Below are positions 1-64,000 of a stretch of DNA of 64,000 nucleotides, piece after piece (position 1 is the stretch's first letter; every line of letters starts with the position of its first letter). The notes beneath the pieces are model-generated. The model worked only from the letters and a program-made list of their open reading frames with translations, had not been told where the DNA came from and did no database searches. The stretch lies in the NCBI RefSeq assembly GCF_027594825.1, contig NZ_CP088930.1, positions 124,001 to 188,000 on the forward strand, given 5' to 3'. The stretch comes from Serratia liquefaciens (GTDB lineage: Bacteria > Pseudomonadota > Gammaproteobacteria > Enterobacterales > Enterobacteriaceae). The position numbers were made by a program, and so were the translations under genes.

Positions 1-879
1 GAGTTGATACCAGGTCTCTTGCGCCTCGGCCTTGGTGCGCCCAATGATCGGCATCACGCCAGGCAGGATCAGCAGGTGATTCGGGTTGCGGCCGGCATCG
101 GCGACAAATTTCTTCTGGCTGCGATAGAAGGCCTGGCCTTCTTCCAGCGTGGCGGCGGCGGTAAACACCACCTCGGCGGTTTCTGCGGCCAGCTGTTGTC
201 CGGCAGGCGAAGAACCGGCTTCGATGATCACCGGGCGGCCCTGCGGCGAACGAGAAATATTCAGCGGGCCCTGCACCGAGAAGTGTTTGCCTTTGTGGTT
301 GGCGGCGTGAATTTTCTCATCGATGGCATACTTGCCGCTTTGCTTGTCGCGCACGATGGCGTCTTCTTCCCAGCCGTCCCACAGTTTGTAGCTGGCTTCG
401 AGAAACTCGCGCGCCACTTCATAGCGCTCGGCGTGCGAAGGCAGATCGTCACGGCTGAAGTTGCGTGCTGCGTCGCTTGAGAACGACGTCACCACGTTCC
501 AGGCCGCGCGGCCGTGGCTGATGTGATCGATAGAGGCCATGGCGCGTGCCAGGTGGAAAGGCTGATCGAAAGTGGTGGAAGCGGTGGCCGCCAGACCGAT
601 GTGTCGAGTTCTGACCGCCAGCGCCGCCAGCAGCGTCAACGGCTCCAGGCGGGACAGGGTGGAAGGCAAACGGTGCACGCTGGTCGCCAGCGCATCGCCG
701 ACGAAGAACATATCAAAGGTGCCTTCTTCGGCCTTTTGGGCAATCCAGGTGAACCAGTCAATGTCCGTAGGTGACCCGCTGGCCCCTTCGGCACGCCAGC
801 CGCCGACGTGATGGCCCAACGCCTGAACAAACAGGCCGAGACGTAATTGACGCGATGGTGTTGAAGGTGAAGTACTCAT
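1..879 (-). CDS. LLM-class flavin-dependent monooxygenase, NtaA/SnaA/DszA family (3' end outside window)
   Basis: The reading frame starts with ATG at 879 and runs without a stop to base 1, so 293 codons are present and the C-terminus is missing. The translation has the layout of the two-component FMNH2-dependent monooxygenases: an early G-L-F-V-Q strand, the segment IDHISHGRAAWNVVTS, a later NISRSPQGRPVIIEAG, and GRNPNHLLILPGVMPIIG. These are hallmarks of the NtaA/SnaA/DszA group, which oxidise organosulfur or aminocarboxylate substrates using reduced flavin supplied by a separate reductase. The substrate cannot be told from sequence. It lies 17 bp downstream of the MmgE/PrpD gene on the same strand and is probably co-transcribed. 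No reductase gene is visible; it may lie beyond the window edge. Confidence 0.88.
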   Translation of the reverse strand, partial: MSTSPSTPSRQLRLGLFVQALGHHVGGWRAEGASGSPTDIDWFTWIAQKAEEGTFDMFFVGDALATSVHRLPSTLSRLEPLTLLAALAVRTRHIGLAATASTTFDQPFHLARAMASIDHISHGRAAWNVVTSFSSDAARNFSRDDLPSHAERYEVAREFLEASYKLWDGWEEDAIVRDKQSGKYAIDEKIHAANHKGKHFSVQGPLNISRSPQGRPVIIEAGSSPAGQQLAAETAEVVFTAAATLEEGQAFYRSQKKFVADAGRNPNHLLILPGVMPIIGRTKAEAQETWYQL

Positions 880-896
880 AATTATTCCTATATTTA

Positions 897-2216
897 TTAT
901 TGGTTTAATAATTCAATTAAGCGGCTCAGCGCGGCGGGCTGCGTTAGCGCGCAGTCCTCGATCACGCGCTCACCGTTCAAATGCGGCAGCAATAGCAGGA
1001 TGCTGCGCAGTTTCGCGCCGACGTCGGTCTGTCGGGCGGCGGTTTGCTTTCTTGTGACGATGTCACTTAATTGGCGGCCGTCGTGCAGCGTTAGCGTGAC
1101 GCGGTGGAAGCGTAATTCCGCATCCAGCTCGTCTGGCGGTGCCGTCAGGTCTGCATGGCGTTCAACCCGTGCCGCCAGGGCTGAAATGTTTGGGTCAACG
1201 AGGGCCTCACCGTAGTGCATCAAGGGTACGGTGCCGCTGTACAACGCATCGGCGATGACATATTCCAGGCTGAAACGCGCTTCAACTCCGTTTGACGGGC
1301 GGCGAATATAGGGCGCGGTATCGGCACCGGGGGGAAAACTGACCTGGATCTTGGCGATGGCAGCGGGAATATCCCCGACGGCAATGCCTTGTTCGAGCAG
1401 GCGCTCGCGCAGGATAAATGCGGCCTCCGCTGCGCTGTGGGTGCCGCCGCAGGTGGGATAGCGTTTAAATTCCAGCCCCGGTTGCAGGATACGCCACGGC
1501 GCCCCCCAATCGGCCGTCAACAGCTCGGGCCGCTGCCGTCCGTCGCCATGCGAGCTCAACAGGCTGTCTATCACGCCTTCCGGCTGACCGGCAAAACCCA
1601 GCTGAGCCAGCAGCACGGCATTGACTGCCGCCCGAGCGGCGATCCCTGCGTGCAACGGCTTGGCGGCCGATCCGAACTGGCTGCGCAGCCCGGCGGCCTG
1701 GGTGGCAGCCAGCCCAAGGGCGACCTGCGTTTGCTGCAAGGTGAGTTGTAAATAGCGTGACGCCGCCGCAGTGGCGGCAACGGCGCCCAGGGTGGCCGTG
1801 CTGTGAAATCCCAACTGATAGTGTTGAGTACCGGCAGCCAGTCCCAGTCGTCCGGCTGCCTCTACGCCAACGACATAGGCGGTCAGTAGCGCGTCAACGT
1901 CCGGGTTATCGCCGGTCAACGCCAGCAGTGCAGAGAGCACCACCGTGCTGGGGTGCCCGCGCAGCGCGGGGTGGTAATCGTCAAAATCCAACGAATGGCT
2001 GATATAGCCGAAATAGAGCGCACGGTTTTCGGCACCGACCGGCGGGAACACTGTTTTTACCGCTGTCAGGCCGCTGTCGGTGAGTGCGCCCTGGGCGATC
2101 GGTAATGCGCAGGCGAAATAATCTATCAGCCCAAGGCGGGCGGCCGACAGGGCTGATGCTTCGGGCAGGCTGTCCAGCACCCGACGGGCAAATTGAGCGG
2201 TTATGAGCGATGACAA
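897..2216 (-). CDS. MmgE/PrpD family protein
   Basis: The 439-residue product has the PrpD fold signature: an N-terminal helical segment (LIDYFACALPIAQ), then G-H-P-S-T-V-V-L-S near residue 87, L-G-F-H-S-T-A-T-L-G near 133, and L-E-F-K-R-Y-P-T-C-G-G-T-H near 248. The family includes 2-methylcitrate dehydratase and aconitate-decarboxylase-like enzymes, but many members next to monooxygenases have unknown substrates, so no reaction is assigned. The start is a TTG codon at 2216; no in-frame ATG precedes or closely follows it, and a CAGGT Shine-Dalgarno-like sequence lies just upstream. It is the first gene of a two-gene operon with the flavin monooxygenase. A 2-methylcitrate role is unlikely because no prp genes are nearby. 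Confidence 0.88.
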   Translation of the reverse strand: MSSLITAQFARRVLDSLPEASALSAARLGLIDYFACALPIAQGALTDSGLTAVKTVFPPVGAENRALYFGYISHSLDFDDYHPALRGHPSTVVLSALLALTGDNPDVDALLTAYVVGVEAAGRLGLAAGTQHYQLGFHSTATLGAVAATAAASRYLQLTLQQTQVALGLAATQAAGLRSQFGSAAKPLHAGIAARAAVNAVLLAQLGFAGQPEGVIDSLLSSHGDGRQRPELLTADWGAPWRILQPGLEFKRYPTCGGTHSAAEAAFILRERLLEQGIAVGDIPAAIAKIQVSFPPGADTAPYIRRPSNGVEARFSLEYVIADALYSGTVPLMHYGEALVDPNISALAARVERHADLTAPPDELDAELRFHRVTLTLHDGRQLSDIVTRKQTAARQTDVGAKLRSILLLLPHLNGERVIEDCALTQPAALSRLIELLNQ

Positions 2217-2316
2217 GATAGAAAACCTGATTTTTTATGCGGTTATGTGCCGGCCTGCGATTCAGATTTCATTGTGTGGCGATTTCATTGACCCCGAAAG
2301 AACGAACGGAAATTTC

Positions 2317-2335
2317 ATATTTCAAAATGGAATAT
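2317..2335. promoter_or_regulatory. Inverted repeat upstream of the PrpD/monooxygenase operon
   Basis: ATATTTC and GGAATAT face each other across AAAAT, seven-base arms with one mismatch. It lies about 100 bp upstream of the TTG start at 2216 in otherwise non-coding, AT-richer sequence, so it may be an operator. No regulator gene for it is intact in the window. Confidence 0.3.
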
Positions 2336-2441
2336 CACGAACGCCGTTCCCGGCAATAAAGCTGGCCCAATGCCGCATGGCATCTGGCTTAGTCATTTTA
2401 AGGCAAAGCAAAGTCGCAATTTGGCGTAAGAAAAAAGGGCG

Positions 2442-2540
2442 CTAAAGCGGGAACAGTTGTTCACTCAGCAGATCGATAAACACCCGCAGTCGGTGCGTGA
2501 GATGTTTACTGGGGAGCCAAAGAATTTTAAAGCTGCCAAT
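2442..2540 (-). pseudogene. C-terminal remnant of a LysR-type regulator
   Basis: Reading the minus strand from 2540 to the TAG stop at 2442-2444 gives 32 residues, including LPSKHLTHRLRVFIDLLSEQ followed by LFPL. This is the typical last helix of LysR-family substrate-binding domains. A TAG codon at 2541-2543 closes the frame immediately upstream and no further LysR sequence is visible, so only the tail survives. It probably marks a deletion that removed the rest of the regulator. Confidence 0.6.
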
Positions 2541-2667
2541 CTATGTTTGGCAGCAGGGCATCATGCTCTCCGGTGGGGTGTTCGCGGCGCTGGCGACGGC
2601 GACGATCGCGCTTAAAATCAGGCTCTACCATCGAATGGGCGCCGCAGTGACTCACGGCGTCACTTAA
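2530..2667 (+). pseudogene. C-terminal remnant of a membrane protein, possibly a transporter
   Basis: On the plus strand an open frame ending in TAA at 2665-2667 reads through GIMLSGGVFAALATATIAL and then a basic tail (KIRLYHRMG). This looks like the last transmembrane helix and cytoplasmic tail of an MFS-type transporter. There is no start codon or ribosome site and the frame begins inside the oppositely oriented LysR remnant. I infer that the two tails are what remains of a once larger locus. The identity as MFS is a guess from one helix. Confidence 0.4.
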
Positions 2668-3523
2668 TCATTGCCATAACCTGTTGGAACAGGGTGCTGT
2701 GGGGATTGGCCAACTCGTTAACCAGCGTGAAATGGTTGTTGTGCCGATCTTCCAACAGCGCCACATTCAGCCCTTTTTCCCGACAGGCGGCGAAGTAAGC
2801 CAGCGTCTGGTTTCTGAACCCCTGAGTTTCTTTGGCGCCGACGTCGAGCAGGATCTGAGGCGCATTCGCCTTTTCCGGCAGCATAAACAGTGGACTGAGG
2901 GTTGCCGCCTGTTCCGGCGTCAGGCGCATCCAGTCATTGATGTAGATATCACACAGCGGTCGGATGTCGTACAGGCCGCTCAGCGCCAGCGCCCCTTTGA
3001 TCACGTTGACGGGCACCTGATACCGGTGCTGCCAGTCATCGGCAATCAGCATGCCGCACAGGTGGCCGCCGGCCGAGCTGCCGCTGACAAAGATGCGTTC
3101 TGGGTCGATGCCGTATTGGCCGGCATGGTGGTAAAGCCAGGCTATTGCGCTGCGAACCTCGCGGACGATTTCTGCCAGCGTGGCTTCAGGTTGCAAGGTG
3201 TATTCCAGCGTGGCGACCGCTACGCCATGCTGGGTGAAGTTTGCCGCCATCGAACAGGCTTCTTCCTTACGCTGGGAGTGCCAATAGCCGCCGTGAATAA
3301 ACACCAACAGTGGGGAAGGCTGGCGGGGGGCAGGGAATAAATCTAGGCGCTCGGCGACGCCCATCCCGTAGTGGATATCGTAAATCCCCGGCGTCTGCGC
3401 TTTGGCCTGCGCGGCCAGTTGTTCATATTGCGCCATGCAGGCGTCAAAATTTTCTACCGAGGCGCGGGCGTTGTACTGCACGGCGCGCATGGACAGATCA
3501 TCAAACAGCAGGTCGATTTTCAT
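2660..3523 (-). CDS. Alpha/beta hydrolase, kynurenine formamidase/esterase-like
   Basis: This 287-residue protein has the HGGYW oxyanion-hole motif at residues 77-81 and the nucleophile elbow GSSAGG at 148-153 (Ser150). A plausible acid and base follow near the C-terminus (DVGAKE, then HNNHFTL). The arrangement matches the BD-FAE / arylformamidase-like branch of alpha/beta hydrolases (hormone-sensitive-lipase type HGG). No signal peptide is present, so it is cytoplasmic. The ATG at 3523 is preceded by a strong AAGGAGAG site. It is divergent from the DHA2 efflux gene at 3710 and may share a control region with it. No other tryptophan-catabolic gene is nearby, so the substrate is open. Confidence 0.85.
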   Translation of the reverse strand: MKIDLLFDDLSMRAVQYNARASVENFDACMAQYEQLAAQAKAQTPGIYDIHYGMGVAERLDLFPAPRQPSPLLVFIHGGYWHSQRKEEACSMAANFTQHGVAVATLEYTLQPEATLAEIVREVRSAIAWLYHHAGQYGIDPERIFVSGSSAGGHLCGMLIADDWQHRYQVPVNVIKGALALSGLYDIRPLCDIYINDWMRLTPEQAATLSPLFMLPEKANAPQILLDVGAKETQGFRNQTLAYFAACREKGLNVALLEDRHNNHFTLVNELANPHSTLFQQVMAMIK

Positions 3524-3709
3524 TGTCTATCTCTCCTTGAAGGGGTCCCTCATCATCTACCTGAAGCCGTTTTGGCGTTTGCTTGTTAATGCGGGTACGA
3601 GTCCACCGTGATAAGGCGTTTGATGCACTGATAAACTGCATTTGCTGCGCCTTCCGCCTTCTCTGCGGACGGCATAGGCTACTGACAGGTTCTTTCAGGA
3701 GTCAGCAAC

Positions 3710-5146
3710 ATGAAGTCAATAACCCAACATGCCAGCCCGCCGGCCAATTTGCGTGGGATCCTCGCCAGCCTTTCTTTGTCGATGCTGGTTTCCTCGCTGG
3801 GTGCCAGCATTGCCAACGTGGGCTTGCCGACGCTGGCGCAGGCGCTCAACAGCTCTTTTCAGGCGGTGCAATGGGTAGTTATCGTCTACCTGCTGGCCGT
3901 TACCACCTCGATTATTGCCATGGGCCGTTTGGGAGACAGGATGGGGCGCCGCCGTTTGTTGCTGACAGGGATTGCCCTGTTCACCCTGGCGTCCGGATTC
4001 TGTGCTGTTGCGCCCGGCATCTGGCTATTGCTGGCGGCGCGCGTTGCTCAAGGCTTGGGGGCGGCAATCATGATGGCGATGACCATGGCGCTGGTCGGTG
4101 AGACGGTGGGTAAAGAAAATACCGGCCGTGCCATGGGGTTGCTGGGCAGCATGTCGGCCATCGGCACGGCGCTTGGCCCCTCGCTGGGGGGCGCACTGAT
4201 AGTGGGTTTCGGTTGGCGGGCGATGTTTCTGGTCAACATACCGGTGGGCATAGTGGCCTTTCTGCTGGTTTATTGCTCCCTGCCGCAGGGAGAACGGCAA
4301 CGGCAAAAAGAACGCGGTCGGTTTGACTGGCCGGGGACCTTACTGCTTGGGGGGACGCTGGCCTGTTATGCGCTGTCGATGACGTTGGGGCGCGGTGACT
4401 TTGGCGTCGTCAACCTGGCGTTGTTGCTGGGCGCGGCGCTGGGGATGGGGTTATTTGTCCGGTGGCAAAAGCGTACGGCGCTCCCGTTGATCCAATTGGC
4501 GCTGTTCAGCCAACCGGGGCTGAGCGTCGGGTTGGCGATGAGTGCGCTGGTAATGACCATCATGATGACGACGCTGGTGGTAGGGCCATTTTATCTGACG
4601 CATGGGCTGGGTTTGGCGGTTGGACAAGCGGGGCTGGCGATGTCGGCGGGGCCGATAGTCGCCGCGTTGCTCGGGGTACCGGCCGGTCGGTGGGTAGATC
4701 GCTTCGGGGCGCAAAGGATCACTCTGGTGGGGCTGACGACCATGGCTCTCGGGGCAGGCATCATGGCGATGATGTCGCTGAATCAGGGCGTGATCGGCTA
4801 TGTGGCTCCCCTGTGCCTGATGACGCTGGGCTATGCGCTCTTTCAGGTCGCCAACAATACGGCCTTGATGAAGCATGCCGCCCCCGAGCAGCGTGGGGTG
4901 ATCTCCGGCATGATCAACCTCTCGCGCAACCTTGGCTTGATCACCGGCGCCTCGGCCATGGGGGCGTTGTTTCTGATGGCAACCCACACCGGCGATATCA
5001 AGTTGGCTTCGTCACATGCCGTTGCGAATGGCATGCAGATCACCTACCTGGTCGCCGGCGCGCTGGCGGCGTTTGCGCTGGTGATGGCGGCCAGAAACGG
5101 TGGTGTCCGCCCGCCCGAGGATGATTACAGCAGGTCGCCCCGGTAG
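3710..5146 (+). CDS. MFS transporter, DHA2 family (drug:H+ antiporter)
   Basis: The product has 478 residues and about fourteen hydrophobic segments, the size and topology of DHA2 efflux pumps. Motif A is visible between the second and third helices as GRLGDRMGRRRLL, and an antiporter-type motif C region follows (G-P-S-L-G-G-A-L-I). It would sit in the inner membrane and export a small toxic or signalling compound; the substrate is unknown. The ATG at 3710 follows an AGGAG site at a good distance. It is a single gene, divergent from the esterase and convergent with the LVIVD-repeat gene, whose stop lies 15 bp away. Confidence 0.9.
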   Translation: MKSITQHASPPANLRGILASLSLSMLVSSLGASIANVGLPTLAQALNSSFQAVQWVVIVYLLAVTTSIIAMGRLGDRMGRRRLLLTGIALFTLASGFCAVAPGIWLLLAARVAQGLGAAIMMAMTMALVGETVGKENTGRAMGLLGSMSAIGTALGPSLGGALIVGFGWRAMFLVNIPVGIVAFLLVYCSLPQGERQRQKERGRFDWPGTLLLGGTLACYALSMTLGRGDFGVVNLALLLGAALGMGLFVRWQKRTALPLIQLALFSQPGLSVGLAMSALVMTIMMTTLVVGPFYLTHGLGLAVGQAGLAMSAGPIVAALLGVPAGRWVDRFGAQRITLVGLTTMALGAGIMAMMSLNQGVIGYVAPLCLMTLGYALFQVANNTALMKHAAPEQRGVISGMINLSRNLGLITGASAMGALFLMATHTGDIKLASSHAVANGMQITYLVAGALAAFALVMAARNGGVRPPEDDYSRSPR

Positions 5147-5160
5147 GCGATATGAATTTT

Positions 5161-6408
5161 TCAGCCCAGATATTCAATGATCGACAAACCGCCGTTGTAA
5201 TCCGTGCTGTAAATGATCCCCTGAGCGTCGACAAAGACGTCGCACGACTGAATAACCTGCGGACGATCAGGGCGTGTGTCCATCATCCTCTGCGGCGCAG
5301 CGGGAACCAAAGCGCCGGTTTCCTTCGGTTGATAAGGGTTGCTGATGTCGTAGGCGCGAACGCCGGCATTTTGGTAAGTGGCGAAAATCAGCGTCGAACT
5401 GATAAAGCTGCCGGGACGGTTCTCATGCAGATTATGGGGCCCGAAGTGCGCGCCTTTGCTGACGTAATCGCGTTCATCCGGCTGCGGGAAGGTCGCGATG
5501 CTCACCGGGTTGGTCGGTTGGCGGATATCAAACAGCCAGATCAACTTTTCGCCGTCCTGCTGGTTGTCGAGCACCGCCTCGTCCAACACCACCAGCAGAT
5601 CCCGATCCGGTAGCGGCAGTGCGGTGTGGGTGCCGCCGCCAAACGGCGGGCTCCAGTTGCGATGGGCAATTAACTGCGGTTGACTGCGATCCTTGATGTC
5701 CAACAGGGTCAGCCCCCCGTCGCGCCAGCTGGCATAGGCGGTATCGCCGCTGATGATCGCATGGTGCAGAGCGTAGCGCTTGCCCTCCGGCCAGTTGGGC
5801 GTTTCACCCCCGGCGCTGTGCATGCCCGGCAGCCACCAACGCCCGGCAATTTGCGGATGGCGAGGGTCGGCCAGATCGACGGTCAAAAAAATGTAGTCGC
5901 TATAGCCGTCGATCAGCGCCGAAACGTAAGCCCAACGACCGCCCACGTACCAGATGCGGTGCACGCCGATGCCCTCCAGCGCCAGAAAACCAATCTCCCG
6001 TGGCCGGTCCGGGGTGGAAATGTCGAAAATACGCATCCCGGCGCTCCAGCCGCGGAGATCGCTGTTAGATACGGTCTGGCTGATGGCGCGGGTGTAATAG
6101 ACTTTTTCATCGGCGAAGCGGACGTCGGCAAATAAATCCCGGGCGTTAATCACCAGCAGCAAATCGTCATGCGTCTGTAAATGCACATTCCAGGTGCCGG
6201 CAGGCGCAGGGATAAAGCCGGCGGGCCGTGGGTGCTTCGCATCGCGCACGTCGACGATGGAAAACCCCTGCGAAACCATATGGCCGATATAGGCATAGCC
6301 CCGATGGACCATCACTTGCACGCCGTCCGGCCTGCCGCCCTGATCGCTGTGGCCGATCAGCCGCATATTGCGGCTGTACTCGGGCTGCTCAAGGGGTTGC
6401 GTTGCCAT
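5161..6408 (-). CDS. LVIVD-repeat beta-propeller protein
   Basis: The 415-residue protein contains six LVIVD-type repeats, each with a hydrophobic-D-[IVL] core followed by a P-x-x-[IVPA] turn: GFSIVDVRDAKHPRP, GMRIFDISTPDRPRE, FLTVDLADPRHPQI, GLTLLDIKDRSQPQL, WLFDIRQPTNPVS and GVRAYDISNPYQPKE. Six such units suggest a six-bladed propeller. No signal peptide is seen, which is unusual because many LVIVD proteins are surface exposed. The start ATG at 6408 has an AGGAG site 5 bases upstream and follows the stop of the upstream binding-protein gene by 9 bp, so the two form an operon. Function is unknown; a sugar-lactone or binding role is only a guess from context. Confidence 0.85.
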   Translation of the reverse strand: MATQPLEQPEYSRNMRLIGHSDQGGRPDGVQVMVHRGYAYIGHMVSQGFSIVDVRDAKHPRPAGFIPAPAGTWNVHLQTHDDLLLVINARDLFADVRFADEKVYYTRAISQTVSNSDLRGWSAGMRIFDISTPDRPREIGFLALEGIGVHRIWYVGGRWAYVSALIDGYSDYIFLTVDLADPRHPQIAGRWWLPGMHSAGGETPNWPEGKRYALHHAIISGDTAYASWRDGGLTLLDIKDRSQPQLIAHRNWSPPFGGGTHTALPLPDRDLLVVLDEAVLDNQQDGEKLIWLFDIRQPTNPVSIATFPQPDERDYVSKGAHFGPHNLHENRPGSFISSTLIFATYQNAGVRAYDISNPYQPKETGALVPAAPQRMMDTRPDRPQVIQSCDVFVDAQGIIYSTDYNGGLSIIEYLG

Positions 6409-6417
6409 CTCCGCTCC

Positions 6418-7491
6418 TTATTTTTTAGCCTGTTGCGCTTCAAGCGTGGCGAACCAGGGGGCGATGAAATCGTCCGATTTACCCCAGTCCGGGATCACTT
6501 TCGCCAGAGAAGCGACGTTGGTGGCCTGCGGATGGCTGAGCAACAGGGCTTGCGGGATCGCCGCAGCTTTAAATTCATAGGTCGCCGGGGTTTTCTCGCC
6601 GCCAATTTTATTGGCCACCAGACGCAGGTTAACGGCGCCGATCAGCTTGGGATCAACCGCCACGCTGAGCTTCCAGGCGCTGTCTTTAGCGCGCATCAGC
6701 GCCAGATCCTGGTTGGAGATATCGATACTGTAGAGTTTGATTTCGGTGCGGCCATTCTCCTGCAGGGCCTTATAGGCACCCTGGCTAAACGCATCCCAGG
6801 TGCCCCAGATGGCATCGATTTTGCCCTTCGGGTATTTGGCCAGGATCGCGCCAATCTTGTTGGCCGTATCGCCCTGAACGTCAGAGGACACCGCACCGAT
6901 GGATTCAAGCTCTTTAATGCCGGGCTGTTGTTTGAGCAGTTTCTGGTACTGCGCCTGACGCCGCTCCATGGGTGGGAACCCCGCGACCCATAGCTTGATG
7001 ATATTCGCCTGACCGTTGAAATCTTTTACCAGTTGGCCAAATGAAAGATCGGTTAATGAAGCGTCGTCCTGCTGGCTGAGGGTCACGCCCGGAATTTCGC
7101 CCTGCACGGCGGTATCAAAGGCGGCCACCGCAATGCCGCTGTCGGCGATGCGTTTGAGCAGGGCGGTTGAGTAGGGATCGCGCCCCTGTGACAGAATAAT
7201 GCCGTCGTATTTCTGGCTGATGGCCTGGTTGACGAAGTCCTGGAATTTGGCGTCGTCACCGTTGGTCAGGAAGGTATTGACCTGAAAGCCCAGCTTGCGG
7301 CCTTCCTGCACTGCTCCGGATACGAACTGCGTAGTATTGTCGTCCGAGCCCAAATTGCGGATCACCGCAATGCGGATCGGCCCCTGATGATTCGCTATCG
7401 CTGCCGGGATCGGGGCGGCTGTGGAGGCGGACAATGCGGGAAACACGGCGAACAGGCTTAGCGCCAGAAGTGAGGTGTTGAACAATTTCAT
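6418..7491 (-). CDS. Periplasmic sugar-type ABC substrate-binding protein
   Basis: The 357-residue product begins with a signal peptide (LLALSLFAVFPALSASTAA) and continues as a type I periplasmic-binding domain of the RbsB/LacI class: PIRIAVIRNLGSDDNTTQFV, then DGIILSQGRDPYSTALLKRI, and later DAIWGTWDAFSQGAYKAL. Such proteins deliver ribose-, inositol- or rhizopine-like ligands to an ABC importer. No permease or ATPase gene is adjacent. Instead the next gene is the LVIVD-repeat protein 9 bp downstream. It is divergent from hcxA with about 220 bp between the starts. Ligand unknown. Confidence 0.88.
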   Translation of the reverse strand: MKLFNTSLLALSLFAVFPALSASTAAPIPAAIANHQGPIRIAVIRNLGSDDNTTQFVSGAVQEGRKLGFQVNTFLTNGDDAKFQDFVNQAISQKYDGIILSQGRDPYSTALLKRIADSGIAVAAFDTAVQGEIPGVTLSQQDDASLTDLSFGQLVKDFNGQANIIKLWVAGFPPMERRQAQYQKLLKQQPGIKELESIGAVSSDVQGDTANKIGAILAKYPKGKIDAIWGTWDAFSQGAYKALQENGRTEIKLYSIDISNQDLALMRAKDSAWKLSVAVDPKLIGAVNLRLVANKIGGEKTPATYEFKAAAIPQALLLSHPQATNVASLAKVIPDWGKSDDFIAPWFATLEAQQAKK

Positions 7492-7536
7492 TGAGTTTTA
7501 CCCTGCATGGTTAAGCATCATTAAAAAGCGAGAGGA

Positions 7537-7584
7537 CAATTCATCGTCACCATTGGGATGGCTTTTTATTGAAAGGATGAATTG
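7537..7584. promoter_or_regulatory. Inverted repeat in the shared SBP/hcxA promoter region
   Basis: CAATTCATC at 7537-7545 and GATGAATTG at 7576-7584 are perfect nine-base complements separated by 30 bp. The pair sits between two divergent start codons (7491 minus and 7715 plus), where a shared operator or a 5' leader stem would be expected. Function is inferred from position only. Confidence 0.35.
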
Positions 7585-7714
7585 TGGCAGCCAGTTTCCA
7601 TGGCGGGCCGGCGGATGACAATGAACGAAAAAACATAAGCTAATGCAAAAGAGTATTAGTGATTGGCGTCCTCGCCCCTATGATGGCAACAGCAGATAAA
7701 ATAAGGACTTGAGC

Positions 7715-8803
7715 ATGAGTGATAACTCCATCCGCGTGGTCGCCGGCCCCGCCAACTATTTCGCTTACCCCGGAGCCATTGACCAGCTGGCGCAATTTTA
7801 TTCCCCGCAGCAGCTGAGAAATGCGCTCTGGGTGTATGGCGAGCGCGCATTGGCGGCGGCAAAACCCTGGTTACCGGCGATATTCGACGATGCCGAGGCT
7901 CGTCGGGTGCTGTTTAACAGCCACTGCAGTGAGAGTACCGTGCAGGATATCGTGCGCCAGGCCGGCGCGGATCGGCAGGTGGTGATCGGCGTTGGCGGCG
8001 GTGCCGTGTTGGACACCGCCAAAGTGGTGGCCCGTCGCTTAGGGCTGCCGCTGGTGGCGATCCCGACCATTGCCGCCACCTGTGCCGCCTGGACGCCGCT
8101 CTCGGTATGGTACAACGACCAGGGGCAGGCATTGCGCTACGAGATTTTCAATGACGCCAACCATCTGGTGTTGGTAGAACCGGAAATTATCCTGCGTGCC
8201 CCGCGGGAATACTTGCTGGCCGGTATCGGCGACACCCTGGCAAAATGGTATGAAGCGGTGGTGCTTAGCCCGCAGCTGGAACGTTTGCCGTTAACCGTAC
8301 AACTGGGCCTCAACACCGCACTGACGCTGCGCGACGTATTGCTCAATCAAAGCGAGGCGGCGCTACAGGCTCAGGCAGAAGGGCAGTTGCGTCAGGACTT
8401 CCTTAATGTGCTGGAGGCGATTATCGCCGGCGGTGGTTTGGTGGGCGGGCTGGGCGATCGCTATACCCGCATTGCCGCCGCGCATTCGGTGCATAACGGC
8501 CTGACCGCGCTACCGCAAACCGATGCCTTCTTGCATGGCACCAAGGTGGCGTACGGTATTCTGGTGCAGAGCGCACTGTTGGGGCAGCCGGAAACCGTGG
8601 CGCAGCTGATAGCGCTTTACCGGCGGTTGGATTTGCCGGTCAGTCTGGCAGCGTTGCAGGTGGATATTCATGATGACACGCAAATCAAACGGCTGATCGA
8701 ACGCACCCTGCAACAGGGCGAGTCGATTCACCTGCTGCCGATTGCGATCAACGATTCCAGCTTGCGCGCTGCGCTTAACTTTGTGGAGTCTCAGAGCGCG
8801 TAA
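7715..8803 (+). CDS. hcxA: Iron-containing hydroxycarboxylate dehydrogenase HcxA-like
   Basis: The protein follows Escherichia coli HcxA (YbdH) closely along its length, with stretches such as TIAATCAAWTPLSVWYND and LLAGIGDTLAKWYEAVVL. It is a group III metal-dependent alcohol dehydrogenase of the glycerol-dehydrogenase type; the E. coli enzyme reduces 2-oxoacids such as 2-oxobutyrate with NADPH. The nucleotide site VIGVGGGAVLDTAK and three metal ligands are visible: Asp in GIGDTL, His in AAHSVHNG and His in FLHGTK. I chose the ATG at 7715 (362 residues, the E. coli length) because AAGGA lies 7 bases upstream; a TTG at 7709 would overlap that site. The gene stands alone and converges on the large unknown cassette. 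Confidence 0.9.
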   Translation: MSDNSIRVVAGPANYFAYPGAIDQLAQFYSPQQLRNALWVYGERALAAAKPWLPAIFDDAEARRVLFNSHCSESTVQDIVRQAGADRQVVIGVGGGAVLDTAKVVARRLGLPLVAIPTIAATCAAWTPLSVWYNDQGQALRYEIFNDANHLVLVEPEIILRAPREYLLAGIGDTLAKWYEAVVLSPQLERLPLTVQLGLNTALTLRDVLLNQSEAALQAQAEGQLRQDFLNVLEAIIAGGGLVGGLGDRYTRIAAAHSVHNGLTALPQTDAFLHGTKVAYGILVQSALLGQPETVAQLIALYRRLDLPVSLAALQVDIHDDTQIKRLIERTLQQGESIHLLPIAINDSSLRAALNFVESQSA

Positions 8804-8814
8804 CTGACAGGCCT

Positions 8815-8835
8815 GGGGGAAGCGGAATTTCCCCC
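8815..8835. terminator. Hairpin between hcxA and the unknown cassette
   Basis: GGGGGAA at 8815-8821 pairs with TTCCCCC at 8829-8835 across a seven-base loop. It lies between the convergent stops at 8803 and 8889. It has no clear T-run on the plus strand, so it is only a likely bidirectional stop. Confidence 0.4.
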
Positions 8836-8888
8836 GACCTGGGTTGCTCTGCATAGCCTGCCGCCGCCGCTACCGGCAGAGCTGTCGT

Positions 8889-10310
8889 TTACGGTACGTA
8901 AATGATCTCGAAGCTGGAGGTTTTATCGTAGTAGGGCGTCATGCCGCCATCGACGTAGAAAACCTGCAGATCATAATGATAAACCAGCTTTTTATCTGGA
9001 TTAAGGATCAGATCCAGGGCCGAAACCTTGATAGTGACGTCATGATTGGGGTGGTCTTTGTTCAGCTCCAGGGTCTGGTTGTCGATATTGACCAAAATGC
9101 GTTTAATCGGACGCGGTCCCGACGGGTCATAAGCCGCACTGTCGCTTCTGAATTCAAGGGTTTTGTCGATATCCACCGGGGCGGACTGTTTGATAAAGTC
9201 GCGCACCTTGTCCTGATATTTGGCCTCCAGCGCCAACATCACCGGCAGATGGTCCGGATTGAAACCGATGAATTGCACCGCCAGATACCCTTTAAGCAGC
9301 AGGTTTTGCGGTGAGCGGTCGAATAACGCGTCCCAGATCAGCGCAAATTGCTGGGCGGGTAGCGTGAAGGAATCGACAATGCCGCTTTGCAGATTGATCA
9401 GCGCATTTTTCTCCTCGGTTTTACCCTCGGGCAACGCCAGCTGCAACGTCAGCGTGTCGGCATTGGCGAACGGCACCAGCCTGGCGTCCGCTTGCATTTG
9501 CGAAAACTGTTCTGTGGCGTTGGCAATTCGCCCCTGATTGACCTTGGGTAACAGAAAGTAGTCGAAGGTCACCTGGACTTCCCCCAGCGAGGTAGCGTGT
9601 TCAGGGGCGGAGAAAGAAATCGACAGCATGGGTTTGCCGTAGCCATCGGTGGCCAGCAGGAAGGTATCGGGCAGGTAGTAAAGGTAATTCTTGCGCACAT
9701 AATCCTGATAGTAGTTGTACCACAGCTGTTGGTACTCCAGCGGCGTCAGGATCAGTTGCAGGCGCGGCGGTGGCGGCAGGATGCCCTGATAGATATACGG
9801 GTAGTAGTTTTCGGCAAAGTAGAAAATCTTGGGATCGGTGACGGTATTGGTAATGCCGTGCTCGGTTTTAATCGCGACCACCAGCGTGGTTTGCGCATCG
9901 TAGTCGGACAAGGCCCGCAGCAGGGCGTCACGCTGCTCCAGCCGCTGCAGATCAAGCTGCGCCTGGTAGCGGTTTTCCTGTGACGTCAGCAGCACCTGAT
10001 CGAAGATCATCTCTTCGGCGCTGCCGAAGGCAGTAAAACTCAGCACCACATAGGGTATTTGCGGCACCTGACGGCTGAGCGCGAAGTCCAGTTTCATGCT
10101 CCAACTGGTGCCGTCGGTGCTGGTGGCAATCTGGTAGCGGGTTTCGCCTGAAACAACCTCGGTACAGACCTCGGCGGTCAGATCCTCCGCAGCCATGGGC
10201 GCAGCCCGTCGATAACGCAGCTGCTTGGCGGTGACGTCAGGAAACTGTTCGCGCGCATTCTGCAGAATAATTTGGTTCAGTGCCACCAGGTCATTGAGAA
10301 AGGTATTCAT
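8889..10310 (-). CDS. Unknown protein, last gene of nine-gene cassette (paralogue family member)
   Basis: This 473-residue protein has no signal peptide, no membrane helix and no family I recognise; it is predicted to be rich in beta strand. Two stretches resemble the other large proteins of the cassette. The first is YYLPDTFLLATDGYGKP at 211-227, followed by a short beta segment. The second, at 316-372, begins with TLPAQQFALIWDALF and continues through a strand-rich part with FNPDHLPVMLALEAKYQD. Here these modules sit in the middle of the chain, whereas in most relatives they sit near the N-terminus, so about 200 extra residues precede them. The ATG at 10310 has GAGGA upstream and overlaps the stop of the preceding gene by 20 bp, indicating coupled translation. 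Confidence 0.75.
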   Translation of the reverse strand: MNTFLNDLVALNQIILQNAREQFPDVTAKQLRYRRAAPMAAEDLTAEVCTEVVSGETRYQIATSTDGTSWSMKLDFALSRQVPQIPYVVLSFTAFGSAEEMIFDQVLLTSQENRYQAQLDLQRLEQRDALLRALSDYDAQTTLVVAIKTEHGITNTVTDPKIFYFAENYYPYIYQGILPPPPRLQLILTPLEYQQLWYNYYQDYVRKNYLYYLPDTFLLATDGYGKPMLSISFSAPEHATSLGEVQVTFDYFLLPKVNQGRIANATEQFSQMQADARLVPFANADTLTLQLALPEGKTEEKNALINLQSGIVDSFTLPAQQFALIWDALFDRSPQNLLLKGYLAVQFIGFNPDHLPVMLALEAKYQDKVRDFIKQSAPVDIDKTLEFRSDSAAYDPSGPRPIKRILVNIDNQTLELNKDHPNHDVTIKVSALDLILNPDKKLVYHYDLQVFYVDGGMTPYYDKTSSFEIIYVP

Positions 10311-12204
10311 GGTTATCCTCAGTAGATTCGGTTTGGGCCAGCGTTCTGAATTGGTTCAGGCAGGAAGAGGTCCAGAGGAAGCGCCCGTCGTGCCGACGGT
10401 ATAGCGGGCTTTCCAAGGGTTCCGCGGGCCATTGCCAGCGGGCCAATGCGTCAATCACGGGCGAGAGTTGCGGGATCCCCGCCTGTTTGGCGTACTCCAG
10501 GGTGGTGCGCCATTCGCCGGGGTGGGCGTAATAGGGGGTTAGCGTACTGAGCCGATCGTAACGGCCGTCGCTCCATTGCACCGCCTGATTCAGCATCTGA
10601 ATAATGCGTCGGTAGGCCGGCAATACGGCACCGTTTTCGCTCGTCAGCGTATGGAGCAGGATCAGCGCGTTGGTATTCACACAGCAATCCAGTTGGCGGA
10701 TGTCGTTGTCGTCCTTCATCCAGGTATAAAAACTTTGGCATTGTGCCCATTGGTGCTGTTCGGCGACCAGCCGGGGATCGACCCGGCGTACCTGATAGCC
10801 GTTCATATGTGAAATCGTCTGGCTGACCCGTGACAATGAAATGCGGCCAAACTTGTACAGCAGCTCGGTGATGATGGCGGTGTCGTCAATATCTGCGCAG
10901 ATGCTCTGGTTCTCCATCCATCGCGGATGGGCGGCGCTGGGCCAAAACCTGAAGTGGAACGGGCGGGCCTCGCAAGCCAGCAAAAAATCGAGCGCTTTCT
11001 CAATAAACGGCGCGGTCTGCGGGGTGTAATCCAGGGTGCGCAACACCTGCGCAGTGACAAAAGCGTTTTCATCCTGATGCCAGCGTCCGTCCGGCGTTCG
11101 GACATGGGCGGCAAAGGCGCCGCTGGCACACTGTTGCGCCAGCAGTGTCGCCAGACCCGGTCTTCCTGCCTTGAACGCCACAGGGGCAGTTTCCAGCGGC
11201 AACGCCTCAAAGCGGGTATTTTGCGGACTGAAGGTGCAACTGGTGGCGTGATGCCCTTGCAGATCAACCGAAAAGCCGACCACGTTGAACTGCAGGTCGA
11301 TCTGCTTATCCACCAGCTGTTGCAACAAGGGCAATGCCTGACCGTTTTGCGTCAACAAGGCTTGCAGCGCCGGGAATACGCGCTGGTTATCACCAAAGAA
11401 ACTGGCTGCCATGGTGAACAGGGTAAAACTTTCCAGCTTGCCGTCTGGAGCGTAGACCAGGCTAAAACCGTAGGTGGTGGGTGGAAAACCCTCGTGACTC
11501 AAGGTTTGCTGCAGGGCTTGGTCCAGCAAGGGTTCCAGCGCAGAGAACAGCGCCTCGCAGCCAAAAAAGGCCATTACCGTCGCAATATCTGCGTGGGTGA
11601 TGAGCGCGCTGTGCCACTGAAAGTAGTATTCGCGCGGCGAGGCCGGCCGCTCGGGATAATAGCCGGCCATCAGTAAAGATAAACCGGCTTGCCGACAGTC
11701 TTTCGTCGGGAAATCTTCCGCGTCGCCAGGCCAGGCGCAATCTTCAGGCACCTCCGAGTACACCTTGGTTTTAACCGCCTCCGGGGTATATTTTCGACCT
11801 AACCAGGAGCCGAACCTCAGAGGGAGAGCGCTTTGGCGCTGCATATGGCCTATCTCGGCAAAGCAACGTTCAGTATCAGGTTCAACAGGCGAGGCAGTGA
11901 TCTTTTGGCTGTGTCGATAAAAAGCCTCGATATCGCGGTTTTCCGCGTAGCGAGGTAAAAAAGGATCCAGCGTACAGGCAAGCGCCAGCGGCTTTGATGA
12001 CGAAACGGTGAACTCTAGCGGGCAACCGTTATAACCCAGCAGGCTGGTGTTAAAGGCGGCGGACAGGCAACCGGAAGCCAGGCGAGCCTGGCTGAAACGG
12101 GCGATCTCGGGCGCCAGCGTGGTCCGTAAATAGGGTGCTTTTTGGCACAGGGCGCTTACCAGGGCGTTCCATGCCGCTGGTAATACTGCATTGCGTTCGA
12201 CCAT
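10291..12204 (-). CDS. Prenyltransferase/terpene-cyclase-like alpha/alpha-toroid protein with DIDDTA motif
   Basis: The C-terminal half of this 637-residue protein reads as the alpha/alpha toroid of squalene-hopene cyclases and class II diterpene cyclases. It has DGRWHQDENAFVTAQVLRTL at 372-391, ENQSICADIDDTAIITELLY at 431-450, a VNTNALILLHTL helix at 509-520 and a final WTSSCLNQF helix. D-I-D-D-T-A at 438-443 matches the catalytic D-x-D-D motif that protonates isoprenoids in class II cyclases. The first 340 residues are different: GCPLEF near 60-65 and CTLDPF near 77-82 are faintly like aromatic prenyltransferases of the ABBA type, which I regard as weak. No signal peptide. Start ATG at 12204 lies 10 bp after the upstream stop. 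Whether it is an active cyclase is unproven. Confidence 0.7.
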   Translation of the reverse strand: MVERNAVLPAAWNALVSALCQKAPYLRTTLAPEIARFSQARLASGCLSAAFNTSLLGYNGCPLEFTVSSSKPLALACTLDPFLPRYAENRDIEAFYRHSQKITASPVEPDTERCFAEIGHMQRQSALPLRFGSWLGRKYTPEAVKTKVYSEVPEDCAWPGDAEDFPTKDCRQAGLSLLMAGYYPERPASPREYYFQWHSALITHADIATVMAFFGCEALFSALEPLLDQALQQTLSHEGFPPTTYGFSLVYAPDGKLESFTLFTMAASFFGDNQRVFPALQALLTQNGQALPLLQQLVDKQIDLQFNVVGFSVDLQGHHATSCTFSPQNTRFEALPLETAPVAFKAGRPGLATLLAQQCASGAFAAHVRTPDGRWHQDENAFVTAQVLRTLDYTPQTAPFIEKALDFLLACEARPFHFRFWPSAAHPRWMENQSICADIDDTAIITELLYKFGRISLSRVSQTISHMNGYQVRRVDPRLVAEQHQWAQCQSFYTWMKDDNDIRQLDCCVNTNALILLHTLTSENGAVLPAYRRIIQMLNQAVQWSDGRYDRLSTLTPYYAHPGEWRTTLEYAKQAGIPQLSPVIDALARWQWPAEPLESPLYRRHDGRFLWTSSCLNQFRTLAQTESTEDNHEYLSQ

Positions 12205-12214
12205 CGTCAGTCAC

Positions 12215-13870
12215 CTATGCCACGGCCGGGATAACGATGGCCGGTGGGTTTTCGCTGCCGTCTCGCGTGACGCTGTCACCGCCGACCAGCAGATAGGTGA
12301 TTTTGTAATTCACCGTCCAGGGTTTCTCGGTCAGGCAGCGATACTTGAAGGTTTGCTCTTCGGTCTTATCCGAATTAAACAGGTATTTCTTGGTTTTACG
12401 GCTCTGCTTGTCGTCCAGATAAGTCAGTTCGACAATCACCTGATTGCAATTTTCCCAGGAGAATTTTCGGTCGAGGAAAATCGAGATCTCGTTGAAGGTC
12501 AACACCGAACCGGGATCCAGGTTCAGCAGGGTCGAGGCCGAAATCGACCGTGGCTGATAGCTGCTGCTGCCTTCCCAACCGGTGGTAGCAGCAGACTTGA
12601 AGGCATATTCGCTGTCGATCACAAAGCGTTCATTCGGGTCTCTACTGCGGGACATGACCTTGCTCCATTTACCGTCATCGGCAGTAAAAGGCTCGGAAGT
12701 ATAAACCTGCTGGTTGTAACTGATTTTGAAGGTGGCGGCTTTAATGCCGTACTCGGCAAAGCCGTCTGGCCCCAGCACGGTGAAGTCGATTTTTTGGTAG
12801 AAAGGGTCGTTGACGTTAACTTCAATAAAGTAAGGCGGCTCCTTTTTGGCGCGCAGGATATCGCTGCCGATAAAGTTTTGCGGCACGGCAGATTGGCTGA
12901 GGGCTTTCGAGGAAATGTAGTTGAAGTTGAGGCTCTTGGTTTCTTCGATCCGCACCAGTTTTATCTCCAGAGAGGCACTGGGGAACAGCCCGCCTTTACC
13001 GCCTTCTTCTCCCTCTTTATTGCTCGAAATCAGCGAGTCCAAAATGGAGTCGCTGGCCGATTTGGCCTGGGTATTGCTGTCGTCATTAGGTTTGAGCGAG
13101 GCGGTAAAGAAGCTTTTCAGGATCTCTTCCTTGACGAATTGCAGCGCCCATTCTTTTTCTTTGGCTGCCTCTTCACTCGGCATGCTTTCGGTCACTTTGA
13201 TGATCAATTTCTGATCCTGCTGCAACTTCTTGATCACGCTGTCAAATCCCAGCCAGAAACTGGCGGGGGTTTCTACCGGGATTGGGATATTGGCGCCGAA
13301 TTTAAGGTCAAACTCCTTGTAGAGGCTTTCAAACTTGGCCTCGACTTCGACTTTTAACGCCGGGGTGATACCGGTAAAACCGAGGTTATAGGCCACGGCG
13401 GCCGGGGCCTGTGCCTTATTAAACGCGGTCTCGAGGATCACCGCCTGTTGCGGCGTCAGTTTGGCGCTGAAAATGGCGCTGTTATTGCCAAACAGGCTGG
13501 GGCACTGCGCGCTGATCAACTCGCCGTTGGCACTGCCCACGTCGAGCACAAAAAAGTTTACCGTACCTTTGTCATAGGGGACCTGCGCCTTACGGGCGGT
13601 TTTCGGATCAACTTTCAGTTTCCGCAGGTATTCGTTGAAGGCACTGTCCAGTTCGGCGGAATCGATGGCGGTATTCACCTCGAAGTTGAGGTAACCCCCT
13701 TGCTGGCCGGTGCCGTCGCCGGTGTACTTAATCAATGAAAAAATCGGTTTACCGTCTTTCTCTGCGATATGGATATCACCGGGTAAATACCAGAACTGAT
13801 TGTCATCAGAGTCATCGGCAAAGAAGGTGATATTTTTGATGGTGGCGGTTTTTGCTCTGAGTAATAACAT
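12215..13870 (-). CDS. Unknown protein of nine-gene cassette (paralogue family member)
   Basis: This 551-residue protein has no recognised domain, signal peptide or membrane helix. The N-terminus carries what I take to be the family module: FWYLPGDIHIAEKDGKP at 26-42 then KYTGDGTGQQGGYLNFEV at 48-65. A second shared module spans 138-190 (LTPQQAVILETAF, then GFTGITPALKVEVEAKF). A third, VNVNDPFYQKI near the middle, is matched by DLNDPFYQYI in the 716-residue neighbour. The last third is strand-rich with repeated patterns of alternating hydrophobics. The linker near residues 265-290 is rich in Ser, Asn, Gly and Glu and looks flexible. The ATG at 13870 has AAGGAA upstream and follows the previous stop by 9 bp. 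Confidence 0.75.
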   Translation of the reverse strand: MLLLRAKTATIKNITFFADDSDDNQFWYLPGDIHIAEKDGKPIFSLIKYTGDGTGQQGGYLNFEVNTAIDSAELDSAFNEYLRKLKVDPKTARKAQVPYDKGTVNFFVLDVGSANGELISAQCPSLFGNNSAIFSAKLTPQQAVILETAFNKAQAPAAVAYNLGFTGITPALKVEVEAKFESLYKEFDLKFGANIPIPVETPASFWLGFDSVIKKLQQDQKLIIKVTESMPSEEAAKEKEWALQFVKEEILKSFFTASLKPNDDSNTQAKSASDSILDSLISSNKEGEEGGKGGLFPSASLEIKLVRIEETKSLNFNYISSKALSQSAVPQNFIGSDILRAKKEPPYFIEVNVNDPFYQKIDFTVLGPDGFAEYGIKAATFKISYNQQVYTSEPFTADDGKWSKVMSRSRDPNERFVIDSEYAFKSAATTGWEGSSSYQPRSISASTLLNLDPGSVLTFNEISIFLDRKFSWENCNQVIVELTYLDDKQSRKTKKYLFNSDKTEEQTFKYRCLTEKPWTVNYKITYLLVGGDSVTRDGSENPPAIVIPAVA

Positions 13871-13879
13871 GGCGGTTCC

Positions 13880-15712
13880 TTAATTGAGGTTGGCGATATC
13901 GATATCGTCTTGAACGGTTGAGGTTTGGACGTACTCGGGTTTATCCCCTTGCCGGCCCGGTTGGTAGGTGAACCAGATCTCCAGGTCGACGCTAAGGCGT
14001 TGCGGATCGATTTGGTCGGCGCTGAACCGCTGGGGGGCGGCATCGGATTCGGTAAACTGAAAGACCTGCTGCAAGATGTCGTCATCCCCGGGCAGGTAGG
14101 CATAGCTGGCTGAAACCAGCACCATTTCGACCTGTTGCCAATCCATGTCGGCGGACAGTGTCAAGACGCGTTGGTGGTACAGGCTGGAGAACAGATACAC
14201 ATCCTGGCTGGTGGGTTCGCTCAATACCGCAGGGATATGGGGCGAATTGGCGGCGCAGCTGTACTCTTTGGTGACTTCAAACAGATAGAGGTCGGGGTTG
14301 GGCAGCATGACCGGATAGTTATGCTGCTGCGATGTCTCGCTAATCTGAAAACTTTTCGACAGGCTGGATGCCGGCAGCTTCATATGACGGCAGCGCAGGG
14401 TGACCAACACCGACTGGTACCAGCGCCAGTCAAATTGGCTGGCTGCCTTGATGACGAAATCATAGCGGCCATACAGCGACTCAATGTCCAGATAAACGTC
14501 ATTCAATTCGGTTGGCAGAGGGCCGGAATTGACCGATCTCACGCCGCCCACCGCCTGGTTGAGATAGACGGTGAAGTCGTATTCGACCGGCCACAGCATT
14601 TTTCCGGTTTTCGGATCGGTAATGCTGGGTGACCTGAAGGTTTTAGGGCCGGTATCGTCCTTACGGAAGGTGAACTGCTTGTTGTCCTTGCCGTAACGCA
14701 AACGCACCGTGACCAGTTGGACGTTCGCATCCCACTCATCCGACAGCAGATGGACCCGAACTTCGCGGTGGGCGAAGAAGTCATCCTGCAGATCGCTCTG
14801 ACCGATCACCCGATCGGCCTGATAGTCGGTACCGGCGACCAACTCGGCAAACAGTGCCTGCGGATAGAGCGAGCGTTTCACTACGGTGGTTTCGCTCAGC
14901 TTGCCGCTTAAACGTCGTTGATCAATATCCTCTACCGACAGCCGCTGCAGATAAAAACCGGGCTTTGGCTTGGCTTGTTGCGGCACATCGGCAAACACCG
15001 GGGTAAAAAACTCGCTGATCAAGATCTGCGTCAGTTCAGCCGCCGCCTGCGCAAAGTGGCCGTCGGGATCGGTGTCTCTGACTTTAATGGTCACGACTTT
15101 TTCGCTGATTAACCGCGACGAGGTTTCTTCTATATCGACGGAGAATATCAACAGGTTGAAACCGAATGACTCCTGCAGAAACTGATAAACCTGGTCCCAG
15201 CGGGCCTCCAGTTCGAAAGTGGCCGGTGGCAGCTGCTGCAGGTAGTCAATTTTATAGCTGATGGCGATGGGCGCGGTCGCGGGGGTTGCCATCAGGCTCG
15301 CCAGCAGGGCGATATCCGCCTCCGGGGGGAGTTTGGCCAGCAGGTAGCAGTTCTGTTGGTCGCTCAATGAGGTTTTGCTGGTTTGGCCGGCGACAAAGCC
15401 GGGGATGTCCAGGGTGGCGCTGCAGGCTATGGCCTGTAATGGCATTAATATCGCATCGCGAGGTATCTCCGGGCTGGCCGCTGCTGCTGCCTGCGCGGCC
15501 TCGTAGCTACTGGCCAACTGGGTTTGCAGCGACAGCATGGCATAGTAAACCGTCGCCGGCTGGCTGCTGTTACGGAAAATCTGCAGCTGGACGGCGGGCT
15601 GGTTTCCATCGATAACGCTAATGCTCGGTGCAGCCGCGCAATAGTAATAAATGGGTCTGTCCGGATCGGCTCGGATAAAACAGATGTTTTGCACTACGAT
15701 TTGGCTGTTCAT
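13880..15712 (-). CDS. Unknown protein of nine-gene cassette (paralogue family member)
   Basis: This 610-residue protein lacks a signal peptide and membrane segments. It shows weaker versions of the two shared modules: PIYYYCAAAPSISVIDGNQP at 20-39, and 128-184 with ADIALLASLM followed by LPPATFELEARWDQVYQFLQ. The second half contains two or more beta-rich repeats of similar shape, for example WRWYQSVLVTLRCRHMK and WQQVEMVLVSASYAYLPGDD, each a W-x-x-V-x-V strand pair. These look like tandem beta-sandwich domains. A 66-bp gap with a hairpin separates it from the gene upstream, the widest gap in the run of large genes. No function can be assigned. Confidence 0.72.
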   Translation of the reverse strand: MNSQIVVQNICFIRADPDRPIYYYCAAAPSISVIDGNQPAVQLQIFRNSSQPATVYYAMLSLQTQLASSYEAAQAAAAASPEIPRDAILMPLQAIACSATLDIPGFVAGQTSKTSLSDQQNCYLLAKLPPEADIALLASLMATPATAPIAISYKIDYLQQLPPATFELEARWDQVYQFLQESFGFNLLIFSVDIEETSSRLISEKVVTIKVRDTDPDGHFAQAAAELTQILISEFFTPVFADVPQQAKPKPGFYLQRLSVEDIDQRRLSGKLSETTVVKRSLYPQALFAELVAGTDYQADRVIGQSDLQDDFFAHREVRVHLLSDEWDANVQLVTVRLRYGKDNKQFTFRKDDTGPKTFRSPSITDPKTGKMLWPVEYDFTVYLNQAVGGVRSVNSGPLPTELNDVYLDIESLYGRYDFVIKAASQFDWRWYQSVLVTLRCRHMKLPASSLSKSFQISETSQQHNYPVMLPNPDLYLFEVTKEYSCAANSPHIPAVLSEPTSQDVYLFSSLYHQRVLTLSADMDWQQVEMVLVSASYAYLPGDDDILQQVFQFTESDAAPQRFSADQIDPQRLSVDLEIWFTYQPGRQGDKPEYVQTSTVQDDIDIANLN

Positions 15713-15741
15713 AGCGACAATCCCATTTGATAAAGGTGAAG

Positions 15742-15766
15742 GCAGGGCAAAGTTGTTTCGCCCTGC
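15742..15766. other. Intergenic hairpin inside the unknown cassette
   Basis: GCAGGGC at 15742-15748 pairs with GCCCTGC at 15760-15766. It falls between the 716- and 610-residue genes, in the only sizeable gap in the block of large genes. Without a T-run in the direction of transcription it is more likely an mRNA-processing or stability element than a full terminator. Confidence 0.4.
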
Positions 15767-15778
15767 GTTTTGTACCGA

Positions 15779-17929
15779 TTAGAACGTCACCACTACGATG
15801 GTGCTGGTGCCCGTCACGGGTTTTTCAACGGTTTTCTCCTGGTTGTCCTCGCCGTAATACACCGTGGCGATGTATTTGATCTGCGGCACGTTGTCAGCTT
15901 CGACCTGCATCAGATCAAAGGTCAGATACTGGGTGAGGGATTTAGTATCGAACTCGGTCAGCGCCAGGGATTGGGACTGCGTGAAGTTCCATTTCTGATA
16001 AAACACCACCATTTCAAAGGTGATCAGCGTGATGTCTTTCTGGCTTGGCTTAAAGATAATGGTGTACTTCTGCGCCTTCGGCAGGGCGTTGGCGACCAGG
16101 ATCTGATGACCGCGGATCAGCCCATATCCCGGCAGTTGCGGGTTGGTTTCAACCCCGCTGGGAATGTAGGTCAGGCTGTCGCCGTCCAGGGCATAGTAGT
16201 CGGTGGAGAAATAAATCGGTTTATCCACGTCGACGCCAATCGGATAGATAAAGGGTCTGGGTGGCGTAGATTCATTCACCACCTGATTATCTGTCTTGAG
16301 TTTGACCCCCTTGTCCGGATCGGAGTATTGCGTTTTGATCACCACCTGGCTAAAGACTTTCCAGCCCATAGGGTTAAGTAACGTAGAGATATCGGCATAA
16401 ACGATGCCGCATTCGGCCACGTTAATGGAGATAATCAAATCCTGATCGCTCTGAATTTCGCCGGAATGGTAGGGTTTGGCCTGCAGACCGGTAAAGTTGA
16501 CGGTGTAGGAATACTTAAATGCACGGCCCAGTTCGGGTTTGATAAACCACTTACCGGTTTTTTTCGGGGTGCTGTCGCTCGGGGAAAACTGCAGGGTGCT
16601 CTGGTTGTCTTTATCATAGATGGCAGTCACCACGATATTGGCGACGTTATATTGCGCCAAATCGTCGGTAACGAAAAATTCAGGCTGTATGTACTGGTAG
16701 AAAGGATCGTTGAGGTCGTACTCTTTAAAGTACTCTTTCAGATTGGGTTCGCCGACGATGGATCGGATAGACGGCAACTGAGTCTGTGGGGCGATAGCGA
16801 AGGAAACCACCGAGTTTTCATCATAGACGCGGGTAAAACTTTTGGTTTCTTTGAGGCTGGATTGGAATTTATCAAAGCCGTCGGCGTCATTGAGCAATTC
16901 GAGGCTCATATCCAGCCCGGTTTGGCTGCTTAAAATCTGCTCTACCTGTTTCTGCCCCCAGGCGGTCAGACCCTCTTTCCACTTGATGTACTGGGCATCA
17001 TCCATTCCCATTTCCTTGGCGGTCAACCCGACCTGAACGTCGATTTTGATGGCGCCTTTCTCGATATATTCTCGCTCAATCTTTTTCTCATCGGCCGACC
17101 AGGTGTGGTAACTGATGCTTTGCGTCACCGACTTGGTGATCTCGCTGTCGTAGCTGACGGTGACCTTGGCCGCCGGCAAAGAGGCGTCCAGGTTAAAGTC
17201 GAAGCGAATGCCCACGCTGGAGTTTTTGTCGGTGCCTTGCAGCACCTGTTCGAACAAAGTAGCGCCTTCGCCGGTCAGCGACAGGCTGAAAACGGTATTG
17301 TTATCTCCCAGGCCGGAGGGTGACAGCGTGGTCGGGATCTGGCGGTAGAATTTGTCGTTGCTGTCGAGAATCAAAGCCGCCTGTGCCGAGGTGTATCGCG
17401 GTTGCATCAGCTTGATTTTTTCGGCATTTTCCGGCAGTAGCTGAGCAAGAAACTGGTCAGGGCCCTTGTTGGGATCGTACAGGGCGACAAACTTGCTGGC
17501 CTGTTCATCGTTCAGGCCGCAGTTGCGCAGCGCGGTGTCCATAGTCGCTTTTTTGGTCGCGTTCTCGGGATCTGCCGCGTAGTCCTGTTCCGCTTTGACA
17601 TACTTGACGATCAGGGCTGATTTCGCCTCCAGCTGGCTTTGGATATTGCCAAACAGCTGGGCGCGAATTTTGGCCTGCAGGTCTACCGTTGGGAACGGCA
17701 GCATCACGGTAAACTGCGCGTAGCCGCCCTGGGTGTCTTCGCTGCGATACTTGTAGAACATAAAGCTTGGACTGTTCGTATCCCTGGCGACAAACACCGG
17801 CGTTTCAGGCACCACGTAAAAAATGTCCTTGTCGAGGCTGTCTCCGTAACAGGTATAGGCGCACTCTTTAATGCCCAGGTATTTATCCGTGGGGATTTTG
17901 ACCGATTGCTGCAAAGCGGTGGTTAACAT
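15779..17929 (-). CDS. Unknown protein of nine-gene cassette, largest paralogue
   Basis: The 716-residue product is the largest of the cassette. It carries the clearest copy of the shared N-terminal module: FYVVPETPVFVARD at 37-50 and KYRSEDTQGGYAQFTV at 60-75. A helical insertion (about 85-180) separates this from the second module at 217-265 (SLTGEGATLFEQVL, then LDASLPAAKVTVSYDSE). DLNDPFYQYI at 405-414 matches the 551-residue neighbour. The C-terminal 300 residues look like successive beta-sandwich domains. There is no signal peptide, membrane helix or catalytic motif that I recognise. The ATG at 17929 follows AGAGGAA and lies 24 bp after the upstream stop. Confidence 0.75.
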   Translation of the reverse strand: MLTTALQQSVKIPTDKYLGIKECAYTCYGDSLDKDIFYVVPETPVFVARDTNSPSFMFYKYRSEDTQGGYAQFTVMLPFPTVDLQAKIRAQLFGNIQSQLEAKSALIVKYVKAEQDYAADPENATKKATMDTALRNCGLNDEQASKFVALYDPNKGPDQFLAQLLPENAEKIKLMQPRYTSAQAALILDSNDKFYRQIPTTLSPSGLGDNNTVFSLSLTGEGATLFEQVLQGTDKNSSVGIRFDFNLDASLPAAKVTVSYDSEITKSVTQSISYHTWSADEKKIEREYIEKGAIKIDVQVGLTAKEMGMDDAQYIKWKEGLTAWGQKQVEQILSSQTGLDMSLELLNDADGFDKFQSSLKETKSFTRVYDENSVVSFAIAPQTQLPSIRSIVGEPNLKEYFKEYDLNDPFYQYIQPEFFVTDDLAQYNVANIVVTAIYDKDNQSTLQFSPSDSTPKKTGKWFIKPELGRAFKYSYTVNFTGLQAKPYHSGEIQSDQDLIISINVAECGIVYADISTLLNPMGWKVFSQVVIKTQYSDPDKGVKLKTDNQVVNESTPPRPFIYPIGVDVDKPIYFSTDYYALDGDSLTYIPSGVETNPQLPGYGLIRGHQILVANALPKAQKYTIIFKPSQKDITLITFEMVVFYQKWNFTQSQSLALTEFDTKSLTQYLTFDLMQVEADNVPQIKYIATVYYGEDNQEKTVEKPVTGTSTIVVVTF

Positions 17930-17953
17930 AGGGTGTTCCTCTTGTTTATGTGA

Positions 17954-19384
17954 CTACTTGTATTGCAGTTTGATGGGGCTGGCGCTGGCCTGTTGAGGGC
18001 CAGAGTCGTAGGTTTTCGGGAAAATCGACGAGGTTTTTCCTTGCCAGCGGTACTCGATTCGGCCGTTCAGTCCGGCTGAATGAGCATTGATCCACCAGTT
18101 GGCCAACCAGGGCTGGGCAGGAAACGCAAAGCTGAAGTTCTGTTTTTTACCCTGGCCGGCAGGGGTGTAACTGGCACTGCCGGAAAGGGTTTTGAAATCA
18201 GCCTTCAGGTGTTCGGCTTCAAACAGCACGCTGTAAAAACCCAGGTCTTGCGGGGTGAGTGCGATAGCGTCTTGCCAGCCGAGCGATTTTTCATAGCTGG
18301 AGTAGTCGGAAAAGGTCACTTTGAGGGTGATTTCGCTCACCGGGCTTGGCGTTTTTAAAGTCACCGGCGGGAAGCTGGGCCACTGCATAGGCGTTTGTTC
18401 ACCCGCATAGCGCAGTTCGATCGACATAATGTTGAAACCATTAGGGTTGAACCCCAGGCTGACCACGCACTGCCGGTGTTTGACCGGTTTATCCGGCCTG
18501 CTGGGCTCCGGCAACGGCGTTGCCGTAAAGGTGATGATGCTGTCGGCGGGCAGTTGGCCGAGCAGGGCGGCGATATCCTGCTGCTGCGCGAGCAAATAGC
18601 TTTGCAGTACGCTATTGCTGTATTTCACGTCATAGCTGAGCTGGTTGGGGATCTCATCTATGGAGTGGATATTTCGCAGCGTGTTGCTGACCAATTGCGA
18701 TGCGGTTTTCACCAGCGCGTTTCTGACCAGTTCACGGGTCTGCTCCGACGGGGCATTGTCGAACTGCTCCAGCAGCATGACCACGCCGGCGTCGATCTGT
18801 TGGTTAAGCAGAATGGCAATGGCCTCTGGCTGGCGAGCCTGTTGGTTGAAGGCCAGGGTCAAAAAGGCCACCCAGTCCGTTTCCAGGCTGGCGGTGACGC
18901 GGCTGCTGACGGTGAACTTGCTGTGCGTCACCAGGTAAACCTGGTTTTTGGCCCCGCGAACGGCATTGTCCAACAACGCTGACTCGGCATGGGTCAGCGG
19001 CATTTTTGACTGTTCAAACTCGACGTTATAACTGTCAGATTCAGGCTGGTGAGCAAAACGCAGAAACAGCGTCTGGCGAATATCGCCTTGTTCCAGACGG
19101 ATCGGTTTCGGCGCAGGAATGAAATGCTGGCGGATGTAAGCCTCAATTGCCGCGGTATCGACCGGCATATTGGGGGCGATGAAGGTCGCCAGGCCGCCGC
19201 CGGGGCTGGTCAGCAAATGCAATGCGCTGACCTTGCCACCCGGAGTGTCCATTATCACCTGCGGTATGAAACTGCCGTAGGTGTAGCACTCGGCGGGCAG
19301 GCTTTGGTCGTGGAAAGCAAAGGCCCTGCCAAGCAGGAAAAAATTCTGCAATGCTTGTTGCGGGTTCAACTCATCAGTGTTCAT
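17954..19384 (-). CDS. Unknown protein of nine-gene cassette (divergent paralogue)
   Basis: This 476-residue protein is the most divergent of the six presumed relatives. The second shared module can be seen at 127-178: MPLTHAESALLDNAV followed by VYLVTHSKFTVSSRVTASLE and TDWVAFLTLAF. The N-terminal module is hardly recognisable (SFIPQVIMDTPGGKVSALHL). The C-terminal part has beta-sandwich-like strands and ends in a W-x-x-x-W-W-I-N stretch and a basic tail. The ATG at 19384 overlaps the upstream TGA by four bases (ATGA), with AAGGTG ahead of it, so translation is coupled to the gene before it. Confidence 0.72.
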   Translation of the reverse strand: MNTDELNPQQALQNFFLLGRAFAFHDQSLPAECYTYGSFIPQVIMDTPGGKVSALHLLTSPGGGLATFIAPNMPVDTAAIEAYIRQHFIPAPKPIRLEQGDIRQTLFLRFAHQPESDSYNVEFEQSKMPLTHAESALLDNAVRGAKNQVYLVTHSKFTVSSRVTASLETDWVAFLTLAFNQQARQPEAIAILLNQQIDAGVVMLLEQFDNAPSEQTRELVRNALVKTASQLVSNTLRNIHSIDEIPNQLSYDVKYSNSVLQSYLLAQQQDIAALLGQLPADSIITFTATPLPEPSRPDKPVKHRQCVVSLGFNPNGFNIMSIELRYAGEQTPMQWPSFPPVTLKTPSPVSEITLKVTFSDYSSYEKSLGWQDAIALTPQDLGFYSVLFEAEHLKADFKTLSGSASYTPAGQGKKQNFSFAFPAQPWLANWWINAHSAGLNGRIEYRWQGKTSSIFPKTYDSGPQQASASPIKLQYK

Positions 19385-21132
19385 TTTTCACCTTTGACAT
19401 CAATCGTTTGATCGCCGGTCACAATCTCGGACCATGGGCTATCGTCGGTTTTGTAACGAAATCCGGCTGCAAAAATAGAGGTAACGTTCCATCGATAATC
19501 GAAGCTGTTTTGCTGGTGGGTAAAGATGTGATCCGTCGTGCGGCTTTCGTTTTGCTGCTGGAATGTCACCTTGAAAGTGGGCAGGTTGTCCGGAAAATGG
19601 ACGGTGATACGCGCCTGCTGCGCACCAAATTGCGGGAAGCTGTAAGCGCCGATAGTGGTGGCTTGAGTTATCGGCATGGGCAAAGCGACAACGCCGGTGT
19701 CGCCTAGCTGGTAGGCCGTCGCTTCGGCATAGGTTTCGTCGCCGAGAATAGGGCAACTGAAATAGGAGGCGGCCGCGGTTAACGCCAAATCCTGCAGCCA
19801 GCCGGCGGAATGATAAAGCCCGCTAATTCGGCTTTGCCGGGCAAACCCCGGATCAAGGCTGATGGTCAGAAATTGGCAGGGCAGCGCGGCGTAATCCAGT
19901 ACCAGCGCAGGCTTGGCGCAGGAGCGCAGTTCGCTACTCAGCTTGCGCCAACTGCCATCCTGTGAATAGTTGACCCGAATTTGGTAGAAGAAAGGCACCA
20001 CTTCCAGCGCGCTGGTTTTGAAGCGGAAAATCAATCGGCTTTGATCTGGCGTCAGCATCTTCGTTTGCGTCTGCTCCACCGGGTAAATATCGCCACCCGG
20101 CAGGGTTAGCTGAATATCGACAGACACGCTGCTTTTCAACCCAAGCGGATAGGCGTAAAAGACGTCGATCTCCCGCTCACCCGAGGGCAATGGTGGGGCC
20201 GTAGAACGGTGAATAATGGCATCGGGAGTGGTTTTGACGATTTGCTGCGCAGCGGCAAAGGGATCCAGTATGAAGCACAGAGGGCGTCGACTCAGCACCA
20301 GCGAATCGAGTTTGAAAATCACCCGGCCGCCTTGATCAGGCACCGTCAGGGCAATCATTGCCGTGTTGCTGGAGGCCGGACCGGCGTAGGGAGAACCCAG
20401 CAAATTGTAAAGCCGATCAAGCAACGCCTGACTGAAAAGCAGGTTTTGTTCAGGATCCTTTGTCGGCAAAGGCGGGCTGATTTGCAGCGGTAACAAAGCA
20501 ATATTTTGATAGATATATTGCGTCAACAGGCCGTAATCAAAGGCCACCCGACTGTCGTCGAGAGTTTGTGAACCTTTGACCCCGTTGGCTAAATCAAGCA
20601 TCAGCGCCCTGGGATCAAATTCGACGGAATAGGCCAGACGGGGCGAGACGCCCTCAACAAACCCGTCCATACGGGCATTAAAACCGAGTGTTTCATCCTG
20701 CAGGGTTTTCTCAATCAGCTCGGTGCTGGCCGAATTGAGCAAAATAATAAATTGAGTGCACTGCGCCGAATACCAGGTGGGGTCATAGCTTTGCCCGCTG
20801 AGGGCGCTGTGATACTCAATAGGGACGTTAAACCCCAGGCTGCCGGGCAACACGGGCAGCACCTTAATGGCTTTATCCGGGTGCTGTTGTTTGAACTCCG
20901 CCAGGCTTTGCTCGCCGGCATACTGCAGTTCGACAGTGAAATTCAACCAGCCGTAGACGCTGTCGGTACTGGGACTGCGGACAATATCCAACGAGAACGC
21001 CAGTGGATCAGCAACCAGAATACTGACGGATTCGGGGTATAAAAAATAGGCGTCGTTTTGCCGATAAGTGGCAATAAACCTTTGCCTGTCGGTGACGATA
21101 ATCTGCTCAAAGTCCGGGTATCCCTCATACAT
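19381..21132 (-). CDS. Unknown protein of nine-gene cassette (paralogue family member)
   Basis: This 583-residue protein has the N-terminal module as FLYPESVSILVAD at 30-42 and SVYGWLNFTVEL at 58-69, and the second module at 128-180 (SASTELIEKTLQDE, then EGVSPRLAYSVEFDPRAL). The remaining 400 residues are predicted beta-rich, with an internal linker rich in Pro at 310-320. No secretion signal, membrane helix or enzyme motif is visible. It starts 4 bp after the stop of the Hint-domain gene and ends in an ATGA overlap with the next gene, so all three are almost certainly translated from one mRNA. Confidence 0.73.
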   Translation of the reverse strand: MYEGYPDFEQIIVTDRQRFIATYRQNDAYFLYPESVSILVADPLAFSLDIVRSPSTDSVYGWLNFTVELQYAGEQSLAEFKQQHPDKAIKVLPVLPGSLGFNVPIEYHSALSGQSYDPTWYSAQCTQFIILLNSASTELIEKTLQDETLGFNARMDGFVEGVSPRLAYSVEFDPRALMLDLANGVKGSQTLDDSRVAFDYGLLTQYIYQNIALLPLQISPPLPTKDPEQNLLFSQALLDRLYNLLGSPYAGPASSNTAMIALTVPDQGGRVIFKLDSLVLSRRPLCFILDPFAAAQQIVKTTPDAIIHRSTAPPLPSGEREIDVFYAYPLGLKSSVSVDIQLTLPGGDIYPVEQTQTKMLTPDQSRLIFRFKTSALEVVPFFYQIRVNYSQDGSWRKLSSELRSCAKPALVLDYAALPCQFLTISLDPGFARQSRISGLYHSAGWLQDLALTAAASYFSCPILGDETYAEATAYQLGDTGVVALPMPITQATTIGAYSFPQFGAQQARITVHFPDNLPTFKVTFQQQNESRTTDHIFTHQQNSFDYRWNVTSIFAAGFRYKTDDSPWSEIVTGDQTIDVKGEK

Positions 21133-21136
21133 GAGA

Positions 21137-22726
21137 TTATTTCCCCGCTTTATCGAGATGATTTTGATAATCCTGATGCCATTCTTTCGGCAATTTGCTC
21201 AGCACGTTAGCGGGGCGCTGATGATATTCATCCTCATAGATCCTTTGCATCTGAATATCACCCACCAGTATGCCGTTGGCATACAGGCAGTTATCGGTGT
21301 AGTGCTCGTCGTGGGAGGAAAGTTGCAGGTTGTAGACTTTCAGAACGCCCTGCTGTTGAACAATGCTAATGATTTCGCTTTCGCCATCCAGGGTGATTAA
21401 TTTACTGGATGGGGTTAATTCCCGAGCTATGACCACGCCTGACGGCGTGATGAAAGGGTGGCCCAAACTGGTGGTGATATTATTTTTCTTACCCGTGCTA
21501 TTGCGCACGCTAATCTTGATATAATGGTGCTCCTGGCCGCTGGTAACCGCCTCAACGCGTAGCGGTTTATTATTTTTCGATAATACAGTCTCACCAATAT
21601 CTATGGCGGAAATCGGTTTTTCACTGCCATTCTGCATTAGGATTTTGCTGTCACCCGCCAGGCACCCGTACACGATACGCATCGGTTTTAATTGTACGGT
21701 ATTTAAAAAACGTTGGTCCGGTTCGATTTCTTTCGGAGCATTGGTAATAAACGCAACTATGCTTTTCCCCTCAACGTTAAGAATGACCTTGAAAACATAA
21801 TAGATCCATTCGCCCGAATCAAAATTGACCTGATTAAACCTCAGCCAGTCCAGGTCCCAGGAAATATTGTTGCCATTGATTCGGGTGTTAGCGGAGTTGA
21901 AAATATTATAGTTACCAAAAGGAGTGACGGGATCGCCACCCGCCCGCGTGCGGATTAGATAAATAGTATTACTGGCTTTAACCGGCTGGCCACCGCTAAG
22001 TTCAATTTGACCCAGATAGGTGATATTTCCTTTGATGGGCACTCTGACCGAGCCGTCATAGGTATTACGGTAGTCGCAGTCGGGTTCATCACGGGTTAAA
22101 CAAATCTTTATTTCGTTCGGGTTGATAATACTTCGAGGCGACTCATTGTAAATATCCTTGGGATAACTCTGCGTGGTGATAATTTCTGCGCCGTATATCG
22201 TCTCTCTGTCAATCGTTTGGGCAAAGGTATAAATCACCGTGACCGGATAATCGGTAGCGATCTGGCTGCCTGGATAAACCCCATTGGCGCTGAGGGTACA
22301 GTCTGCGGCATAGACATAAGCCTGGTTGTAGTTCACCGTGCCGACATTAACCGCTTCGCCGTCAAACAGTCCCAGGGTTTGCGTCACGTTGGCGGCGGAT
22401 ACCGGCAGGGAGCCAATGGCGTCAGCACGGTAATTGCTGCCGTCGGTAGAATCCAGCCGCACTATGCTGTAGACCGGTTGAGCCGACCCGTTATTGGCCT
22501 CGGTCAACCGGCCGCCGCTGCGTTTTAGCCGTTTTGTTTCTTGCCAGCATTGGGTGAACTGCGGGGAGTAGCCTGAGGTGAGGCCGGCAAGTTTGAGTTG
22601 AATGTCATAAAAACTGACCAGCAAGGGATCGCCGGGCTCAATAATAAACAGTCCGGTGTTGCTATATTTGCCGATGACATTTTTGACAATACTCTTTTCA
22701 TCTGACGTATAACCTTGTGTGATCAT
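21137..22726 (-). CDS. Protein with C-terminal Hint (hedgehog/intein) autoprocessing domain
   Basis: The first 350 residues are unfamiliar and strand-rich. From Cys355 (GCLAGDSKILMQNGSEKPIS) the chain becomes a Hint domain: the nucleophilic Cys directly follows Gly, a block-B-like SLGHPF lies at about 420-425, and the closing strand is CLYANGILVGD at about 480-490. Hint domains form a thioester at the first Cys and cleave or transfer the upstream part. The usual C-terminal His-Asn is replaced by Gly-Asp, so splicing or C-terminal cleavage is not expected; N-terminal cleavage or attachment to a nucleophile is. About 39 residues follow the domain. I chose the ATG at 22726 (529 residues); a TTG at 22741 would add five residues. 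Neither start has a strong ribosome site. Confidence 0.78.
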   Translation of the reverse strand: MITQGYTSDEKSIVKNVIGKYSNTGLFIIEPGDPLLVSFYDIQLKLAGLTSGYSPQFTQCWQETKRLKRSGGRLTEANNGSAQPVYSIVRLDSTDGSNYRADAIGSLPVSAANVTQTLGLFDGEAVNVGTVNYNQAYVYAADCTLSANGVYPGSQIATDYPVTVIYTFAQTIDRETIYGAEIITTQSYPKDIYNESPRSIINPNEIKICLTRDEPDCDYRNTYDGSVRVPIKGNITYLGQIELSGGQPVKASNTIYLIRTRAGGDPVTPFGNYNIFNSANTRINGNNISWDLDWLRFNQVNFDSGEWIYYVFKVILNVEGKSIVAFITNAPKEIEPDQRFLNTVQLKPMRIVYGCLAGDSKILMQNGSEKPISAIDIGETVLSKNNKPLRVEAVTSGQEHHYIKISVRNSTGKKNNITTSLGHPFITPSGVVIARELTPSSKLITLDGESEIISIVQQQGVLKVYNLQLSSHDEHYTDNCLYANGILVGDIQMQRIYEDEYHQRPANVLSKLPKEWHQDYQNHLDKAGK

Positions 22727-22804
22727 AATATCAGCACCCAATAGTATTTAGATGTAAACGCAGGGAATAACCTATGAGATTAAAAAAGAATTTGAGCTTT
22801 GCGT

Positions 22805-23329
22805 TTATTTACAGGTTTCTTTGCAGTAAGAATAAATAGCGCTCAGACTGTCGGAACCAAGATATTGTTCAAATTCACCGTCGGTAGGGTCGATATCAGG
22901 ATCCAGCGTCATGCCATACAGCTCTTGAGCAAACATCGCTTTGGTCGCTGAAGGCTTACTTTTAAAGTAAGTTTTTAACTTTCCTTTGCTGACTTTTCGT
23001 ATCCAGGCAAATTCGCCCCCCAGGGCAACTTTGCCGGTGAAGATGAAGTCTTTACTGGTATAAAAACTGATGTCGTTAGGGTAAACCTGATAACGAACAA
23101 CCTGTTGGACTTCAATATTATGCAAAGTCTCTTCCCAGGTTTCTCTTTTAATGACGTTTAACGCAAAATACTTACCGTCAACCGGGCCGTCTTTTGCATC
23201 TGCGGTACCCCCAAATAACATTGGGCAGCCTCTGGCGAAGCCGGTGTTTTTTAACCCTAAAAGAATAAAATCATTATTCCCAACGGCCGCAGGGTTACTG
23301 TCGAGAATGACGTATTTTTTAATGGGCAT
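22805..23329 (-). CDS. Nudix-like protein, first gene of the nine-gene cassette
   Basis: This 174-residue protein has a degenerate Nudix signature. A Gly-Gly turn (MLFGGTADAKDGPVDGKYFA, residues 37-56) is followed by KRETWEETL at 61-69, which resembles the R-E-x-x-E-E core that binds magnesium in Nudix hydrolases. The spacing from the Gly turn to the Arg is longer than in the canonical Nudix box and the acidic residue between them is not in register, so activity is uncertain. The start at 23329 is preferred to the upstream ATG at 23347 because AAGGA lies 7 bases before it. It leads the cassette and is separated from the Hint gene by 78 bp. Confidence 0.65.
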   Translation of the reverse strand: MPIKKYVILDSNPAAVGNNDFILLGLKNTGFARGCPMLFGGTADAKDGPVDGKYFALNVIKRETWEETLHNIEVQQVVRYQVYPNDISFYTSKDFIFTGKVALGGEFAWIRKVSKGKLKTYFKSKPSATKAMFAQELYGMTLDPDIDPTDGEFEQYLGSDSLSAIYSYCKETCK

Positions 23330-23880
23330 AGTCAGGTCCTTATGCATTTTTCAGTATAAAAATAAGGTTTATTGGTCGGTTCGGGAGCGATGAATGACTC
23401 ATCATCAACAATAGCAATGGCGACTAAAAAATCAACCAACACATAAAAATAAATGAAGTGTTTTAAAGTGTTTTGACAGATAGTCAAATAAATCACTGCG
23501 TTAACCGGGGCAGGAAAAAAACGTTTAAACAATCAAATAAAGAGGAGGTTGTTGTTAATTTTTTCGTTAATAAATTCTTTACTCTTATTAAATCAATGCA
23601 TTGTATTCCCATTGCGTCAATATGATTTTCTTGTTATTTAAATAATGGTGAACCGTTAGCTTTGAAATTAGTTCATTGTTAGGATTTTCTTTAATCATAA
23701 TGGTTGTGAATACTTAAACAAACCGTTGAGAGTGGTGAGAAAATCCACGCATTGTTCATTAATTCAGTGTGGCGTTAATGCTAAAGCTTCCGCCGGATTA
23801 GGGCGGAAAGCGTCAGAAGCCGAACGAAGGGCCAACGTGATCCGGATCCGCCAGATGGTATTGTTGTGCGCCATCTGATG
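23330..23880. promoter_or_regulatory. AT-rich 550-bp leader upstream of the nine-gene cassette
   Basis: No convincing gene lies here. The stretch 23350-23770 is much richer in A and T than the surrounding coding DNA. It lies immediately upstream of the first cassette gene, so it probably holds that operon's promoter and is a plausible target for silencing by H-NS-type proteins. I cannot place a promoter with confidence. Towards 23850-23877 an inverted repeat, CAGATGG and CCATCTG, precedes the end of the ribbon-helix-helix gene. Confidence 0.5.
23786..23811 (-). terminator. Possible terminator of the ribbon-helix-helix gene
   Basis: On the minus strand GCTTTCCGCC and GGCGGAAGC form a stem with a one-base bulge, followed by a short TTTAG. 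It is about 70 bp beyond the stop of the small regulator gene at 23881, on the strand that gene is read from. Confidence 0.4.
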
Positions 23881-24075
23881 TCAGACGCTGTCCACCCGAG
23901 GATTGGAGTGGGTAGGCTGGCTGGGATACTCCACCTGGTGCTTGTGCAGATAGTCACGTATCAACTGACGGATCACCTGAGAGGGGGTCACGTCCTGTTG
24001 CAGACAGAGTTCTTCCAGGGCTTTTTTCTTGTCTGGGTCGATAAGGACGGTCAGACGCGCCGTTTTCTTTTCCAT
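23881..24075 (-). CDS. Ribbon-helix-helix (CopG/MetJ-type) DNA-binding protein
   Basis: The 64-residue product shows the short beta strand KKTARLTVLIDPDKKKALEE followed by two helices (LCLQQDVTPSQVIRQLIRDY), the pattern of CopG-type ribbon-helix-helix proteins. Such proteins dimerise and bind palindromic operators; many are antitoxins or small autoregulators. No toxin gene is paired with it. It lies upstream of the unknown cassette on the same strand, separated by the AT-rich leader, and downstream of the SpeE-like gene. ATGATAATCAAATGATCAT just upstream of its start is a possible autoregulatory operator. The last 15 residues are polar and probably disordered. Confidence 0.8.
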   Translation of the reverse strand: MEKKTARLTVLIDPDKKKALEELCLQQDVTPSQVIRQLIRDYLHKHQVEYPSQPTHSNPRVDSV

Positions 24076-24116
24076 GGTGGTTGCTCCAGAGGATGATAAT
24101 CAAATGATCATAGCAG

Positions 24117-24131
24117 GGCGGCAATACCGCC
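24117..24131 (-). terminator. Small hairpin after the SpeE-like gene
   Basis: GGCGG and CCGCC, separated by five bases, form a compact stem directly after the stop codon of the SpeE-like gene. There is no strong T-run, so termination is uncertain. Confidence 0.3.
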
Positions 24132-24920
24132 TCAGCTAAAGTGCAGCCGTTCAATTTTGCGCGACAGGTAGCGAAGATCGCAGCTAAAGCTTGGTCCTAC
24201 CTCTGCGGAAAGGCGGCGCAGCAGGCTGAGCGGCGTTTCGGTACTGGCAAGCGCAGCGTAGATAATCACGTTGCCGCTGGGTGCCACGCAGTACAGAACC
24301 GTGTTAAACACCCGGTGTAAGCTGTGATACAGCAGCGAGCCCTCATCCGGCACTTCATGGTAGTTCAGCACTAGCCAGCCCGGATCCGAAAGCCGGTCGG
24401 CGCACTGTGCCAAAAAGGCCTGCGTGCCCTGTTGCGGATCCATGGTAAAGGCGCTGTAGAGGTCGGAAAAAATCAGGTCATAACGCTGCTCGGCGGGGGC
24501 CCGCAAGAAATCCGCGGCATCGGCGATATGCATAGTGATGTTTTGCTCGGCAGGCAAAGTGAAGTATCGGCGGGCGACAGACACCACCGCCTGGCGCAAT
24601 TCCACCACTTCCAACAGCATATTGGGATCATAGGCGTGCAGCGCCCGCACCAGGCCACCGCCGCCCAGCCCCAGGATCAGTGCAGAGGCGGGGGGCTGCC
24701 AGGCGACTGCCATCAGCATGGTTTTGATGTAGTTGTGAACCGGCACCTGCGGCTCGCTGATGCACATTTTGCTCTGTTCGCAAATGCCGTCAAAACGCAG
24801 GGTACGGTAACCCTTGTGATCGGAGACGATAATTTCGCCGCAGTGATCCCACTCCCGTGCAATGACCTGACCGCGAGGGGAGAAATCCAGGCTATTTAGC
24901 AGCTTATCAACCAAAGACAT
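24132..24920 (-). CDS. Spermidine synthase-like (SpeE-fold) protein
   Basis: The 262-residue protein has the SAM/dcSAM-binding Rossmann fold of the spermidine synthase family: LILGLGGGGLVRALHAYDPN (glycine loop), VVELRQAVVSVARRYF (acidic ribose contact), IADAADFL and YDLIFSDLYSAF. The catalytic Asp environment differs from true aminopropyltransferases, so it may be one of the spermidine-synthase-like methyltransferases of unknown substrate. I chose the ATG at 24920; upstream in-frame starts would run into the FabZ-like gene. It follows that gene by 37 bp and is probably in the same operon. It has no membrane segment. Confidence 0.8.
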   Translation of the reverse strand: MSLVDKLLNSLDFSPRGQVIAREWDHCGEIIVSDHKGYRTLRFDGICEQSKMCISEPQVPVHNYIKTMLMAVAWQPPASALILGLGGGGLVRALHAYDPNMLLEVVELRQAVVSVARRYFTLPAEQNITMHIADAADFLRAPAEQRYDLIFSDLYSAFTMDPQQGTQAFLAQCADRLSDPGWLVLNYHEVPDEGSLLYHSLHRVFNTVLYCVAPSGNVIIYAALASTETPLSLLRRLSAEVGPSFSCDLRYLSRKIERLHFS

Positions 24921-24957
24921 AGTAATTTCTTCAAGCCTCCATCCTAAAAAGGCAGCC

Positions 24958-25413
24958 TTACTTACGGGCGCACATAAATTCTGCGGTACATATCCTGCGG
25001 CCATTGACCGACGCACGGCCAGAAAATCGGGCAATGCCGGAGCGCTGTCGGACAAATGTAACTTCCATACAGAGTTGGTCACCGGGACGTGCCGAACGAT
25101 AGAAACGGGCGCGATGGATGGCCGCAAAATAGTAATGCTCGCCTGGCAGCAACGGGCTGAGAAAATAATGCGCCAACAGGCCGGTGGTCTGCGCCAGCGC
25201 TTCGACCATCAACACGCCGGGAAACACCGTCATCTGATGATGGCCGGTCCAGAATGTCGGTTCGTTGGCGGTGATATTTTTGATGGCGCTAAGGCGGCCT
25301 TCGGCAATGCAAGTGCCGGCAGGCAGGATGCGGTCAACCAGCAGACAGGGAAAACGGTGTGGCAGGATAGATTGAACATCCTGGTACTGCAGGGGATTAC
25401 CATTTAGCGGCAT
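24958..25413 (-). CDS. FabZ-like (3R)-hydroxyacyl-ACP dehydratase
   Basis: The 151-residue product matches the FabZ length and layout: DVQSILPHRFPCLLVDRIL at the N-terminus, GHHQMTVFPGVLMVEALAQT in the middle and a hot-dog fold throughout. The His in the GHH segment and the Glu in MVEALAQ fit the catalytic pair of FabZ. It is not the housekeeping fabZ, which lies between lpxD and lpxA in enterobacteria; here it heads a pair with a SpeE-like gene. The ATG at 25413 gives the family length; longer starts would include the upstream palindrome. A role in a dedicated acyl product is possible but unproven. Confidence 0.85.
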   Translation of the reverse strand: MPLNGNPLQYQDVQSILPHRFPCLLVDRILPAGTCIAEGRLSAIKNITANEPTFWTGHHQMTVFPGVLMVEALAQTTGLLAHYFLSPLLPGEHYYFAAIHRARFYRSARPGDQLCMEVTFVRQRSGIARFSGRASVNGRRICTAEFMCARK

Positions 25414-25479
25414 GTGTGTTTCGGATCCTGTCAGCGGGACAAAGCTCAGCTTGCGTGGGCCTCTGTGCCGGTCGAAGTG

Positions 25480-25501
25480 TAATAACATTATAATGTTATT
25501 A
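25480..25501. promoter_or_regulatory. Perfect 22-bp palindrome upstream of the FabZ/SpeE-like pair
   Basis: The sequence TAATAACATTA is followed directly by its exact complement TAATGTTATTA. The centre lies 77 bp upstream of the FabZ-like ATG at 25413, a typical operator position. It is the longest uninterrupted perfect palindrome I noticed in the window. A TetR- or MarR-type dimer is the likely kind of binder; none is encoded next to it. Confidence 0.6.
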
Positions 25502-25654
25502 TCATCAGATGCACCAAATGAAAGCCGCCTGGGTTGAAAAACAGCGAATAACGTCAGCCGATTCAAACGCCAGTAAGCACAACTCGTTGAAGAAATTGCG
25601 TGTTTTGAGGGGGAGAGGGCTAACCGCCAGCAGGAGACTGGCGGCCAAGGGGGA

Positions 25655-27909
<2,255 letters not shown>

Positions 27910-27917
27910 TTCTGTCA

Positions 27918-27945
27918 CGGTGGGCTATGCCCACCGCTTTATTAC
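27918..27945 (+). terminator. Rho-independent terminator of serralysin
   Basis: CGGTGGGC at 27918-27925 and GCCCACCG at 27929-27936 form a perfect eight-pair stem with a TAT loop, followed by CTTTATT. It begins nine bases after the protease stop. Confidence 0.7.
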
Positions 27946-28085
27946 GGCTTTTATTCCCCCATGCTCCACAATGCCTCTGCGCCATGTCGGCTGCCGACGC
28001 CGCTTTGTAAGGATTTCGTAAGCGGTTTGGAAATATCTCATCAATGTATTTAATAAGGTTATAACGACGTTGCTTATGGTATGCA

Positions 28086-28100
28086 TTGTCATTATTATCA
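28086..28100. promoter_or_regulatory. Candidate Fur box upstream of the TonB receptor
   Basis: TTGTCATTATTATCA matches the 7-1-7 Fur pattern (TGATAAT-n-ATTATCA) at 11 of 14 positions, with a perfect right half. It lies about 130 bp upstream of the receptor start, which suggests iron repression of the receptor and haem-binding genes. Confidence 0.45.
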
Positions 28101-28230
28101 ATTTACTGAGTCTGCGAAGAAAGACCTTTATTTTACCATTATTAATTTCTCTTAATCCCTTTTGACTCGGTTAAACCCGAGTGGCGAAGCAACTGCGAGC
28201 AAATACTAATAATTAATGCAGGGCTAACAC

Positions 28231-30588
28231 ATGTGCAGAACTTTTAATTGCCGGGGAATTATCGGGCATTCCGCCTTATGGGGCGCGTTAATCGCCAGCG
28301 CCTTTAACGCCAATGCCGAAGTTAAGAAAACCTCATTAGAAAAGACCACGCAAAGTGAAGAGGAAATAACGGTGGTGGCGCCGGCTATTGAAAACAAATC
28401 CGGAACAATCACCACAATTACCGCGCAGGACATGCAGAAAAAAGGGGGTAATGATTTCGGTTCGATTATGCGTTACGAACCCTTGATCAGTGCCACCGGC
28501 GTCAGCGGGGGCTCATCATCGGGGAAAAGCGGTTTCGATCGCAGTGGGTATACCGGTTATAACATCCGTGGCCTGGAGAGCAATCGCGTCGGATTGGACG
28601 TCGACGGCATTCCACAGCCTGATGCCACTGGCCGCAGCTACGTCAGCCGCGCCGGGCTCAATACCTTTGGAATCGGCAGGGACTATATCGACCCTTACAT
28701 GTACGGCCAGGTGGAGATCGAATCGGGCGCAACCTCGATTGAACGCAGTAATACCTCTATTGGCGGCGCCGTTTCATTTTTACCGAAATCAGCCGATCAG
28801 TACCTGTCCCCCACCAAACAGACCTACTTTGGTTATCAGAGCGATTACGATTCGTCTAATCGCAGCTGGCACAATGGCATTACCGCCGCTGCGGGCGATG
28901 AACAACTGCGCGGGGTGTTTGTTTACAGTCGCCGTGACGGCCAGGAAACGCGCAATAACAGCGGCACCCACCAGGCCTATCCGGCTAACTGGCACACCAA
29001 TGCGCTGATGGCCTCCGGTATCTGGCAACCGAACGACGAGCACAAACTCACCGGCACGGTGGATTATTATGACAAAACCAACCATACCCATTACGACAGT
29101 TGGAACTCGGCCGGCAGTGCCATTCTGGGGACCGCCCAACAGCAAAGCAATACGCGCCGTTGGGGAGTGAGCCTGAAAGATGAATGGACGCCGTACAACG
29201 ATTTTGTCGATACCCTGACCTCAAAAGTCTATTACCAACAGACTCAGGCGCATGACAACACCTATATGCCCACCAGCACTGGCAGCATGGAGCGGGTGTA
29301 CTCCGACTACAACGTCAACACCTATGGTTTTGAAAGCCAGATAGCCAAAACATGGGGACGGCATACGCTGAGCGGGGGACTCAATGCAAGGTTGACCGAT
29401 ACCGAGCGACCGTTCCGTGAAGAGCCAGCACCCAGTGCATTTACCGCCATCATGCAGCCGGAATCCGACAGTCGCAGCTATGTGCTGGGCGGTTTTGTGC
29501 AGGACAGGATCCAGTTCGATCTCGACGGGCACGGTTTTGCCGTGGTACCGGGCGTACGCGTGGCTCACCAAAGCACCAAGCCGCAAAACCTGAGCAGCCT
29601 GACGACCGGCAGCACGGTGCTGACGGAGTCCGAGTTGGAAACGCTGTACGGCAAAAGCAACACCGATACCCAGGTCCTGCCGTCACTCAGCTTCCAGTAC
29701 AATCTGACGCCGACGCTGATGACTTATCTCCAGTACAAACGCGGTGCGCAGTTCCCTAACGCCAGCCAACTTTATGGCTCATGGAACCTCGGCTCCAGCT
29801 ACGCAGGCACCGCACAGTATGCGTTGATCGGCAACGCCGATCTGAATACCGAGACCAGCAATAACCTGGAATGGGGCGTGAAAGGAGATGTTGTCGAAGG
29901 CGTGACCCTGCGCACCTCGCTGTTCTACAACACCTATAAAAACTTCATTGCTTATACCCGCTACCAGCGTGCCAGCAGTCCGGACAAGTTTGCTAACGTG
30001 CCGTCCAATATCTACACCATCTATCAGGCAGAAAACCGCGACAAGGCCTATATCTACGGTGGTGAAATCAGCACCCGGCTGAATTTTGGCACCTGGTTTG
30101 AGCAGGTTAATGGCCTGAGCGCCAACTTTGCCCTGGGGTATAACCAGGGCAAGTCCAAGTCCAGTTACTCCGGCGATAAATATGTCGATATCGACAGCGT
30201 CGCGCCAATGAAGGCCATTGTCGGCGTGGCGTGGGACGATCCGGCAAAACGCTACGGCGCGGCGGTGACCGCGACCTTCGTTAAAGGCAAGCAGGCAACG
30301 GCCACCAACCGTGAAAGCTACAACAACGCCAGCGGCAGTACGCTCACCGACGCAACCACGGAATATTTGCGCGTGCCGGGTTATGGCCTGGTGGATATGT
30401 CCGCCTACTGGCAGGTGGCCCGTAATGTGAAGCTGAGCGGCGGTGTGTATAACATCACCGACAGAAAATACCGTGACTACCTGAGCAGCCGCGAACTCAC
30501 GGACTCGACCCAACAGGATGCTTACGACAATGCGTTGGCCGTTATGCCGGGAAGAACTTTCCAGTTAGGCGTAAACGTGGATTTCTAA
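28231..30588 (+). CDS. TonB-dependent outer-membrane receptor, haemoglobin/haem type
   Basis: The 785-residue protein has a signal peptide ending near ...SAFNANA, a TonB box (EITVVA at about 46-51), a plug domain (IRGLESNRVGLDVDGIPQPD; IESGATSIERSNTSIGGAVS) and a barrel ending in the expected C-terminal Phe (LGVNVDF). The NITDRKYRDYLSSRE stretch near the end is common in the haemoglobin/transferrin/lactoferrin receptor group. The gene downstream encodes a haem-binding protein, which supports haem as the ligand. It is not HasR, which is longer and is accompanied by other has genes. The ATG at 28231 has AGGG upstream. A candidate Fur box lies in the leader. Confidence 0.88.
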   Translation: MCRTFNCRGIIGHSALWGALIASAFNANAEVKKTSLEKTTQSEEEITVVAPAIENKSGTITTITAQDMQKKGGNDFGSIMRYEPLISATGVSGGSSSGKSGFDRSGYTGYNIRGLESNRVGLDVDGIPQPDATGRSYVSRAGLNTFGIGRDYIDPYMYGQVEIESGATSIERSNTSIGGAVSFLPKSADQYLSPTKQTYFGYQSDYDSSNRSWHNGITAAAGDEQLRGVFVYSRRDGQETRNNSGTHQAYPANWHTNALMASGIWQPNDEHKLTGTVDYYDKTNHTHYDSWNSAGSAILGTAQQQSNTRRWGVSLKDEWTPYNDFVDTLTSKVYYQQTQAHDNTYMPTSTGSMERVYSDYNVNTYGFESQIAKTWGRHTLSGGLNARLTDTERPFREEPAPSAFTAIMQPESDSRSYVLGGFVQDRIQFDLDGHGFAVVPGVRVAHQSTKPQNLSSLTTGSTVLTESELETLYGKSNTDTQVLPSLSFQYNLTPTLMTYLQYKRGAQFPNASQLYGSWNLGSSYAGTAQYALIGNADLNTETSNNLEWGVKGDVVEGVTLRTSLFYNTYKNFIAYTRYQRASSPDKFANVPSNIYTIYQAENRDKAYIYGGEISTRLNFGTWFEQVNGLSANFALGYNQGKSKSSYSGDKYVDIDSVAPMKAIVGVAWDDPAKRYGAAVTATFVKGKQATATNRESYNNASGSTLTDATTEYLRVPGYGLVDMSAYWQVARNVKLSGGVYNITDRKYRDYLSSRELTDSTQQDAYDNALAVMPGRTFQLGVNVDF

Positions 30589-30623
30589 GCCCATCCTGCG
30601 GATGAACCCTTAACGTTCCTTAT

Positions 30624-30649
30624 GCCGCCTTTCGTCAGCGAAGGGCGGC
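30624..30649. other. Strong hairpin between receptor and haem-binding gene
   Basis: GCCGCCTTTCG and CGAAGGGCGGC pair over eleven positions with one wobble and a short loop. It sits 36 bp after the receptor stop and 35 bp before the next ATG, with no T-run. It may lower read-through or protect the 3' end of the receptor message. Confidence 0.5.
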
Positions 30650-30683
30650 TATGTCATTCATCCCCCGTTGAAGGAGACACCCA

Positions 30684-31502
30684 ATGAAACTGTGGATTAT
30701 CGGCTTGCTGGCGCTGCCGTTTTCGGCCTTCGCCAACGAACGCGTGATTTCGATTGGCGGAGATATCACGGAGATTGTTTATGCGCTTGGCGCCCAGCAA
30801 AGCTTGGTCGCACGCGACAGCACCAGTCTGCAACCGCCGCAGGCCACGGAGCTGCCTAATGTCGGTTATATGCGGCTGCTCAACGCCGAAGGGATCCTGG
30901 CGATGAAACCCACGCTGGTGATCGCCAGCATGCTGTCGCAACCCTCGTTGGCATTGCAGCAGGTTGAGCAGGCCGGGGTAAAAGTCGTCACCGTGACAGG
31001 CAAACCCGAGCTGAGCGCGATCGACGAAAAAATAGCCGTGATCGCCGCCACCCTGGGCCGCGAAAAAGAGGGGAAAGCCCTGCAGGCAGAGTTGGATCGC
31101 CAGCTCGCCGCGATGCCGACGAACCCTTTGCCGGTCAAGGTGCTGTTTATCATGGCTCACACTGGGATCACGGCCATGGGTGCAGGCAGCGGCACCGCCG
31201 CCGATGGCGCCATTCGCAGCGCCGGGCTGCAAAATGCCATGGGCGGCGTAGCACGTTATCAATCGTTAACCCAGGAGGGCCTGGTGGCTGCTGCGCCGCA
31301 GTTGCTGGTGATAGGCAAAGGCAGTTTGCAACGAATGGGCGGAGAAGCGAACATCTGGGCGCTGCCCGGATTGGCTTTTACCCCGGCGGGTCAACAAAGA
31401 CGTCTGTTGGTGATTGATGATAATGCACTGCTGAGTTTTGGCCTGGCCATGCCGGCGGCCATCGGCCAACTGCGGCAGGCGGCTCAAGCCGTAACCCCTT
31501 AA
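30684..31502 (+). CDS. hmuT: Haem (hemin) ABC transporter substrate-binding protein, HmuT-like
   Basis: The 272-residue product starts with a signal peptide (LWIIGLLALPFSAFANE) and has the type III binding-protein layout of haem and siderophore carriers: RVISIGGDITEIVYALGAQQ, then LPNVGYMRLLNAEGILAMKP, and a later GKGSLQRMGGEANIWALPGL. The Y-M-R-x-L-N-A-E-G segment is typical of HmuT-type haem carriers. The start has AAGGAG seven bases upstream. It is 95 bp downstream of the TonB receptor. The permease and ATPase usually found in a hmu operon are absent; the next gene is on the opposite strand and overlaps its stop by 4 bp. Confidence 0.88.
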   Translation: MKLWIIGLLALPFSAFANERVISIGGDITEIVYALGAQQSLVARDSTSLQPPQATELPNVGYMRLLNAEGILAMKPTLVIASMLSQPSLALQQVEQAGVKVVTVTGKPELSAIDEKIAVIAATLGREKEGKALQAELDRQLAAMPTNPLPVKVLFIMAHTGITAMGAGSGTAADGAIRSAGLQNAMGGVARYQSLTQEGLVAAAPQLLVIGKGSLQRMGGEANIWALPGLAFTPAGQQRRLLVIDDNALLSFGLAMPAAIGQLRQAAQAVTP

Positions 31503-31792
31503 CCTTTCTTACCTTTATTGTCTAGGTGCCCTAATGAGCGCTCGGGGAAACAATGGTCGCGCAAGCGCTGTTTCAATGCCGCCGCATCCGGAAAGCCGCC
31601 CTCGATTTTACGATCCCAAAGTACCACGTCGTCGACGGTGATTTCATAAATGCCACCGGTACCGGGCACCAGCGTGACGGCAGCTAAATCGGTGCTAAAG
31701 GTGTGGAGCAACTCTTGCGCCATCCACGCCGCACGTAGCAGCCAGTTGCACTGCGAACAATAGTGAATAGTAACAACAGGGGATGTTTTCAT
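31499..31792 (-). CDS. SelT/SelW/SelH (Rdx) family selenoprotein homologue
   Basis: This 97-residue protein has the thioredoxin-like redox motif C-S-Q-C in VTIHYCSQCNWLLRAAWMAQ and the core GGIYEITVDDVVLWDRK, matching the Rdx family. In bacteria the selenocysteine is normally cysteine, as here. The family is thought to take part in thiol redox chemistry, with no firm substrate. It ends with a four-base overlap of the stop of the haem-binding gene on the other strand and is a single-gene unit between two unrelated loci. Confidence 0.88.
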   Translation of the reverse strand: MKTSPVVTIHYCSQCNWLLRAAWMAQELLHTFSTDLAAVTLVPGTGGIYEITVDDVVLWDRKIEGGFPDAAALKQRLRDHCFPERSLGHLDNKGKKG

Positions 31793-31863
31793 TGGCAGAA
31801 CCTGAGCGGCGAGCGAGAACCTGCATCATCGAACGCCGCCGCAGTGCTGTCAAGCCGACATCC

Positions 31864-33879
31864 TTAGGGACGCAGCGAGGTCAAATCAATCTGCCACTTG
31901 TTGATTTTATTGTACAAGGTGGTGCGCGAAAGCCCGAGCAGACGAGCCGCCTGTCGCAGATTACCGTTACTGGACTCAATGATCTGAATGATATGGGCGC
32001 GTTCATTGTCCTCCAGACGGCTTGAGGGGATGGCTTCCTGTTCAGGAAAAGCTTGGGCGATCTCCCTGGGCAGATCATCCACGTCGATCAGCAACCCTTC
32101 GCACAGGTTCACCATCCGCTCCACCAGGTTTTCCAATTCACGCACGTTGCCGGGCCAGTGCCAGGCGTTAAGGCACACCATGGCCTGCGGCGAGACCTGC
32201 GGCGGGATCTTTTTCATCCGCGTACTCAGTTTGTGAATAAAGCCGTTGACCAGCCCGGCGATATCTTCCCGACGTTCACGCAGGGGCGGAACGGGGAGGG
32301 AAAGGACGTTCAGGCGGTAATAAAGGTCGCGACGAAATGCACCGTTCTCCACGGCCTGCAGCAAATCGCAGTGGGTAGCAGCAATAATTCGCACATTCAC
32401 TTTGACCGGATGTGCCGCGCCAATCCGCAACACTTCGCCTTCCTGCAACACCCGCAGCAGGCTGGTTTGCGCATCCAACGGCATTTCACCGATTTCGTCG
32501 AGTAGCAGCGTGCCGCCGTCCGCCAGTTCGAATTTGCCTGCCGAACCGCCACGCCGCGATCCGGTAAAGGCGCCATCGACGTAGCCAAACAGCTCGCTTT
32601 GCACCAGATCGCGCGGCAAGGCGCCGCAGTTGACCGCGACAAAGGGTTCGTTGCAGCGCTCACCGCCGTTGTGGATTGCCTGAGCGAACAGCTCCTTGCC
32701 GGTGCCGCTTTCCCCCGTCAGCAAGACCGTACTGTCACTGCGGCTGCAGGTGCGCGCCTGTACGATCGCCTCCCGCATACGGCTGGAATGGCCGAAGATC
32801 ATCTCGAAGGTGTAGCTGGCGCTCACGCCCATGACTCGTCGGGTGATGGCGCGGATACGCTGATTTTCACGCAGGGAGAGCACCCGGCCATTATCCGGCG
32901 CAGGCATCAGCGAAATCACGCAGCAGAGGGCCGGCTTGCCGACGGGCATAAAGACCATTTCGCGATCGTTGCAAAACGGCATGGTTAACAACGATCCGGA
33001 TTGGGGACGCAACAGCTCATCAATCGGCGTATCGCCGGGCTCCAACCCGCCAAAAATTTGGCGAGCATAGCGGTTGACCGTTTTCAGCCGGCCGTGGCCA
33101 TCGCAGACCATCACGCCTTCATTCAGGGTTTCCAAAATGGACTGTTGCTCGGCCAGCAGCCGGTGCAGCTTGAGCTGCTGACCGATGGCTTCCGCCGCCG
33201 CCTGCACGGTACCCAGAGTGTGGGCATTGAAATTATCCGGCGTGGCGGTGAGCGTCAGCACGCCAATCATGACGCCTTCGGCGTTGCGCACCGGCGCGGC
33301 GGCGCATTGGCGATGTCGTTGCCGCAGGCCCATTTTCCAGTTTTCACCGCTGAGCACATACACCAGCCGCTGTTCCAGCAGGCAGCGTGCGGTGCAGTTG
33401 GTGCCCTGAACCTCTTCACACAAGATGCTGCCGATCGGCGTCATGTCCGCGCCACAGTAGTGAAGGGTGACGCCATGGGCATCGGTCAGGTTGATGTGAC
33501 CGTCGGGATTATAGGCCAGCAGGTTTTCCATAATGCTGCGCGCCACGGCAATCAGCTCGGCATTGTGCGCCAGGATCGCCAGCAGTTGGTCAGCCGGCGG
33601 GGCGTGATAGACAAATTCATCCGGGTCGATGCCGTATTCCCGCGAGCGCCGCCAGGATTGCAGAATCGACTTGCGTATCCAACCAGGCTGTCCGCCTTCA
33701 TTAAACGCCTGCCATCCTTGCCAAAACAGGCTGTCCCATTCACCGGATTCCGCCCCTTCAGGCAGGCTGAATATCGGATCGCTCTCGTCTTTGATCGGCA
33801 TCAGGCCGGCGGCTGTCTGCATGGTGCGCCCCGCTGTTTGGAATGTAATGTTCATTTTATTGACATGTGAAATTGACAT
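31864..33879 (-). CDS. Sigma-54-dependent transcriptional activator, AcoR-like
   Basis: The 671-residue protein has an N-terminal GAF-type sensor region (CGADMTPIGSILCEEVQGTN), a PAS-like segment (EGVMVCDGHGRLKTVNRYAR), a central AAA+ domain and a Fis-type helix-turn-helix. In the AAA+ domain I see Walker A GESGTGKE, the sigma-54 contact loop as GAFTGS (Ser in place of the usual final Ala) and Walker B GGTLLLDEIGE. The C-terminus NLRQAARLLGLSRTTLYNKI binds DNA. It is divergent from the 34019 operon, whose promoter is of the sigma-54 type, so that operon is its likely target. The start is uncertain: ATG at 33879 is listed, but 33855 would keep the palindrome at 33870 outside the gene. Confidence 0.9.
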   Translation of the reverse strand: MSISHVNKMNITFQTAGRTMQTAAGLMPIKDESDPIFSLPEGAESGEWDSLFWQGWQAFNEGGQPGWIRKSILQSWRRSREYGIDPDEFVYHAPPADQLLAILAHNAELIAVARSIMENLLAYNPDGHINLTDAHGVTLHYCGADMTPIGSILCEEVQGTNCTARCLLEQRLVYVLSGENWKMGLRQRHRQCAAAPVRNAEGVMIGVLTLTATPDNFNAHTLGTVQAAAEAIGQQLKLHRLLAEQQSILETLNEGVMVCDGHGRLKTVNRYARQIFGGLEPGDTPIDELLRPQSGSLLTMPFCNDREMVFMPVGKPALCCVISLMPAPDNGRVLSLRENQRIRAITRRVMGVSASYTFEMIFGHSSRMREAIVQARTCSRSDSTVLLTGESGTGKELFAQAIHNGGERCNEPFVAVNCGALPRDLVQSELFGYVDGAFTGSRRGGSAGKFELADGGTLLLDEIGEMPLDAQTSLLRVLQEGEVLRIGAAHPVKVNVRIIAATHCDLLQAVENGAFRRDLYYRLNVLSLPVPPLRERREDIAGLVNGFIHKLSTRMKKIPPQVSPQAMVCLNAWHWPGNVRELENLVERMVNLCEGLLIDVDDLPREIAQAFPEQEAIPSSRLEDNERAHIIQIIESSNGNLRQAARLLGLSRTTLYNKINKWQIDLTSLRP

Positions 33880-33887
33880 GTCAATTT
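33870..33887. promoter_or_regulatory. Perfect 18-bp palindrome at the start of the sigma-54 activator gene
   Basis: AAATTGACA is followed by its exact complement TGTCAATTT, and a further TTGACATGT half-site lies ten bases to the left. It covers the listed start codon and is some 60-75 bp from the sigma-54 promoter, so it is a plausible operator for either direction. If it is an operator the regulator probably starts at 33855. Confidence 0.5.
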
Positions 33888-33946
33888 AGTTGTCACTTTG
33901 TTGTGCCTATCTGTGCAACGTCTCACAAATTCCGCGTGTTTTGAGC

Positions 33947-33962
33947 TGGCATCCCCTTTGCA
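33947..33962 (+). promoter_or_regulatory. Sigma-54 promoter of the inositol-type operon
   Basis: TGGCATCCCCTTTGCA has the invariant GG (33948-33949) and GC (33960-33961) ten bases apart, and both -24 and -12 elements fit the consensus well. Transcription would start near 33973, 46 bp ahead of the first ATG at 34019. TGTGCAACGTCTCACA at 33912-33927 is a possible activator site. Confidence 0.75.
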
Positions 33963-34018
33963 ATACCCAGGGTGAACCTCGTTGCCCAATAGGGCGTTAC
34001 CTCACATAAGGAATCACT

Positions 34019-35035
34019 ATGAGTCATTCATCCCAACCCCTGCGTGTTGGTTTGATCGGTGCCGGCAGAATGGGCACTTTCCATGCGGAGTCGCTGGCAC
34101 GGCGCGTACCGGGGGCGGTGTTGGCGGCGGTGGCCGATCCTCTGCCGGGCGCAGCTCAACGGCTGGCTGAGCGCTTGGGCGTTGAAGCCTACAGCGATTT
34201 GCAGGCGATGCTGGACAACCCGGCAATTGATGCGGTGGTAATAGCTTCTCCGGCACGAACCCATGCGGAGTGGGTAATTGCAGCGGCAAAGGCCGGCAAG
34301 CATGTGTTCTGCGAAAAGCCGATGGCCATCACGCTGGATGAGGCAGACAGTGTCATTGCTGCCGCAAAACGGGCGGGGGTGGTTTTACAGGTCGGCTTTA
34401 ATCGCCGTTTTGTCAGCGGATTTGCCGCCGCTATCTCCGCCGTGAAGGCGGGTGAGAATGGCACCACGCAGTTGTCCCGTTCGGTGACGCGCGACCCCTT
34501 GCTACGGGATCCGGCGCCTATCCCGGCGTGGACCATCTTTCTAGAAACCTTGATTCATGATTTCGATACCTTACTGCATTTCAACCCTGGCGCCAGGCCG
34601 GTAGAGGTTTATGCGTTGGCGGATGCCCTGGTGCGGCCGGACTTCAAAGACCAAGGGCTGCTGGACACCGCCGTGGTCACCCTTCGCTTTGACAACGGGG
34701 CTATCGCCACCGCCGAAGCCAATTTCCAGGCGGTGTACGGTTACGACGTGCGCGGCGAGGTGTTTGGCAGCAAAGGCATGTTGCAGGCGGGCAATATCAA
34801 CCTGAACAACTGCGTGCGTTATCACGCCGGAGGCATCGCCATAGAAACGTCGCGGCAGGATACCGATCTGTTGCGTGACGCCTACGTGGCGGAGTTGACC
34901 GAATTCGCCCAGAGCATCCGGCAAGGTTGCAGTCCGCGTGCTACCGGACAAGATGCGCGCAATGCGCTGGCAATAGCCTTGGCCTGTATCGAGTCGGTGC
35001 AGCAGGGCAAACCGGTCAAGCTGGAGGGGCAATGA
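34019..35035 (+). CDS. Gfo/Idh/MocA oxidoreductase, inositol 2-dehydrogenase-like
   Basis: The 338-residue product has an N-terminal Rossmann fold (RVGLIGAGRMGTFHAESLAR), the family E-K-P motif in GKHVFCEKPMAITLDEAD with its catalytic Lys, and LIHDFDTLLHF, which contains the His-x-x-x-Asp pattern of inositol dehydrogenases. It is expected to oxidise a cyclic polyol or sugar with NAD. The start follows AAGGA and lies behind the sigma-54 promoter. The stop overlaps the start of the TIM-barrel gene. Without other iol genes nearby, myo-inositol itself is only one possibility; scyllo-inositol or a rhizopine are alternatives. Confidence 0.88.
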   Translation: MSHSSQPLRVGLIGAGRMGTFHAESLARRVPGAVLAAVADPLPGAAQRLAERLGVEAYSDLQAMLDNPAIDAVVIASPARTHAEWVIAAAKAGKHVFCEKPMAITLDEADSVIAAAKRAGVVLQVGFNRRFVSGFAAAISAVKAGENGTTQLSRSVTRDPLLRDPAPIPAWTIFLETLIHDFDTLLHFNPGARPVEVYALADALVRPDFKDQGLLDTAVVTLRFDNGAIATAEANFQAVYGYDVRGEVFGSKGMLQAGNINLNNCVRYHAGGIAIETSRQDTDLLRDAYVAELTEFAQSIRQGCSPRATGQDARNALAIALACIESVQQGKPVKLEGQ

Positions 35036-35814
35036 TGGCGAGTTATCAGCTTTCCGCGTGTGCCGAAATGGTATTTCTCGATCTGCCCTTTGCCGAGCGC
35101 GTGGCGCGTATCGATGCGCTAGGGTTTGGCGTTGAAATGTGGAACTGGGCCAATAAAGACCTTGATGCTTTGGCCGCCAGCGGGGCGCGCTTCACGTCAA
35201 TGACCGGTTATCTCAGCGGTAACCTGACCGACGACGAGGAGATTGCCCAATTGTTGCACACCGCCGAGCAGTCATTGGCCGTCGCACAACGTTTGAATTG
35301 CCCGAGCCTGAATCTTCACGGCACCGGGCTGGATCCCCAGGGGTTACCGGTGAAACCGGTGGCGGTGGTAACCGGTGCGATGTGGCTCAAGGCGGCCGAC
35401 ACGCTAAGCCGGTTGGCGTACATGGCGGAGCGGGCCGGGAAAGTCTTCACGCTGGAAAACCTCAATTTGCCGCGCGACCACCCCGGCACGCCCTTCGCCA
35501 AAGCCTGCGATACCCTGGCTCTGGTGGAGGCGGTAAACCGCCCAGGCCTGAAGATGAATCTCGATCTTTACCATGCGCAGATTGGCGAAGGGGATCTTAT
35601 CGAACTGATCCGTCGCTGTGGCCCGGCAATAGGGGAAATCCAGGTGGCGGACGTGCCGGGGCGGCAACAGCCTGGTACCGGTGAAATCAATTACCGCGCC
35701 ATCGCACGCACGTTAGAAGACATCGGTTATCAGGGCGTGGTGGCGATGGAAGGGTGGGCATCCGGTGACAGCACCGACGCGCTGTTACAGTTCCGCGACC
35801 ATTTTACCCGATAG
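35035..35814 (+). CDS. TIM-barrel isomerase/epimerase, hydroxypyruvate isomerase-like
   Basis: This 259-residue protein reads as a xylose-isomerase-like TIM barrel: FAERVARIDALGFGVEMWNW, LNCPSLNLHGTG, VFTLENLNLPRDHPGTPFAK with a metal-ligand Glu, LKMNLDLYHAQIGEGDL with Asp and His, and GEIQVADVPGRQQPGTGEIN. The pattern fits the hydroxypyruvate isomerase / IolE-IolI neighbourhood. Two adjacent ATGs occur (35032, 35035); the second is better spaced from GGAGGGG and shares a base with the upstream TGA. Together with the dehydrogenase it suggests a short oxidation-isomerisation pathway for a polyol. Confidence 0.87.
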   Translation: MASYQLSACAEMVFLDLPFAERVARIDALGFGVEMWNWANKDLDALAASGARFTSMTGYLSGNLTDDEEIAQLLHTAEQSLAVAQRLNCPSLNLHGTGLDPQGLPVKPVAVVTGAMWLKAADTLSRLAYMAERAGKVFTLENLNLPRDHPGTPFAKACDTLALVEAVNRPGLKMNLDLYHAQIGEGDLIELIRRCGPAIGEIQVADVPGRQQPGTGEINYRAIARTLEDIGYQGVVAMEGWASGDSTDALLQFRDHFTR

Positions 35815-35825
35815 CCTGAACACAT

Positions 35826-35846
35826 CCGGGCAGGGTCGGTGCCCGG
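35826..35846 (+). terminator. Hairpin between isomerase and binding-protein genes
   Basis: CCGGGCA and TGCCCGG form a perfect seven-pair stem with a seven-base loop, 12 bp after the isomerase stop. Placed inside an operon and lacking a T-run, it may set the relative amounts of enzyme and binding-protein mRNA. Confidence 0.45.
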
Positions 35847-35906
35847 CAGGCAAAAATGATGCGTTGATTTTAATAATAAATAAACCTCAACCTACAGGAT
35901 GTCATC

Positions 35907-36830
35907 ATGAAAACCAAAAGCTGGCTACTGATACTGCTGAGCATCGTCATGAGCTTCAGCGCCCAGGCGAAAACCTACAAGGTCGGCGTCGCGCTGGCCA
36001 ATTTCGATCTTAACTTTGTCTCTATTTTGCGTTCACAGATGGTGAGTGAACTTAAGCAGTTGGGCATGGACGGCCAGTTTGTCGATGCCAAAGGGGACGT
36101 GGCGCTGCAGGTGCAGCAGGTGGACGATTTTATCAACCTCGGGGTGGACGCCATTATCCTCAATCCGGTTGATACCCAGGGGGTGAAGCCGATGATGGAC
36201 GCGGCCGAAAGGGCCAATATTCCGCTGATTTTCGTCAACCGCAAACCGGAGGTAAAACTGGCCAAGGACATGGCGTACGTGGGGTCGGACTCTGCGGCCG
36301 GTGGAGAAATGCAGATGGAAGCCTTGGCGAAAAAGATGAACTACCGCGGTAACGTGGCGATCCTGATGGGGGCGCTGGCCAACGAAGAGGCGCGCGAGCG
36401 CACCCGCGCTGTGGAAGCGGTGATCGCCAAATATAAAGAGATGAAGGTGCTGGAGAAACAGACCGCCAAATGGCAGCGCAATGAGGCGGTGGATGTGGTG
36501 TCCGGTTGGCTGCTGAACGGTCGCCCGATTGACGCGATTGCCGCCAACAACGATGAAATGGCGATTGGGGCCATCATGGCGTTGAATCAGGCCAAAAACA
36601 AAACCATTCTGGTGGCGGGTATCGACGGCACGCCGGACGGTCAGCAGTTCATTAAAAACGGCGGCATGACGTTGACCATTTTCCAGGATGCCAAAGGGCA
36701 GGCCATCGGGGCCGTGCAGGTGACCAGGGCGCTGTTGGAAAAACAGCAGGTCGAGCCCTATAACTGGGTGCCTTACAAAACCATCACACAGCAGAATTTG
36801 GCGGAGTTCCAGGCGGTTAATCAGAAGTAG
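35907..36830 (+). CDS. Periplasmic sugar-type ABC substrate-binding protein (RbsB family)
   Basis: The 307-residue protein has a clear signal peptide (SWLLILLSIVMSFSAQAKTY) and a type I periplasmic-binding domain: VDAIILNPVDTQGVKPMMDA, IPLIFVNRKPEVKLAKDMAY and DAIAANNDEMAIGAIMALNQ. It closely fits the ribose/inositol/rhizopine carriers. The gene follows the isomerase by 92 bp with a hairpin between. No permease or ATPase follows; the next gene is an AraC regulator of a different locus. The importer must be encoded elsewhere or the protein acts as a sensor partner. Confidence 0.9.
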   Translation: MKTKSWLLILLSIVMSFSAQAKTYKVGVALANFDLNFVSILRSQMVSELKQLGMDGQFVDAKGDVALQVQQVDDFINLGVDAIILNPVDTQGVKPMMDAAERANIPLIFVNRKPEVKLAKDMAYVGSDSAAGGEMQMEALAKKMNYRGNVAILMGALANEEARERTRAVEAVIAKYKEMKVLEKQTAKWQRNEAVDVVSGWLLNGRPIDAIAANNDEMAIGAIMALNQAKNKTILVAGIDGTPDGQQFIKNGGMTLTIFQDAKGQAIGAVQVTRALLEKQQVEPYNWVPYKTITQQNLAEFQAVNQK

Positions 36831-36857
36831 GCAGGGGACGGCGGCCGGAAAGTTGAA

Positions 36858-36872
36858 TGGGAATTATTTTCA
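36858..36872. promoter_or_regulatory. Candidate Fur box upstream of the AraC regulator
   Basis: TGGGAATTATTTTCA matches the 7-1-7 Fur pattern at 11 of 14 positions. It lies 49 bp before the AraC ATG at 36921, which fits an iron-repressed siderophore-type locus. Confidence 0.45.
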
Positions 36873-36920
36873 ATTTCCGGTCGTTGTGCCATAGTGAAAA
36901 CCCTGCTCCTCGTACACATC

Positions 36921-37802
36921 ATGACAACCATGCCGATACCCCTAGAGCAACACCCGCAACCGGGACCTGAACGTCTGAAATTCGCGCCGCACATCATGCT
37001 GCACAGCGGCACCTGGCTGGAACAGCAATCACAATGGGAAGAGGATCCGTTGATCGACGGCATCAAGCTGGCGTTGGTCCACAGCGGCCAAATGCAATGC
37101 CGGGTTGCAGGACAGGCCATGCGGCATATTGCCGAGCCTTCGCTTTGCGCATTTGGCAACCTGGGTGACAACGGGGTAATACACCGTTTCCAGCGCGATA
37201 TCCCGTTGCGCTACACCATTTTGCAACTGGAGAGCGACGGACAGGATCAGCATGCCGAAATGTTTCCCGCCGCGCTGAAATATCGGGCGGGACAGCCGCC
37301 GAAAATGCTGATAGGCCCTGCGCCAAAACGACTGCTGGCATTGTCCGCACAGATAGCGACCTGCCCATTGCATGGTGCCACGCGCGATCTGTATCTGGCC
37401 GGTAAGGCGATGGAACTGATCGCCATGAGCCTGCACCACTTGTCGGATGCTCCCGTGCAGGACATCACCGAACTGCGGCTCTCGCATGCCGATATTGAAC
37501 GTCTCCACGCCGCGCGCGATCTGCTGATTGCCGACCTGCCAAATCCCCCCGGGCTGGACAGTCTGGCGGCGCAGGCGGGCATTAATACCCGCAAATTGAC
37601 CCAGGGTTTCCGCCAGGTTTTTGGCGCCAGCGTGTACGCCTGGCTACAGGAGTATCGTTTACAGCAGGCGCACCGCATGCTCAGTGCCGAAGAGGCGAAT
37701 GTTTCGACCATTGCCTACCGCGTGGGCTACAGTCCGGCGCATTTCTCCATCGCCTTTCGCAGACGCTTCGGCGTCTCCCCCAGCACTCTGGTGGCGCGCT
37801 GA
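36921..37802 (+). CDS. AraC-family regulator, PchR/YbtA-like
   Basis: The 293-residue product carries a C-terminal AraC double helix-turn-helix: LDSLAAQAGINTRKLTQGFR for the first and VSTIAYRVGYSPAHFSIAFR for the second, followed by RRFGVSPSTL. The N-terminal 190 residues resemble the ligand-binding half of PchR/YbtA-type activators, which respond to siderophores. Support comes from context: it precedes two ABC half-transporters of the YbtP/YbtQ type and has a Fur-like site upstream. I chose the ATG at 36921; a GTG at 36894 is possible but has no ribosome site. Confidence 0.85.
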   Translation: MTTMPIPLEQHPQPGPERLKFAPHIMLHSGTWLEQQSQWEEDPLIDGIKLALVHSGQMQCRVAGQAMRHIAEPSLCAFGNLGDNGVIHRFQRDIPLRYTILQLESDGQDQHAEMFPAALKYRAGQPPKMLIGPAPKRLLALSAQIATCPLHGATRDLYLAGKAMELIAMSLHHLSDAPVQDITELRLSHADIERLHAARDLLIADLPNPPGLDSLAAQAGINTRKLTQGFRQVFGASVYAWLQEYRLQQAHRMLSAEEANVSTIAYRVGYSPAHFSIAFRRRFGVSPSTLVAR

Positions 37803-37860
37803 CCGGTGGCCTAAACAAAAAGTCGCGCTGGCGAAAGCATCCTTACCTGAGCCTCCCCGC

Positions 37861-37887
37861 AATTCCGTTATCGTAAGGCACGGAATT
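37861..37887. promoter_or_regulatory. Inverted repeat just upstream of the ABC pair
   Basis: AATTCCGT at 37861-37868 and ACGGAATT at 37880-37887 are perfect complements across eleven bases. They end 4 bp before the GGAG ribosome site at 37892-37895. This could be the operator of the AraC regulator or an mRNA stem that limits access to the ribosome site. Confidence 0.45.
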
Positions 37888-37903
37888 TTGTGGAGTGATA
37901 ACG

Positions 37904-39601
37904 ATGGAAGGGGCATTACACCTCTTGTTGCGGCCTTATTATCGCCCGCTGGGGGCGGCTGTGTTTTTGCAGGCGCTGGCGGGCATCTGTTCACTGGTGC
38001 CCTGGATCCTGCTGGGGTATATCGCCGCCAGAGATCAAACCCTGGGCGACATGAGGGTGCTGTGGCCCATCGCCATCAGCGGTTTGCTTTGGCTGCTGGG
38101 CCAGACACTGGCTTTGTATCTCACGCATCGGGTAGACGCCGGGCTTTGCCATCAACTGCGTTTGAAATTGGCAACCAAATTGCAGCGTCTGCCGCTGAAC
38201 TGGTTTGTTCATCAGGGCGAGGACGGCGTAGCCCGTTACGTTGAACAGGACGTGCGGGCGCTGCATCAGTTGGTCGCCCATGCGCCGACGGATCTGGTGA
38301 ATTTGCTGGTCGTCCCGCTGGTGGCGTTGGGTTATTTGTTGACGCTGAACCTGTCGCTGGCGCTGTTTGTCCTGTTGCCCCTTGGTGCCGCCGTGGGGTT
38401 GTTTATGGCTATGCGTGCTTCTCGTTTTCGTAGTGCTGTCGAACAGCGCGACCGTACGATGGAGCATATGCTGGAAAGCTATGGCTCGCTGGCCAGTCAC
38501 CCGGTAGCGGTACGGCAGTATCCACAGGCCGGGGTGCAGGCTCAGGCTCAGGCGGCAAGCGAACTGTTTGCTGCCGCATTCAGCCATTGGGTGCAACGCA
38601 TCGGCGGTTTCAGCGCCGGTACGCAACTGCTGCTGGGGGCACCGCTACTGGCTGTCTGGGCGATCGCCGGCGCGCTGGGGTTAGGTCACAGTCTGCTGCC
38701 TGCCGCGCAATTGTGCGTGTTTTTGTTGATGGTCAAAGCCATTGCCGCACCGTTGCAGGCGATGGGACACGGCGGCGATGCCCTGCGCAGCGCCAGGCAG
38801 GCAGCGGCTCGGCTGAATGCATTGTTGGCGATGCCAGAGATGACGGAAGGCACGCAGCAACCTGATCTGGCCGCACCGGCCAATATCGACGTGCGTGAAC
38901 TCGACTTTTCTTACGCCGGTCAGCCCGTCCTGCGGAACATCAGCTTTGTGCTGCCCGCCGGCAGCGTCACCGCGATTGTTGGGCCATCAGGGGCGGGGAA
39001 AAGCAGTTTATTGCTGCTGTTGGCGCGCTTTATGGATCCGGATCGCGGGCAGATCCTCGTCGGTGGTCAACCTTTGGACAGCTTATCCGACGCCGGGCGG
39101 TTCCGGCTGATCACGCCGGTGTTGCAGCAAGGCTGTGCGCTGTCGCAGCCGCTGGATCAAAACATCGCGCTCTACCGCCCGGATGCCGAACCGGCCGCCA
39201 TTCACGCCGCGGCCAGGGCCGCCTGTTTGCACGAGGAAATCATGGCGCGCCCGTTGGGTTACCAGAGCATACCCGGTAAAGACATTCAGCTATCTGGCGG
39301 GGAACTGCAACGCCTGTCCATTGCCCGCGCCTTGTTGTCTCCGGCGCCCATTCTGCTGCTGGATGAACCTACCTCGGCGCTCGATCCGCAAACCGCCGTT
39401 GCCTTGCTGGGGCGGTTACGCCAGCGCGCTGGGACCACCGTGATCGTCAGCCACCGACTGGCTGATGTCATCGATGCCGATTGCATTCTGGTGCTGGAGC
39501 GCGGGCAACTGGTCGCCCGCGGTAACCATCGGCAACTGCTTGCCGCCGGCGGGCTTTACCGCCGCCTGTGGGACAGTCAGGGAGACACCTATGGCTATTA
39601 A
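37904..39601 (+). CDS. ABC half-transporter (permease-ATPase fusion), YbtP-like
   Basis: The 565-residue protein joins a six-helix exporter-type membrane domain (1-310) to an ATP-binding domain. Walker A is GPSGAGKSS, the signature LSGGELQRLSIAR and Walker B ILLLDEPTSALD, followed by the switch His in VIVSHRL. The length and pairing with a second half-transporter match YbtP/YbtQ, which despite the exporter fold import iron-siderophore complexes in Yersinia. I chose the ATG at 37904 because GGAG lies 8 bases upstream. The gene overlaps the next by 11 bp, so the two subunits are made together. Export of a drug or peptide remains an alternative. Confidence 0.87.
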   Translation: MEGALHLLLRPYYRPLGAAVFLQALAGICSLVPWILLGYIAARDQTLGDMRVLWPIAISGLLWLLGQTLALYLTHRVDAGLCHQLRLKLATKLQRLPLNWFVHQGEDGVARYVEQDVRALHQLVAHAPTDLVNLLVVPLVALGYLLTLNLSLALFVLLPLGAAVGLFMAMRASRFRSAVEQRDRTMEHMLESYGSLASHPVAVRQYPQAGVQAQAQAASELFAAAFSHWVQRIGGFSAGTQLLLGAPLLAVWAIAGALGLGHSLLPAAQLCVFLLMVKAIAAPLQAMGHGGDALRSARQAAARLNALLAMPEMTEGTQQPDLAAPANIDVRELDFSYAGQPVLRNISFVLPAGSVTAIVGPSGAGKSSLLLLLARFMDPDRGQILVGGQPLDSLSDAGRFRLITPVLQQGCALSQPLDQNIALYRPDAEPAAIHAAARAACLHEEIMARPLGYQSIPGKDIQLSGGELQRLSIARALLSPAPILLLDEPTSALDPQTAVALLGRLRQRAGTTVIVSHRLADVIDADCILVLERGQLVARGNHRQLLAAGGLYRRLWDSQGDTYGY

Positions 39602-41297
39602 GCTGGCACGCCTGAGATTTCTTACGCCGCAGGATCGCGCGAGGTTGACGAAAACGCTGCTGTGGATGACGGCATGCGCGGTGCTGGACGGTATCGCCGG
39701 CCTGATGCTGTTGCCGCTGATTGTCGCCTGGTTTAGTGGCAACGCTGAACAGGTCTGGTCGGCGTTATGGCCGCTGTTGGCGACTACGGCGCTTTATGGC
39801 GTAGTGATGTTCGTGGCTACGCTAAAAGGGTATCTGGCGGGCAGCACCCTGGTACGGGTGCTGATCGGGGCACTGGTTCACCATATTCCCCGCATTCCCG
39901 CCAACTTGCTTGATCGGGTGCAACTGCCCGGCCTGGTGCGGGGACCGGTGCTGACCGCCATGGCGATCCCGGCGCATTTACTGGCGCCGCTGATTGCCGC
40001 GGTGGTGACCCCGGCAACGGTGATTGTCGGTTTGGCGTTTATTGATCTGCCGCTGGCCGGGTGTCTGTCGGGCGCAGCGGTGCTGTTGGGGTTGTGGCTG
40101 CGCTGGGGAGGGCGGCGCACCCTGGTGCTGGAAGAGCAGCACCATCAGTCTGAACGCAAAAGTGCCGCCCAGTTGGCGGAGTTTGGACAGCAGCAGGCCT
40201 TGTTGCGTACTGCGGGGTTGAATCAGCAGAGCGGGCAACGACTGGTGCAGGCGCTGGTCGCTCAATACCGTAACGTCATGCAGCTTCAGCGGCGCTCACT
40301 GCCTGTCGCATTGGCTTTTGCCGGTGCGGTTCAGGGAGTGTTTCTGTTGGTGCTGCTACTGGGAGCCTGGCGTGTGGGCAGTGGCGAACTGACGACACCG
40401 CTGTGGATCGCCGAAATGGTGCTGTTGGTGCGCTTTATCGAGCCTCTGTCGACCATGACGCATCTCGGCCAGTCGCTGCGCAATGCCTGGCAGGCGCTAA
40501 CGCAGGTGCTGCGAGTCCTGGAAACGCCGGCGCTGCAGTTTACGCAACCGGGTGAAACCCCTGCGGACAGCCATGTGCTGGTGCGAAAGGTTGGCTATCG
40601 CCTGCCTGACGGTACAAGCCTGCTCAGCGAGATCGACCTGGATATTCCGCCGGGCCGATTACTGGCGATCGTTGGCCCCTCCGGCGCGGGTAAAAGTACC
40701 TTGTTGGGGCTGCTGGCGCGCAATGCCGACGCCACCGAGGGCCAGATCCTCATTGGCGGGGCAGACATCCGCCAGTTGGGCGAGCAGACGCTGGCGAACT
40801 GGCGCAACCTGCTGATGCAAGATACGCCCCTGTTTCAGGGCAGTATCCGCTGGAACCTGCAATTGGCCAGTCCGGCGTTAAAAGAATATGAAATGCAGGA
40901 GGCGCTGTCCGCAGTGGGCCTGCTACAGGAGATCGCCCGCTTGCCGCAAGGGCTGGATAGTCAGGTTGGCGTGGGGGGCGCGGCACTGTCCGGGGGGCAA
41001 AGGCTGCGTCTCTGCCTGGCGCGTAGCCTGTGCGCCAGAACGCCAATCTTGCTGTTGGATGAGCCGACTGCCAGCCTGGATTCGCTCAGCGCCAGCCGTG
41101 TCATGGCATTGTTGGCCCGTCAACGCGGGCGGACCAGCTGCATTTACGTCACGCATAATCCTCGGTTGGCGGCGCAGGCAGACTGCATCGCCATTGTGGC
41201 GGCAGGGCGGTTACGTCGCAGCGGCAGCCATGCGCAGTTGCTGGCGCAAGACAGCTGGTACCGTGAGTTCTGTGCTGAAAACAGCGTAGAAGCTTAA
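39591..41297 (+). CDS. ABC half-transporter (permease-ATPase fusion), YbtQ-like
   Basis: The partner of the preceding gene, 568 residues. The membrane domain occupies the first 330 residues. The nucleotide domain has Walker A GPSGAGKSTLLG, a signature LSGGQRLRLCLAR and Walker B ILLLDEPTASLD, then YVTHNPR for the switch His. The start at 39591 has GGAG six bases before it and overlaps the previous stop. A heterodimer with the upstream protein is expected. No NRPS or salicylate genes are in the window, so if it handles a siderophore it is a foreign one or is made elsewhere. Confidence 0.87.
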   Translation: MAIKLARLRFLTPQDRARLTKTLLWMTACAVLDGIAGLMLLPLIVAWFSGNAEQVWSALWPLLATTALYGVVMFVATLKGYLAGSTLVRVLIGALVHHIPRIPANLLDRVQLPGLVRGPVLTAMAIPAHLLAPLIAAVVTPATVIVGLAFIDLPLAGCLSGAAVLLGLWLRWGGRRTLVLEEQHHQSERKSAAQLAEFGQQQALLRTAGLNQQSGQRLVQALVAQYRNVMQLQRRSLPVALAFAGAVQGVFLLVLLLGAWRVGSGELTTPLWIAEMVLLVRFIEPLSTMTHLGQSLRNAWQALTQVLRVLETPALQFTQPGETPADSHVLVRKVGYRLPDGTSLLSEIDLDIPPGRLLAIVGPSGAGKSTLLGLLARNADATEGQILIGGADIRQLGEQTLANWRNLLMQDTPLFQGSIRWNLQLASPALKEYEMQEALSAVGLLQEIARLPQGLDSQVGVGGAALSGGQRLRLCLARSLCARTPILLLDEPTASLDSLSASRVMALLARQRGRTSCIYVTHNPRLAAQADCIAIVAAGRLRRSGSHAQLLAQDSWYREFCAENSVEA

Positions 41298-41299
41298 AA

Positions 41300-41330
41300 G
41301 GCTCTGGTCGCAGTTGCTGCGGCCAGAGCC
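41300..41330. terminator. Bidirectional terminator between ABC pair and MFS gene
   Basis: GGCTCTGG-TCGCAG and CTGCG-GCCAGAGCC form a long stem with a TTG loop directly after the stop at 41297. On the minus strand the stem is followed by TTTT, so it is strongest for the convergent MFS gene. Confidence 0.7.
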
Positions 41331-41345
41331 TGCCGAAAGTCATTA

Positions 41346-42572
41346 TCAGGCCGTCACGCGTGGGGCGGTTTTGGCGAACAACCTCATTGCCAGCCCGCCG
41401 GCTGCCGTCAGCGTGGCCAACGTTACTACGCCAGGCCAGCCGGCAGTTTCCAGGATCTTGCTGCCCAGAGCGGCACCGCTTGCCATGCCGATAAACACCA
41501 GCGTAAACATGATGGCGTTAAGGCGGCTGCGGGCGGCCGGATTGATGGCGTAAATAATGGTTTGATGGGCGACCAGCGTGGCCTGGATGCCGAGATCAAA
41601 ACCTACCGCGCTTAGGGCAATCAACGCCAGTTGAGCGGGGAGCGGCAGCAATGGCAGCAGGAACATCAGCGCAAAAGAAACCACCACCATGGCAGCGCCG
41701 ATCTTAGTGACATAGTCCGGCCCGTGACGATCGGCCAGCATGCCTGCCAGAGGTGCTGCCAGAGCGCCTGCCGCACCGGCCAAACCAAAAGCCCCGGCGA
41801 CGGCGCTACCCAACTGATACCGTTCCGCCAGCATCACTGCCAGCGTAGACCAGAAAGCGCTGAACGCGATCGACAGCAAGCCTTGCGCCAGCGCAGCACG
41901 CCGCAGCTCCGGGTAATCTGCCCACAATTGGCCAAATGAACGCAACAACGCCGGGTAGCTGAGGGAAGTATTGGGTTTTAAACGGGGCAATACGGCCCCG
42001 ATGGCAAAGCTGATGGCCAACACCGCCACGGCCGCCAGCAGATAAACGCTGCGCCAGCCGAAATATTCCGCCACCACGCCGCTGAACACGCGCGAAAGCA
42101 AAATACCCGCCAGCAGCCCGGTCATCACGGTCCCCACAGTTTTGCCCCGATTAGCGTCGGTTGCCAGCGTTGCGGCCGCCGGGATAATGTCCTGCGCCAC
42201 CGTCGCAGCCAAGCCGATAGCCAGGCTGCTGAGCAGCAGCAGCGGGAATGAGGATGAAAAACCGCAAAACAGCAGGGTAAGGGCCAGCAGCATGCCTTTT
42301 ATGCGGATGATCTGAAGACGATCGTGACGATCGCCCAGCGGAGCCAACAACAGGATCCCAAGTGCGTAGCCTGCCTGGGTCAGCGTAGGTACCCAGCCGG
42401 CGTCACTGACTCCGGCATGGAACGCATCTCCCATAATCCCCAGCATCGGCTGGCTATAGTAAATGGACGCTACGCTAAGACCGGCGCCGGTCGCCAGCAG
42501 AAAGACAACTTTGGCGGAAAGCGCATGGGCCGGTGTGGCGCCGGTATTATTGGCTGGTGAAATCAGGGTCAT
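41346..42572 (-). CDS. MFS transporter, 12-helix efflux type
   Basis: The 408-residue product has about twelve hydrophobic helices and motif A GDRHDRLQIIRIKG between helices 2 and 3, with an A-G-M-L-A-D-R-H-G repeat in the second half. It resembles the YnfM/arabinose-efflux type pumps. Start ATG at 42572 is preferred to 42626, which would add 18 residues overlapping the control region. It is divergent from a LysR regulator whose start is about 90 bp away, the classic arrangement of a LysR-controlled pump. Substrate unknown. Confidence 0.88.
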   Translation of the reverse strand: MTLISPANNTGATPAHALSAKVVFLLATGAGLSVASIYYSQPMLGIMGDAFHAGVSDAGWVPTLTQAGYALGILLLAPLGDRHDRLQIIRIKGMLLALTLLFCGFSSSFPLLLLSSLAIGLAATVAQDIIPAAATLATDANRGKTVGTVMTGLLAGILLSRVFSGVVAEYFGWRSVYLLAAVAVLAISFAIGAVLPRLKPNTSLSYPALLRSFGQLWADYPELRRAALAQGLLSIAFSAFWSTLAVMLAERYQLGSAVAGAFGLAGAAGALAAPLAGMLADRHGPDYVTKIGAAMVVVSFALMFLLPLLPLPAQLALIALSAVGFDLGIQATLVAHQTIIYAINPAARSRLNAIMFTLVFIGMASGAALGSKILETAGWPGVVTLATLTAAGGLAMRLFAKTAPRVTA

Positions 42573-42655
42573 GGTGATTATCCCATAGAGGTAAAGTGCG
42601 CTTATTTTTGCCAGTATTTGCCGCAAACTGTAGCCCCCGAACGGGTAGAACTGTT

Positions 42656-42670
42656 ATACGTAATGCGTAT
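42656..42670. promoter_or_regulatory. LysR-type operator between MFS and LysR genes
   Basis: ATACG-TAATG-CGTAT has perfect five-base arms and contains the T-N11-A signature of LysR binding sites. It overlaps the first possible start codon of the LysR gene, consistent with autorepression. Confidence 0.45.
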
Positions 42671-43607
42671 GAATAAAAACTCATTTCCCAATGGCGATCG
42701 CATAGCCATGATGCAAACCTTGGTACGCATCGTAGACAGCGGCAGTCTTTCTGCCGCTGCGGCGCAAATGCAGACCTCACAGCCCACCGTTAGCCGGCGC
42801 CTGCAGGTACTGGAACAACTGTTGGGCGTTAAATTAATCCAGCGCACCACCCACAGTATGAAACTGACGGATGACGGAGAACGTTGTTATCAGCATGCGC
42901 GCAAGCTGATAGAGCAGTGGCAAATCATGGAGGATGAGCTGCGCGGCGTACGCGATGAGCCGGTCGGTGTATTACGGGTGCGTGCACCGCATGCCTTCGG
43001 TCAGGATCAGCTGATTGGGCCGCTGGGTGACTATTTGCAACGTTATCGCCAGACCAGCGTGGAGTGGACGCTTAACGACCACTCGCCGGATTTTATCCCC
43101 GAAGGCGTGGACTGCGCGATCCACGTGGGTGCCGTGACCGATCCTTCGGTGGTGGCGGTATTGCTGGCGGAAGTGCCGCGCATTGTGGTGGCCGCGCCTG
43201 ACTTATTGGCCAGCCAGCCCCCGCTGACGCAGGTGGGCGATTTAGCACGGTTGCCCTGGCTGGCGTTGAATAGCTTTTACCGTAACGAAGTCACCCTGAC
43301 CCACAGGGATAGCGGTGAAGCCTATCGTTTTGACATTGCCCCAAGATTAAGCACCGACAGTCTCTATGCGGTACGTAAAGCCGCGTTGAACGGCGTAGGG
43401 GTGGCGATGTTGTCCTCCTGGGTGGTCAAACAGGATCTGGAGCAGGGCGCTCTTATTGCTTTAATGCCAACCTGGCGTGCCGCGCCCTTGCCGATTTATC
43501 TGCTTTATCCGTACGCCAGCTATTATCCCGCCCGGCTGCGTAAATTCCTCGAGCTGATGAAAGAGGTGATGCCGCGTATCACCGGCGCAAATGCGCCAAC
43601 GACCTAA
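42663..43607 (+). CDS. LysR-family transcriptional regulator
   Basis: The N-terminal winged helix is clear: VRIVDSGSLSAAAAQMQTSQ followed by PTVSRRLQVLEQLLGVKLIQ. A LysR substrate-binding domain makes up the rest (DCAIHVGAVTDPSVVAVLLA; LYAVRKAALNGVGVAMLSSW). With the ATG at 42663 the protein has 314 residues; ATG 42669 is equally possible and neither has a good ribosome site. It probably controls the divergent MFS pump through the operator at its own start. Confidence 0.9.
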   Translation: MRMNKNSFPNGDRIAMMQTLVRIVDSGSLSAAAAQMQTSQPTVSRRLQVLEQLLGVKLIQRTTHSMKLTDDGERCYQHARKLIEQWQIMEDELRGVRDEPVGVLRVRAPHAFGQDQLIGPLGDYLQRYRQTSVEWTLNDHSPDFIPEGVDCAIHVGAVTDPSVVAVLLAEVPRIVVAAPDLLASQPPLTQVGDLARLPWLALNSFYRNEVTLTHRDSGEAYRFDIAPRLSTDSLYAVRKAALNGVGVAMLSSWVVKQDLEQGALIALMPTWRAAPLPIYLLYPYASYYPARLRKFLELMKEVMPRITGANAPTT

Positions 43608-43753
43608 AAGCGCGTACAGCGGAATTTGTCGTTAGCGGAGCGATATACAGCGCAAATCTGGAGTGTCGGCGCGTGGATTCAACCTGATTGGCGGCGGTAT
43701 CTGTTTGATAATCGAAGCAACAGTGACCGTCCCTTTCAATCGAGAGAATCGCC

Positions 43754-44515
43754 ATGCACTTTACTCAAGCCATTGCCAGACTCCCTGCCGACAGCTGCGG
43801 CAGCGGACAAACTACCGCCCAATTGGGCGCGCCGGATATCGCGGCCACCGGCCGTCAGTTTTTGGCCTATGTGGACACCTTGCTCCGCCTGGGGCTAAAA
43901 GTGACAGTGTTACCGGCAGCCCCCGCATTCCCGGATGCACACTTTGTTGAAGACACGGCGGTGGTGATGCCTGAATTGGCGGTGATCACCCATCCGGGCG
44001 CGCCTAGCCGTCAGGGCGAGGTAGCGACCATTGCGCCATTGTTTGAAGGCGTGCGGCCAGTGGTGCGCATGAGCCAGCGCGGTCATCTGGACGGGGGGGA
44101 TGTGCTGCTGGTCGATCGCCAGTTTTTCGTCGGTCTGACGGCCCGTACCGATGAAGCCGGCATCGGCGAATTCGCTGCGGCAGTGGAGCCCTACGGCTAT
44201 CGGGTGACGGCGATTGAAGTCAGCGCCGGTCTGCACCTGAAGTCCATCGTTAATTACGTTGGCCGCAATACCTTGTTGCTGACCGAAGACTACCAACAGC
44301 ATCCTGCTTTTAGCGGATTCAGTTCGATCGTGATCCCGGAAGAAGAGTCCTACGCCGGCAATACGCTGTGGATTAACGATACGCTGATTACCCCGCGCGG
44401 TTACCCGCACACGCTCGCACAAATTGAAAAATTGGCTATGCCGATTGTCCAGCTTGATACCAGTGAATTTAAAAAAATGGACGGCGGCCTGACCTGCCTG
44501 TCACTTCGTTTCTAA
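43754..44515 (+). CDS. Dimethylarginine dimethylaminohydrolase (DDAH)-family hydrolase
   Basis: The 253-residue protein is a pentein-fold guanidine hydrolase. It has FVEDTAVVMPE at 64-74, GHLDGGDVLL at 110-119, LHLKS with His161, and KKMDGGLTCLSLR with Cys248 at the C-terminus. Asp113, His161 and Cys248 sit where the Pseudomonas aeruginosa DDAH has Glu114, His162 and Cys249, so a covalent Cys mechanism is expected. DDAH converts asymmetric dimethylarginine or monomethylarginine to citrulline and methylamine(s). The downstream arginine-type binding protein and permeases make a methylated-arginine substrate likely but unproven; arginine deiminase-like activity is an alternative. Confidence 0.88.
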   Translation: MHFTQAIARLPADSCGSGQTTAQLGAPDIAATGRQFLAYVDTLLRLGLKVTVLPAAPAFPDAHFVEDTAVVMPELAVITHPGAPSRQGEVATIAPLFEGVRPVVRMSQRGHLDGGDVLLVDRQFFVGLTARTDEAGIGEFAAAVEPYGYRVTAIEVSAGLHLKSIVNYVGRNTLLLTEDYQQHPAFSGFSSIVIPEEESYAGNTLWINDTLITPRGYPHTLAQIEKLAMPIVQLDTSEFKKMDGGLTCLSLRF

Positions 44516-44542
44516 TCTTTTCTTTTACCGGGGATCTCAGCC

Positions 44543-45316
44543 ATGAAAAAAACATTAGCGGTTTTACTGACCAGCCTGGCGTTGGGCGGCCCTGCGGCGG
44601 CTCAGGCCTTCGACACCATCAGCTTTGGCGTTGACGGTGGCTACCCGCCGTTTGACGTGCTCGCGCCCAACGGCGAGATCACCGGTTTTGATATCGATAT
44701 CGCCAATGCGCTCTGTACTCATCTGCATGCCAAATGCGTGTTCGTCAAACAACCCTTCGAAAGCATGATTGCCGCGCTCAATGCCCATAAGTTCGATGCC
44801 ATTATCGCTTCGCTGACCATCACCGATGAGCGCAAAAAGGAAGTGGATTTCACCGATCGTTATTACCGCAGTTCCGCCCAGTTGGTGGCGCGTAAAGGCA
44901 GCGCTTTACTGCCTGACGTTGCCAGCCTGAAAGGCAAAACCGTCGGCGTGCAGACCGGCTCGATACACGAAGCCTACGCGAAACAACATTGGGGTGGAAA
45001 AGGGGTGAAAATTGTTTCTTACGCCAACCAGGATAATGTCTATCTGGATTTGATGTCCGGCCGCATTAATGCGTCGTTGCAGGACAATACTCAGGCCGCA
45101 AGCAGCTTTATCGATACCCCGCGCGGGCAGAAATTTGCCTTTGCCGGTCCGGTGATTGAGGACAGCAGCATTTCCTCCGACGTCGGCATCGCGGTGGGCA
45201 AAGACAACCCGGCGCTGCGTGACGCGCTTAACGGTGCGATCAAGGCCATTCGCGCCGACGGCACTTACGAAGCCATCCAGAAAAAATATTTCAGCTTCGA
45301 TATTTACGGTAACTAA
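44543..45316 (+). CDS. Amino-acid ABC substrate-binding protein, Lys/Arg/Orn type
   Basis: The 257-residue product has a signal peptide (LLTSLALGGPAAAQAFDTIS) and the family 3 binding-protein pattern: GVDGGYPPFDVLAPNGEITG, FDIDIANALCTHLHAKC, KFDAIIASLTITDERKKEVD, and GSIHEAYAKQ. HisJ/ArtJ/LAO proteins share this layout, pointing to a cationic amino acid ligand. It follows the DDAH gene by 27 bp and is followed by two permeases. I infer uptake of arginine or a methylated derivative. Confidence 0.9.
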   Translation: MKKTLAVLLTSLALGGPAAAQAFDTISFGVDGGYPPFDVLAPNGEITGFDIDIANALCTHLHAKCVFVKQPFESMIAALNAHKFDAIIASLTITDERKKEVDFTDRYYRSSAQLVARKGSALLPDVASLKGKTVGVQTGSIHEAYAKQHWGGKGVKIVSYANQDNVYLDLMSGRINASLQDNTQAASSFIDTPRGQKFAFAGPVIEDSSISSDVGIAVGKDNPALRDALNGAIKAIRADGTYEAIQKKYFSFDIYGN

Positions 45317-45371
45317 ACCGGCTCGTTAATGCCGGCTGGCCCGGCAATCTGTCAAGTATGGGAGGCCAGGT

Positions 45372-46061
45372 ATGGTCACAGAGTATTTGCCGTTGCTGGC
45401 GCAGGGGGCGGCGATGTCGCTGTGCGTCATGCTGGTATCACTGGCGGTGGCGCTGGCGCTTGGACTGGTCAATGCACTGATCAAACTCTTTGGTCCGCGC
45501 TGGCTGCGCTGGGTTTCAACCGGCTACACCACGCTGGTGCGCGGTATCCCCGAACTGGTGATTATGCTGCTGTTGTTCTTTGGCGGTGAGATGCTGGTCA
45601 ACGGAGCCCTCGGTCTGCTTGGGCTGGGGCCGCTGCGGTTTAACACCTTTATCTCCGGGGTGTTGGCGATTGGCTTCGTGTTTGGCGCTTACTATACCGA
45701 AACCTTCCGTGGCGCGTTTCTTACCGTGGAGCGTGGCCAACTGGAGGCTGCGATGGCCTATGGTATGAGCCCAGGCCAGGTATTTAGCCGTGTTCTGTTA
45801 CCCCAAATGCTGAGTTTTGCGATCCCCGGCATCAACAACAACTGGCTTGGGTTGATGAAGGCCTCGGCGCTGGTGTCGATCCTCGGTCTGGAGGACATGG
45901 TATGGCTGGCAGAGCAGGCCGGGCGCGCCACGCAAAAGCCATTCCTGTTTTATTTCCTGGTGGCGCTGATTTATATGGCGATCACGGCGATTTCCAGTTG
46001 GGGCTTTAGCCGGCTGTCGCGGCGATACGCCTTGGCTTCCTCCAATGCAGGAGCCCGCTGA
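45372..46061 (+). CDS. Amino-acid ABC transporter permease, HisQ/ArtQ type
   Basis: The 229-residue protein has about five transmembrane helices and the EAA loop typical of amino acid importers (AAMAYGMSPGQVFSRVLLPQ). The GYTTLVRGIPELVIMLLLFF stretch belongs to the HisQ/ArtQ class. It lies between the binding protein (55 bp) and a second permease, whose ATG shares one base with its stop. Confidence 0.9.
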   Translation: MVTEYLPLLAQGAAMSLCVMLVSLAVALALGLVNALIKLFGPRWLRWVSTGYTTLVRGIPELVIMLLLFFGGEMLVNGALGLLGLGPLRFNTFISGVLAIGFVFGAYYTETFRGAFLTVERGQLEAAMAYGMSPGQVFSRVLLPQMLSFAIPGINNNWLGLMKASALVSILGLEDMVWLAEQAGRATQKPFLFYFLVALIYMAITAISSWGFSRLSRRYALASSNAGAR

Positions 46062-46783
46062 TGAACCTGCAAAATATGCTGGAAGCCGCACCGAGTTTTC
46101 TGTGGAGTGACGGCTCCGACGTCACTGGGTTAGCGATGACCGCCAAACTGTTTTTGTTGTCGGTCGTCCCCGGCTTATTGCTGGCGATGTTAATGGCGAT
46201 AGGTCAGGTTTACGGCCCACGCCCGCTGTCTTATCTGATCCGCAGCGTGACCTACTTTTTCCGCAGTACGCCGCTGTACCTGCAATTGATGCTGATTTAT
46301 TACGGCCTGTCGCAGTTTGACGTGGTGCAGCTGGGTTGGCAGGACGATCAGCCTTTCTGGCTGCTGTTTCGCGACGCGACCTTCTGCGCCACGCTGGCGT
46401 TGGTGCTCAATACCAGTGCCTACGTCGCGCAGCTGCTGGCCGGCATGATGGAAACCTTTCCGCGCCAGGAGTGGATTGCCGGTGAAGCCTATGGCATGAG
46501 CCAGCGGCAGATCATCCAGCGGTTGGTGCTGCCGGCCACGCTACGGCGCGGCATTCCTGCACTCAACAACGAGATGGTGTTCTTGCTGCATGCCACTTCG
46601 CTGGCCAGCACGGTCACGCTGCTGGATATCACCGGCGTGGCACGGGCACTTTATGCCGCCACCTATTCGCCATTTATTCCCTTTTTGATGGCGGCGGCGC
46701 TGTACCTGCTGTGCACCTTCCTGCTGATATTTCTGTTTTCGCGGGCGGAGCGGCGTTGGTTGGGGTTTGTCCGTCGAGATTAA
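46061..46783 (+). CDS. Amino-acid ABC transporter permease, HisM/ArtM type
   Basis: The second permease has 240 residues and the matching EAA loop (GEAYGMSQRQIIQRLVLPAT). FFRSTPLYLQLMLIYYGLSQ is characteristic of HisM-type subunits. No ATP-binding subunit gene follows: the next gene is an Lrp regulator on the other strand. The transporter therefore needs an ATPase encoded elsewhere, as HisP-type subunits are often shared between binding proteins. Confidence 0.9.
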   Translation: MNLQNMLEAAPSFLWSDGSDVTGLAMTAKLFLLSVVPGLLLAMLMAIGQVYGPRPLSYLIRSVTYFFRSTPLYLQLMLIYYGLSQFDVVQLGWQDDQPFWLLFRDATFCATLALVLNTSAYVAQLLAGMMETFPRQEWIAGEAYGMSQRQIIQRLVLPATLRRGIPALNNEMVFLLHATSLASTVTLLDITGVARALYAATYSPFIPFLMAAALYLLCTFLLIFLFSRAERRWLGFVRRD

Positions 46784-46789
46784 GGGCGT

Positions 46790-47260
46790 TCAGGAGCGCT
46801 TAATGGATTGCAGTTCGGTCAGGGTGACGATTTTATCCACCCGGAATTTCTTGCTGGTCAGCCAGCTGTCGGCCAGCAACCGGTAGTTTTCCATGCTGCG
46901 GCAGCCAATGCGCACCAGAAAATCGAAGTTGCCGCTGACCAGCCAGCAATCCAGCACTTCCGGGGTATTACGCATCTCCTGCTCAAACGCCGGTTGGGAA
47001 TGACCGTGGTCGGCCAGCGCGATCTGCGCCTGGATCACGAACGCATGCTCCGGCTCCGGCAGCTCGATGATGGCACTGTAGCCGCGGATAATGCCGTCGC
47101 GCTCCAGCCCACGAACCCGTTCCAGACAGGGGCGCGCGGTCAGGTTGACCTGCTCGGACAGCTTTTGATAGGAAATGCGGCCATCCCGGCACAGTATTTC
47201 AAGGATTTTTTTGTCGATGCGATCAAGCCGGGCTTTCTTTTCCACAGATAGGGCGTCCAA
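46790..47260 (-). CDS. Lrp/AsnC-family transcriptional regulator
   Basis: The 156-residue product has an N-terminal helix-turn-helix (RIDKKILEILCRDGRISYQK; LSEQVNLTARPCLERVRGLE) and a RAM ligand-binding domain (HAFVIQAQIALADHGHSQPA; GNFDFLVRIGCRSMENYRLL). Lrp-type proteins sense amino acids, so it probably controls the neighbouring transport and deacylase genes. The start is TTG at 47260 in this call; GTG at 47245 would give 151 residues and is equally plausible. The first base of the TTG call is also the first base of the divergent gene's ATG. Confidence 0.88.
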   Translation of the reverse strand: MDALSVEKKARLDRIDKKILEILCRDGRISYQKLSEQVNLTARPCLERVRGLERDGIIRGYSAIIELPEPEHAFVIQAQIALADHGHSQPAFEQEMRNTPEVLDCWLVSGNFDFLVRIGCRSMENYRLLADSWLTSKKFRVDKIVTLTELQSIKRS

Positions 47261-48366
47261 TGAAAAGTAAACATCATAAGTTACCTGAACATGCCCTGGG
47301 GGGGCAGCGCCAATTCACCAGTTTTCATTTCGGCCAGCCGGGTAAAGGCGAAAAAATTTACCTGCAGGCCGGTCTGCATGCCGATGAACTGCCCGGCATG
47401 CTGGTGCTGCATTATCTTAAAAGATTACTCAGCCAGGCGGAACGGCGTGGTGAGCTGCAAAGCGAAATAATCCTGGTGCCGCTGGCCAACCCCCCGGGGC
47501 TGGCGCAGGTGCTGCTCAACGGTGGCGTGGGGCGCTTCGATCTGGTCAGCGGCCGCAACTTCAATCGCGATTTTCCCGATCTGGCGCGTCTGTTGCAAAA
47601 CCACGATTTTAGCGCCTCGCAACCTCTTCAGCCGCAAGTCCGGGCCGCGATGCGTACCGTTTTGCAAGCCATGACCGAGGGCAGTGAAGTCACGGCACTG
47701 CGTCGCCAATTGCTGCTGTTGGCCTGTGATGCCGATGTGGTGCTGGATCTTCACTGTGACGATCGCGCCATCCTGCATATGTACGCCGATCCGGCTTGGG
47801 AACATCAGGCCGAAGTTCTGGCCCGTTTTATGGACATTGAGGCGGTACTGCTTTCGCAAGACAGCGGTGGCGGTTCATTTGATGAAGCCTGCGGTTTGCC
47901 CTGGCTTCGACTGGCGCAACAGCATCCTGCCCTAAGCCAGCTCAAACCGGGCTGCATGGCGGTTACGCTGGAGTTACGCGGACAACGGGATATCAGCCAT
48001 GAATTGGCCAGCGGTGACGCAGAACGCCTGTACCGTTATTTACAGCACCGAGGCGCCGTTGCCGGACCCGCTCCGGCGATACCGCAACGCGAAGTGGCGA
48101 TGCTGCCGTTTGCCGCCGGGGAGATTGTCCACGCCCCCGCCAGCGGCATTTTGCTGCTGTTGCGCCAGCCAGGAGAGTGGGTGGAGGCGGATGAAGCGGT
48201 GGCAGAAATCATCGACCCGATCACCGATACGGTAAAAGCGGTGCGAGCCAGCGCGGGCGGGCTGATTTATGCCTGCCGACAAGCGCCTTTTGTCACCCTG
48301 GGGGCCGAGGTGATGAAGATTGCCGGCAAGACCCTCTACCCGGGGGGCGGAGGCCTGGCGTTCTGA
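47260..48366 (+). CDS. Succinylglutamate desuccinylase/aspartoacylase-family deacylase
   Basis: The 368-residue protein has the zinc-carboxypeptidase-like signature of this family: GLHADELPGMLVLHYL (His and Glu ligands), SGRNFNRDFPDLAR (Asn-Arg substrate contact) and VVLDLHCDD (third ligand His). The C-terminal 100 residues form a beta domain (FAAGEIVHAPASGILLLLRQ). Members remove acyl groups from N-acyl amino acids. Its placement beside an arginine-type transporter and DDAH suggests an N-acylated amino acid from the same source. The start is uncertain because it touches the divergent Lrp start and lacks a clear ribosome site. Confidence 0.85.
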   Translation: MKSKHHKLPEHALGGQRQFTSFHFGQPGKGEKIYLQAGLHADELPGMLVLHYLKRLLSQAERRGELQSEIILVPLANPPGLAQVLLNGGVGRFDLVSGRNFNRDFPDLARLLQNHDFSASQPLQPQVRAAMRTVLQAMTEGSEVTALRRQLLLLACDADVVLDLHCDDRAILHMYADPAWEHQAEVLARFMDIEAVLLSQDSGGGSFDEACGLPWLRLAQQHPALSQLKPGCMAVTLELRGQRDISHELASGDAERLYRYLQHRGAVAGPAPAIPQREVAMLPFAAGEIVHAPASGILLLLRQPGEWVEADEAVAEIIDPITDTVKAVRASAGGLIYACRQAPFVTLGAEVMKIAGKTLYPGGGGLAF

Positions 48367-48377
48367 GGACGGTGCAG

Positions 48378-49298
48378 CTATCGCACTAACGTACGACTGA
48401 TTTCTGGCCCGAAACCGGTAATCGAAAGGCTGTCGCCATCCAGTTCTACCACGGCGAACGGCAGCAGTTCATCGCCATCCACCATGCCCTTCAGGGTAAT
48501 AAAGTCGGTATTCCCCATCCGCACATAATCGCCCAAATGGTAATGACCGGCAAAATAGGCGCGTACCTGATAACGGCACAACAGAGTGACCAGGGCGTCG
48601 CAGTTCCACAGGTTATGTTCATTGTCTGGCGCCAGCGGGTAATGGCCGAATACCAACACCTTTTCTCCCTGTTTCTGTGCGTCCGCCAGGCTGCACTCCA
48701 GCCAGCGAAGTTGCTCATCGCCGACGGCGCCGTTCCAGCTTTGCGCCTGCGGTTGATGCTCGGCGCGGATCCTGGCCAGCAGGTGCTGGGCCTGGGCATA
48801 CTCGTCGCCGTTAGCCTGATTGCAATACAGGCTGAGATCATTGCCGTCGATCACGATGAAACGGTAGCCCTTCAGGCTGAACTGGTAGTAGTGCTTCGGC
48901 AACGCCAGCGCAGGAGAATGCGCCGCCAAATGGCAGGAAATGACATCCGCATCATGGTTACCCATAACCACGGCATGCGGGTGACGTAATTGCTGATACA
49001 CCGGCAACAAATCGGCGTAGCTGTCCCAGTCCCGATCAACCAAATCACCCAGCGTGGCGACAAAGGCCAGCGGTAAGTCATTAAGCTGGGTGATGGCCTG
49101 GCTCAACTTGCGCAGGCTGTTACGGTAGTAACGGTTGTATTCGAAGTTGGGGTCGGCGTTGGCATACTGAGGATCCGCTATCAGCCCAAAGCGCAGCTTC
49201 TCTGGTTGCCCGGATTGTTCAGTAAATTGCGGCGCCCGATAAAGCGTACTGACGGCCCCCAGGGCCAGGGTTTGTGCAGCTGTGAGGTGTGAAGTCAT
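48378..49298 (-). CDS. Calcineurin-like metallophosphoesterase, ADPRM-like
   Basis: The 306-residue protein shows all calcineurin-type metal motifs: GLIADPQYAN (D-x-Q/H), FVATLGDLVDRD (G-D-x-V-D), VVMGNHDAD (G-N-H-D), LVFGHYPL and FAGHYHLGDY (G-H-x-H). The D-P-Q-Y and R-Y-Y-R-N-S-L elements are typical of the ADP-ribose/CDP-alcohol diphosphatase group. It is the last gene of a Ugp-like ABC operon, 17 bp after the second permease. I infer that it cleaves a phosphodiester or nucleotide-diphosphate-linked compound brought in by that transporter. No signal peptide, so it is cytoplasmic. Confidence 0.87.
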   Translation of the reverse strand: MTSHLTAAQTLALGAVSTLYRAPQFTEQSGQPEKLRFGLIADPQYANADPNFEYNRYYRNSLRKLSQAITQLNDLPLAFVATLGDLVDRDWDSYADLLPVYQQLRHPHAVVMGNHDADVISCHLAAHSPALALPKHYYQFSLKGYRFIVIDGNDLSLYCNQANGDEYAQAQHLLARIRAEHQPQAQSWNGAVGDEQLRWLECSLADAQKQGEKVLVFGHYPLAPDNEHNLWNCDALVTLLCRYQVRAYFAGHYHLGDYVRMGNTDFITLKGMVDGDELLPFAVVELDGDSLSITGFGPEISRTLVR

Positions 49299-49315
49299 GG
49301 GTTACCTGCTCAGCG

Positions 49316-50158
49316 CTAGCGAATGCCGGCGCGCATAAAGGATTGAACAAACTGACGTTGAAACACCAGAAACAAGATCAGCAAAGGCACGGACGTCATC
49401 AGCGTCGCCGCACCGATCAGCGCCCATTGCACGCCTTGCTCCGGCGCAGAGAACAGCTGCAGCCCAACGGTCAGTGGTCGTACATTGACCGAGTCGGTAA
49501 TAACCAGCGGCCAGAGAAAGTCATTCCAGTGGAAGCTTATCGACACCAGCGCAAAAGCGACATACACCGGTTTCGCCAGCGGAATATAGATGCGGCGCAG
49601 AATGTAAAACCGACTGGCGCCTTCGACAATCGCCGCTTCTTCCAGCACCAGTGGGATGCTTTTGAAGGTTTGTCGCAACAGGAAAATAGCGAACGCCGAA
49701 GCAAAGTAAGGCAGGGCGATCCCCAATAGCGTATCGCGCAAGCCCAGCGAGCCAATGGTTTGATAATTGTTCAGAATGAGGACATCCGGGCTGATCATCA
49801 ACTGCAGCAAGACCAGGGCAAACAGAATGCCGGCCCCTTTAAGCCTGAAACGCACCAGCGCATAGGCTGCCATGGTGGCCAGGATCAGTTGGCAAACCAC
49901 GATCAGCAGCACCAGCAAAATGGTATTAAGAAAATAGCGGCCAAAGGGCGCTGCATGCCAGGCATTGATAAAGTTCTGCGTGGTCAAAGGGGCAAAGAGT
50001 GAAAAGCCTCCCTGTTCGCCTACCGGGTGAATGGCGATCCAGCCGGCCACCAGGATCGGCAAGATCCACAGCAGGGCAACGGCCCAGGTGAGCAAGCCCC
50101 AACCCATACGGCGTAGTGAAACTTTTTTCGGCGTTGACGCGGCGATGGAAAGGCTCAT
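49316..50158 (-). CDS. ABC transporter inner-membrane permease, UgpE/MalG type
   Basis: The 280-residue protein has six predicted helices and the EAA loop (EEAAIVEGASRFYILRRIYI; PLAKPVYVAF), with the C-terminal QFVQSFMRAGIR-like ending common in the UgpE/MalG branch. Its ATG overlaps the stop of the preceding permease by four bases. It forms the importer with the other genes on this strand. Confidence 0.9.
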   Translation of the reverse strand: MSLSIAASTPKKVSLRRMGWGLLTWAVALLWILPILVAGWIAIHPVGEQGGFSLFAPLTTQNFINAWHAAPFGRYFLNTILLVLLIVVCQLILATMAAYALVRFRLKGAGILFALVLLQLMISPDVLILNNYQTIGSLGLRDTLLGIALPYFASAFAIFLLRQTFKSIPLVLEEAAIVEGASRFYILRRIYIPLAKPVYVAFALVSISFHWNDFLWPLVITDSVNVRPLTVGLQLFSAPEQGVQWALIGAATLMTSVPLLILFLVFQRQFVQSFMRAGIR

Positions 50159-51066
50159 TGATAGTGGGCTCGCTTATCCAGCAGATTGAATTTAATTAAC
50201 GCGATACTGGCTAAAATGACCAGCAGCACCACGGTCATTGCCGAAGCATAGGGCAGGTCCCAATAGCTGAACGCCGTCCTGTAGATGTAAAACAGCAGCA
50301 GGCTGGTGCTGTTGTCGGGGCCGCCGTTGGTCATGGCTATCACCTGATCGACAATGCGAAAGGCGTTCATTGAAGCGTTGATCAGAATAAACAGCGTGGT
50401 GGGCATCAGCAGCGGCCATTGGATGCGGCGGAAAAAATAGCCGCGTGATGCCCCTTCGATTTCGGCAGCTTCGGCAAGTTTGGGATCAATTTGCTGCAGT
50501 GCCGCCAGGTAAAAAATCATGAAGAAACCGGCCTCGCGCCACACCGATACCGCCATCAGGCAATAAAGCGCAGACTGCGGGTCACCCAGCCAGTTAACCG
50601 CAGGCAGCGAAAACAGCGCCAATAGCTGATTCAACAACCCCACCTGCGGGGTATAGAAAAACAACCACAGATTGGCGATCGCCACCATCGGCAGCAATGA
50701 AGGAATAAAAAAGGCGGCACGAACGAACGCGGTACCGCGCAGGCGTCGGTTGACCGCCAGGGCCATCAGCAGTGCCAAGCCCACCGCCAGCGGAATGGTG
50801 ATGGCCGCATACAGCAGGTTATTGCGCAGCGACAGAATAAAGGTCTCGTCATCCAGCAATGCGAGGTAGTTATCCAGCCCGATGAACTGGGCCGGGCGGT
50901 TGTTGTGCGCCGCGCTGAATACGCTTTCCCATACCGTGGCCAACGCCGGATAATGGGTAAAGGTAATCAGAAAAATCAAAGCCGGCAGCACCAGCAAATA
51001 GCCATAAAGCTGCAAGGTAAAACGATGCCGGCGGGCGGTGTACAAGGCAGAATGCGATGGGGTCAT
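50155..51066 (-). CDS. ABC transporter inner-membrane permease, UgpA/MalF type
   Basis: This 303-residue permease has the EAA loop LAEAAEIEGASRGYFFRRIQ-WPLLMPT and a UgpA-like N-terminus (LPALIFLITFTHYPALATVW). It lies 11 bp after the binding-protein gene. Together with the UgpE-like subunit it would form the membrane channel of a carbohydrate-uptake-1 family importer. Confidence 0.9.
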   Translation of the reverse strand: MTPSHSALYTARRHRFTLQLYGYLLVLPALIFLITFTHYPALATVWESVFSAAHNNRPAQFIGLDNYLALLDDETFILSLRNNLLYAAITIPLAVGLALLMALAVNRRLRGTAFVRAAFFIPSLLPMVAIANLWLFFYTPQVGLLNQLLALFSLPAVNWLGDPQSALYCLMAVSVWREAGFFMIFYLAALQQIDPKLAEAAEIEGASRGYFFRRIQWPLLMPTTLFILINASMNAFRIVDQVIAMTNGGPDNSTSLLLFYIYRTAFSYWDLPYASAMTVVLLVILASIALIKFNLLDKRAHYQ

Positions 51067-51077
51067 GCCTGCCTCGA

Positions 51078-52364
51078 TTATTGGTAGCGTTGCAATAAAC
51101 GGTCAGCCTGTTTCTGCGCGTTTTCCAGCGCCTGCGACGGCGTTTTACTCTGCGTCACGGCGGCTTCCACGGCGCGGTTCAGCAATTCCTGAATTTGCAC
51201 ACTGTTATAGGTGGACAGCTCCGGCTGCGAGTATTTTAACTGCTCGCGAGCTACGGTCGCCTGTGGCACCTTGGCGGCATACTCTTTCATGGTCGCGGTT
51301 TCCCAGGCTGCCGGTGAAGTTGCAACATACCCGGTGGCGATGCTCCAGCGGGCCGCTTGCTCCGGTGCGGATAACCATTGCATAAAGGTCACGGCGGCTT
51401 TTTGCTGCGCCGGGCTGGTGCCGTTAAACAGATACAGGTTACCGCCGCCGGTCGGGCTGCCGCGCTGGGTTTTCTCCGGCAGCATGGCGACGCCGAACGG
51501 GAACTTGGCATTTTCGCGTACCGTGGTCAGGTTGCCGGTGGTGGTGACCATCATGGCGGTTTTACCGTCGATAAAGTCCTGCGGCGTGGTGCTCCAGGTA
51601 ATGGCGCCTTTGGGCGAAACGCCATATTTTTGTGCCAGATCGGTCAGCCAGGTTAAGGCTTCAACGTTGGCCGGGGTGTTGAAGGTCACCGCCGTTCCCT
51701 TGCCGTTATCCAAATGGCTGCCGTTGGTGGCGGCAATGCCCTGGAAGGTCCAGTAGCCGATTGGGGTGGACGGGATCTCAATGCCCCACTGTTTAACTTC
51801 GTTGCCGCTGCGCACCACCAGTTTCTGGCCAAAATCAACCACCTGCTGCCAGTTGGCCGGTGGCGTATCACCCTCCAACCCGGCTTGCTGAAACGCCTGT
51901 TTATTCCAGTACAGCACCACGGTAGAACGCTGGAATGGGATCCCCCACACCTTATTCTGGATTTTGCGAATAAACGCCGGGTAGAAACCGTCGATCCAGG
52001 CCTTGCCGGCTTGATCGTCAGCCAGATCGCTGACCGGCAAGATAGCCCCGGCGTCGATCAGAGAATACGCTTCGATATCCCCGATGACGGCGATTTGCGG
52101 TGCATTTCCGCCGCGAAAGGCGGTTAATGCTTTGGTCACCGTGGTGGCATAGTCACCGGTATAGACCGGCTGAATGCTGATGTCCGGGTGCAGCTTTTCA
52201 AAATCTGCGACCAGCCCTTCAACGGTGTGGCTGATTTTGCCGCCGACGGCGATCGGATAGTACATTTGCAGCTTAACGGCATCCGCCGCCAGGACAGAAA
52301 CGGAAACGCCGGCCAACAGCAGGGTGGCAGCGCTTAGTTTAAATAAACGGAGCGAGACAGACAT
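51078..52364 (-). CDS. ABC transporter periplasmic binding protein, UgpB-like
   Basis: The 428-residue product has a signal peptide (LFKLSAATLLLAGVSVSVLA) and a family 1 binding-protein fold. MYYPIAVGGKISHTVEGLVA and FEKLHPDISIQPVYTGDYAT closely follow UgpB, which binds glycerol-3-phosphate and glycerophosphodiesters. I chose the ATG at 52364, preceded by AGGGG; a longer frame to 52454 would overlap the ATPase gene. The phosphoesterase at the end of the operon also fits a phosphodiester ligand. Confidence 0.9.
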   Translation of the reverse strand: MSVSLRLFKLSAATLLLAGVSVSVLAADAVKLQMYYPIAVGGKISHTVEGLVADFEKLHPDISIQPVYTGDYATTVTKALTAFRGGNAPQIAVIGDIEAYSLIDAGAILPVSDLADDQAGKAWIDGFYPAFIRKIQNKVWGIPFQRSTVVLYWNKQAFQQAGLEGDTPPANWQQVVDFGQKLVVRSGNEVKQWGIEIPSTPIGYWTFQGIAATNGSHLDNGKGTAVTFNTPANVEALTWLTDLAQKYGVSPKGAITWSTTPQDFIDGKTAMMVTTTGNLTTVRENAKFPFGVAMLPEKTQRGSPTGGGNLYLFNGTSPAQQKAAVTFMQWLSAPEQAARWSIATGYVATSPAAWETATMKEYAAKVPQATVAREQLKYSQPELSTYNSVQIQELLNRAVEAAVTQSKTPSQALENAQKQADRLLQRYQ

Positions 52365-52396
52365 GGAATTCCCCTGAAATAAAGTGATGTTTTTGA

Positions 52397-53503
52397 TTAT
52401 TGAATTGCGTATTGCTGTGTCACGGTTTGAAAAGTGTGTTCCCTGTGGTGGCAACGCTCACCATTGCTGGAGGAAAACAGGTACTGTGCGCGCTCATCCC
52501 ATTGCAGGCCGACCAGGCTGCCTTCGGAAAAACGTTGCATTCCGGGCGTTTTCACCGTGATCGGTTCTTGCAGCGCAGGCAGATGGCAAACGACGAGCGT
52601 ATCGGCACCCATATATTCGTAGCTGATGATTTGGCCGGTGAGATTGCCGCTGCCGGGCGCGCACAGACCGATCTCTTCGGCGCGAATGCCCAGGCTCAAT
52701 ACCGTCTCCTGGCGGTCTGACAGCACCGGAAGAGGGGCGTTGCCAATGTGATGACCATCGCCTTTGCGCGTTAAAGGCAAGATATTCATCGGCGGTGCGC
52801 CAATGAACTGTGCGGCAAAAATGCTGGCGGGATTGTTATAAAGGTTGTCTGGCGTATCGTGCTGCTCAATTCGACCATCGTTGAGCAGTATTATCTTGTC
52901 CGCCATGCTCATGGCTTCGGTTTGATCATGGGTGACATACAGCATGGTCAACCCCAGCTTGCGTTGCAGCGCGCGAATTTCACGGCGCATGCTCTGACGC
53001 AGTTTGGCGTCCAGATTGGATAACGGTTCATCCATCAGGCACAGTTTGTTTTGGGCTATCACCGCGCGCCCTAATGCCACGCGCTGTTGTTGCCCACCGG
53101 AAAGCTGGGACGGCAGGCGATCCAGCAAGGGTTCGAGCTCCATCAGCTTACTGATGTCCGCCAGGCGCGAGGCAAAGTGCTGTTTGTCCTCTCCACGGGC
53201 CCGCAGGCCAAACAGCAAATTCTCCCGCACGCTGAGGTGGGGAAATAGCGCGTAAGACTGGAAAACCATCGAGAGTTTGCGCTGCGAAGGCGGCAGGGCG
53301 GTCACATCACGTTGCTGGATGGCAATCGTACCGCTGTCGGCGGACTCAAGGCCGGCCAGGGTACGCAGCAGGGTAGATTTTCCACAGCCGGATGGCCCCA
53401 GTAGCGCGACAAAATCGCCTTCCTGCACTTCAAAACTGATGTTATCCAGTGCGGTTTTATCGCCCCAGGTTTTCGTGATGTTGCTCAGTGATAAATAGCT
53501 CAT
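52397..53503 (-). CDS. ABC transporter ATP-binding protein, UgpC/MalK type
   Basis: The 368-residue ATPase has Walker [10 protein letters not shown], the Q-loop [17 protein letters not shown], signature [14 protein letters not shown], Walker [13 protein letters not shown] and a C-terminal OB-type regulatory domain as in MalK/UgpC. It is the first gene of the five-gene operon, starting at the ATG at 53503. The upstream in-frame extension to 53689 has no ribosome site and weak coding character. Confidence 0.92.
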
Positions 53504-54155
53504 AGCGCTTCTTGAATTGGCATGTTGTGCCCACCCTAGCTGCTGAGTATTTATCTGGTATGAATAATTGATGACAGTTAAGTGTCGACGGATCGTCCTC
53601 CGGAGGGGAAAGATGGCTTGCGGACCGCGGTCCATGTTAAATTTGTGCCAGGTAACTCTGTATCCCTGATCACAAAGAGAATTTAACATGAAGATCGGTC
53701 ATTTATATCCCATCACGAAGGATGTTGCCTCCAAGCCCAGCAACGTGGTTATGCGACTGCGGGCTATTGAATATCAGCGATAACCGTTCCGCCCCGAAGA
53801 AGCCAGACGCTATGCGTACAGCCAAACCGCGCCGCCCGCACGGGCGATGGGTTTACTACATCCTGCATGAAGATATTCTGTGGCCCTGCCCGGTAAAGTG
53901 GGAATGGGAAAGCAGTTACCATGCCTGGTTGCCTTTTTACTATTCGCCAACGTTGGAATTCGTTGCCGGTAACCCCGCCAAGGCCACAAAAATCACTAAA
54001 ACCAAACGTTAATCATTATTTCCGTTTCAGAACCGCAATCGCGCTGGCTGATATTAAATATTTGTTTTTAAAGAAAACCCCGCATTTCTTGCCCTCAGGG
54101 TTATGAGTAACTACATTAACAACTGTACTTCAACTCACCTGAGGAGAGATATCCT
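53504..54155. other. 650-bp region between the Ugp-like operon and adhP
   Basis: No gene is well supported. Two short plus-strand frames exist: 53688-53783 (31 residues, ATG preceded by an AAAGAGAA stretch) and an ATG near 53812 that runs to 54012 (66 residues, rich in Trp, Pro and Lys). They could be remnants of a broken gene, or nothing. The right part (54013-54110) is AT-rich and probably contains the adhP promoter. Confidence 0.4.
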
Positions 54156-55169
54156 ATGAAAGCAGCCGTAGTGACTAAAAACCACAGTGTCGATATTCAG
54201 GATAAACAGCTTCGCCCACTGAAATACGGTGAGGCGGCGCTGAAAATGGAGTGTTGCGGCGTTTGCCATACCGATCTTCACGTCAAAAATGGCGATTTTG
54301 GCGAAGTGCCCGGTATCACCCTGGGGCATGAAGGGATTGGGGTCGTCACCGCCGTAGGTGAAGGTGTCACCTCGTTGAAAGTCGGGGATCGTACCAGCGT
54401 CGCCTGGTTCTATCAGGGATGCGGCCATTGCGAATATTGCGTCAATGGTAACGAAACGCTGTGCCGCTCGGTGAAAAATGCCGGTTACAGCGTTGACGGC
54501 GGCATGGCGGAAGAGTGCATCGTAGTGGCGGATTATGCGGTCAAGGTGCCGGATGGCCTGGACTCCTTTGCAGCCAGCAGCATTACCTGTGCCGGCGTCA
54601 CTACCTATAAGGCGGTGAAAATTTCCGACATCAAACCGGGACAGTGGATCGCGATTTACGGCCTGGGCGGTTTGGGGAATCTGGCATTGCAGTATGCCAA
54701 GAACGTGTTCAACGCCAAAGTGATCGCCATTGACGTCAATCAGGGCCAGTTGGATTTCGCCAAAGAAATTGGCGCCGATCTGGTCATCAACTCCAAAACT
54801 GAAAACGCCGAAGAAATCATTCAGCAAAAAGTCGGTGGCGCGCATGCTGCCGTGGTCACCGCAGTGGCGCGTTCAGCCTTTAATTCCGCGGTCAATGCGG
54901 TTCGCGCAGGGGGCAAAGTGGTCGCCGTGGGGCTACCGCCAGAAAGTATGGACCTGAGCATTCCGCGCCTGGTGCTAGACGGTATTCAGGTGGTGGGATC
55001 GCTGGTAGGGACCCGTGAAGACCTTAAAGAAGCTTTCCAGTTTGCCGCCGAAGGCAAAGTGACGCCGAAAGTGACCAAGCGTCCGTTGGGCGACATCAAC
55101 GCGATCTTCGAAGAGATGAAGTCGGGCACTATTCGTGGCCGCATGGTTATCGATCTTTCCGCATCATAA
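54156..55169 (+). CDS. adhP: Zinc-dependent alcohol dehydrogenase AdhP
   Basis: This 337-residue protein matches E. coli AdhP over its whole length. Catalytic zinc ligands are in [18 protein letters not shown] and the GHEG motif; the structural zinc site is [16 protein letters not shown]; the NAD site is [17 protein letters not shown]. It oxidises ethanol and other primary alcohols to aldehydes, or the reverse. GAGGAGAG lies upstream of the ATG. The neighbouring aldehyde dehydrogenase would complete an ethanol-to-acetate route, though the two genes are convergent and have separate promoters. Confidence 0.95.
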
Positions 55170-55183
55170 TCCCGCGCAAATAA

Positions 55184-55207
55184 CTAAGGCCACCTCGGTG
55201 GCCTTAG
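55184..55207. terminator. Terminator-like hairpin after adhP
   Basis: CTAAGGCCACC and GGTGGCCTTAG form a perfect eleven-pair stem with a TC loop, 14 bp after the adhP stop. No T-run follows, so it may act with the repeat element just downstream. Confidence 0.6.
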
Positions 55208-55212
55208 TGGTT

Positions 55213-55316
55213 GTGACAAGTGCTCTGTTGTTTAATGGTAGGGGCGCTGCATGCTACGCCCAAAGCATAATCAATGAGTTAAATCGGGTCGAACATGTCC
55301 GACCCCTACCGGATTA
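55213..55316 (+). repeat. MITE-like palindromic repeat, copy 1
   Basis: The core runs from TTAATGGTAGGGGCGC at 55232 to CCCCTACCGGATTA at 55315. Its ends are near-perfect inverted repeats (TAATnGTAGGGG and CCCCTACCGGATTA), and it contains a second inverted pair around GCATGC. A second copy in the opposite orientation lies at 59021-59113 and shares most positions, including AGCATAATCAATGAGTTAAA and, outside the core, GTGCTCTGT. No transposase is encoded, so it is a non-autonomous element or REP-type repeat. Confidence 0.75.
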
Positions 55317-55376
55317 ACCTTTTCACGATTTGTCAGCACGCAGAAAGGCCATCCAGCTTTCAGTAACGCGAAAGAA

Positions 55377-56897
55377 TCAAAACAGCCCGAGCGGTTTACT
55401 GTCGTAACTGACCAACAGGTTTTTGACCTGCTGGTAATGCGACAGCGCTACCTTGTGGGTCTCGCGGCCGACGCCGGAGTTTTTGTAACCGCCGAAGGCA
55501 GCATGCGCCGGATAGAGGTGATAACAGTTGGTCCACACGCGGCCGGCCTTGATGGCGCGCCCCATGCGATAGGCGCGATTAACGTCGCGGGTCCACAAAC
55601 CGGCACCCAGCCCGAACTCACTGTCGTTGGCCAATGCCAGGGCTTCGGCTTCGTCTTTAAAAGTGGTCACGCCGATCACCGGTCCGAAGATCTCTTCACG
55701 GAAGAAACGCATGCTGTTATTGCCGGTAATCAAGGTGGGTTGCAGATAAAAACCGCTCTGCAAGGTTTGCTCATGACTGGCGCGCTCGCCGCCGGCAATG
55801 ATTTTCCCGCCTTCGTTTTTAGCGATCTCGATGTAAGACAGGATCTTGTCGAACTGCTGCTGAGACGCCTGGGCACCGATCATGGTGTCGGTGTCAAAGG
55901 GGTCACCCTGGCGAATGGTAGTGATGCGCGCCAGCACTTTTTCCATAAATTGCGGGTAAATCGACTCCTGAATCAGGGCGCGCGAAGGGCAGGTACAGAC
56001 TTCACCCTGGTTGAAGAAGCCAAGAATGAGCCCCTCAACCGCCTTGTCGATGAATTCTGGTTCCGCCTGCATGATGTCTTCAAAGAAGATGTTCGGCGAT
56101 TTGCCGCCCAGCTCCACGGTGCTGGGAATGATATTTTCCGCCGCGCAGGCCAGAATATGGCGGCCTACCGGGGTTGAGCCGGTAAAGGCAATTTTGTCGA
56201 TACGCTTGCTGGTTGCCAATGCCTCACCGGCTTCTTTACCGAAACCGTGAACCACATTGAGCACGCCCGGCGGCAGCAAGTCACCTATCATTTCCAGCAG
56301 CACGCAGATGCTGAGCGGGGTTTGCTCCGCCGGTTTAAGCACCACGCAGTTGCCGGCGGCCAGCGCCGGGGCCAGTTTCCAGGCGGCCATCAGCAGCGGG
56401 AAGTTCCAGGGAATAATCTGCCCAACCACGCCAAGCGGTTCATAAATATGGTAGGCCACGGTGTTTTGATCGATCTCTGCGGCGGTGCCTTCCTGCGCAC
56501 GCAAACAGCCGGCGAAATAGCGGAAGTGGTCGATCGCCAGCGGAATGTCCGCGTTCAGCGTTTCACGGATCGGTTTGCCGTTGTCCCAGCTTTCGGTCAG
56601 TGCCAGCAATTCGAGCTTTGACTCCATACGATCGGCGATCGCCAGCAGCACATTAGACCTTTCCTGAACGCTGGCTTTCCCCCAGGTTTCGGCTGCAGCA
56701 TGCGCCGCATCCAGCGCTTGTTCGATATCTTTCGCGTCGGAACGCGGGAATTCGGCGACAGTCTGACCTGTCATCGGGGAGGTGTCGGTGAAGTAGTTGC
56801 CTGAAACGGGTTCGACAAATTTGCCGCCAATGTAGTTGCCGTAGCGCTGTTTGAAAGAGACCAACGAGCCTGGCAAACCGGGATGAACGTATTTCAT
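55377..56897 (-). CDS. Aldehyde dehydrogenase, AldB/ExaC type (acetaldehyde dehydrogenase)
   Basis: The 506-residue enzyme has the aldehyde dehydrogenase active site: catalytic Glu in [12 protein letters not shown], catalytic Cys in [18 protein letters not shown], and the NAD-binding [20 protein letters not shown] and [11 protein letters not shown]. Length and the Gln-Gly-Glu-Val-Cys context match the acetaldehyde dehydrogenases AldB/ExaC. ATG at 56897 is chosen because it gives the family length and follows GAGG. A sigma-54 promoter lies 70 bp upstream, and the divergent activator gene probably controls it. Confidence 0.93.
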
Positions 56898-56965
56898 GTA
56901 ACACCTCTCATGGGAACGGAGACTGTAAGGGTGGTGCCTGATTGCCGGCACTCTACAGACACCTA

Positions 56966-56981
56966 AGCATTGCCCATGCCA
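56966..56981 (-). promoter_or_regulatory. Sigma-54 promoter of the aldehyde dehydrogenase gene
   Basis: Read on the minus strand, TGGCATGGGCAATGCT has GG and GC exactly ten bases apart and a near-consensus -24 element. It lies about 70 bp upstream of the ATG at 56897, so transcription would start near 56955. Confidence 0.7.
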
Positions 56982-57101
56982 CATTGATGAAAAGCTGCGT
57001 CACACAAATAAATAATATAACTATATCAATATATTAAAGATTAATAATAACTACCAATGCCAATAAAGCCACTGGCTTACTATTCATTTCTATTGTTTTT
57101 T

Positions 57102-57129
57102 GTGTTCCATGTCGCAACGCATGGGACAC
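57102..57129. promoter_or_regulatory. Inverted repeat, probable activator binding site
   Basis: GTGTTCCATG at 57102-57111 and CATGGGACAC at 57120-57129 are complementary at nine of ten positions across an eight-base spacer. It is about 120-160 bp upstream of the sigma-54 promoter on the minus strand, the usual distance for an enhancer site, and ends 45 bp before the activator start at 57175. Confidence 0.6.
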
Positions 57130-57174
57130 ATTCATGATACAAAAATGCAACACTTTAATTGGCGGGAGTTGGGT

Positions 57175-58965
57175 ATGCTGCATAAAGACCAGACCACCCA
57201 GACCGGGTGTCTCTCTGACGACGATCGCCTGTCACTCTCCGGCCCCCTGTCCGAATCCTGGTCACGCAGCCGGCACTATGGCCTCAAGCGAAGCGACGAT
57301 CATGTTCCTTTTATCCGGCCGACGCTATTGAAAGAAGTGCGCGGGCAAAACGGTTGGGTTGCGCAGCTCGCGCGGCCGCTGCTCGAGCGCTTGGGCAGTG
57401 AAATCAACCGCCAACCCTCCATTGTGGTGGTGTCCGACGCCGGTGGTCTGGTACTGGAAACCTGCGGAAACACGCACTTTTTGCGTAAGGCATCGCGGGT
57501 CTCTCTGGCACCAGGCAATCTGTGGGGCGAGCAGGAGCGTGGCACCAATGCCATCGGTACCGCTTTGGCAATGGGGGCACTGTGCGAAGTCAATGGCGAC
57601 GAGCATTTTCTCAATCAGAATGCCGGGCTTTACTGCTCCGCCGCGCCGATATATCGCCCCGACGGCCTGATCGCCGGCGTATTGGATATCTCTACGCCAG
57701 CCCAACACCCTTACAGCGAAGCAGGTTCGTTGATTCTGCAGGCTGTCCGGCACATTGAACATCAATGGGTGAAAAGTTGTGTCACCGACCGTCATTGGAC
57801 ACTGCGCCTGCACAGCGATGCGCGGGTTCTCGGCAGCGCTCATGAGATGATATTGGTGTTTCGCGATGAAATTCTCACCGCGGCCAACCGATTAGCGATG
57901 CAGGAATTCAATCTCAGCGCGGCGGCCTTTGGGGCGATGGACTTTGCCACGCTGTTTCCGGAAATGTCCCTTCAGACCCTGAATGCGCCACGACAGACTT
58001 TGGCAGTGAATAATCGTCACTATTATTCACTGTTGCAGATGCCGGAGCGCCCAACGCAGTACGTCAGGCCGCTGCTGCAGCCTTATGATCGTGACGGTGC
58101 CGACCGGCAGAAAGCCCTGCGTATTCTTAATGCCGGGCTGGCGCTATGCATTAGCGGGGAAACCGGGTGCGGCAAAGAATATTTCAGCCAGCGTTTGTTC
58201 GAGGAAAGCCACCGGCGGCAGGGCAACTTTGTGGCAATCAACTGTGCAGCCCTGCCGGAAAGCCTGATCGAGTCCGAGCTTTTTGGCTATGCGCCAGGAG
58301 CTTTTACCGGCGCCAGCAGCAAAGGCTACGTCGGCAAGATCAGAGAGGCCGACGGTGGCGTGTTGTTCCTCGATGAGATTGGCGATATGCCATTGAGTTT
58401 GCAGACCCGGTTATTGCGGGTACTGCAGGAAAAGACGGTCACGCCGCTCGGCAGCCGCGTCAGCTATGCGGTTGATTTCTCACTTATCTGTGCCACCCAC
58501 CAGGATCTGGAACAGCGGGTGACGGCAGGGGCATTCCGCGAAGACTTGCTGTACCGCATACAGGAATTCAGCCTGCGCATATTGCCGCTGCGGCAGCGCG
58601 CTCACGTTGATCGTTTCATCCTCAATCTCTGGCGCGAATTGGGTGGTGATGCGCGGGGTATCAGACTGGCGCCGGACGCTATCGCGGCCTTGGCCGGTTA
58701 TTCCTGGCCCGGTAATGTGCGGCAGCTGTTGAGCTCTTTGAAAGTGCTGCTGGCTTTGACCGATGACGGCAACCTGATCAGGCTTGAGGATCTGCCGGAG
58801 CAGTTTCATCTGCTTGCTCGCCCCGTAGCGCCGCAGAGCGTATCGGTGGACATGTTGGAGGCCATTCGAAACGCCAGGGGCAATATCAGCCTGGCGGCGA
58901 AACGCCTGGGGATCTCGCGCAGTACGCTTTACCGCAAGATGGAGAAACATCGCACCGAGAACTGA
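57175..58965 (+). CDS. Sigma-54-dependent activator, AcoR-like
   Basis: The 596-residue protein has an N-terminal GAF region (NLWGEQERGTNAIGTALAMG), a central AAA+ domain with Walker A GETGCGKE, the sigma-54 contact loop GAFTGA in full and Walker B GGVLFLDEIGD, and a Fis-type DNA-binding end (GNISLAAKRLGISRSTLYRK). I chose the ATG at 57175, which has GGGAG six bases upstream; longer frames would swallow the inverted repeat at 57102. It is divergent from the aldehyde dehydrogenase, whose promoter is of the sigma-54 type, so it most likely activates it in response to acetaldehyde, ethanol or acetoin. Compare the other activator at 31864, which has GAFTGS. Confidence 0.92.
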   Translation: MLHKDQTTQTGCLSDDDRLSLSGPLSESWSRSRHYGLKRSDDHVPFIRPTLLKEVRGQNGWVAQLARPLLERLGSEINRQPSIVVVSDAGGLVLETCGNTHFLRKASRVSLAPGNLWGEQERGTNAIGTALAMGALCEVNGDEHFLNQNAGLYCSAAPIYRPDGLIAGVLDISTPAQHPYSEAGSLILQAVRHIEHQWVKSCVTDRHWTLRLHSDARVLGSAHEMILVFRDEILTAANRLAMQEFNLSAAAFGAMDFATLFPEMSLQTLNAPRQTLAVNNRHYYSLLQMPERPTQYVRPLLQPYDRDGADRQKALRILNAGLALCISGETGCGKEYFSQRLFEESHRRQGNFVAINCAALPESLIESELFGYAPGAFTGASSKGYVGKIREADGGVLFLDEIGDMPLSLQTRLLRVLQEKTVTPLGSRVSYAVDFSLICATHQDLEQRVTAGAFREDLLYRIQEFSLRILPLRQRAHVDRFILNLWRELGGDARGIRLAPDAIAALAGYSWPGNVRQLLSSLKVLLALTDDGNLIRLEDLPEQFHLLARPVAPQSVSVDMLEAIRNARGNISLAAKRLGISRSTLYRKMEKHRTEN

Positions 58966-58970
58966 CAAAA

Positions 58971-58991
58971 CGGGGCCCATTCAGGGCCCCG
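58971..58991. terminator. Hairpin after the AcoR-like gene, first copy
   Basis: CGGGGCCC-ATTCA-GGGCCCCG forms a perfect eight-pair stem five bases after the stop. On the minus strand it is followed by TTTTG. A near-identical hairpin lies at 59124-59144. Confidence 0.65.
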
Positions 58992-59020
58992 CCAGACTGC
59001 TGACAAACACTCTAAAAGGC

Positions 59021-59113
59021 TAACCGGTAGGGGGCCGACCCGATTTAACTCATTGATTATGCTATTGGGTGCAGCATGCTGCGCCCCTACCATTAACCAC
59101 AGAGCACTTTGTC
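59021..59113 (-). repeat. MITE-like palindromic repeat, copy 2
   Basis: Inverted relative to copy 1 at 55213. The core runs from TAACCGGTAGGGG at 59021 to CCCCTACCATTAA at 59096, and the homology continues to CAGAGCACTTTGTC at 59113. The sequence between the ends is shared nearly base for base with copy 1. It sits between two copies of the same terminator-like hairpin (58971 and 59124). Confidence 0.75.
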
Positions 59114-59123
59114 TGCGGCCTCT

Positions 59124-59144
59124 CGGGGCCCATTCAGGACCCCG
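59124..59144. terminator. Hairpin near the end of the amino-acid SBP gene, second copy
   Basis: CGGGGCCC-ATTCA-GGACCCCG repeats the hairpin at 58971 with one base changed. It follows the stop of the binding-protein gene (59153, minus strand) and may terminate it. Confidence 0.55.
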
Positions 59145-59152
59145 CGTGGTGA

Positions 59153-60079
59153 TTATTTATCGCCCAATCCCTGTGGGTTGATTTCGGATTGTTCGATTTT
59201 CTCGTCGCTTTCCGCCCAGCGATCCAACACCTTCAGGTAACTGCCGTTGGCAATAGCGCTATTGAGCGAAGCCTGCACCGCATCTACCAAACCATTGCCT
59301 TTCTTCAGCGTGACGGCAATGTTGGCGCTGCGCGGCCAACCCCCCGGCACGATGCCGACCAACCGGGTTTTACCGGTCAGTTTCGCCTGATAAGCACCGG
59401 ACACATTCGGCCCGAAGGTCGCATCCGCACGACCGGACTGGATGGCCAGCGTCGACGCCGCCTTGTCGGTGACATAAATCGGCTGAAGGGCAGGTAACCC
59501 CTTGGCCTGATTCTCTTTATCCCAGGCCAGCAGCACGGCTTCCTGATTGGTGCCGGAGTCTACGATAATCTTTTTGCCGGCAATGTCCGGTGCCGATTTT
59601 ATCGAGGTGATCTTACTGTCGGATTTCACGTAGAAGCCCAATGTATCCTGGCGATAGGTGGCGAAGTCGAATTTGGTTTTACGTTCCTGAGTGACGGTAA
59701 TGTTGTAAACCGCGGCGTCGTATTTACCTGAGGTGACGCCTAACGGCCAGTCTTCCCATGAAGTCGGCACCAGTTTCAGTTTCAACCCCAGCCCGTCGGC
59801 AACCAGCCTGGCAATATCCGACTCGCTGCCAATCACCGTTTTATTGTCGCGGGCGTACAGACCGAACGGTGGGCCGCTGCCCAGGATCGCGACGGCTACG
59901 GTCAGGGTTCCCGGTTCAACAAATTTGAACCCGGCGGGGATCTTGGCCGCAGCCTCCGGATCCTTCTGGGTATGAATAGGGGTTTCGTTGGCGATCAGGT
60001 CCAGACCCGGTGCGGCATGTGCCAGCGCGGAAAGGCTCAGGAGTGCCGCCGCTGCGGTGAGTTTTGCGCTATGTATCAT
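59153..60079 (-). CDS. Amino-acid-type ABC substrate-binding protein (orphan)
   Basis: The 308-residue product has a signal peptide (KLTAAAALLSLSALAHAAPG) and the family 3 binding-protein fold: NKTVIGSESDIARLVADGLG, SGKYDAAVYNITVTQERKTK, and IIVDSGTNQEAVLLAWDKEN. A proline-rich GSGPPFGLYARD takes the place of the usual G-x-x-P-P-F loop. No permease or ATPase is nearby. ATG at 60079 is preferred because AGGT lies upstream and the start at 60094 would add an unusual prefix. Ligand unknown. Confidence 0.87.
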   Translation of the reverse strand: MIHSAKLTAAAALLSLSALAHAAPGLDLIANETPIHTQKDPEAAAKIPAGFKFVEPGTLTVAVAILGSGPPFGLYARDNKTVIGSESDIARLVADGLGLKLKLVPTSWEDWPLGVTSGKYDAAVYNITVTQERKTKFDFATYRQDTLGFYVKSDSKITSIKSAPDIAGKKIIVDSGTNQEAVLLAWDKENQAKGLPALQPIYVTDKAASTLAIQSGRADATFGPNVSGAYQAKLTGKTRLVGIVPGGWPRSANIAVTLKKGNGLVDAVQASLNSAIANGSYLKVLDRWAESDEKIEQSEINPQGLGDK

Positions 60080-60225
60080 TATTATTACCTGCATTATTAT
60101 GTTGTTGAGGCGGTCAACTCACTATCCTTCAAGCCGCTAAATCTGTGAACGAACAAAATTGGCTAACTAATTTTAGAAACGGTCAGGTTACAAAGGAGGG
60201 GGAGTACTCGGTGAGCGTGAAGGGC

Positions 60226-60693
60226 TTAAACGTCGAGATTTTTGCGCATGAAAGCATTTTGCAGCACTACGCCACGCAAGACCGGACTTTTCCGTTCAAC
60301 GACCTCAAATCCCTGGCGGATAAAGAAGGGTTCTGCGGTTTTGCTGACGTTCGAGGTCAGCTCATTTAGCCCCAGCCGTCTGGCTTCTTCGTGAATACGC
60401 TTCATCAATAAAGTCCCAACGCCTTGTCGGGCATAGGCGCCGGATACAAAGAAATGATCGATATAGCCGTCAGGTTGGAGATCGGCATAGCCAACGATTT
60501 CTTTATCAATCTCAACGACAAAGGGGCGTAAATTTCTCATGTGTGCCGCCCAAAGCTGTTGATCAATATCGGCGGGAGCCCAGGCATTGACCTGTTCAGC
60601 GGTGTAGTCGCGTGATGCGATCTTATGTACCGCAGAGAAAAAAACGCGAAACAGCGCAATTTCGTCACCCGTTATGAACTGTCGAATCATCAT
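60226..60693 (-). CDS. GNAT-family N-acetyltransferase
   Basis: The 155-residue protein shows the GNAT acetyl-CoA loop FFVSGAYARQGVGTLLMKRI (Q/R-x-x-G-x-G/A) and the following helix and strand (LGLNELTSNVSKTAEPFFIR, then GFEVVER). It resembles the small YafP-like acetyltransferases with a D-Y-T-A-E-Q-V-N-A-W-A-P segment. Substrate unknown. It is a lone gene. Confidence 0.88.
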   Translation of the reverse strand: MMIRQFITGDEIALFRVFFSAVHKIASRDYTAEQVNAWAPADIDQQLWAAHMRNLRPFVVEIDKEIVGYADLQPDGYIDHFFVSGAYARQGVGTLLMKRIHEEARRLGLNELTSNVSKTAEPFFIRQGFEVVERKSPVLRGVVLQNAFMRKNLDV

Positions 60694-60730
60694 TATTTCC
60701 CTAAAAAGTACCGGAAAGTATTGTACCTGC

Positions 60731-62818
60731 TCAGGAGTTTGAAAGGATATTTTCTCGTAGCATATTGATTACTTTGGCTGCTTCGACGGCCTGGCTGAAC
60801 AGAAATCCTTGCCCCAGGTGATAGCCGGAATCACGCAGCGTTTGCCGCTGTAGCTCGGTTTCAATGCCTTCCGCAATAATATCAATGGATAATTTCTGCC
60901 CCAAAATACCCATGCTTTCCACGATGCCCAAAATCGCCGGTTCGTTATTCATGCGGCGGATGAAATCCCGATCCAACTTGATGCAGTCCAGAGGGTAGTC
61001 CATCAGGTGTGTAAAGGAGGAATGCCCGGTGCCAAAGTCATCAAGCGCGATCCTGATCCCCATTTCCTTAAGCATTTGCAAAGCGCGCAGCACATACTTC
61101 GAACCGTGCTTGTTGAATGCATGTTCAGTGACCTCCAGCTCGATAAGATGGTGGGGGATGCGAAACATTTGCAGACGCCGCAGGAAAGTTTCAGCGTAGT
61201 TATCACGTAAAAACTCGATAGGTGCGGCATTCAAAGACACCGGCAACACCTCAACGCCAGATGCGATCCAGCCGGCGATATCGGCAAAAACCTTCATCTG
61301 CATGGTTTCGCTGATCTTGGTTGCCAATTCGTAATCGTTGAATGCTTCGACGACGGTTTCGGGCATCCTCATGCCCTGTTGCGGACAATACCAGCGCAGC
61401 AGCGCCTCGAAGCCCACAATGGCGCCGGTTGCCAGGCTGACCTTGGGTTGGTAGCTGGGGCGGATTTGATTATCGCGGACTATCTGCCGCGCGTGATGAA
61501 GCTGCGCCGCACGCTCTTTTGCCTTATCCATCATCTGTGGGTGAAACATATAAACGCCGCCCCGCCCGCCGTCCTTGAGCTCATACAGGGCGGTATCGGC
61601 ACATTTCATCAGTTCCGAGGCGTCGCGGGCATCCTGCGGATAGCGTGCGCAGCCGATGCTCATACCGCAATGCAGCGTTTTACCGCCATGGGTAATCGGT
61701 GACTCGAGCTGCATCAGAAAGGTATTGGCGATTTTGTAAATATCCTGCTCGTTTTCAACGTCGCCTATCACAATCGCAAACTCATCGCCGCCCAAACGGG
61801 AAACGAACGAGTTTGGATTTAAATAAGCCGTCAGCCGGCGGGACAAGACGCGTAGCAGATGATCGCCGGCGGCGTGCCCAAGGGTGTCGTTAACCAGTTT
61901 AAAATGGTCGAGGTCCAGCAAAATCAACCCGAGGGATTTATTGCTGCTCAGGGCTCGCTTCATTTCCTGTTTTAATTTTTTGTTGAATAACCGCCGGTTG
62001 GGCAAGCCGGTCAGTTCGTCGTATTCACTGGCGATCAGCAAACGTTTTTCCGCTATTCGCTGAGAGCTGACGTCGCGCGAGACGCACAATATATTTTCTA
62101 TTCGATCCTCGTTATCGAAGACCGGGCTGAGAATATTGTCCCAATGCTGCAGCTTGCCGTCAGGCGTAGCGCTAAGGCCGGCGAAGCGGGCGTTTTTACC
62201 GGTTAGCACTTTACGCAGCGCTTTTTTGCCGCGCGAGCGCACTTCGGGTTGCAGCAGATTCAGCCAGGGCATGCCAAATTGCGGTTGGTGCTCACCTATG
62301 CCCAGAGCGACGCTGCCGGCTCTGTTCATGTGCAGCAGCGTGCCGTCATTATTAATGACCTTGATGCAGTCGACGCTGGCATCAAGCATGTTTTTCTGCG
62401 CGGCCAGCGTGGTGGAAATGCGCTGTTTCTCCAATACGGAATCATGGATATCGGTGCCACTCAGATACCAGTGTATTTCCTCAGTATCAGGCATTTTATT
62501 TGCGCCAAACGACAGTAAAAACCAGCGGTATTCACCGTTGTATTGCCGCAGGCGAGCTTCATTGACGAAATAGCTAGCCGTGGCTATTGCCTGCTGCCAT
62601 AGCGGTTCGATCTGGGGGTATTCGGCAGGGTGCAAGGCTTTCAACCAGCAAGTGCCTGGGTTATCAGATGAGGAGAGGCCGGTATATTCACACCAAAGCT
62701 TATTGAAATGTCCCCCGAGGCTATTACCCATGCCAATGAGATTAGGTAAACCATTAAAAATTTCATTAGCCATATCCACAGGCGGTTTTTCATCACTGCG
62801 CTCGGGTAGAACACTCAT
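60731..62818 (-). CDS. PAS-GGDEF-EAL cyclic di-GMP signalling protein
   Basis: The 695-residue protein has two PAS-type sensor segments in its first 260 residues (the second is GTLLHMNRAGSVALGIGEHQ), a GGDEF domain with the intact motif RLGGDEFAIV, and an EAL domain with GFEALLRW, EVTEHAF and ALDDFGTGHSS intact. Both catalytic motifs look functional, so it may make and degrade c-di-GMP. The inhibitory RxxD site normally five residues before GGDEF is not conserved (NPNS instead). No membrane segment is apparent, so it is probably cytoplasmic. Confidence 0.93.
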   Translation of the reverse strand: MSVLPERSDEKPPVDMANEIFNGLPNLIGMGNSLGGHFNKLWCEYTGLSSSDNPGTCWLKALHPAEYPQIEPLWQQAIATASYFVNEARLRQYNGEYRWFLLSFGANKMPDTEEIHWYLSGTDIHDSVLEKQRISTTLAAQKNMLDASVDCIKVINNDGTLLHMNRAGSVALGIGEHQPQFGMPWLNLLQPEVRSRGKKALRKVLTGKNARFAGLSATPDGKLQHWDNILSPVFDNEDRIENILCVSRDVSSQRIAEKRLLIASEYDELTGLPNRRLFNKKLKQEMKRALSSNKSLGLILLDLDHFKLVNDTLGHAAGDHLLRVLSRRLTAYLNPNSFVSRLGGDEFAIVIGDVENEQDIYKIANTFLMQLESPITHGGKTLHCGMSIGCARYPQDARDASELMKCADTALYELKDGGRGGVYMFHPQMMDKAKERAAQLHHARQIVRDNQIRPSYQPKVSLATGAIVGFEALLRWYCPQQGMRMPETVVEAFNDYELATKISETMQMKVFADIAGWIASGVEVLPVSLNAAPIEFLRDNYAETFLRRLQMFRIPHHLIELEVTEHAFNKHGSKYVLRALQMLKEMGIRIALDDFGTGHSSFTHLMDYPLDCIKLDRDFIRRMNNEPAILGIVESMGILGQKLSIDIIAEGIETELQRQTLRDSGYHLGQGFLFSQAVEAAKVINMLRENILSNS

Positions 62819-63031
62819 TCGTCATTTCCTCTGAAAACCACCTGTCATTTATGCTAGCCAATAAAAAGCCTGCGGGTGGAAATATTCAATAGCCGTTTCT
62901 GCGCGATAAAAAAGCCGCCAGAGAGAATGAGATATAAAGTCGGTTAACACATTAGGAATACTCTCGTATTTCCGCCTTTTAATGAGCCAGTTTAATTAGG
63001 TATTGGCTATTAAACCGTTGCCCGCGAATAT

Positions 63032-63060
63032 AAAAAAGCCCCCGCAGTGAGGCGGGGGCT
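63032..63060 (-). terminator. Rho-independent terminator of gcd
   Basis: On the minus strand AGCCCCCGC and GCGGGGGCT form a perfect nine-pair stem with a six-base loop, followed by TTTTTTAT. It lies 25 bp beyond the gcd stop. Confidence 0.9.
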
Positions 63061-63084
63061 GGCGATCATAACCTGTGGTTAGAT

Positions 63085-64000
63085 TTATTTATCAAGTGCA
63101 TAGGCAATCACGTAATCGCCACGGTCTGGCGACTGACGAGCGCCACCGGCGGAAATCACGATGTATTGCTTACCGGTGGTCGGTGAAACATAACTCATTG
63201 GCGTGCCGCCGCTGCCGACAGGCAAGCGCGCTTTCCACACTTCTTTACCGGTGGAAGAGTCAAAGGCCCGCAGGTAGTAATCCTGAGTGCCGGCAATGAA
63301 CACCAGGCCGCCCTGAGTCGCCAGCGTGCCGCCGAGCGTCGGCATGCCCACCGGCATTGGCGCACGCATTTTGATGCCGAATGGCCCGGTATCCTGAACC
63401 GTACCGGCCGGGACTTGCCACACCACTTTCTGCGTTTTCAGATCGATCGCCGACAGGGTACCAAACGGCGGTTTCTGGCAAGGAATGCCCAGAGGTGACA
63501 TGAAACGGTTTTTGTTAACGCCGTAAGGCGTGCCTTTTAACGGCACCGCACCCATACCGGCATTGACCGATTCACCGCCATTGCTGGCCGGGGTATTGGC
63601 ATCGGTTTTTTGCGGGATCATTTGTACCCACAGGCCCAAACGCATGTCGTTGGCGAAGATGTAATGGTTGTTCGGATCGGTCGACAGGCCACCCCAGTTC
63701 ATGCCGCCCAAAGAGCCAGGGAAGCTGAGAGAGATATCGGTGTCCGGTGCGGTAAACAGGCCGTCGTAGCGCATGGATTTGAAGCTGATGCGACACATCA
63801 ACTGATCAAACGGCGTGGCGCCCCACATGTCGGACTCGGTCAGTTTTTCGGCGCCAATCTGCGGCATGCCAACGGAGAAGGGTTGAGTCGCCGAGTATTG
63901 CTCACCGGGGATGGTGCGGGTTTTCACCGGCAGCTCTTTCACTTCGGTCAAAGGCTTACCGGTATGGCGATCCAACACGAAGATCTGACCGGTTTTGGCA
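63085..64000 (-). CDS. gcd: Membrane-bound PQQ-dependent glucose dehydrogenase, C-terminal part
   Basis: The open frame continues past the right edge, so only the last 305 residues are seen. The quinoprotein propeller is recognisable: AKTGQIFVLDRHTGKPLTEV, FPGSLGGMNWGGLSTDPNNH, SPLGIPCQKPPFGTLSAIDL, TLGGTLATQGGLVFIAGTQD and the C-terminal ISAGGARQSPDRGDYVIAYA. This is the periplasmic part of Gcd, which oxidises glucose to gluconate and passes electrons to ubiquinone. The PQQ cofactor may be made by the cell or taken up. The N-terminal membrane anchor would lie outside the window. Confidence 0.93.
   Translation of the reverse strand, partial: AKTGQIFVLDRHTGKPLTEVKELPVKTRTIPGEQYSATQPFSVGMPQIGAEKLTESDMWGATPFDQLMCRISFKSMRYDGLFTAPDTDISLSFPGSLGGMNWGGLSTDPNNHYIFANDMRLGLWVQMIPQKTDANTPASNGGESVNAGMGAVPLKGTPYGVNKNRFMSPLGIPCQKPPFGTLSAIDLKTQKVVWQVPAGTVQDTGPFGIKMRAPMPVGMPTLGGTLATQGGLVFIAGTQDYYLRAFDSSTGKEVWKARLPVGSGGTPMSYVSPTTGKQYIVISAGGARQSPDRGDYVIAYALDK

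Follow-up and report, generated by a model that had tools for sequence, protein, structure and literature searches.

A Serratia gene cassette that looks like an undescribed machine for terpene-decorated molecules

One block of minus-strand genes in the window, by which we mean the whole 64,000-nucleotide stretch of Serratia liquefaciens DNA that was analysed, has the look of undescribed machinery that makes terpene-decorated molecules, perhaps proteins. Its conserved unit is the eight genes g2–g9, and g1 lies outside it. Predicted model and conservation together show that in g8 a DMATS-type prenyltransferase barrel (P) is joined to a class II terpene cyclase domain (C). Conservation further shows that P and C genes stand beside scaffold genes of the g5 family in distant bacteria. 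As our best, still tentative explanation, g2–g9 form a terpenylation-and-assembly system.

Layout and conservation of the cassette

All nine long frames that an earlier note had described are present (Table 1), and its picture of closely packed genes on one strand, most of them for unrecognised proteins, is supported. The block itself is real, but position 23329, which had been given as its end, falls on an in-frame ATG that lies six codons into g1. From g1 to g9 the intergenic gaps are +63, +4, −4, +24, +66, +9, +10 and −20 bp. Inspection by eye agrees that ribosome sites precede most genes: purine-rich sites are clear at g3, g4, g5, g7 and g9, weak before g6 and g8, and absent before g1 and g2. 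The dN/dS ratio, computed against two loci only, was 0.06–0.16 for all nine genes versus L025 (Serratia proteamaculans) and 0.125–0.187 for g2–g9 versus L034 (Serratia nevei); these low values indicate that the nine frames are more than chance.

Joint conservation in other genomes, on which the earlier note had staked its claim, was borne out. We compared 13 loci on genome contigs, picked by the presence of g5, so that g5 does not count as independent evidence. Twelve of them carry g2–g9 complete with order and strand kept, yet two of these (L035 and L036) have broken frames; the thirteenth, L027, is cut by a contig end within g3 and has the remaining genes of the cassette. The first gene, g1, was found in 6/13 loci, every one Serratia and one copy partial, with a dN/dS of 0.06. 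It had been called Nudix-like: one stretch does resemble a Nudix box by eye, but g1 matched no Pfam or NCBIfam family at E 1, Nudix included, and falls outside the conserved unit. A match to phage structural proteins had been named as a possible objection; none of the nine proteins matched PHROGs at E 0.01 and g7 had no match in phage records or IMG/VR, which gives that assignment no support. Defence models gave a single weak match among the cassette proteins, within the Hint region.

Table 1. Features of the cassette, with positions in the window
Feature	Positions	Strand	Description
g1, 180 aa	22805–23347	−	accessory; Nudix-like by eye only; seen only in Serratia
g2, 534 aa	21137–22741	−	unrecognised N-terminal part (1–359), Hint domain, ~40-aa conserved C-terminal tail
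Hint domain of g2, residues 360–495	21257–21664	−	PF07591
g3, 583 aa	19381–21132	−	large, beta-rich; scaffold family by eye only
g4, 476 aa	17954–19384	−	large, beta-rich; scaffold family by eye only
g5, 716 aa	15779–17929	−	scaffold family; relatives in three distant lineages have P and C genes as neighbours
g6, 610 aa	13880–15712	−	scaffold family; paralogue of g5 and g7
g7, 551 aa	12215–13870	−	scaffold family; two Ig-like sandwiches follow an N-terminal part modelled with low confidence
Two Ig-like beta-sandwich domains of g7, residues 356–446 and 456–551	12218–12805	−	predicted
g8, 637 aa	10291–12204	−	P–C fusion: ABBA prenyltransferase barrel and class II terpene cyclase domain
P domain of g8, residues 1–335	11200–12204	−	ten-stranded barrel (predicted model)
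C domain of g8, residues 343–629	10318–11178	−	class II terpene cyclase fold (predicted); residues 477–497 poorly modelled
DxDD acid motif, D438-I439-D440-D441	10882–10893	−	from alignment
g9, 473 aa	8889–10310	−	large, beta-rich

The g8 fusion and the Hint protein g2

The product once described as a terpene-cyclase-like toroid is supported as an isoprenoid-type enzyme, but the toroid makes up no more than the C-terminal half of a prenyltransferase–cyclase fusion. DMATS enzymes have diphosphate-binding Arg/Lys residues and a tyrosine shield. Among eight aligned P proteins, G60, P62, E64, K147, Y149 and Y194 are invariant; the position of A76 is Ala or Ser in the four aligned P domains from Enterobacterales and Arg in the four stand-alone P proteins, and Phe263 of the former is Tyr in the latter. 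By sequence alignment only, g8 P thus keeps K147 and Y149, and one Arg and one Tyr position are changed in Enterobacterales, so that prenyl transfer may be weakened or altered there. The PT-barrel fold is built of five alpha-alpha-beta-beta repeats, according to the available part of PMC3227686, and the predicted P domain has this fold. In the predicted C domain the DxDD motif lies within a helical toroid, as in class II terpene cyclases, of which MstE is one named in the accessible text of PMC13290415. DxDD is invariant in 28/28 aligned g8 proteins and DxDDT in 8/8 wider C domains, and g8 is under purifying selection (dN/dS 0.16–0.17). Profile searches left g8 below every Pfam and NCBIfam family cut-off, with no match to PF11991 or TIGR03429 at E 1 (PF11991 on the own genome, 0/1) and none to PDB sequences; the Calothrix P protein matched TIGR03429 weakly (E 0.018, below cut-off). 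Whole-chain Foldseek agreement was low, both with IptA (TM-score 0.57 of target, rmsd 6.5) and with AsDMS (TM-score 0.30, rmsd 19.4).

The start of g2 is probably the ATG at 22726 rather than the TTG at 22741, because that ATG is invariant in the alignment. Its Hint domain, already recognised in the earlier note, is confirmed by PF07591 (E 4.5e-8, above cut-off), and the region matches intein, BIL and HINT chains in the PDB. Hint autoprocessing domains have a first Cys and a conserved block-B His. In g2, Y358-G359-C360 and G427-H428-P429 are invariant across an alignment of 10 sequences (C360 and H428, 10/10), which together with PF07591 gives it the predicted features of autoprocessing. Splicing inteins carry a C-terminal His-Asn and a following nucleophile; the g2 Hint ends in VGD, with G494-D495 invariant (10/10) at the place of that HN, which speaks against a splicing intein. 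Trp521 is invariant in the conserved C-terminal tail.

The large proteins and their neighbourhoods

The claim of several related beta-rich proteins holds in part: profile comparison shows g5, g6 and g7 to be mutually related paralogues, whereas for g3, g4 and g9 profile support for scaffold kinship was not found and the likeness is by eye. The best profile match of g9, a weak one, is a member of the G477 array. No scaffold-type large protein reached a Pfam, NCBIfam or PHROG cut-off; most of the large proteins accordingly stay unrecognised, as had been said, but g8 is now placed. The predicted model of g7 is poor overall (pTM 0.46), so the "scaffold" label rests on size, paralogy and the Ig-like domains. 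The view that the products are cytoplasmic, lacking signal peptides, fits the cassette by eye, but some distant scaffold relatives have signal-peptide-like beginnings, again by eye.

Scaffold genes together with P–C occur in one cyanobacterium and several Pseudomonadota, and the scaffold family extends to Actinobacteria. Hint had no match in the fetched distant P–C loci. Within the fetched stretches, scaffold relatives in G974, G1099 and G862 stand without P or C, and G477 has P without C, the P match being only 68% probable (hhalign); scaffolds therefore seem able to work without terpenylation. G694 has a class II-like toroid without P or scaffold.

Readings of the cassette and known systems

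The earlier idea of a dedicated assembly or modified-product system survives in the Hint domain, the scaffold-like paralogues and the isoprenoid-type enzyme; the Nudix-like gene and the free-standing toroid drop out of it. In a terpenylation-and-assembly system, P would bind a prenyl diphosphate and transfer its prenyl group to an aromatic side chain (Trp or Tyr) of a cassette protein; with just two polyprenyl synthase genes in the genome, farnesyl-PP is the likeliest donor. C would protonate the chain via the DxDD acid and close rings on the attached chain, like NctPC on ribosomal peptides. Meanwhile g5–g7, perhaps with g3, g4 and g9, would build a particle or membrane-active complex carrying the terpenoid, and g2 would cleave itself at Gly359/Cys360 via a Hint thioester, releasing or handing over its N-terminal part. 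A more specific version, which we consider unlikely, has the cassette making terpene-lipidated protein assemblies: a large scaffold complex would bear a polycyclic isoprenoid from its own P–C enzyme, and the Hint protein would either release its N-terminal part or transfer this part from the thioester at Cys360 onto a partner or a terpenoid alcohol. Bacteria would then have an equivalent of protein prenylation and of Hedgehog cholesterylation.

Alternatively, g8 might prenylate and cyclise a free aromatic metabolite (tryptophan, indole or tyrosine) to a meroterpenoid, with the large proteins serving to bind, store or export it. The enzymes structurally closest to P (6zrz, IptA, PriB, CymD) act mostly on free tryptophan or small indoles, and the one closest to C, drimenol synthase, takes free FPP as the substrate that it cyclises (available part of PMC9128629). 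However, neither a tailoring enzyme nor a transporter can be recognised in the conserved unit, it would be unusual for a single metabolite to need several large proteins, and in three distant lineages P and C adjoin a large scaffold gene; we regard this route as somewhat unlikely. Ordinary RiPP terpenylation, in which g8 would modify a short precursor peptide whose gene lies elsewhere and the large proteins would be incidental neighbours, is the least probable reading. NctPC does work on ribosomal peptides (PMC13290415, accessible text), but the large proteins are kept in 13/13 loci as far as contigs reach, and no convincing shared short precursor gene, an NctPC-type trait, was found among 253 small ORFs (25–110 aa) in the ~1.4 kb flanks of the window cassette and of 8/13 loci, where comparison gave six weak cross-genus pairs (E 0.002–0.009).

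It is also very unlikely that g8 is a pseudo-enzyme whose barrel and toroid serve as binding modules of a purely structural complex: the Arg and Tyr changes in Enterobacterales would fit, but the invariant DxDDT, the invariant E64, K147, Y149 and Y194, and purifying selection speak against it. Distinctly unlikely, too, is a membrane-attack or adhesion complex, in which g3–g9 would form an assembly of several components that makes pores or binds surfaces, anchored in the membrane by the terpenoid if one is made.

To our knowledge, only short ribosomal peptides are known to receive a cyclised terpene after translation. Here an NctPC-like enzyme architecture adjoins a family of large unrecognised proteins; if these are what the enzyme modifies, bacteria build protein machines with a terpene anchor. 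The scaffold–P–C triad also offers a search handle for a gene family that reaches Actinobacteria.

Among known systems, NctPC (Hubrich et al. 2024) belongs to a ribosomal-peptide pathway and fuses an ABBA prenyltransferase to a class II cyclase; as the accessible text of PMC13290415 describes, it attaches a C20 chain to Trp in short ribosomal peptides. By that description rather than by sequence, the predicted g8 has both of its parts in one protein, an ABBA barrel and a monodomain class II cyclase that bears an acid motif; the cassette differs in its Hint protein and six large proteins, its probable C15 donor and the lack of a clear conserved short precursor. Against DMATS-family prenyltransferases (Streptomyces 5-DMATS 6zrz, IptA, PriB, CymD, FgaPT2), g8 P has 9–13% identity, under family cut-offs, and is distinguished by its fusion to a cyclase and its altered Arg and Tyr positions in Enterobacterales. 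The drimenol synthase AsDMS shares the helical toroid, a DxDD-type acid motif and a second, N-terminal domain, but at 13–14% identity; in the available part of PMC9128629 that domain is HAD-like rather than a prenyltransferase, and the motif is DxDTT rather than DxDD. Like inteins, bacterial intein-like domains, PT-HINT and Hedgehog Hog, g2 has a Cys after Gly at the domain start, a conserved His and PF07591, but it lacks the C-terminal His-Asn and adds an unrecognised N-terminal part and the tail with Trp521. The Mak tripartite alpha-pore-forming toxin operon of Vibrio, whose MakC and MakD have no close structural relatives according to the accessible text of PMC11484084, had no match in the Serratia cassette by Pfam or NCBIfam Mak families, whereas Mak-like genes adjoin the scaffold–P–C genes in Azospirillum.

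Conservation and possible mobility of the cassette

The cassette lies in a 5.35 Mb genome assembled as a single contig. Its homologues point to Serratia, and its closest named locus belongs to a Serratia liquefaciens MAG (g5 identity 99%). The nine minus-strand frames (g1–g9 in order of transcription) were confirmed as real, with starts, stops and spacings as described earlier. Purifying selection was detected in nine genes against locus L025 (dN/dS 0.06–0.16) and in eight against L034 (dN/dS 0.125–0.187). A profile of the large beta-rich "scaffold" protein g5, built from 34 of 63 homologous proteins and used to search genome contigs, recovered 13 loci: seven in Serratia, two in Enterobacter, and one each in Erwinia, Kosakonia, Pantoea and Pectobacterium. 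Twelve of these carry g2–g9 complete, with gene order and strand unchanged; L027 has g3–g9, with the contig end falling inside g3. Broken frames in L035 and L036 were left unmended. The gene g1, Nudix-like by eye, occurs in 6/13 loci, all from Serratia, with one copy partial. The earlier note had described a nine-gene cassette; the unit conserved in other genomes is g2–g9, and g1 falls outside it.

Flanking genes, examined for seven of the 13 loci and named by eye, differ from genus to genus, and thus the g2–g9 block looks mobile as a single piece; part of the downstream side is common to the Serratia loci. The block is uncommon. g5 is present in 11 of 30 genomes of the genus (own genome counted), while the scaffold paralogue g7 was found in 1/394 genomes of the order (own genome) and 2/398 of the phylum (own genome and a distant match in genome G477). 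A wider g7 profile matched 4/369 genomes of the class and 1/78 in the class of G477. No g7 match was found in plasmids, phages, E. coli or IMG/VR. Metagenomic and actinobacterial g7 relatives (P0166–P0173, one named Micropruina) span 746–1007 aa, some with long low-complexity linkers.

Judged by the alignment, g2 probably starts at the ATG rather than at the TTG upstream. The leader DNA, which by eye resembles the regions upstream of g2 in L028, L030 and L032, gives rise to weak cross-genus small-ORF matches; it is possibly a shared promoter.

Features located in the window and in other genomes (P, prenyltransferase; C, cyclase; window features on the minus strand)
Feature	Position	Description
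g2 start	22724-22741, ATG at 22726	Met6 invariant in alignment; upstream TTG less favoured
64-aa ORF	23881-24075	Ribbon-helix-helix-like by eye; in gap upstream of g1
Leader ahead of g1/g2	about 23360-23460	Alike by eye in Serratia, Enterobacter, Erwinia
Calothrix sp. NIES-4101 plasmid3 (L058)		g5-family protein (775 aa), P, C, 209-aa scaffold-like piece
L058, P and C	8980-10821	Single stop between them, frame shared, C right after
L058, 1494-aa protein	13578-18062	C-terminus weakly like g5 scaffold (hhalign E 6e-4, probability 28%)
Azospirillum lipoferum 4B plasmid 5 (L059)		Mak-like genes, g5-family protein (750 aa), P, C
L059, Mak-like genes	2249-5735	MakB and MakA matches; third, weaker match
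G706		Scaffold (796 aa), P, C, 1197-aa protein (names by eye)
G694 (L065)	8252-9481	Lone class II-like toroid with DxDD motif
G477 (L041/L042)	G477:C6:34925-52245	Array of scaffold-like genes: four profile-supported, two suspected
G1099 (L054)	4490-15889	Tandem scaffold-like array, four profile-supported genes, more by eye
G974 (L053)	5688-14414	Tandem scaffold-like array, two profile-supported genes, more by eye

Scaffold, prenyltransferase and cyclase genes in distant bacteria

A tblastn search of a plasmid collection with g8, a predicted fusion of an ABBA-type prenyltransferase barrel (P) and a class II terpene cyclase (C), matched two records, the Calothrix and Azospirillum plasmids. In the latter, the MakB and MakA matches (NCBIfam E 2.7e-122 and 5.4e-129) lie directly upstream of scaffold–P–C. 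A C-domain profile run over 398 genomes of the phylum matched the own genome, G706 and G694. The G694 toroid has P450-like and glycosyltransferase-like neighbours (by eye), and the fetched stretch around it contains neither a scaffold gene nor P. Thus, among four contexts found through g8 or C, independent of the scaffold, a scaffold gene adjoins in three: Calothrix, Azospirillum and G706.

The G477 array was found through the scaffold, not through P or C. One gene is closest to g5 and a later one to g7; another scaffold-like gene, located between these two, scores best with the g7 profile and is the best match there of g6. An unrelated gene is interspersed in the array. Next to the g7-like gene, on its downstream side, a stand-alone P-like protein is encoded (hhalign E 4.6e-5, probability 68%; all 60 shuffles scored lower), and after it come a protease of Nal1-like type (PF25819/PF25608) and then an Amidase_3 protein. 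Besides the G974 and G1099 arrays, two profile-supported scaffold-family genes (more by eye) lie in the fetched stretch of G862. No P or C was found in the fetched stretches of these three genomes, nor a Hint match in those of G974 and G1099; several of their scaffold N-termini are signal-peptide-like by eye.

Working model and comparison with a known enzyme

The Hint domain of g2 (about residues 360–495) matches intein, BIL and ADP-ribosyltransferase HINT chains in the PDB. Y358-G359-C360 and G427-H428-P429 are invariant in 10/10 sequences, as is Trp521 in the tail after the domain. Splicing inteins end in His-Asn. At this place g2 has an invariant G494-D495, and the domain is therefore predicted to cleave N-terminally or to transfer, rather than to splice.

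The predicted domain architecture, conservation and gene linkage of the cassette are established by these data. We propose that P would transfer a prenyl chain to an acceptor, on which C would cyclise it, and that the g2 Hint domain would self-cleave and the cassette proteins may assemble. Two polyprenyl synthase genes occur in the genome, presumably for the FPP and octaprenyl-PP enzymes, making C15 the likeliest donor chain. No clear short ORF common to several genera was found beside the cassette, so a conserved cassette protein or a metabolite is a more likely acceptor than a short peptide. Each of g2–g9 has invariant tryptophans, none standing out as acceptor.

The nearest described enzyme to g8 is NctPC, likewise a P–C fusion, which, according to a review (PMC13290415), attaches a C20 chain to Trp of ribosomal peptides and then cyclises it. 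The enzyme architecture of g8 is already known. Although the cassette resembles NctPC in architecture, it has no clear short precursor nearby, and we therefore do not classify it as a ribosomal-peptide (RiPP) cluster. In the papers listed by literature searches we saw no linkage of P and C with a Hint protein and large proteins lacking a name; relative to the literature searched, this system-level linkage is what is new.
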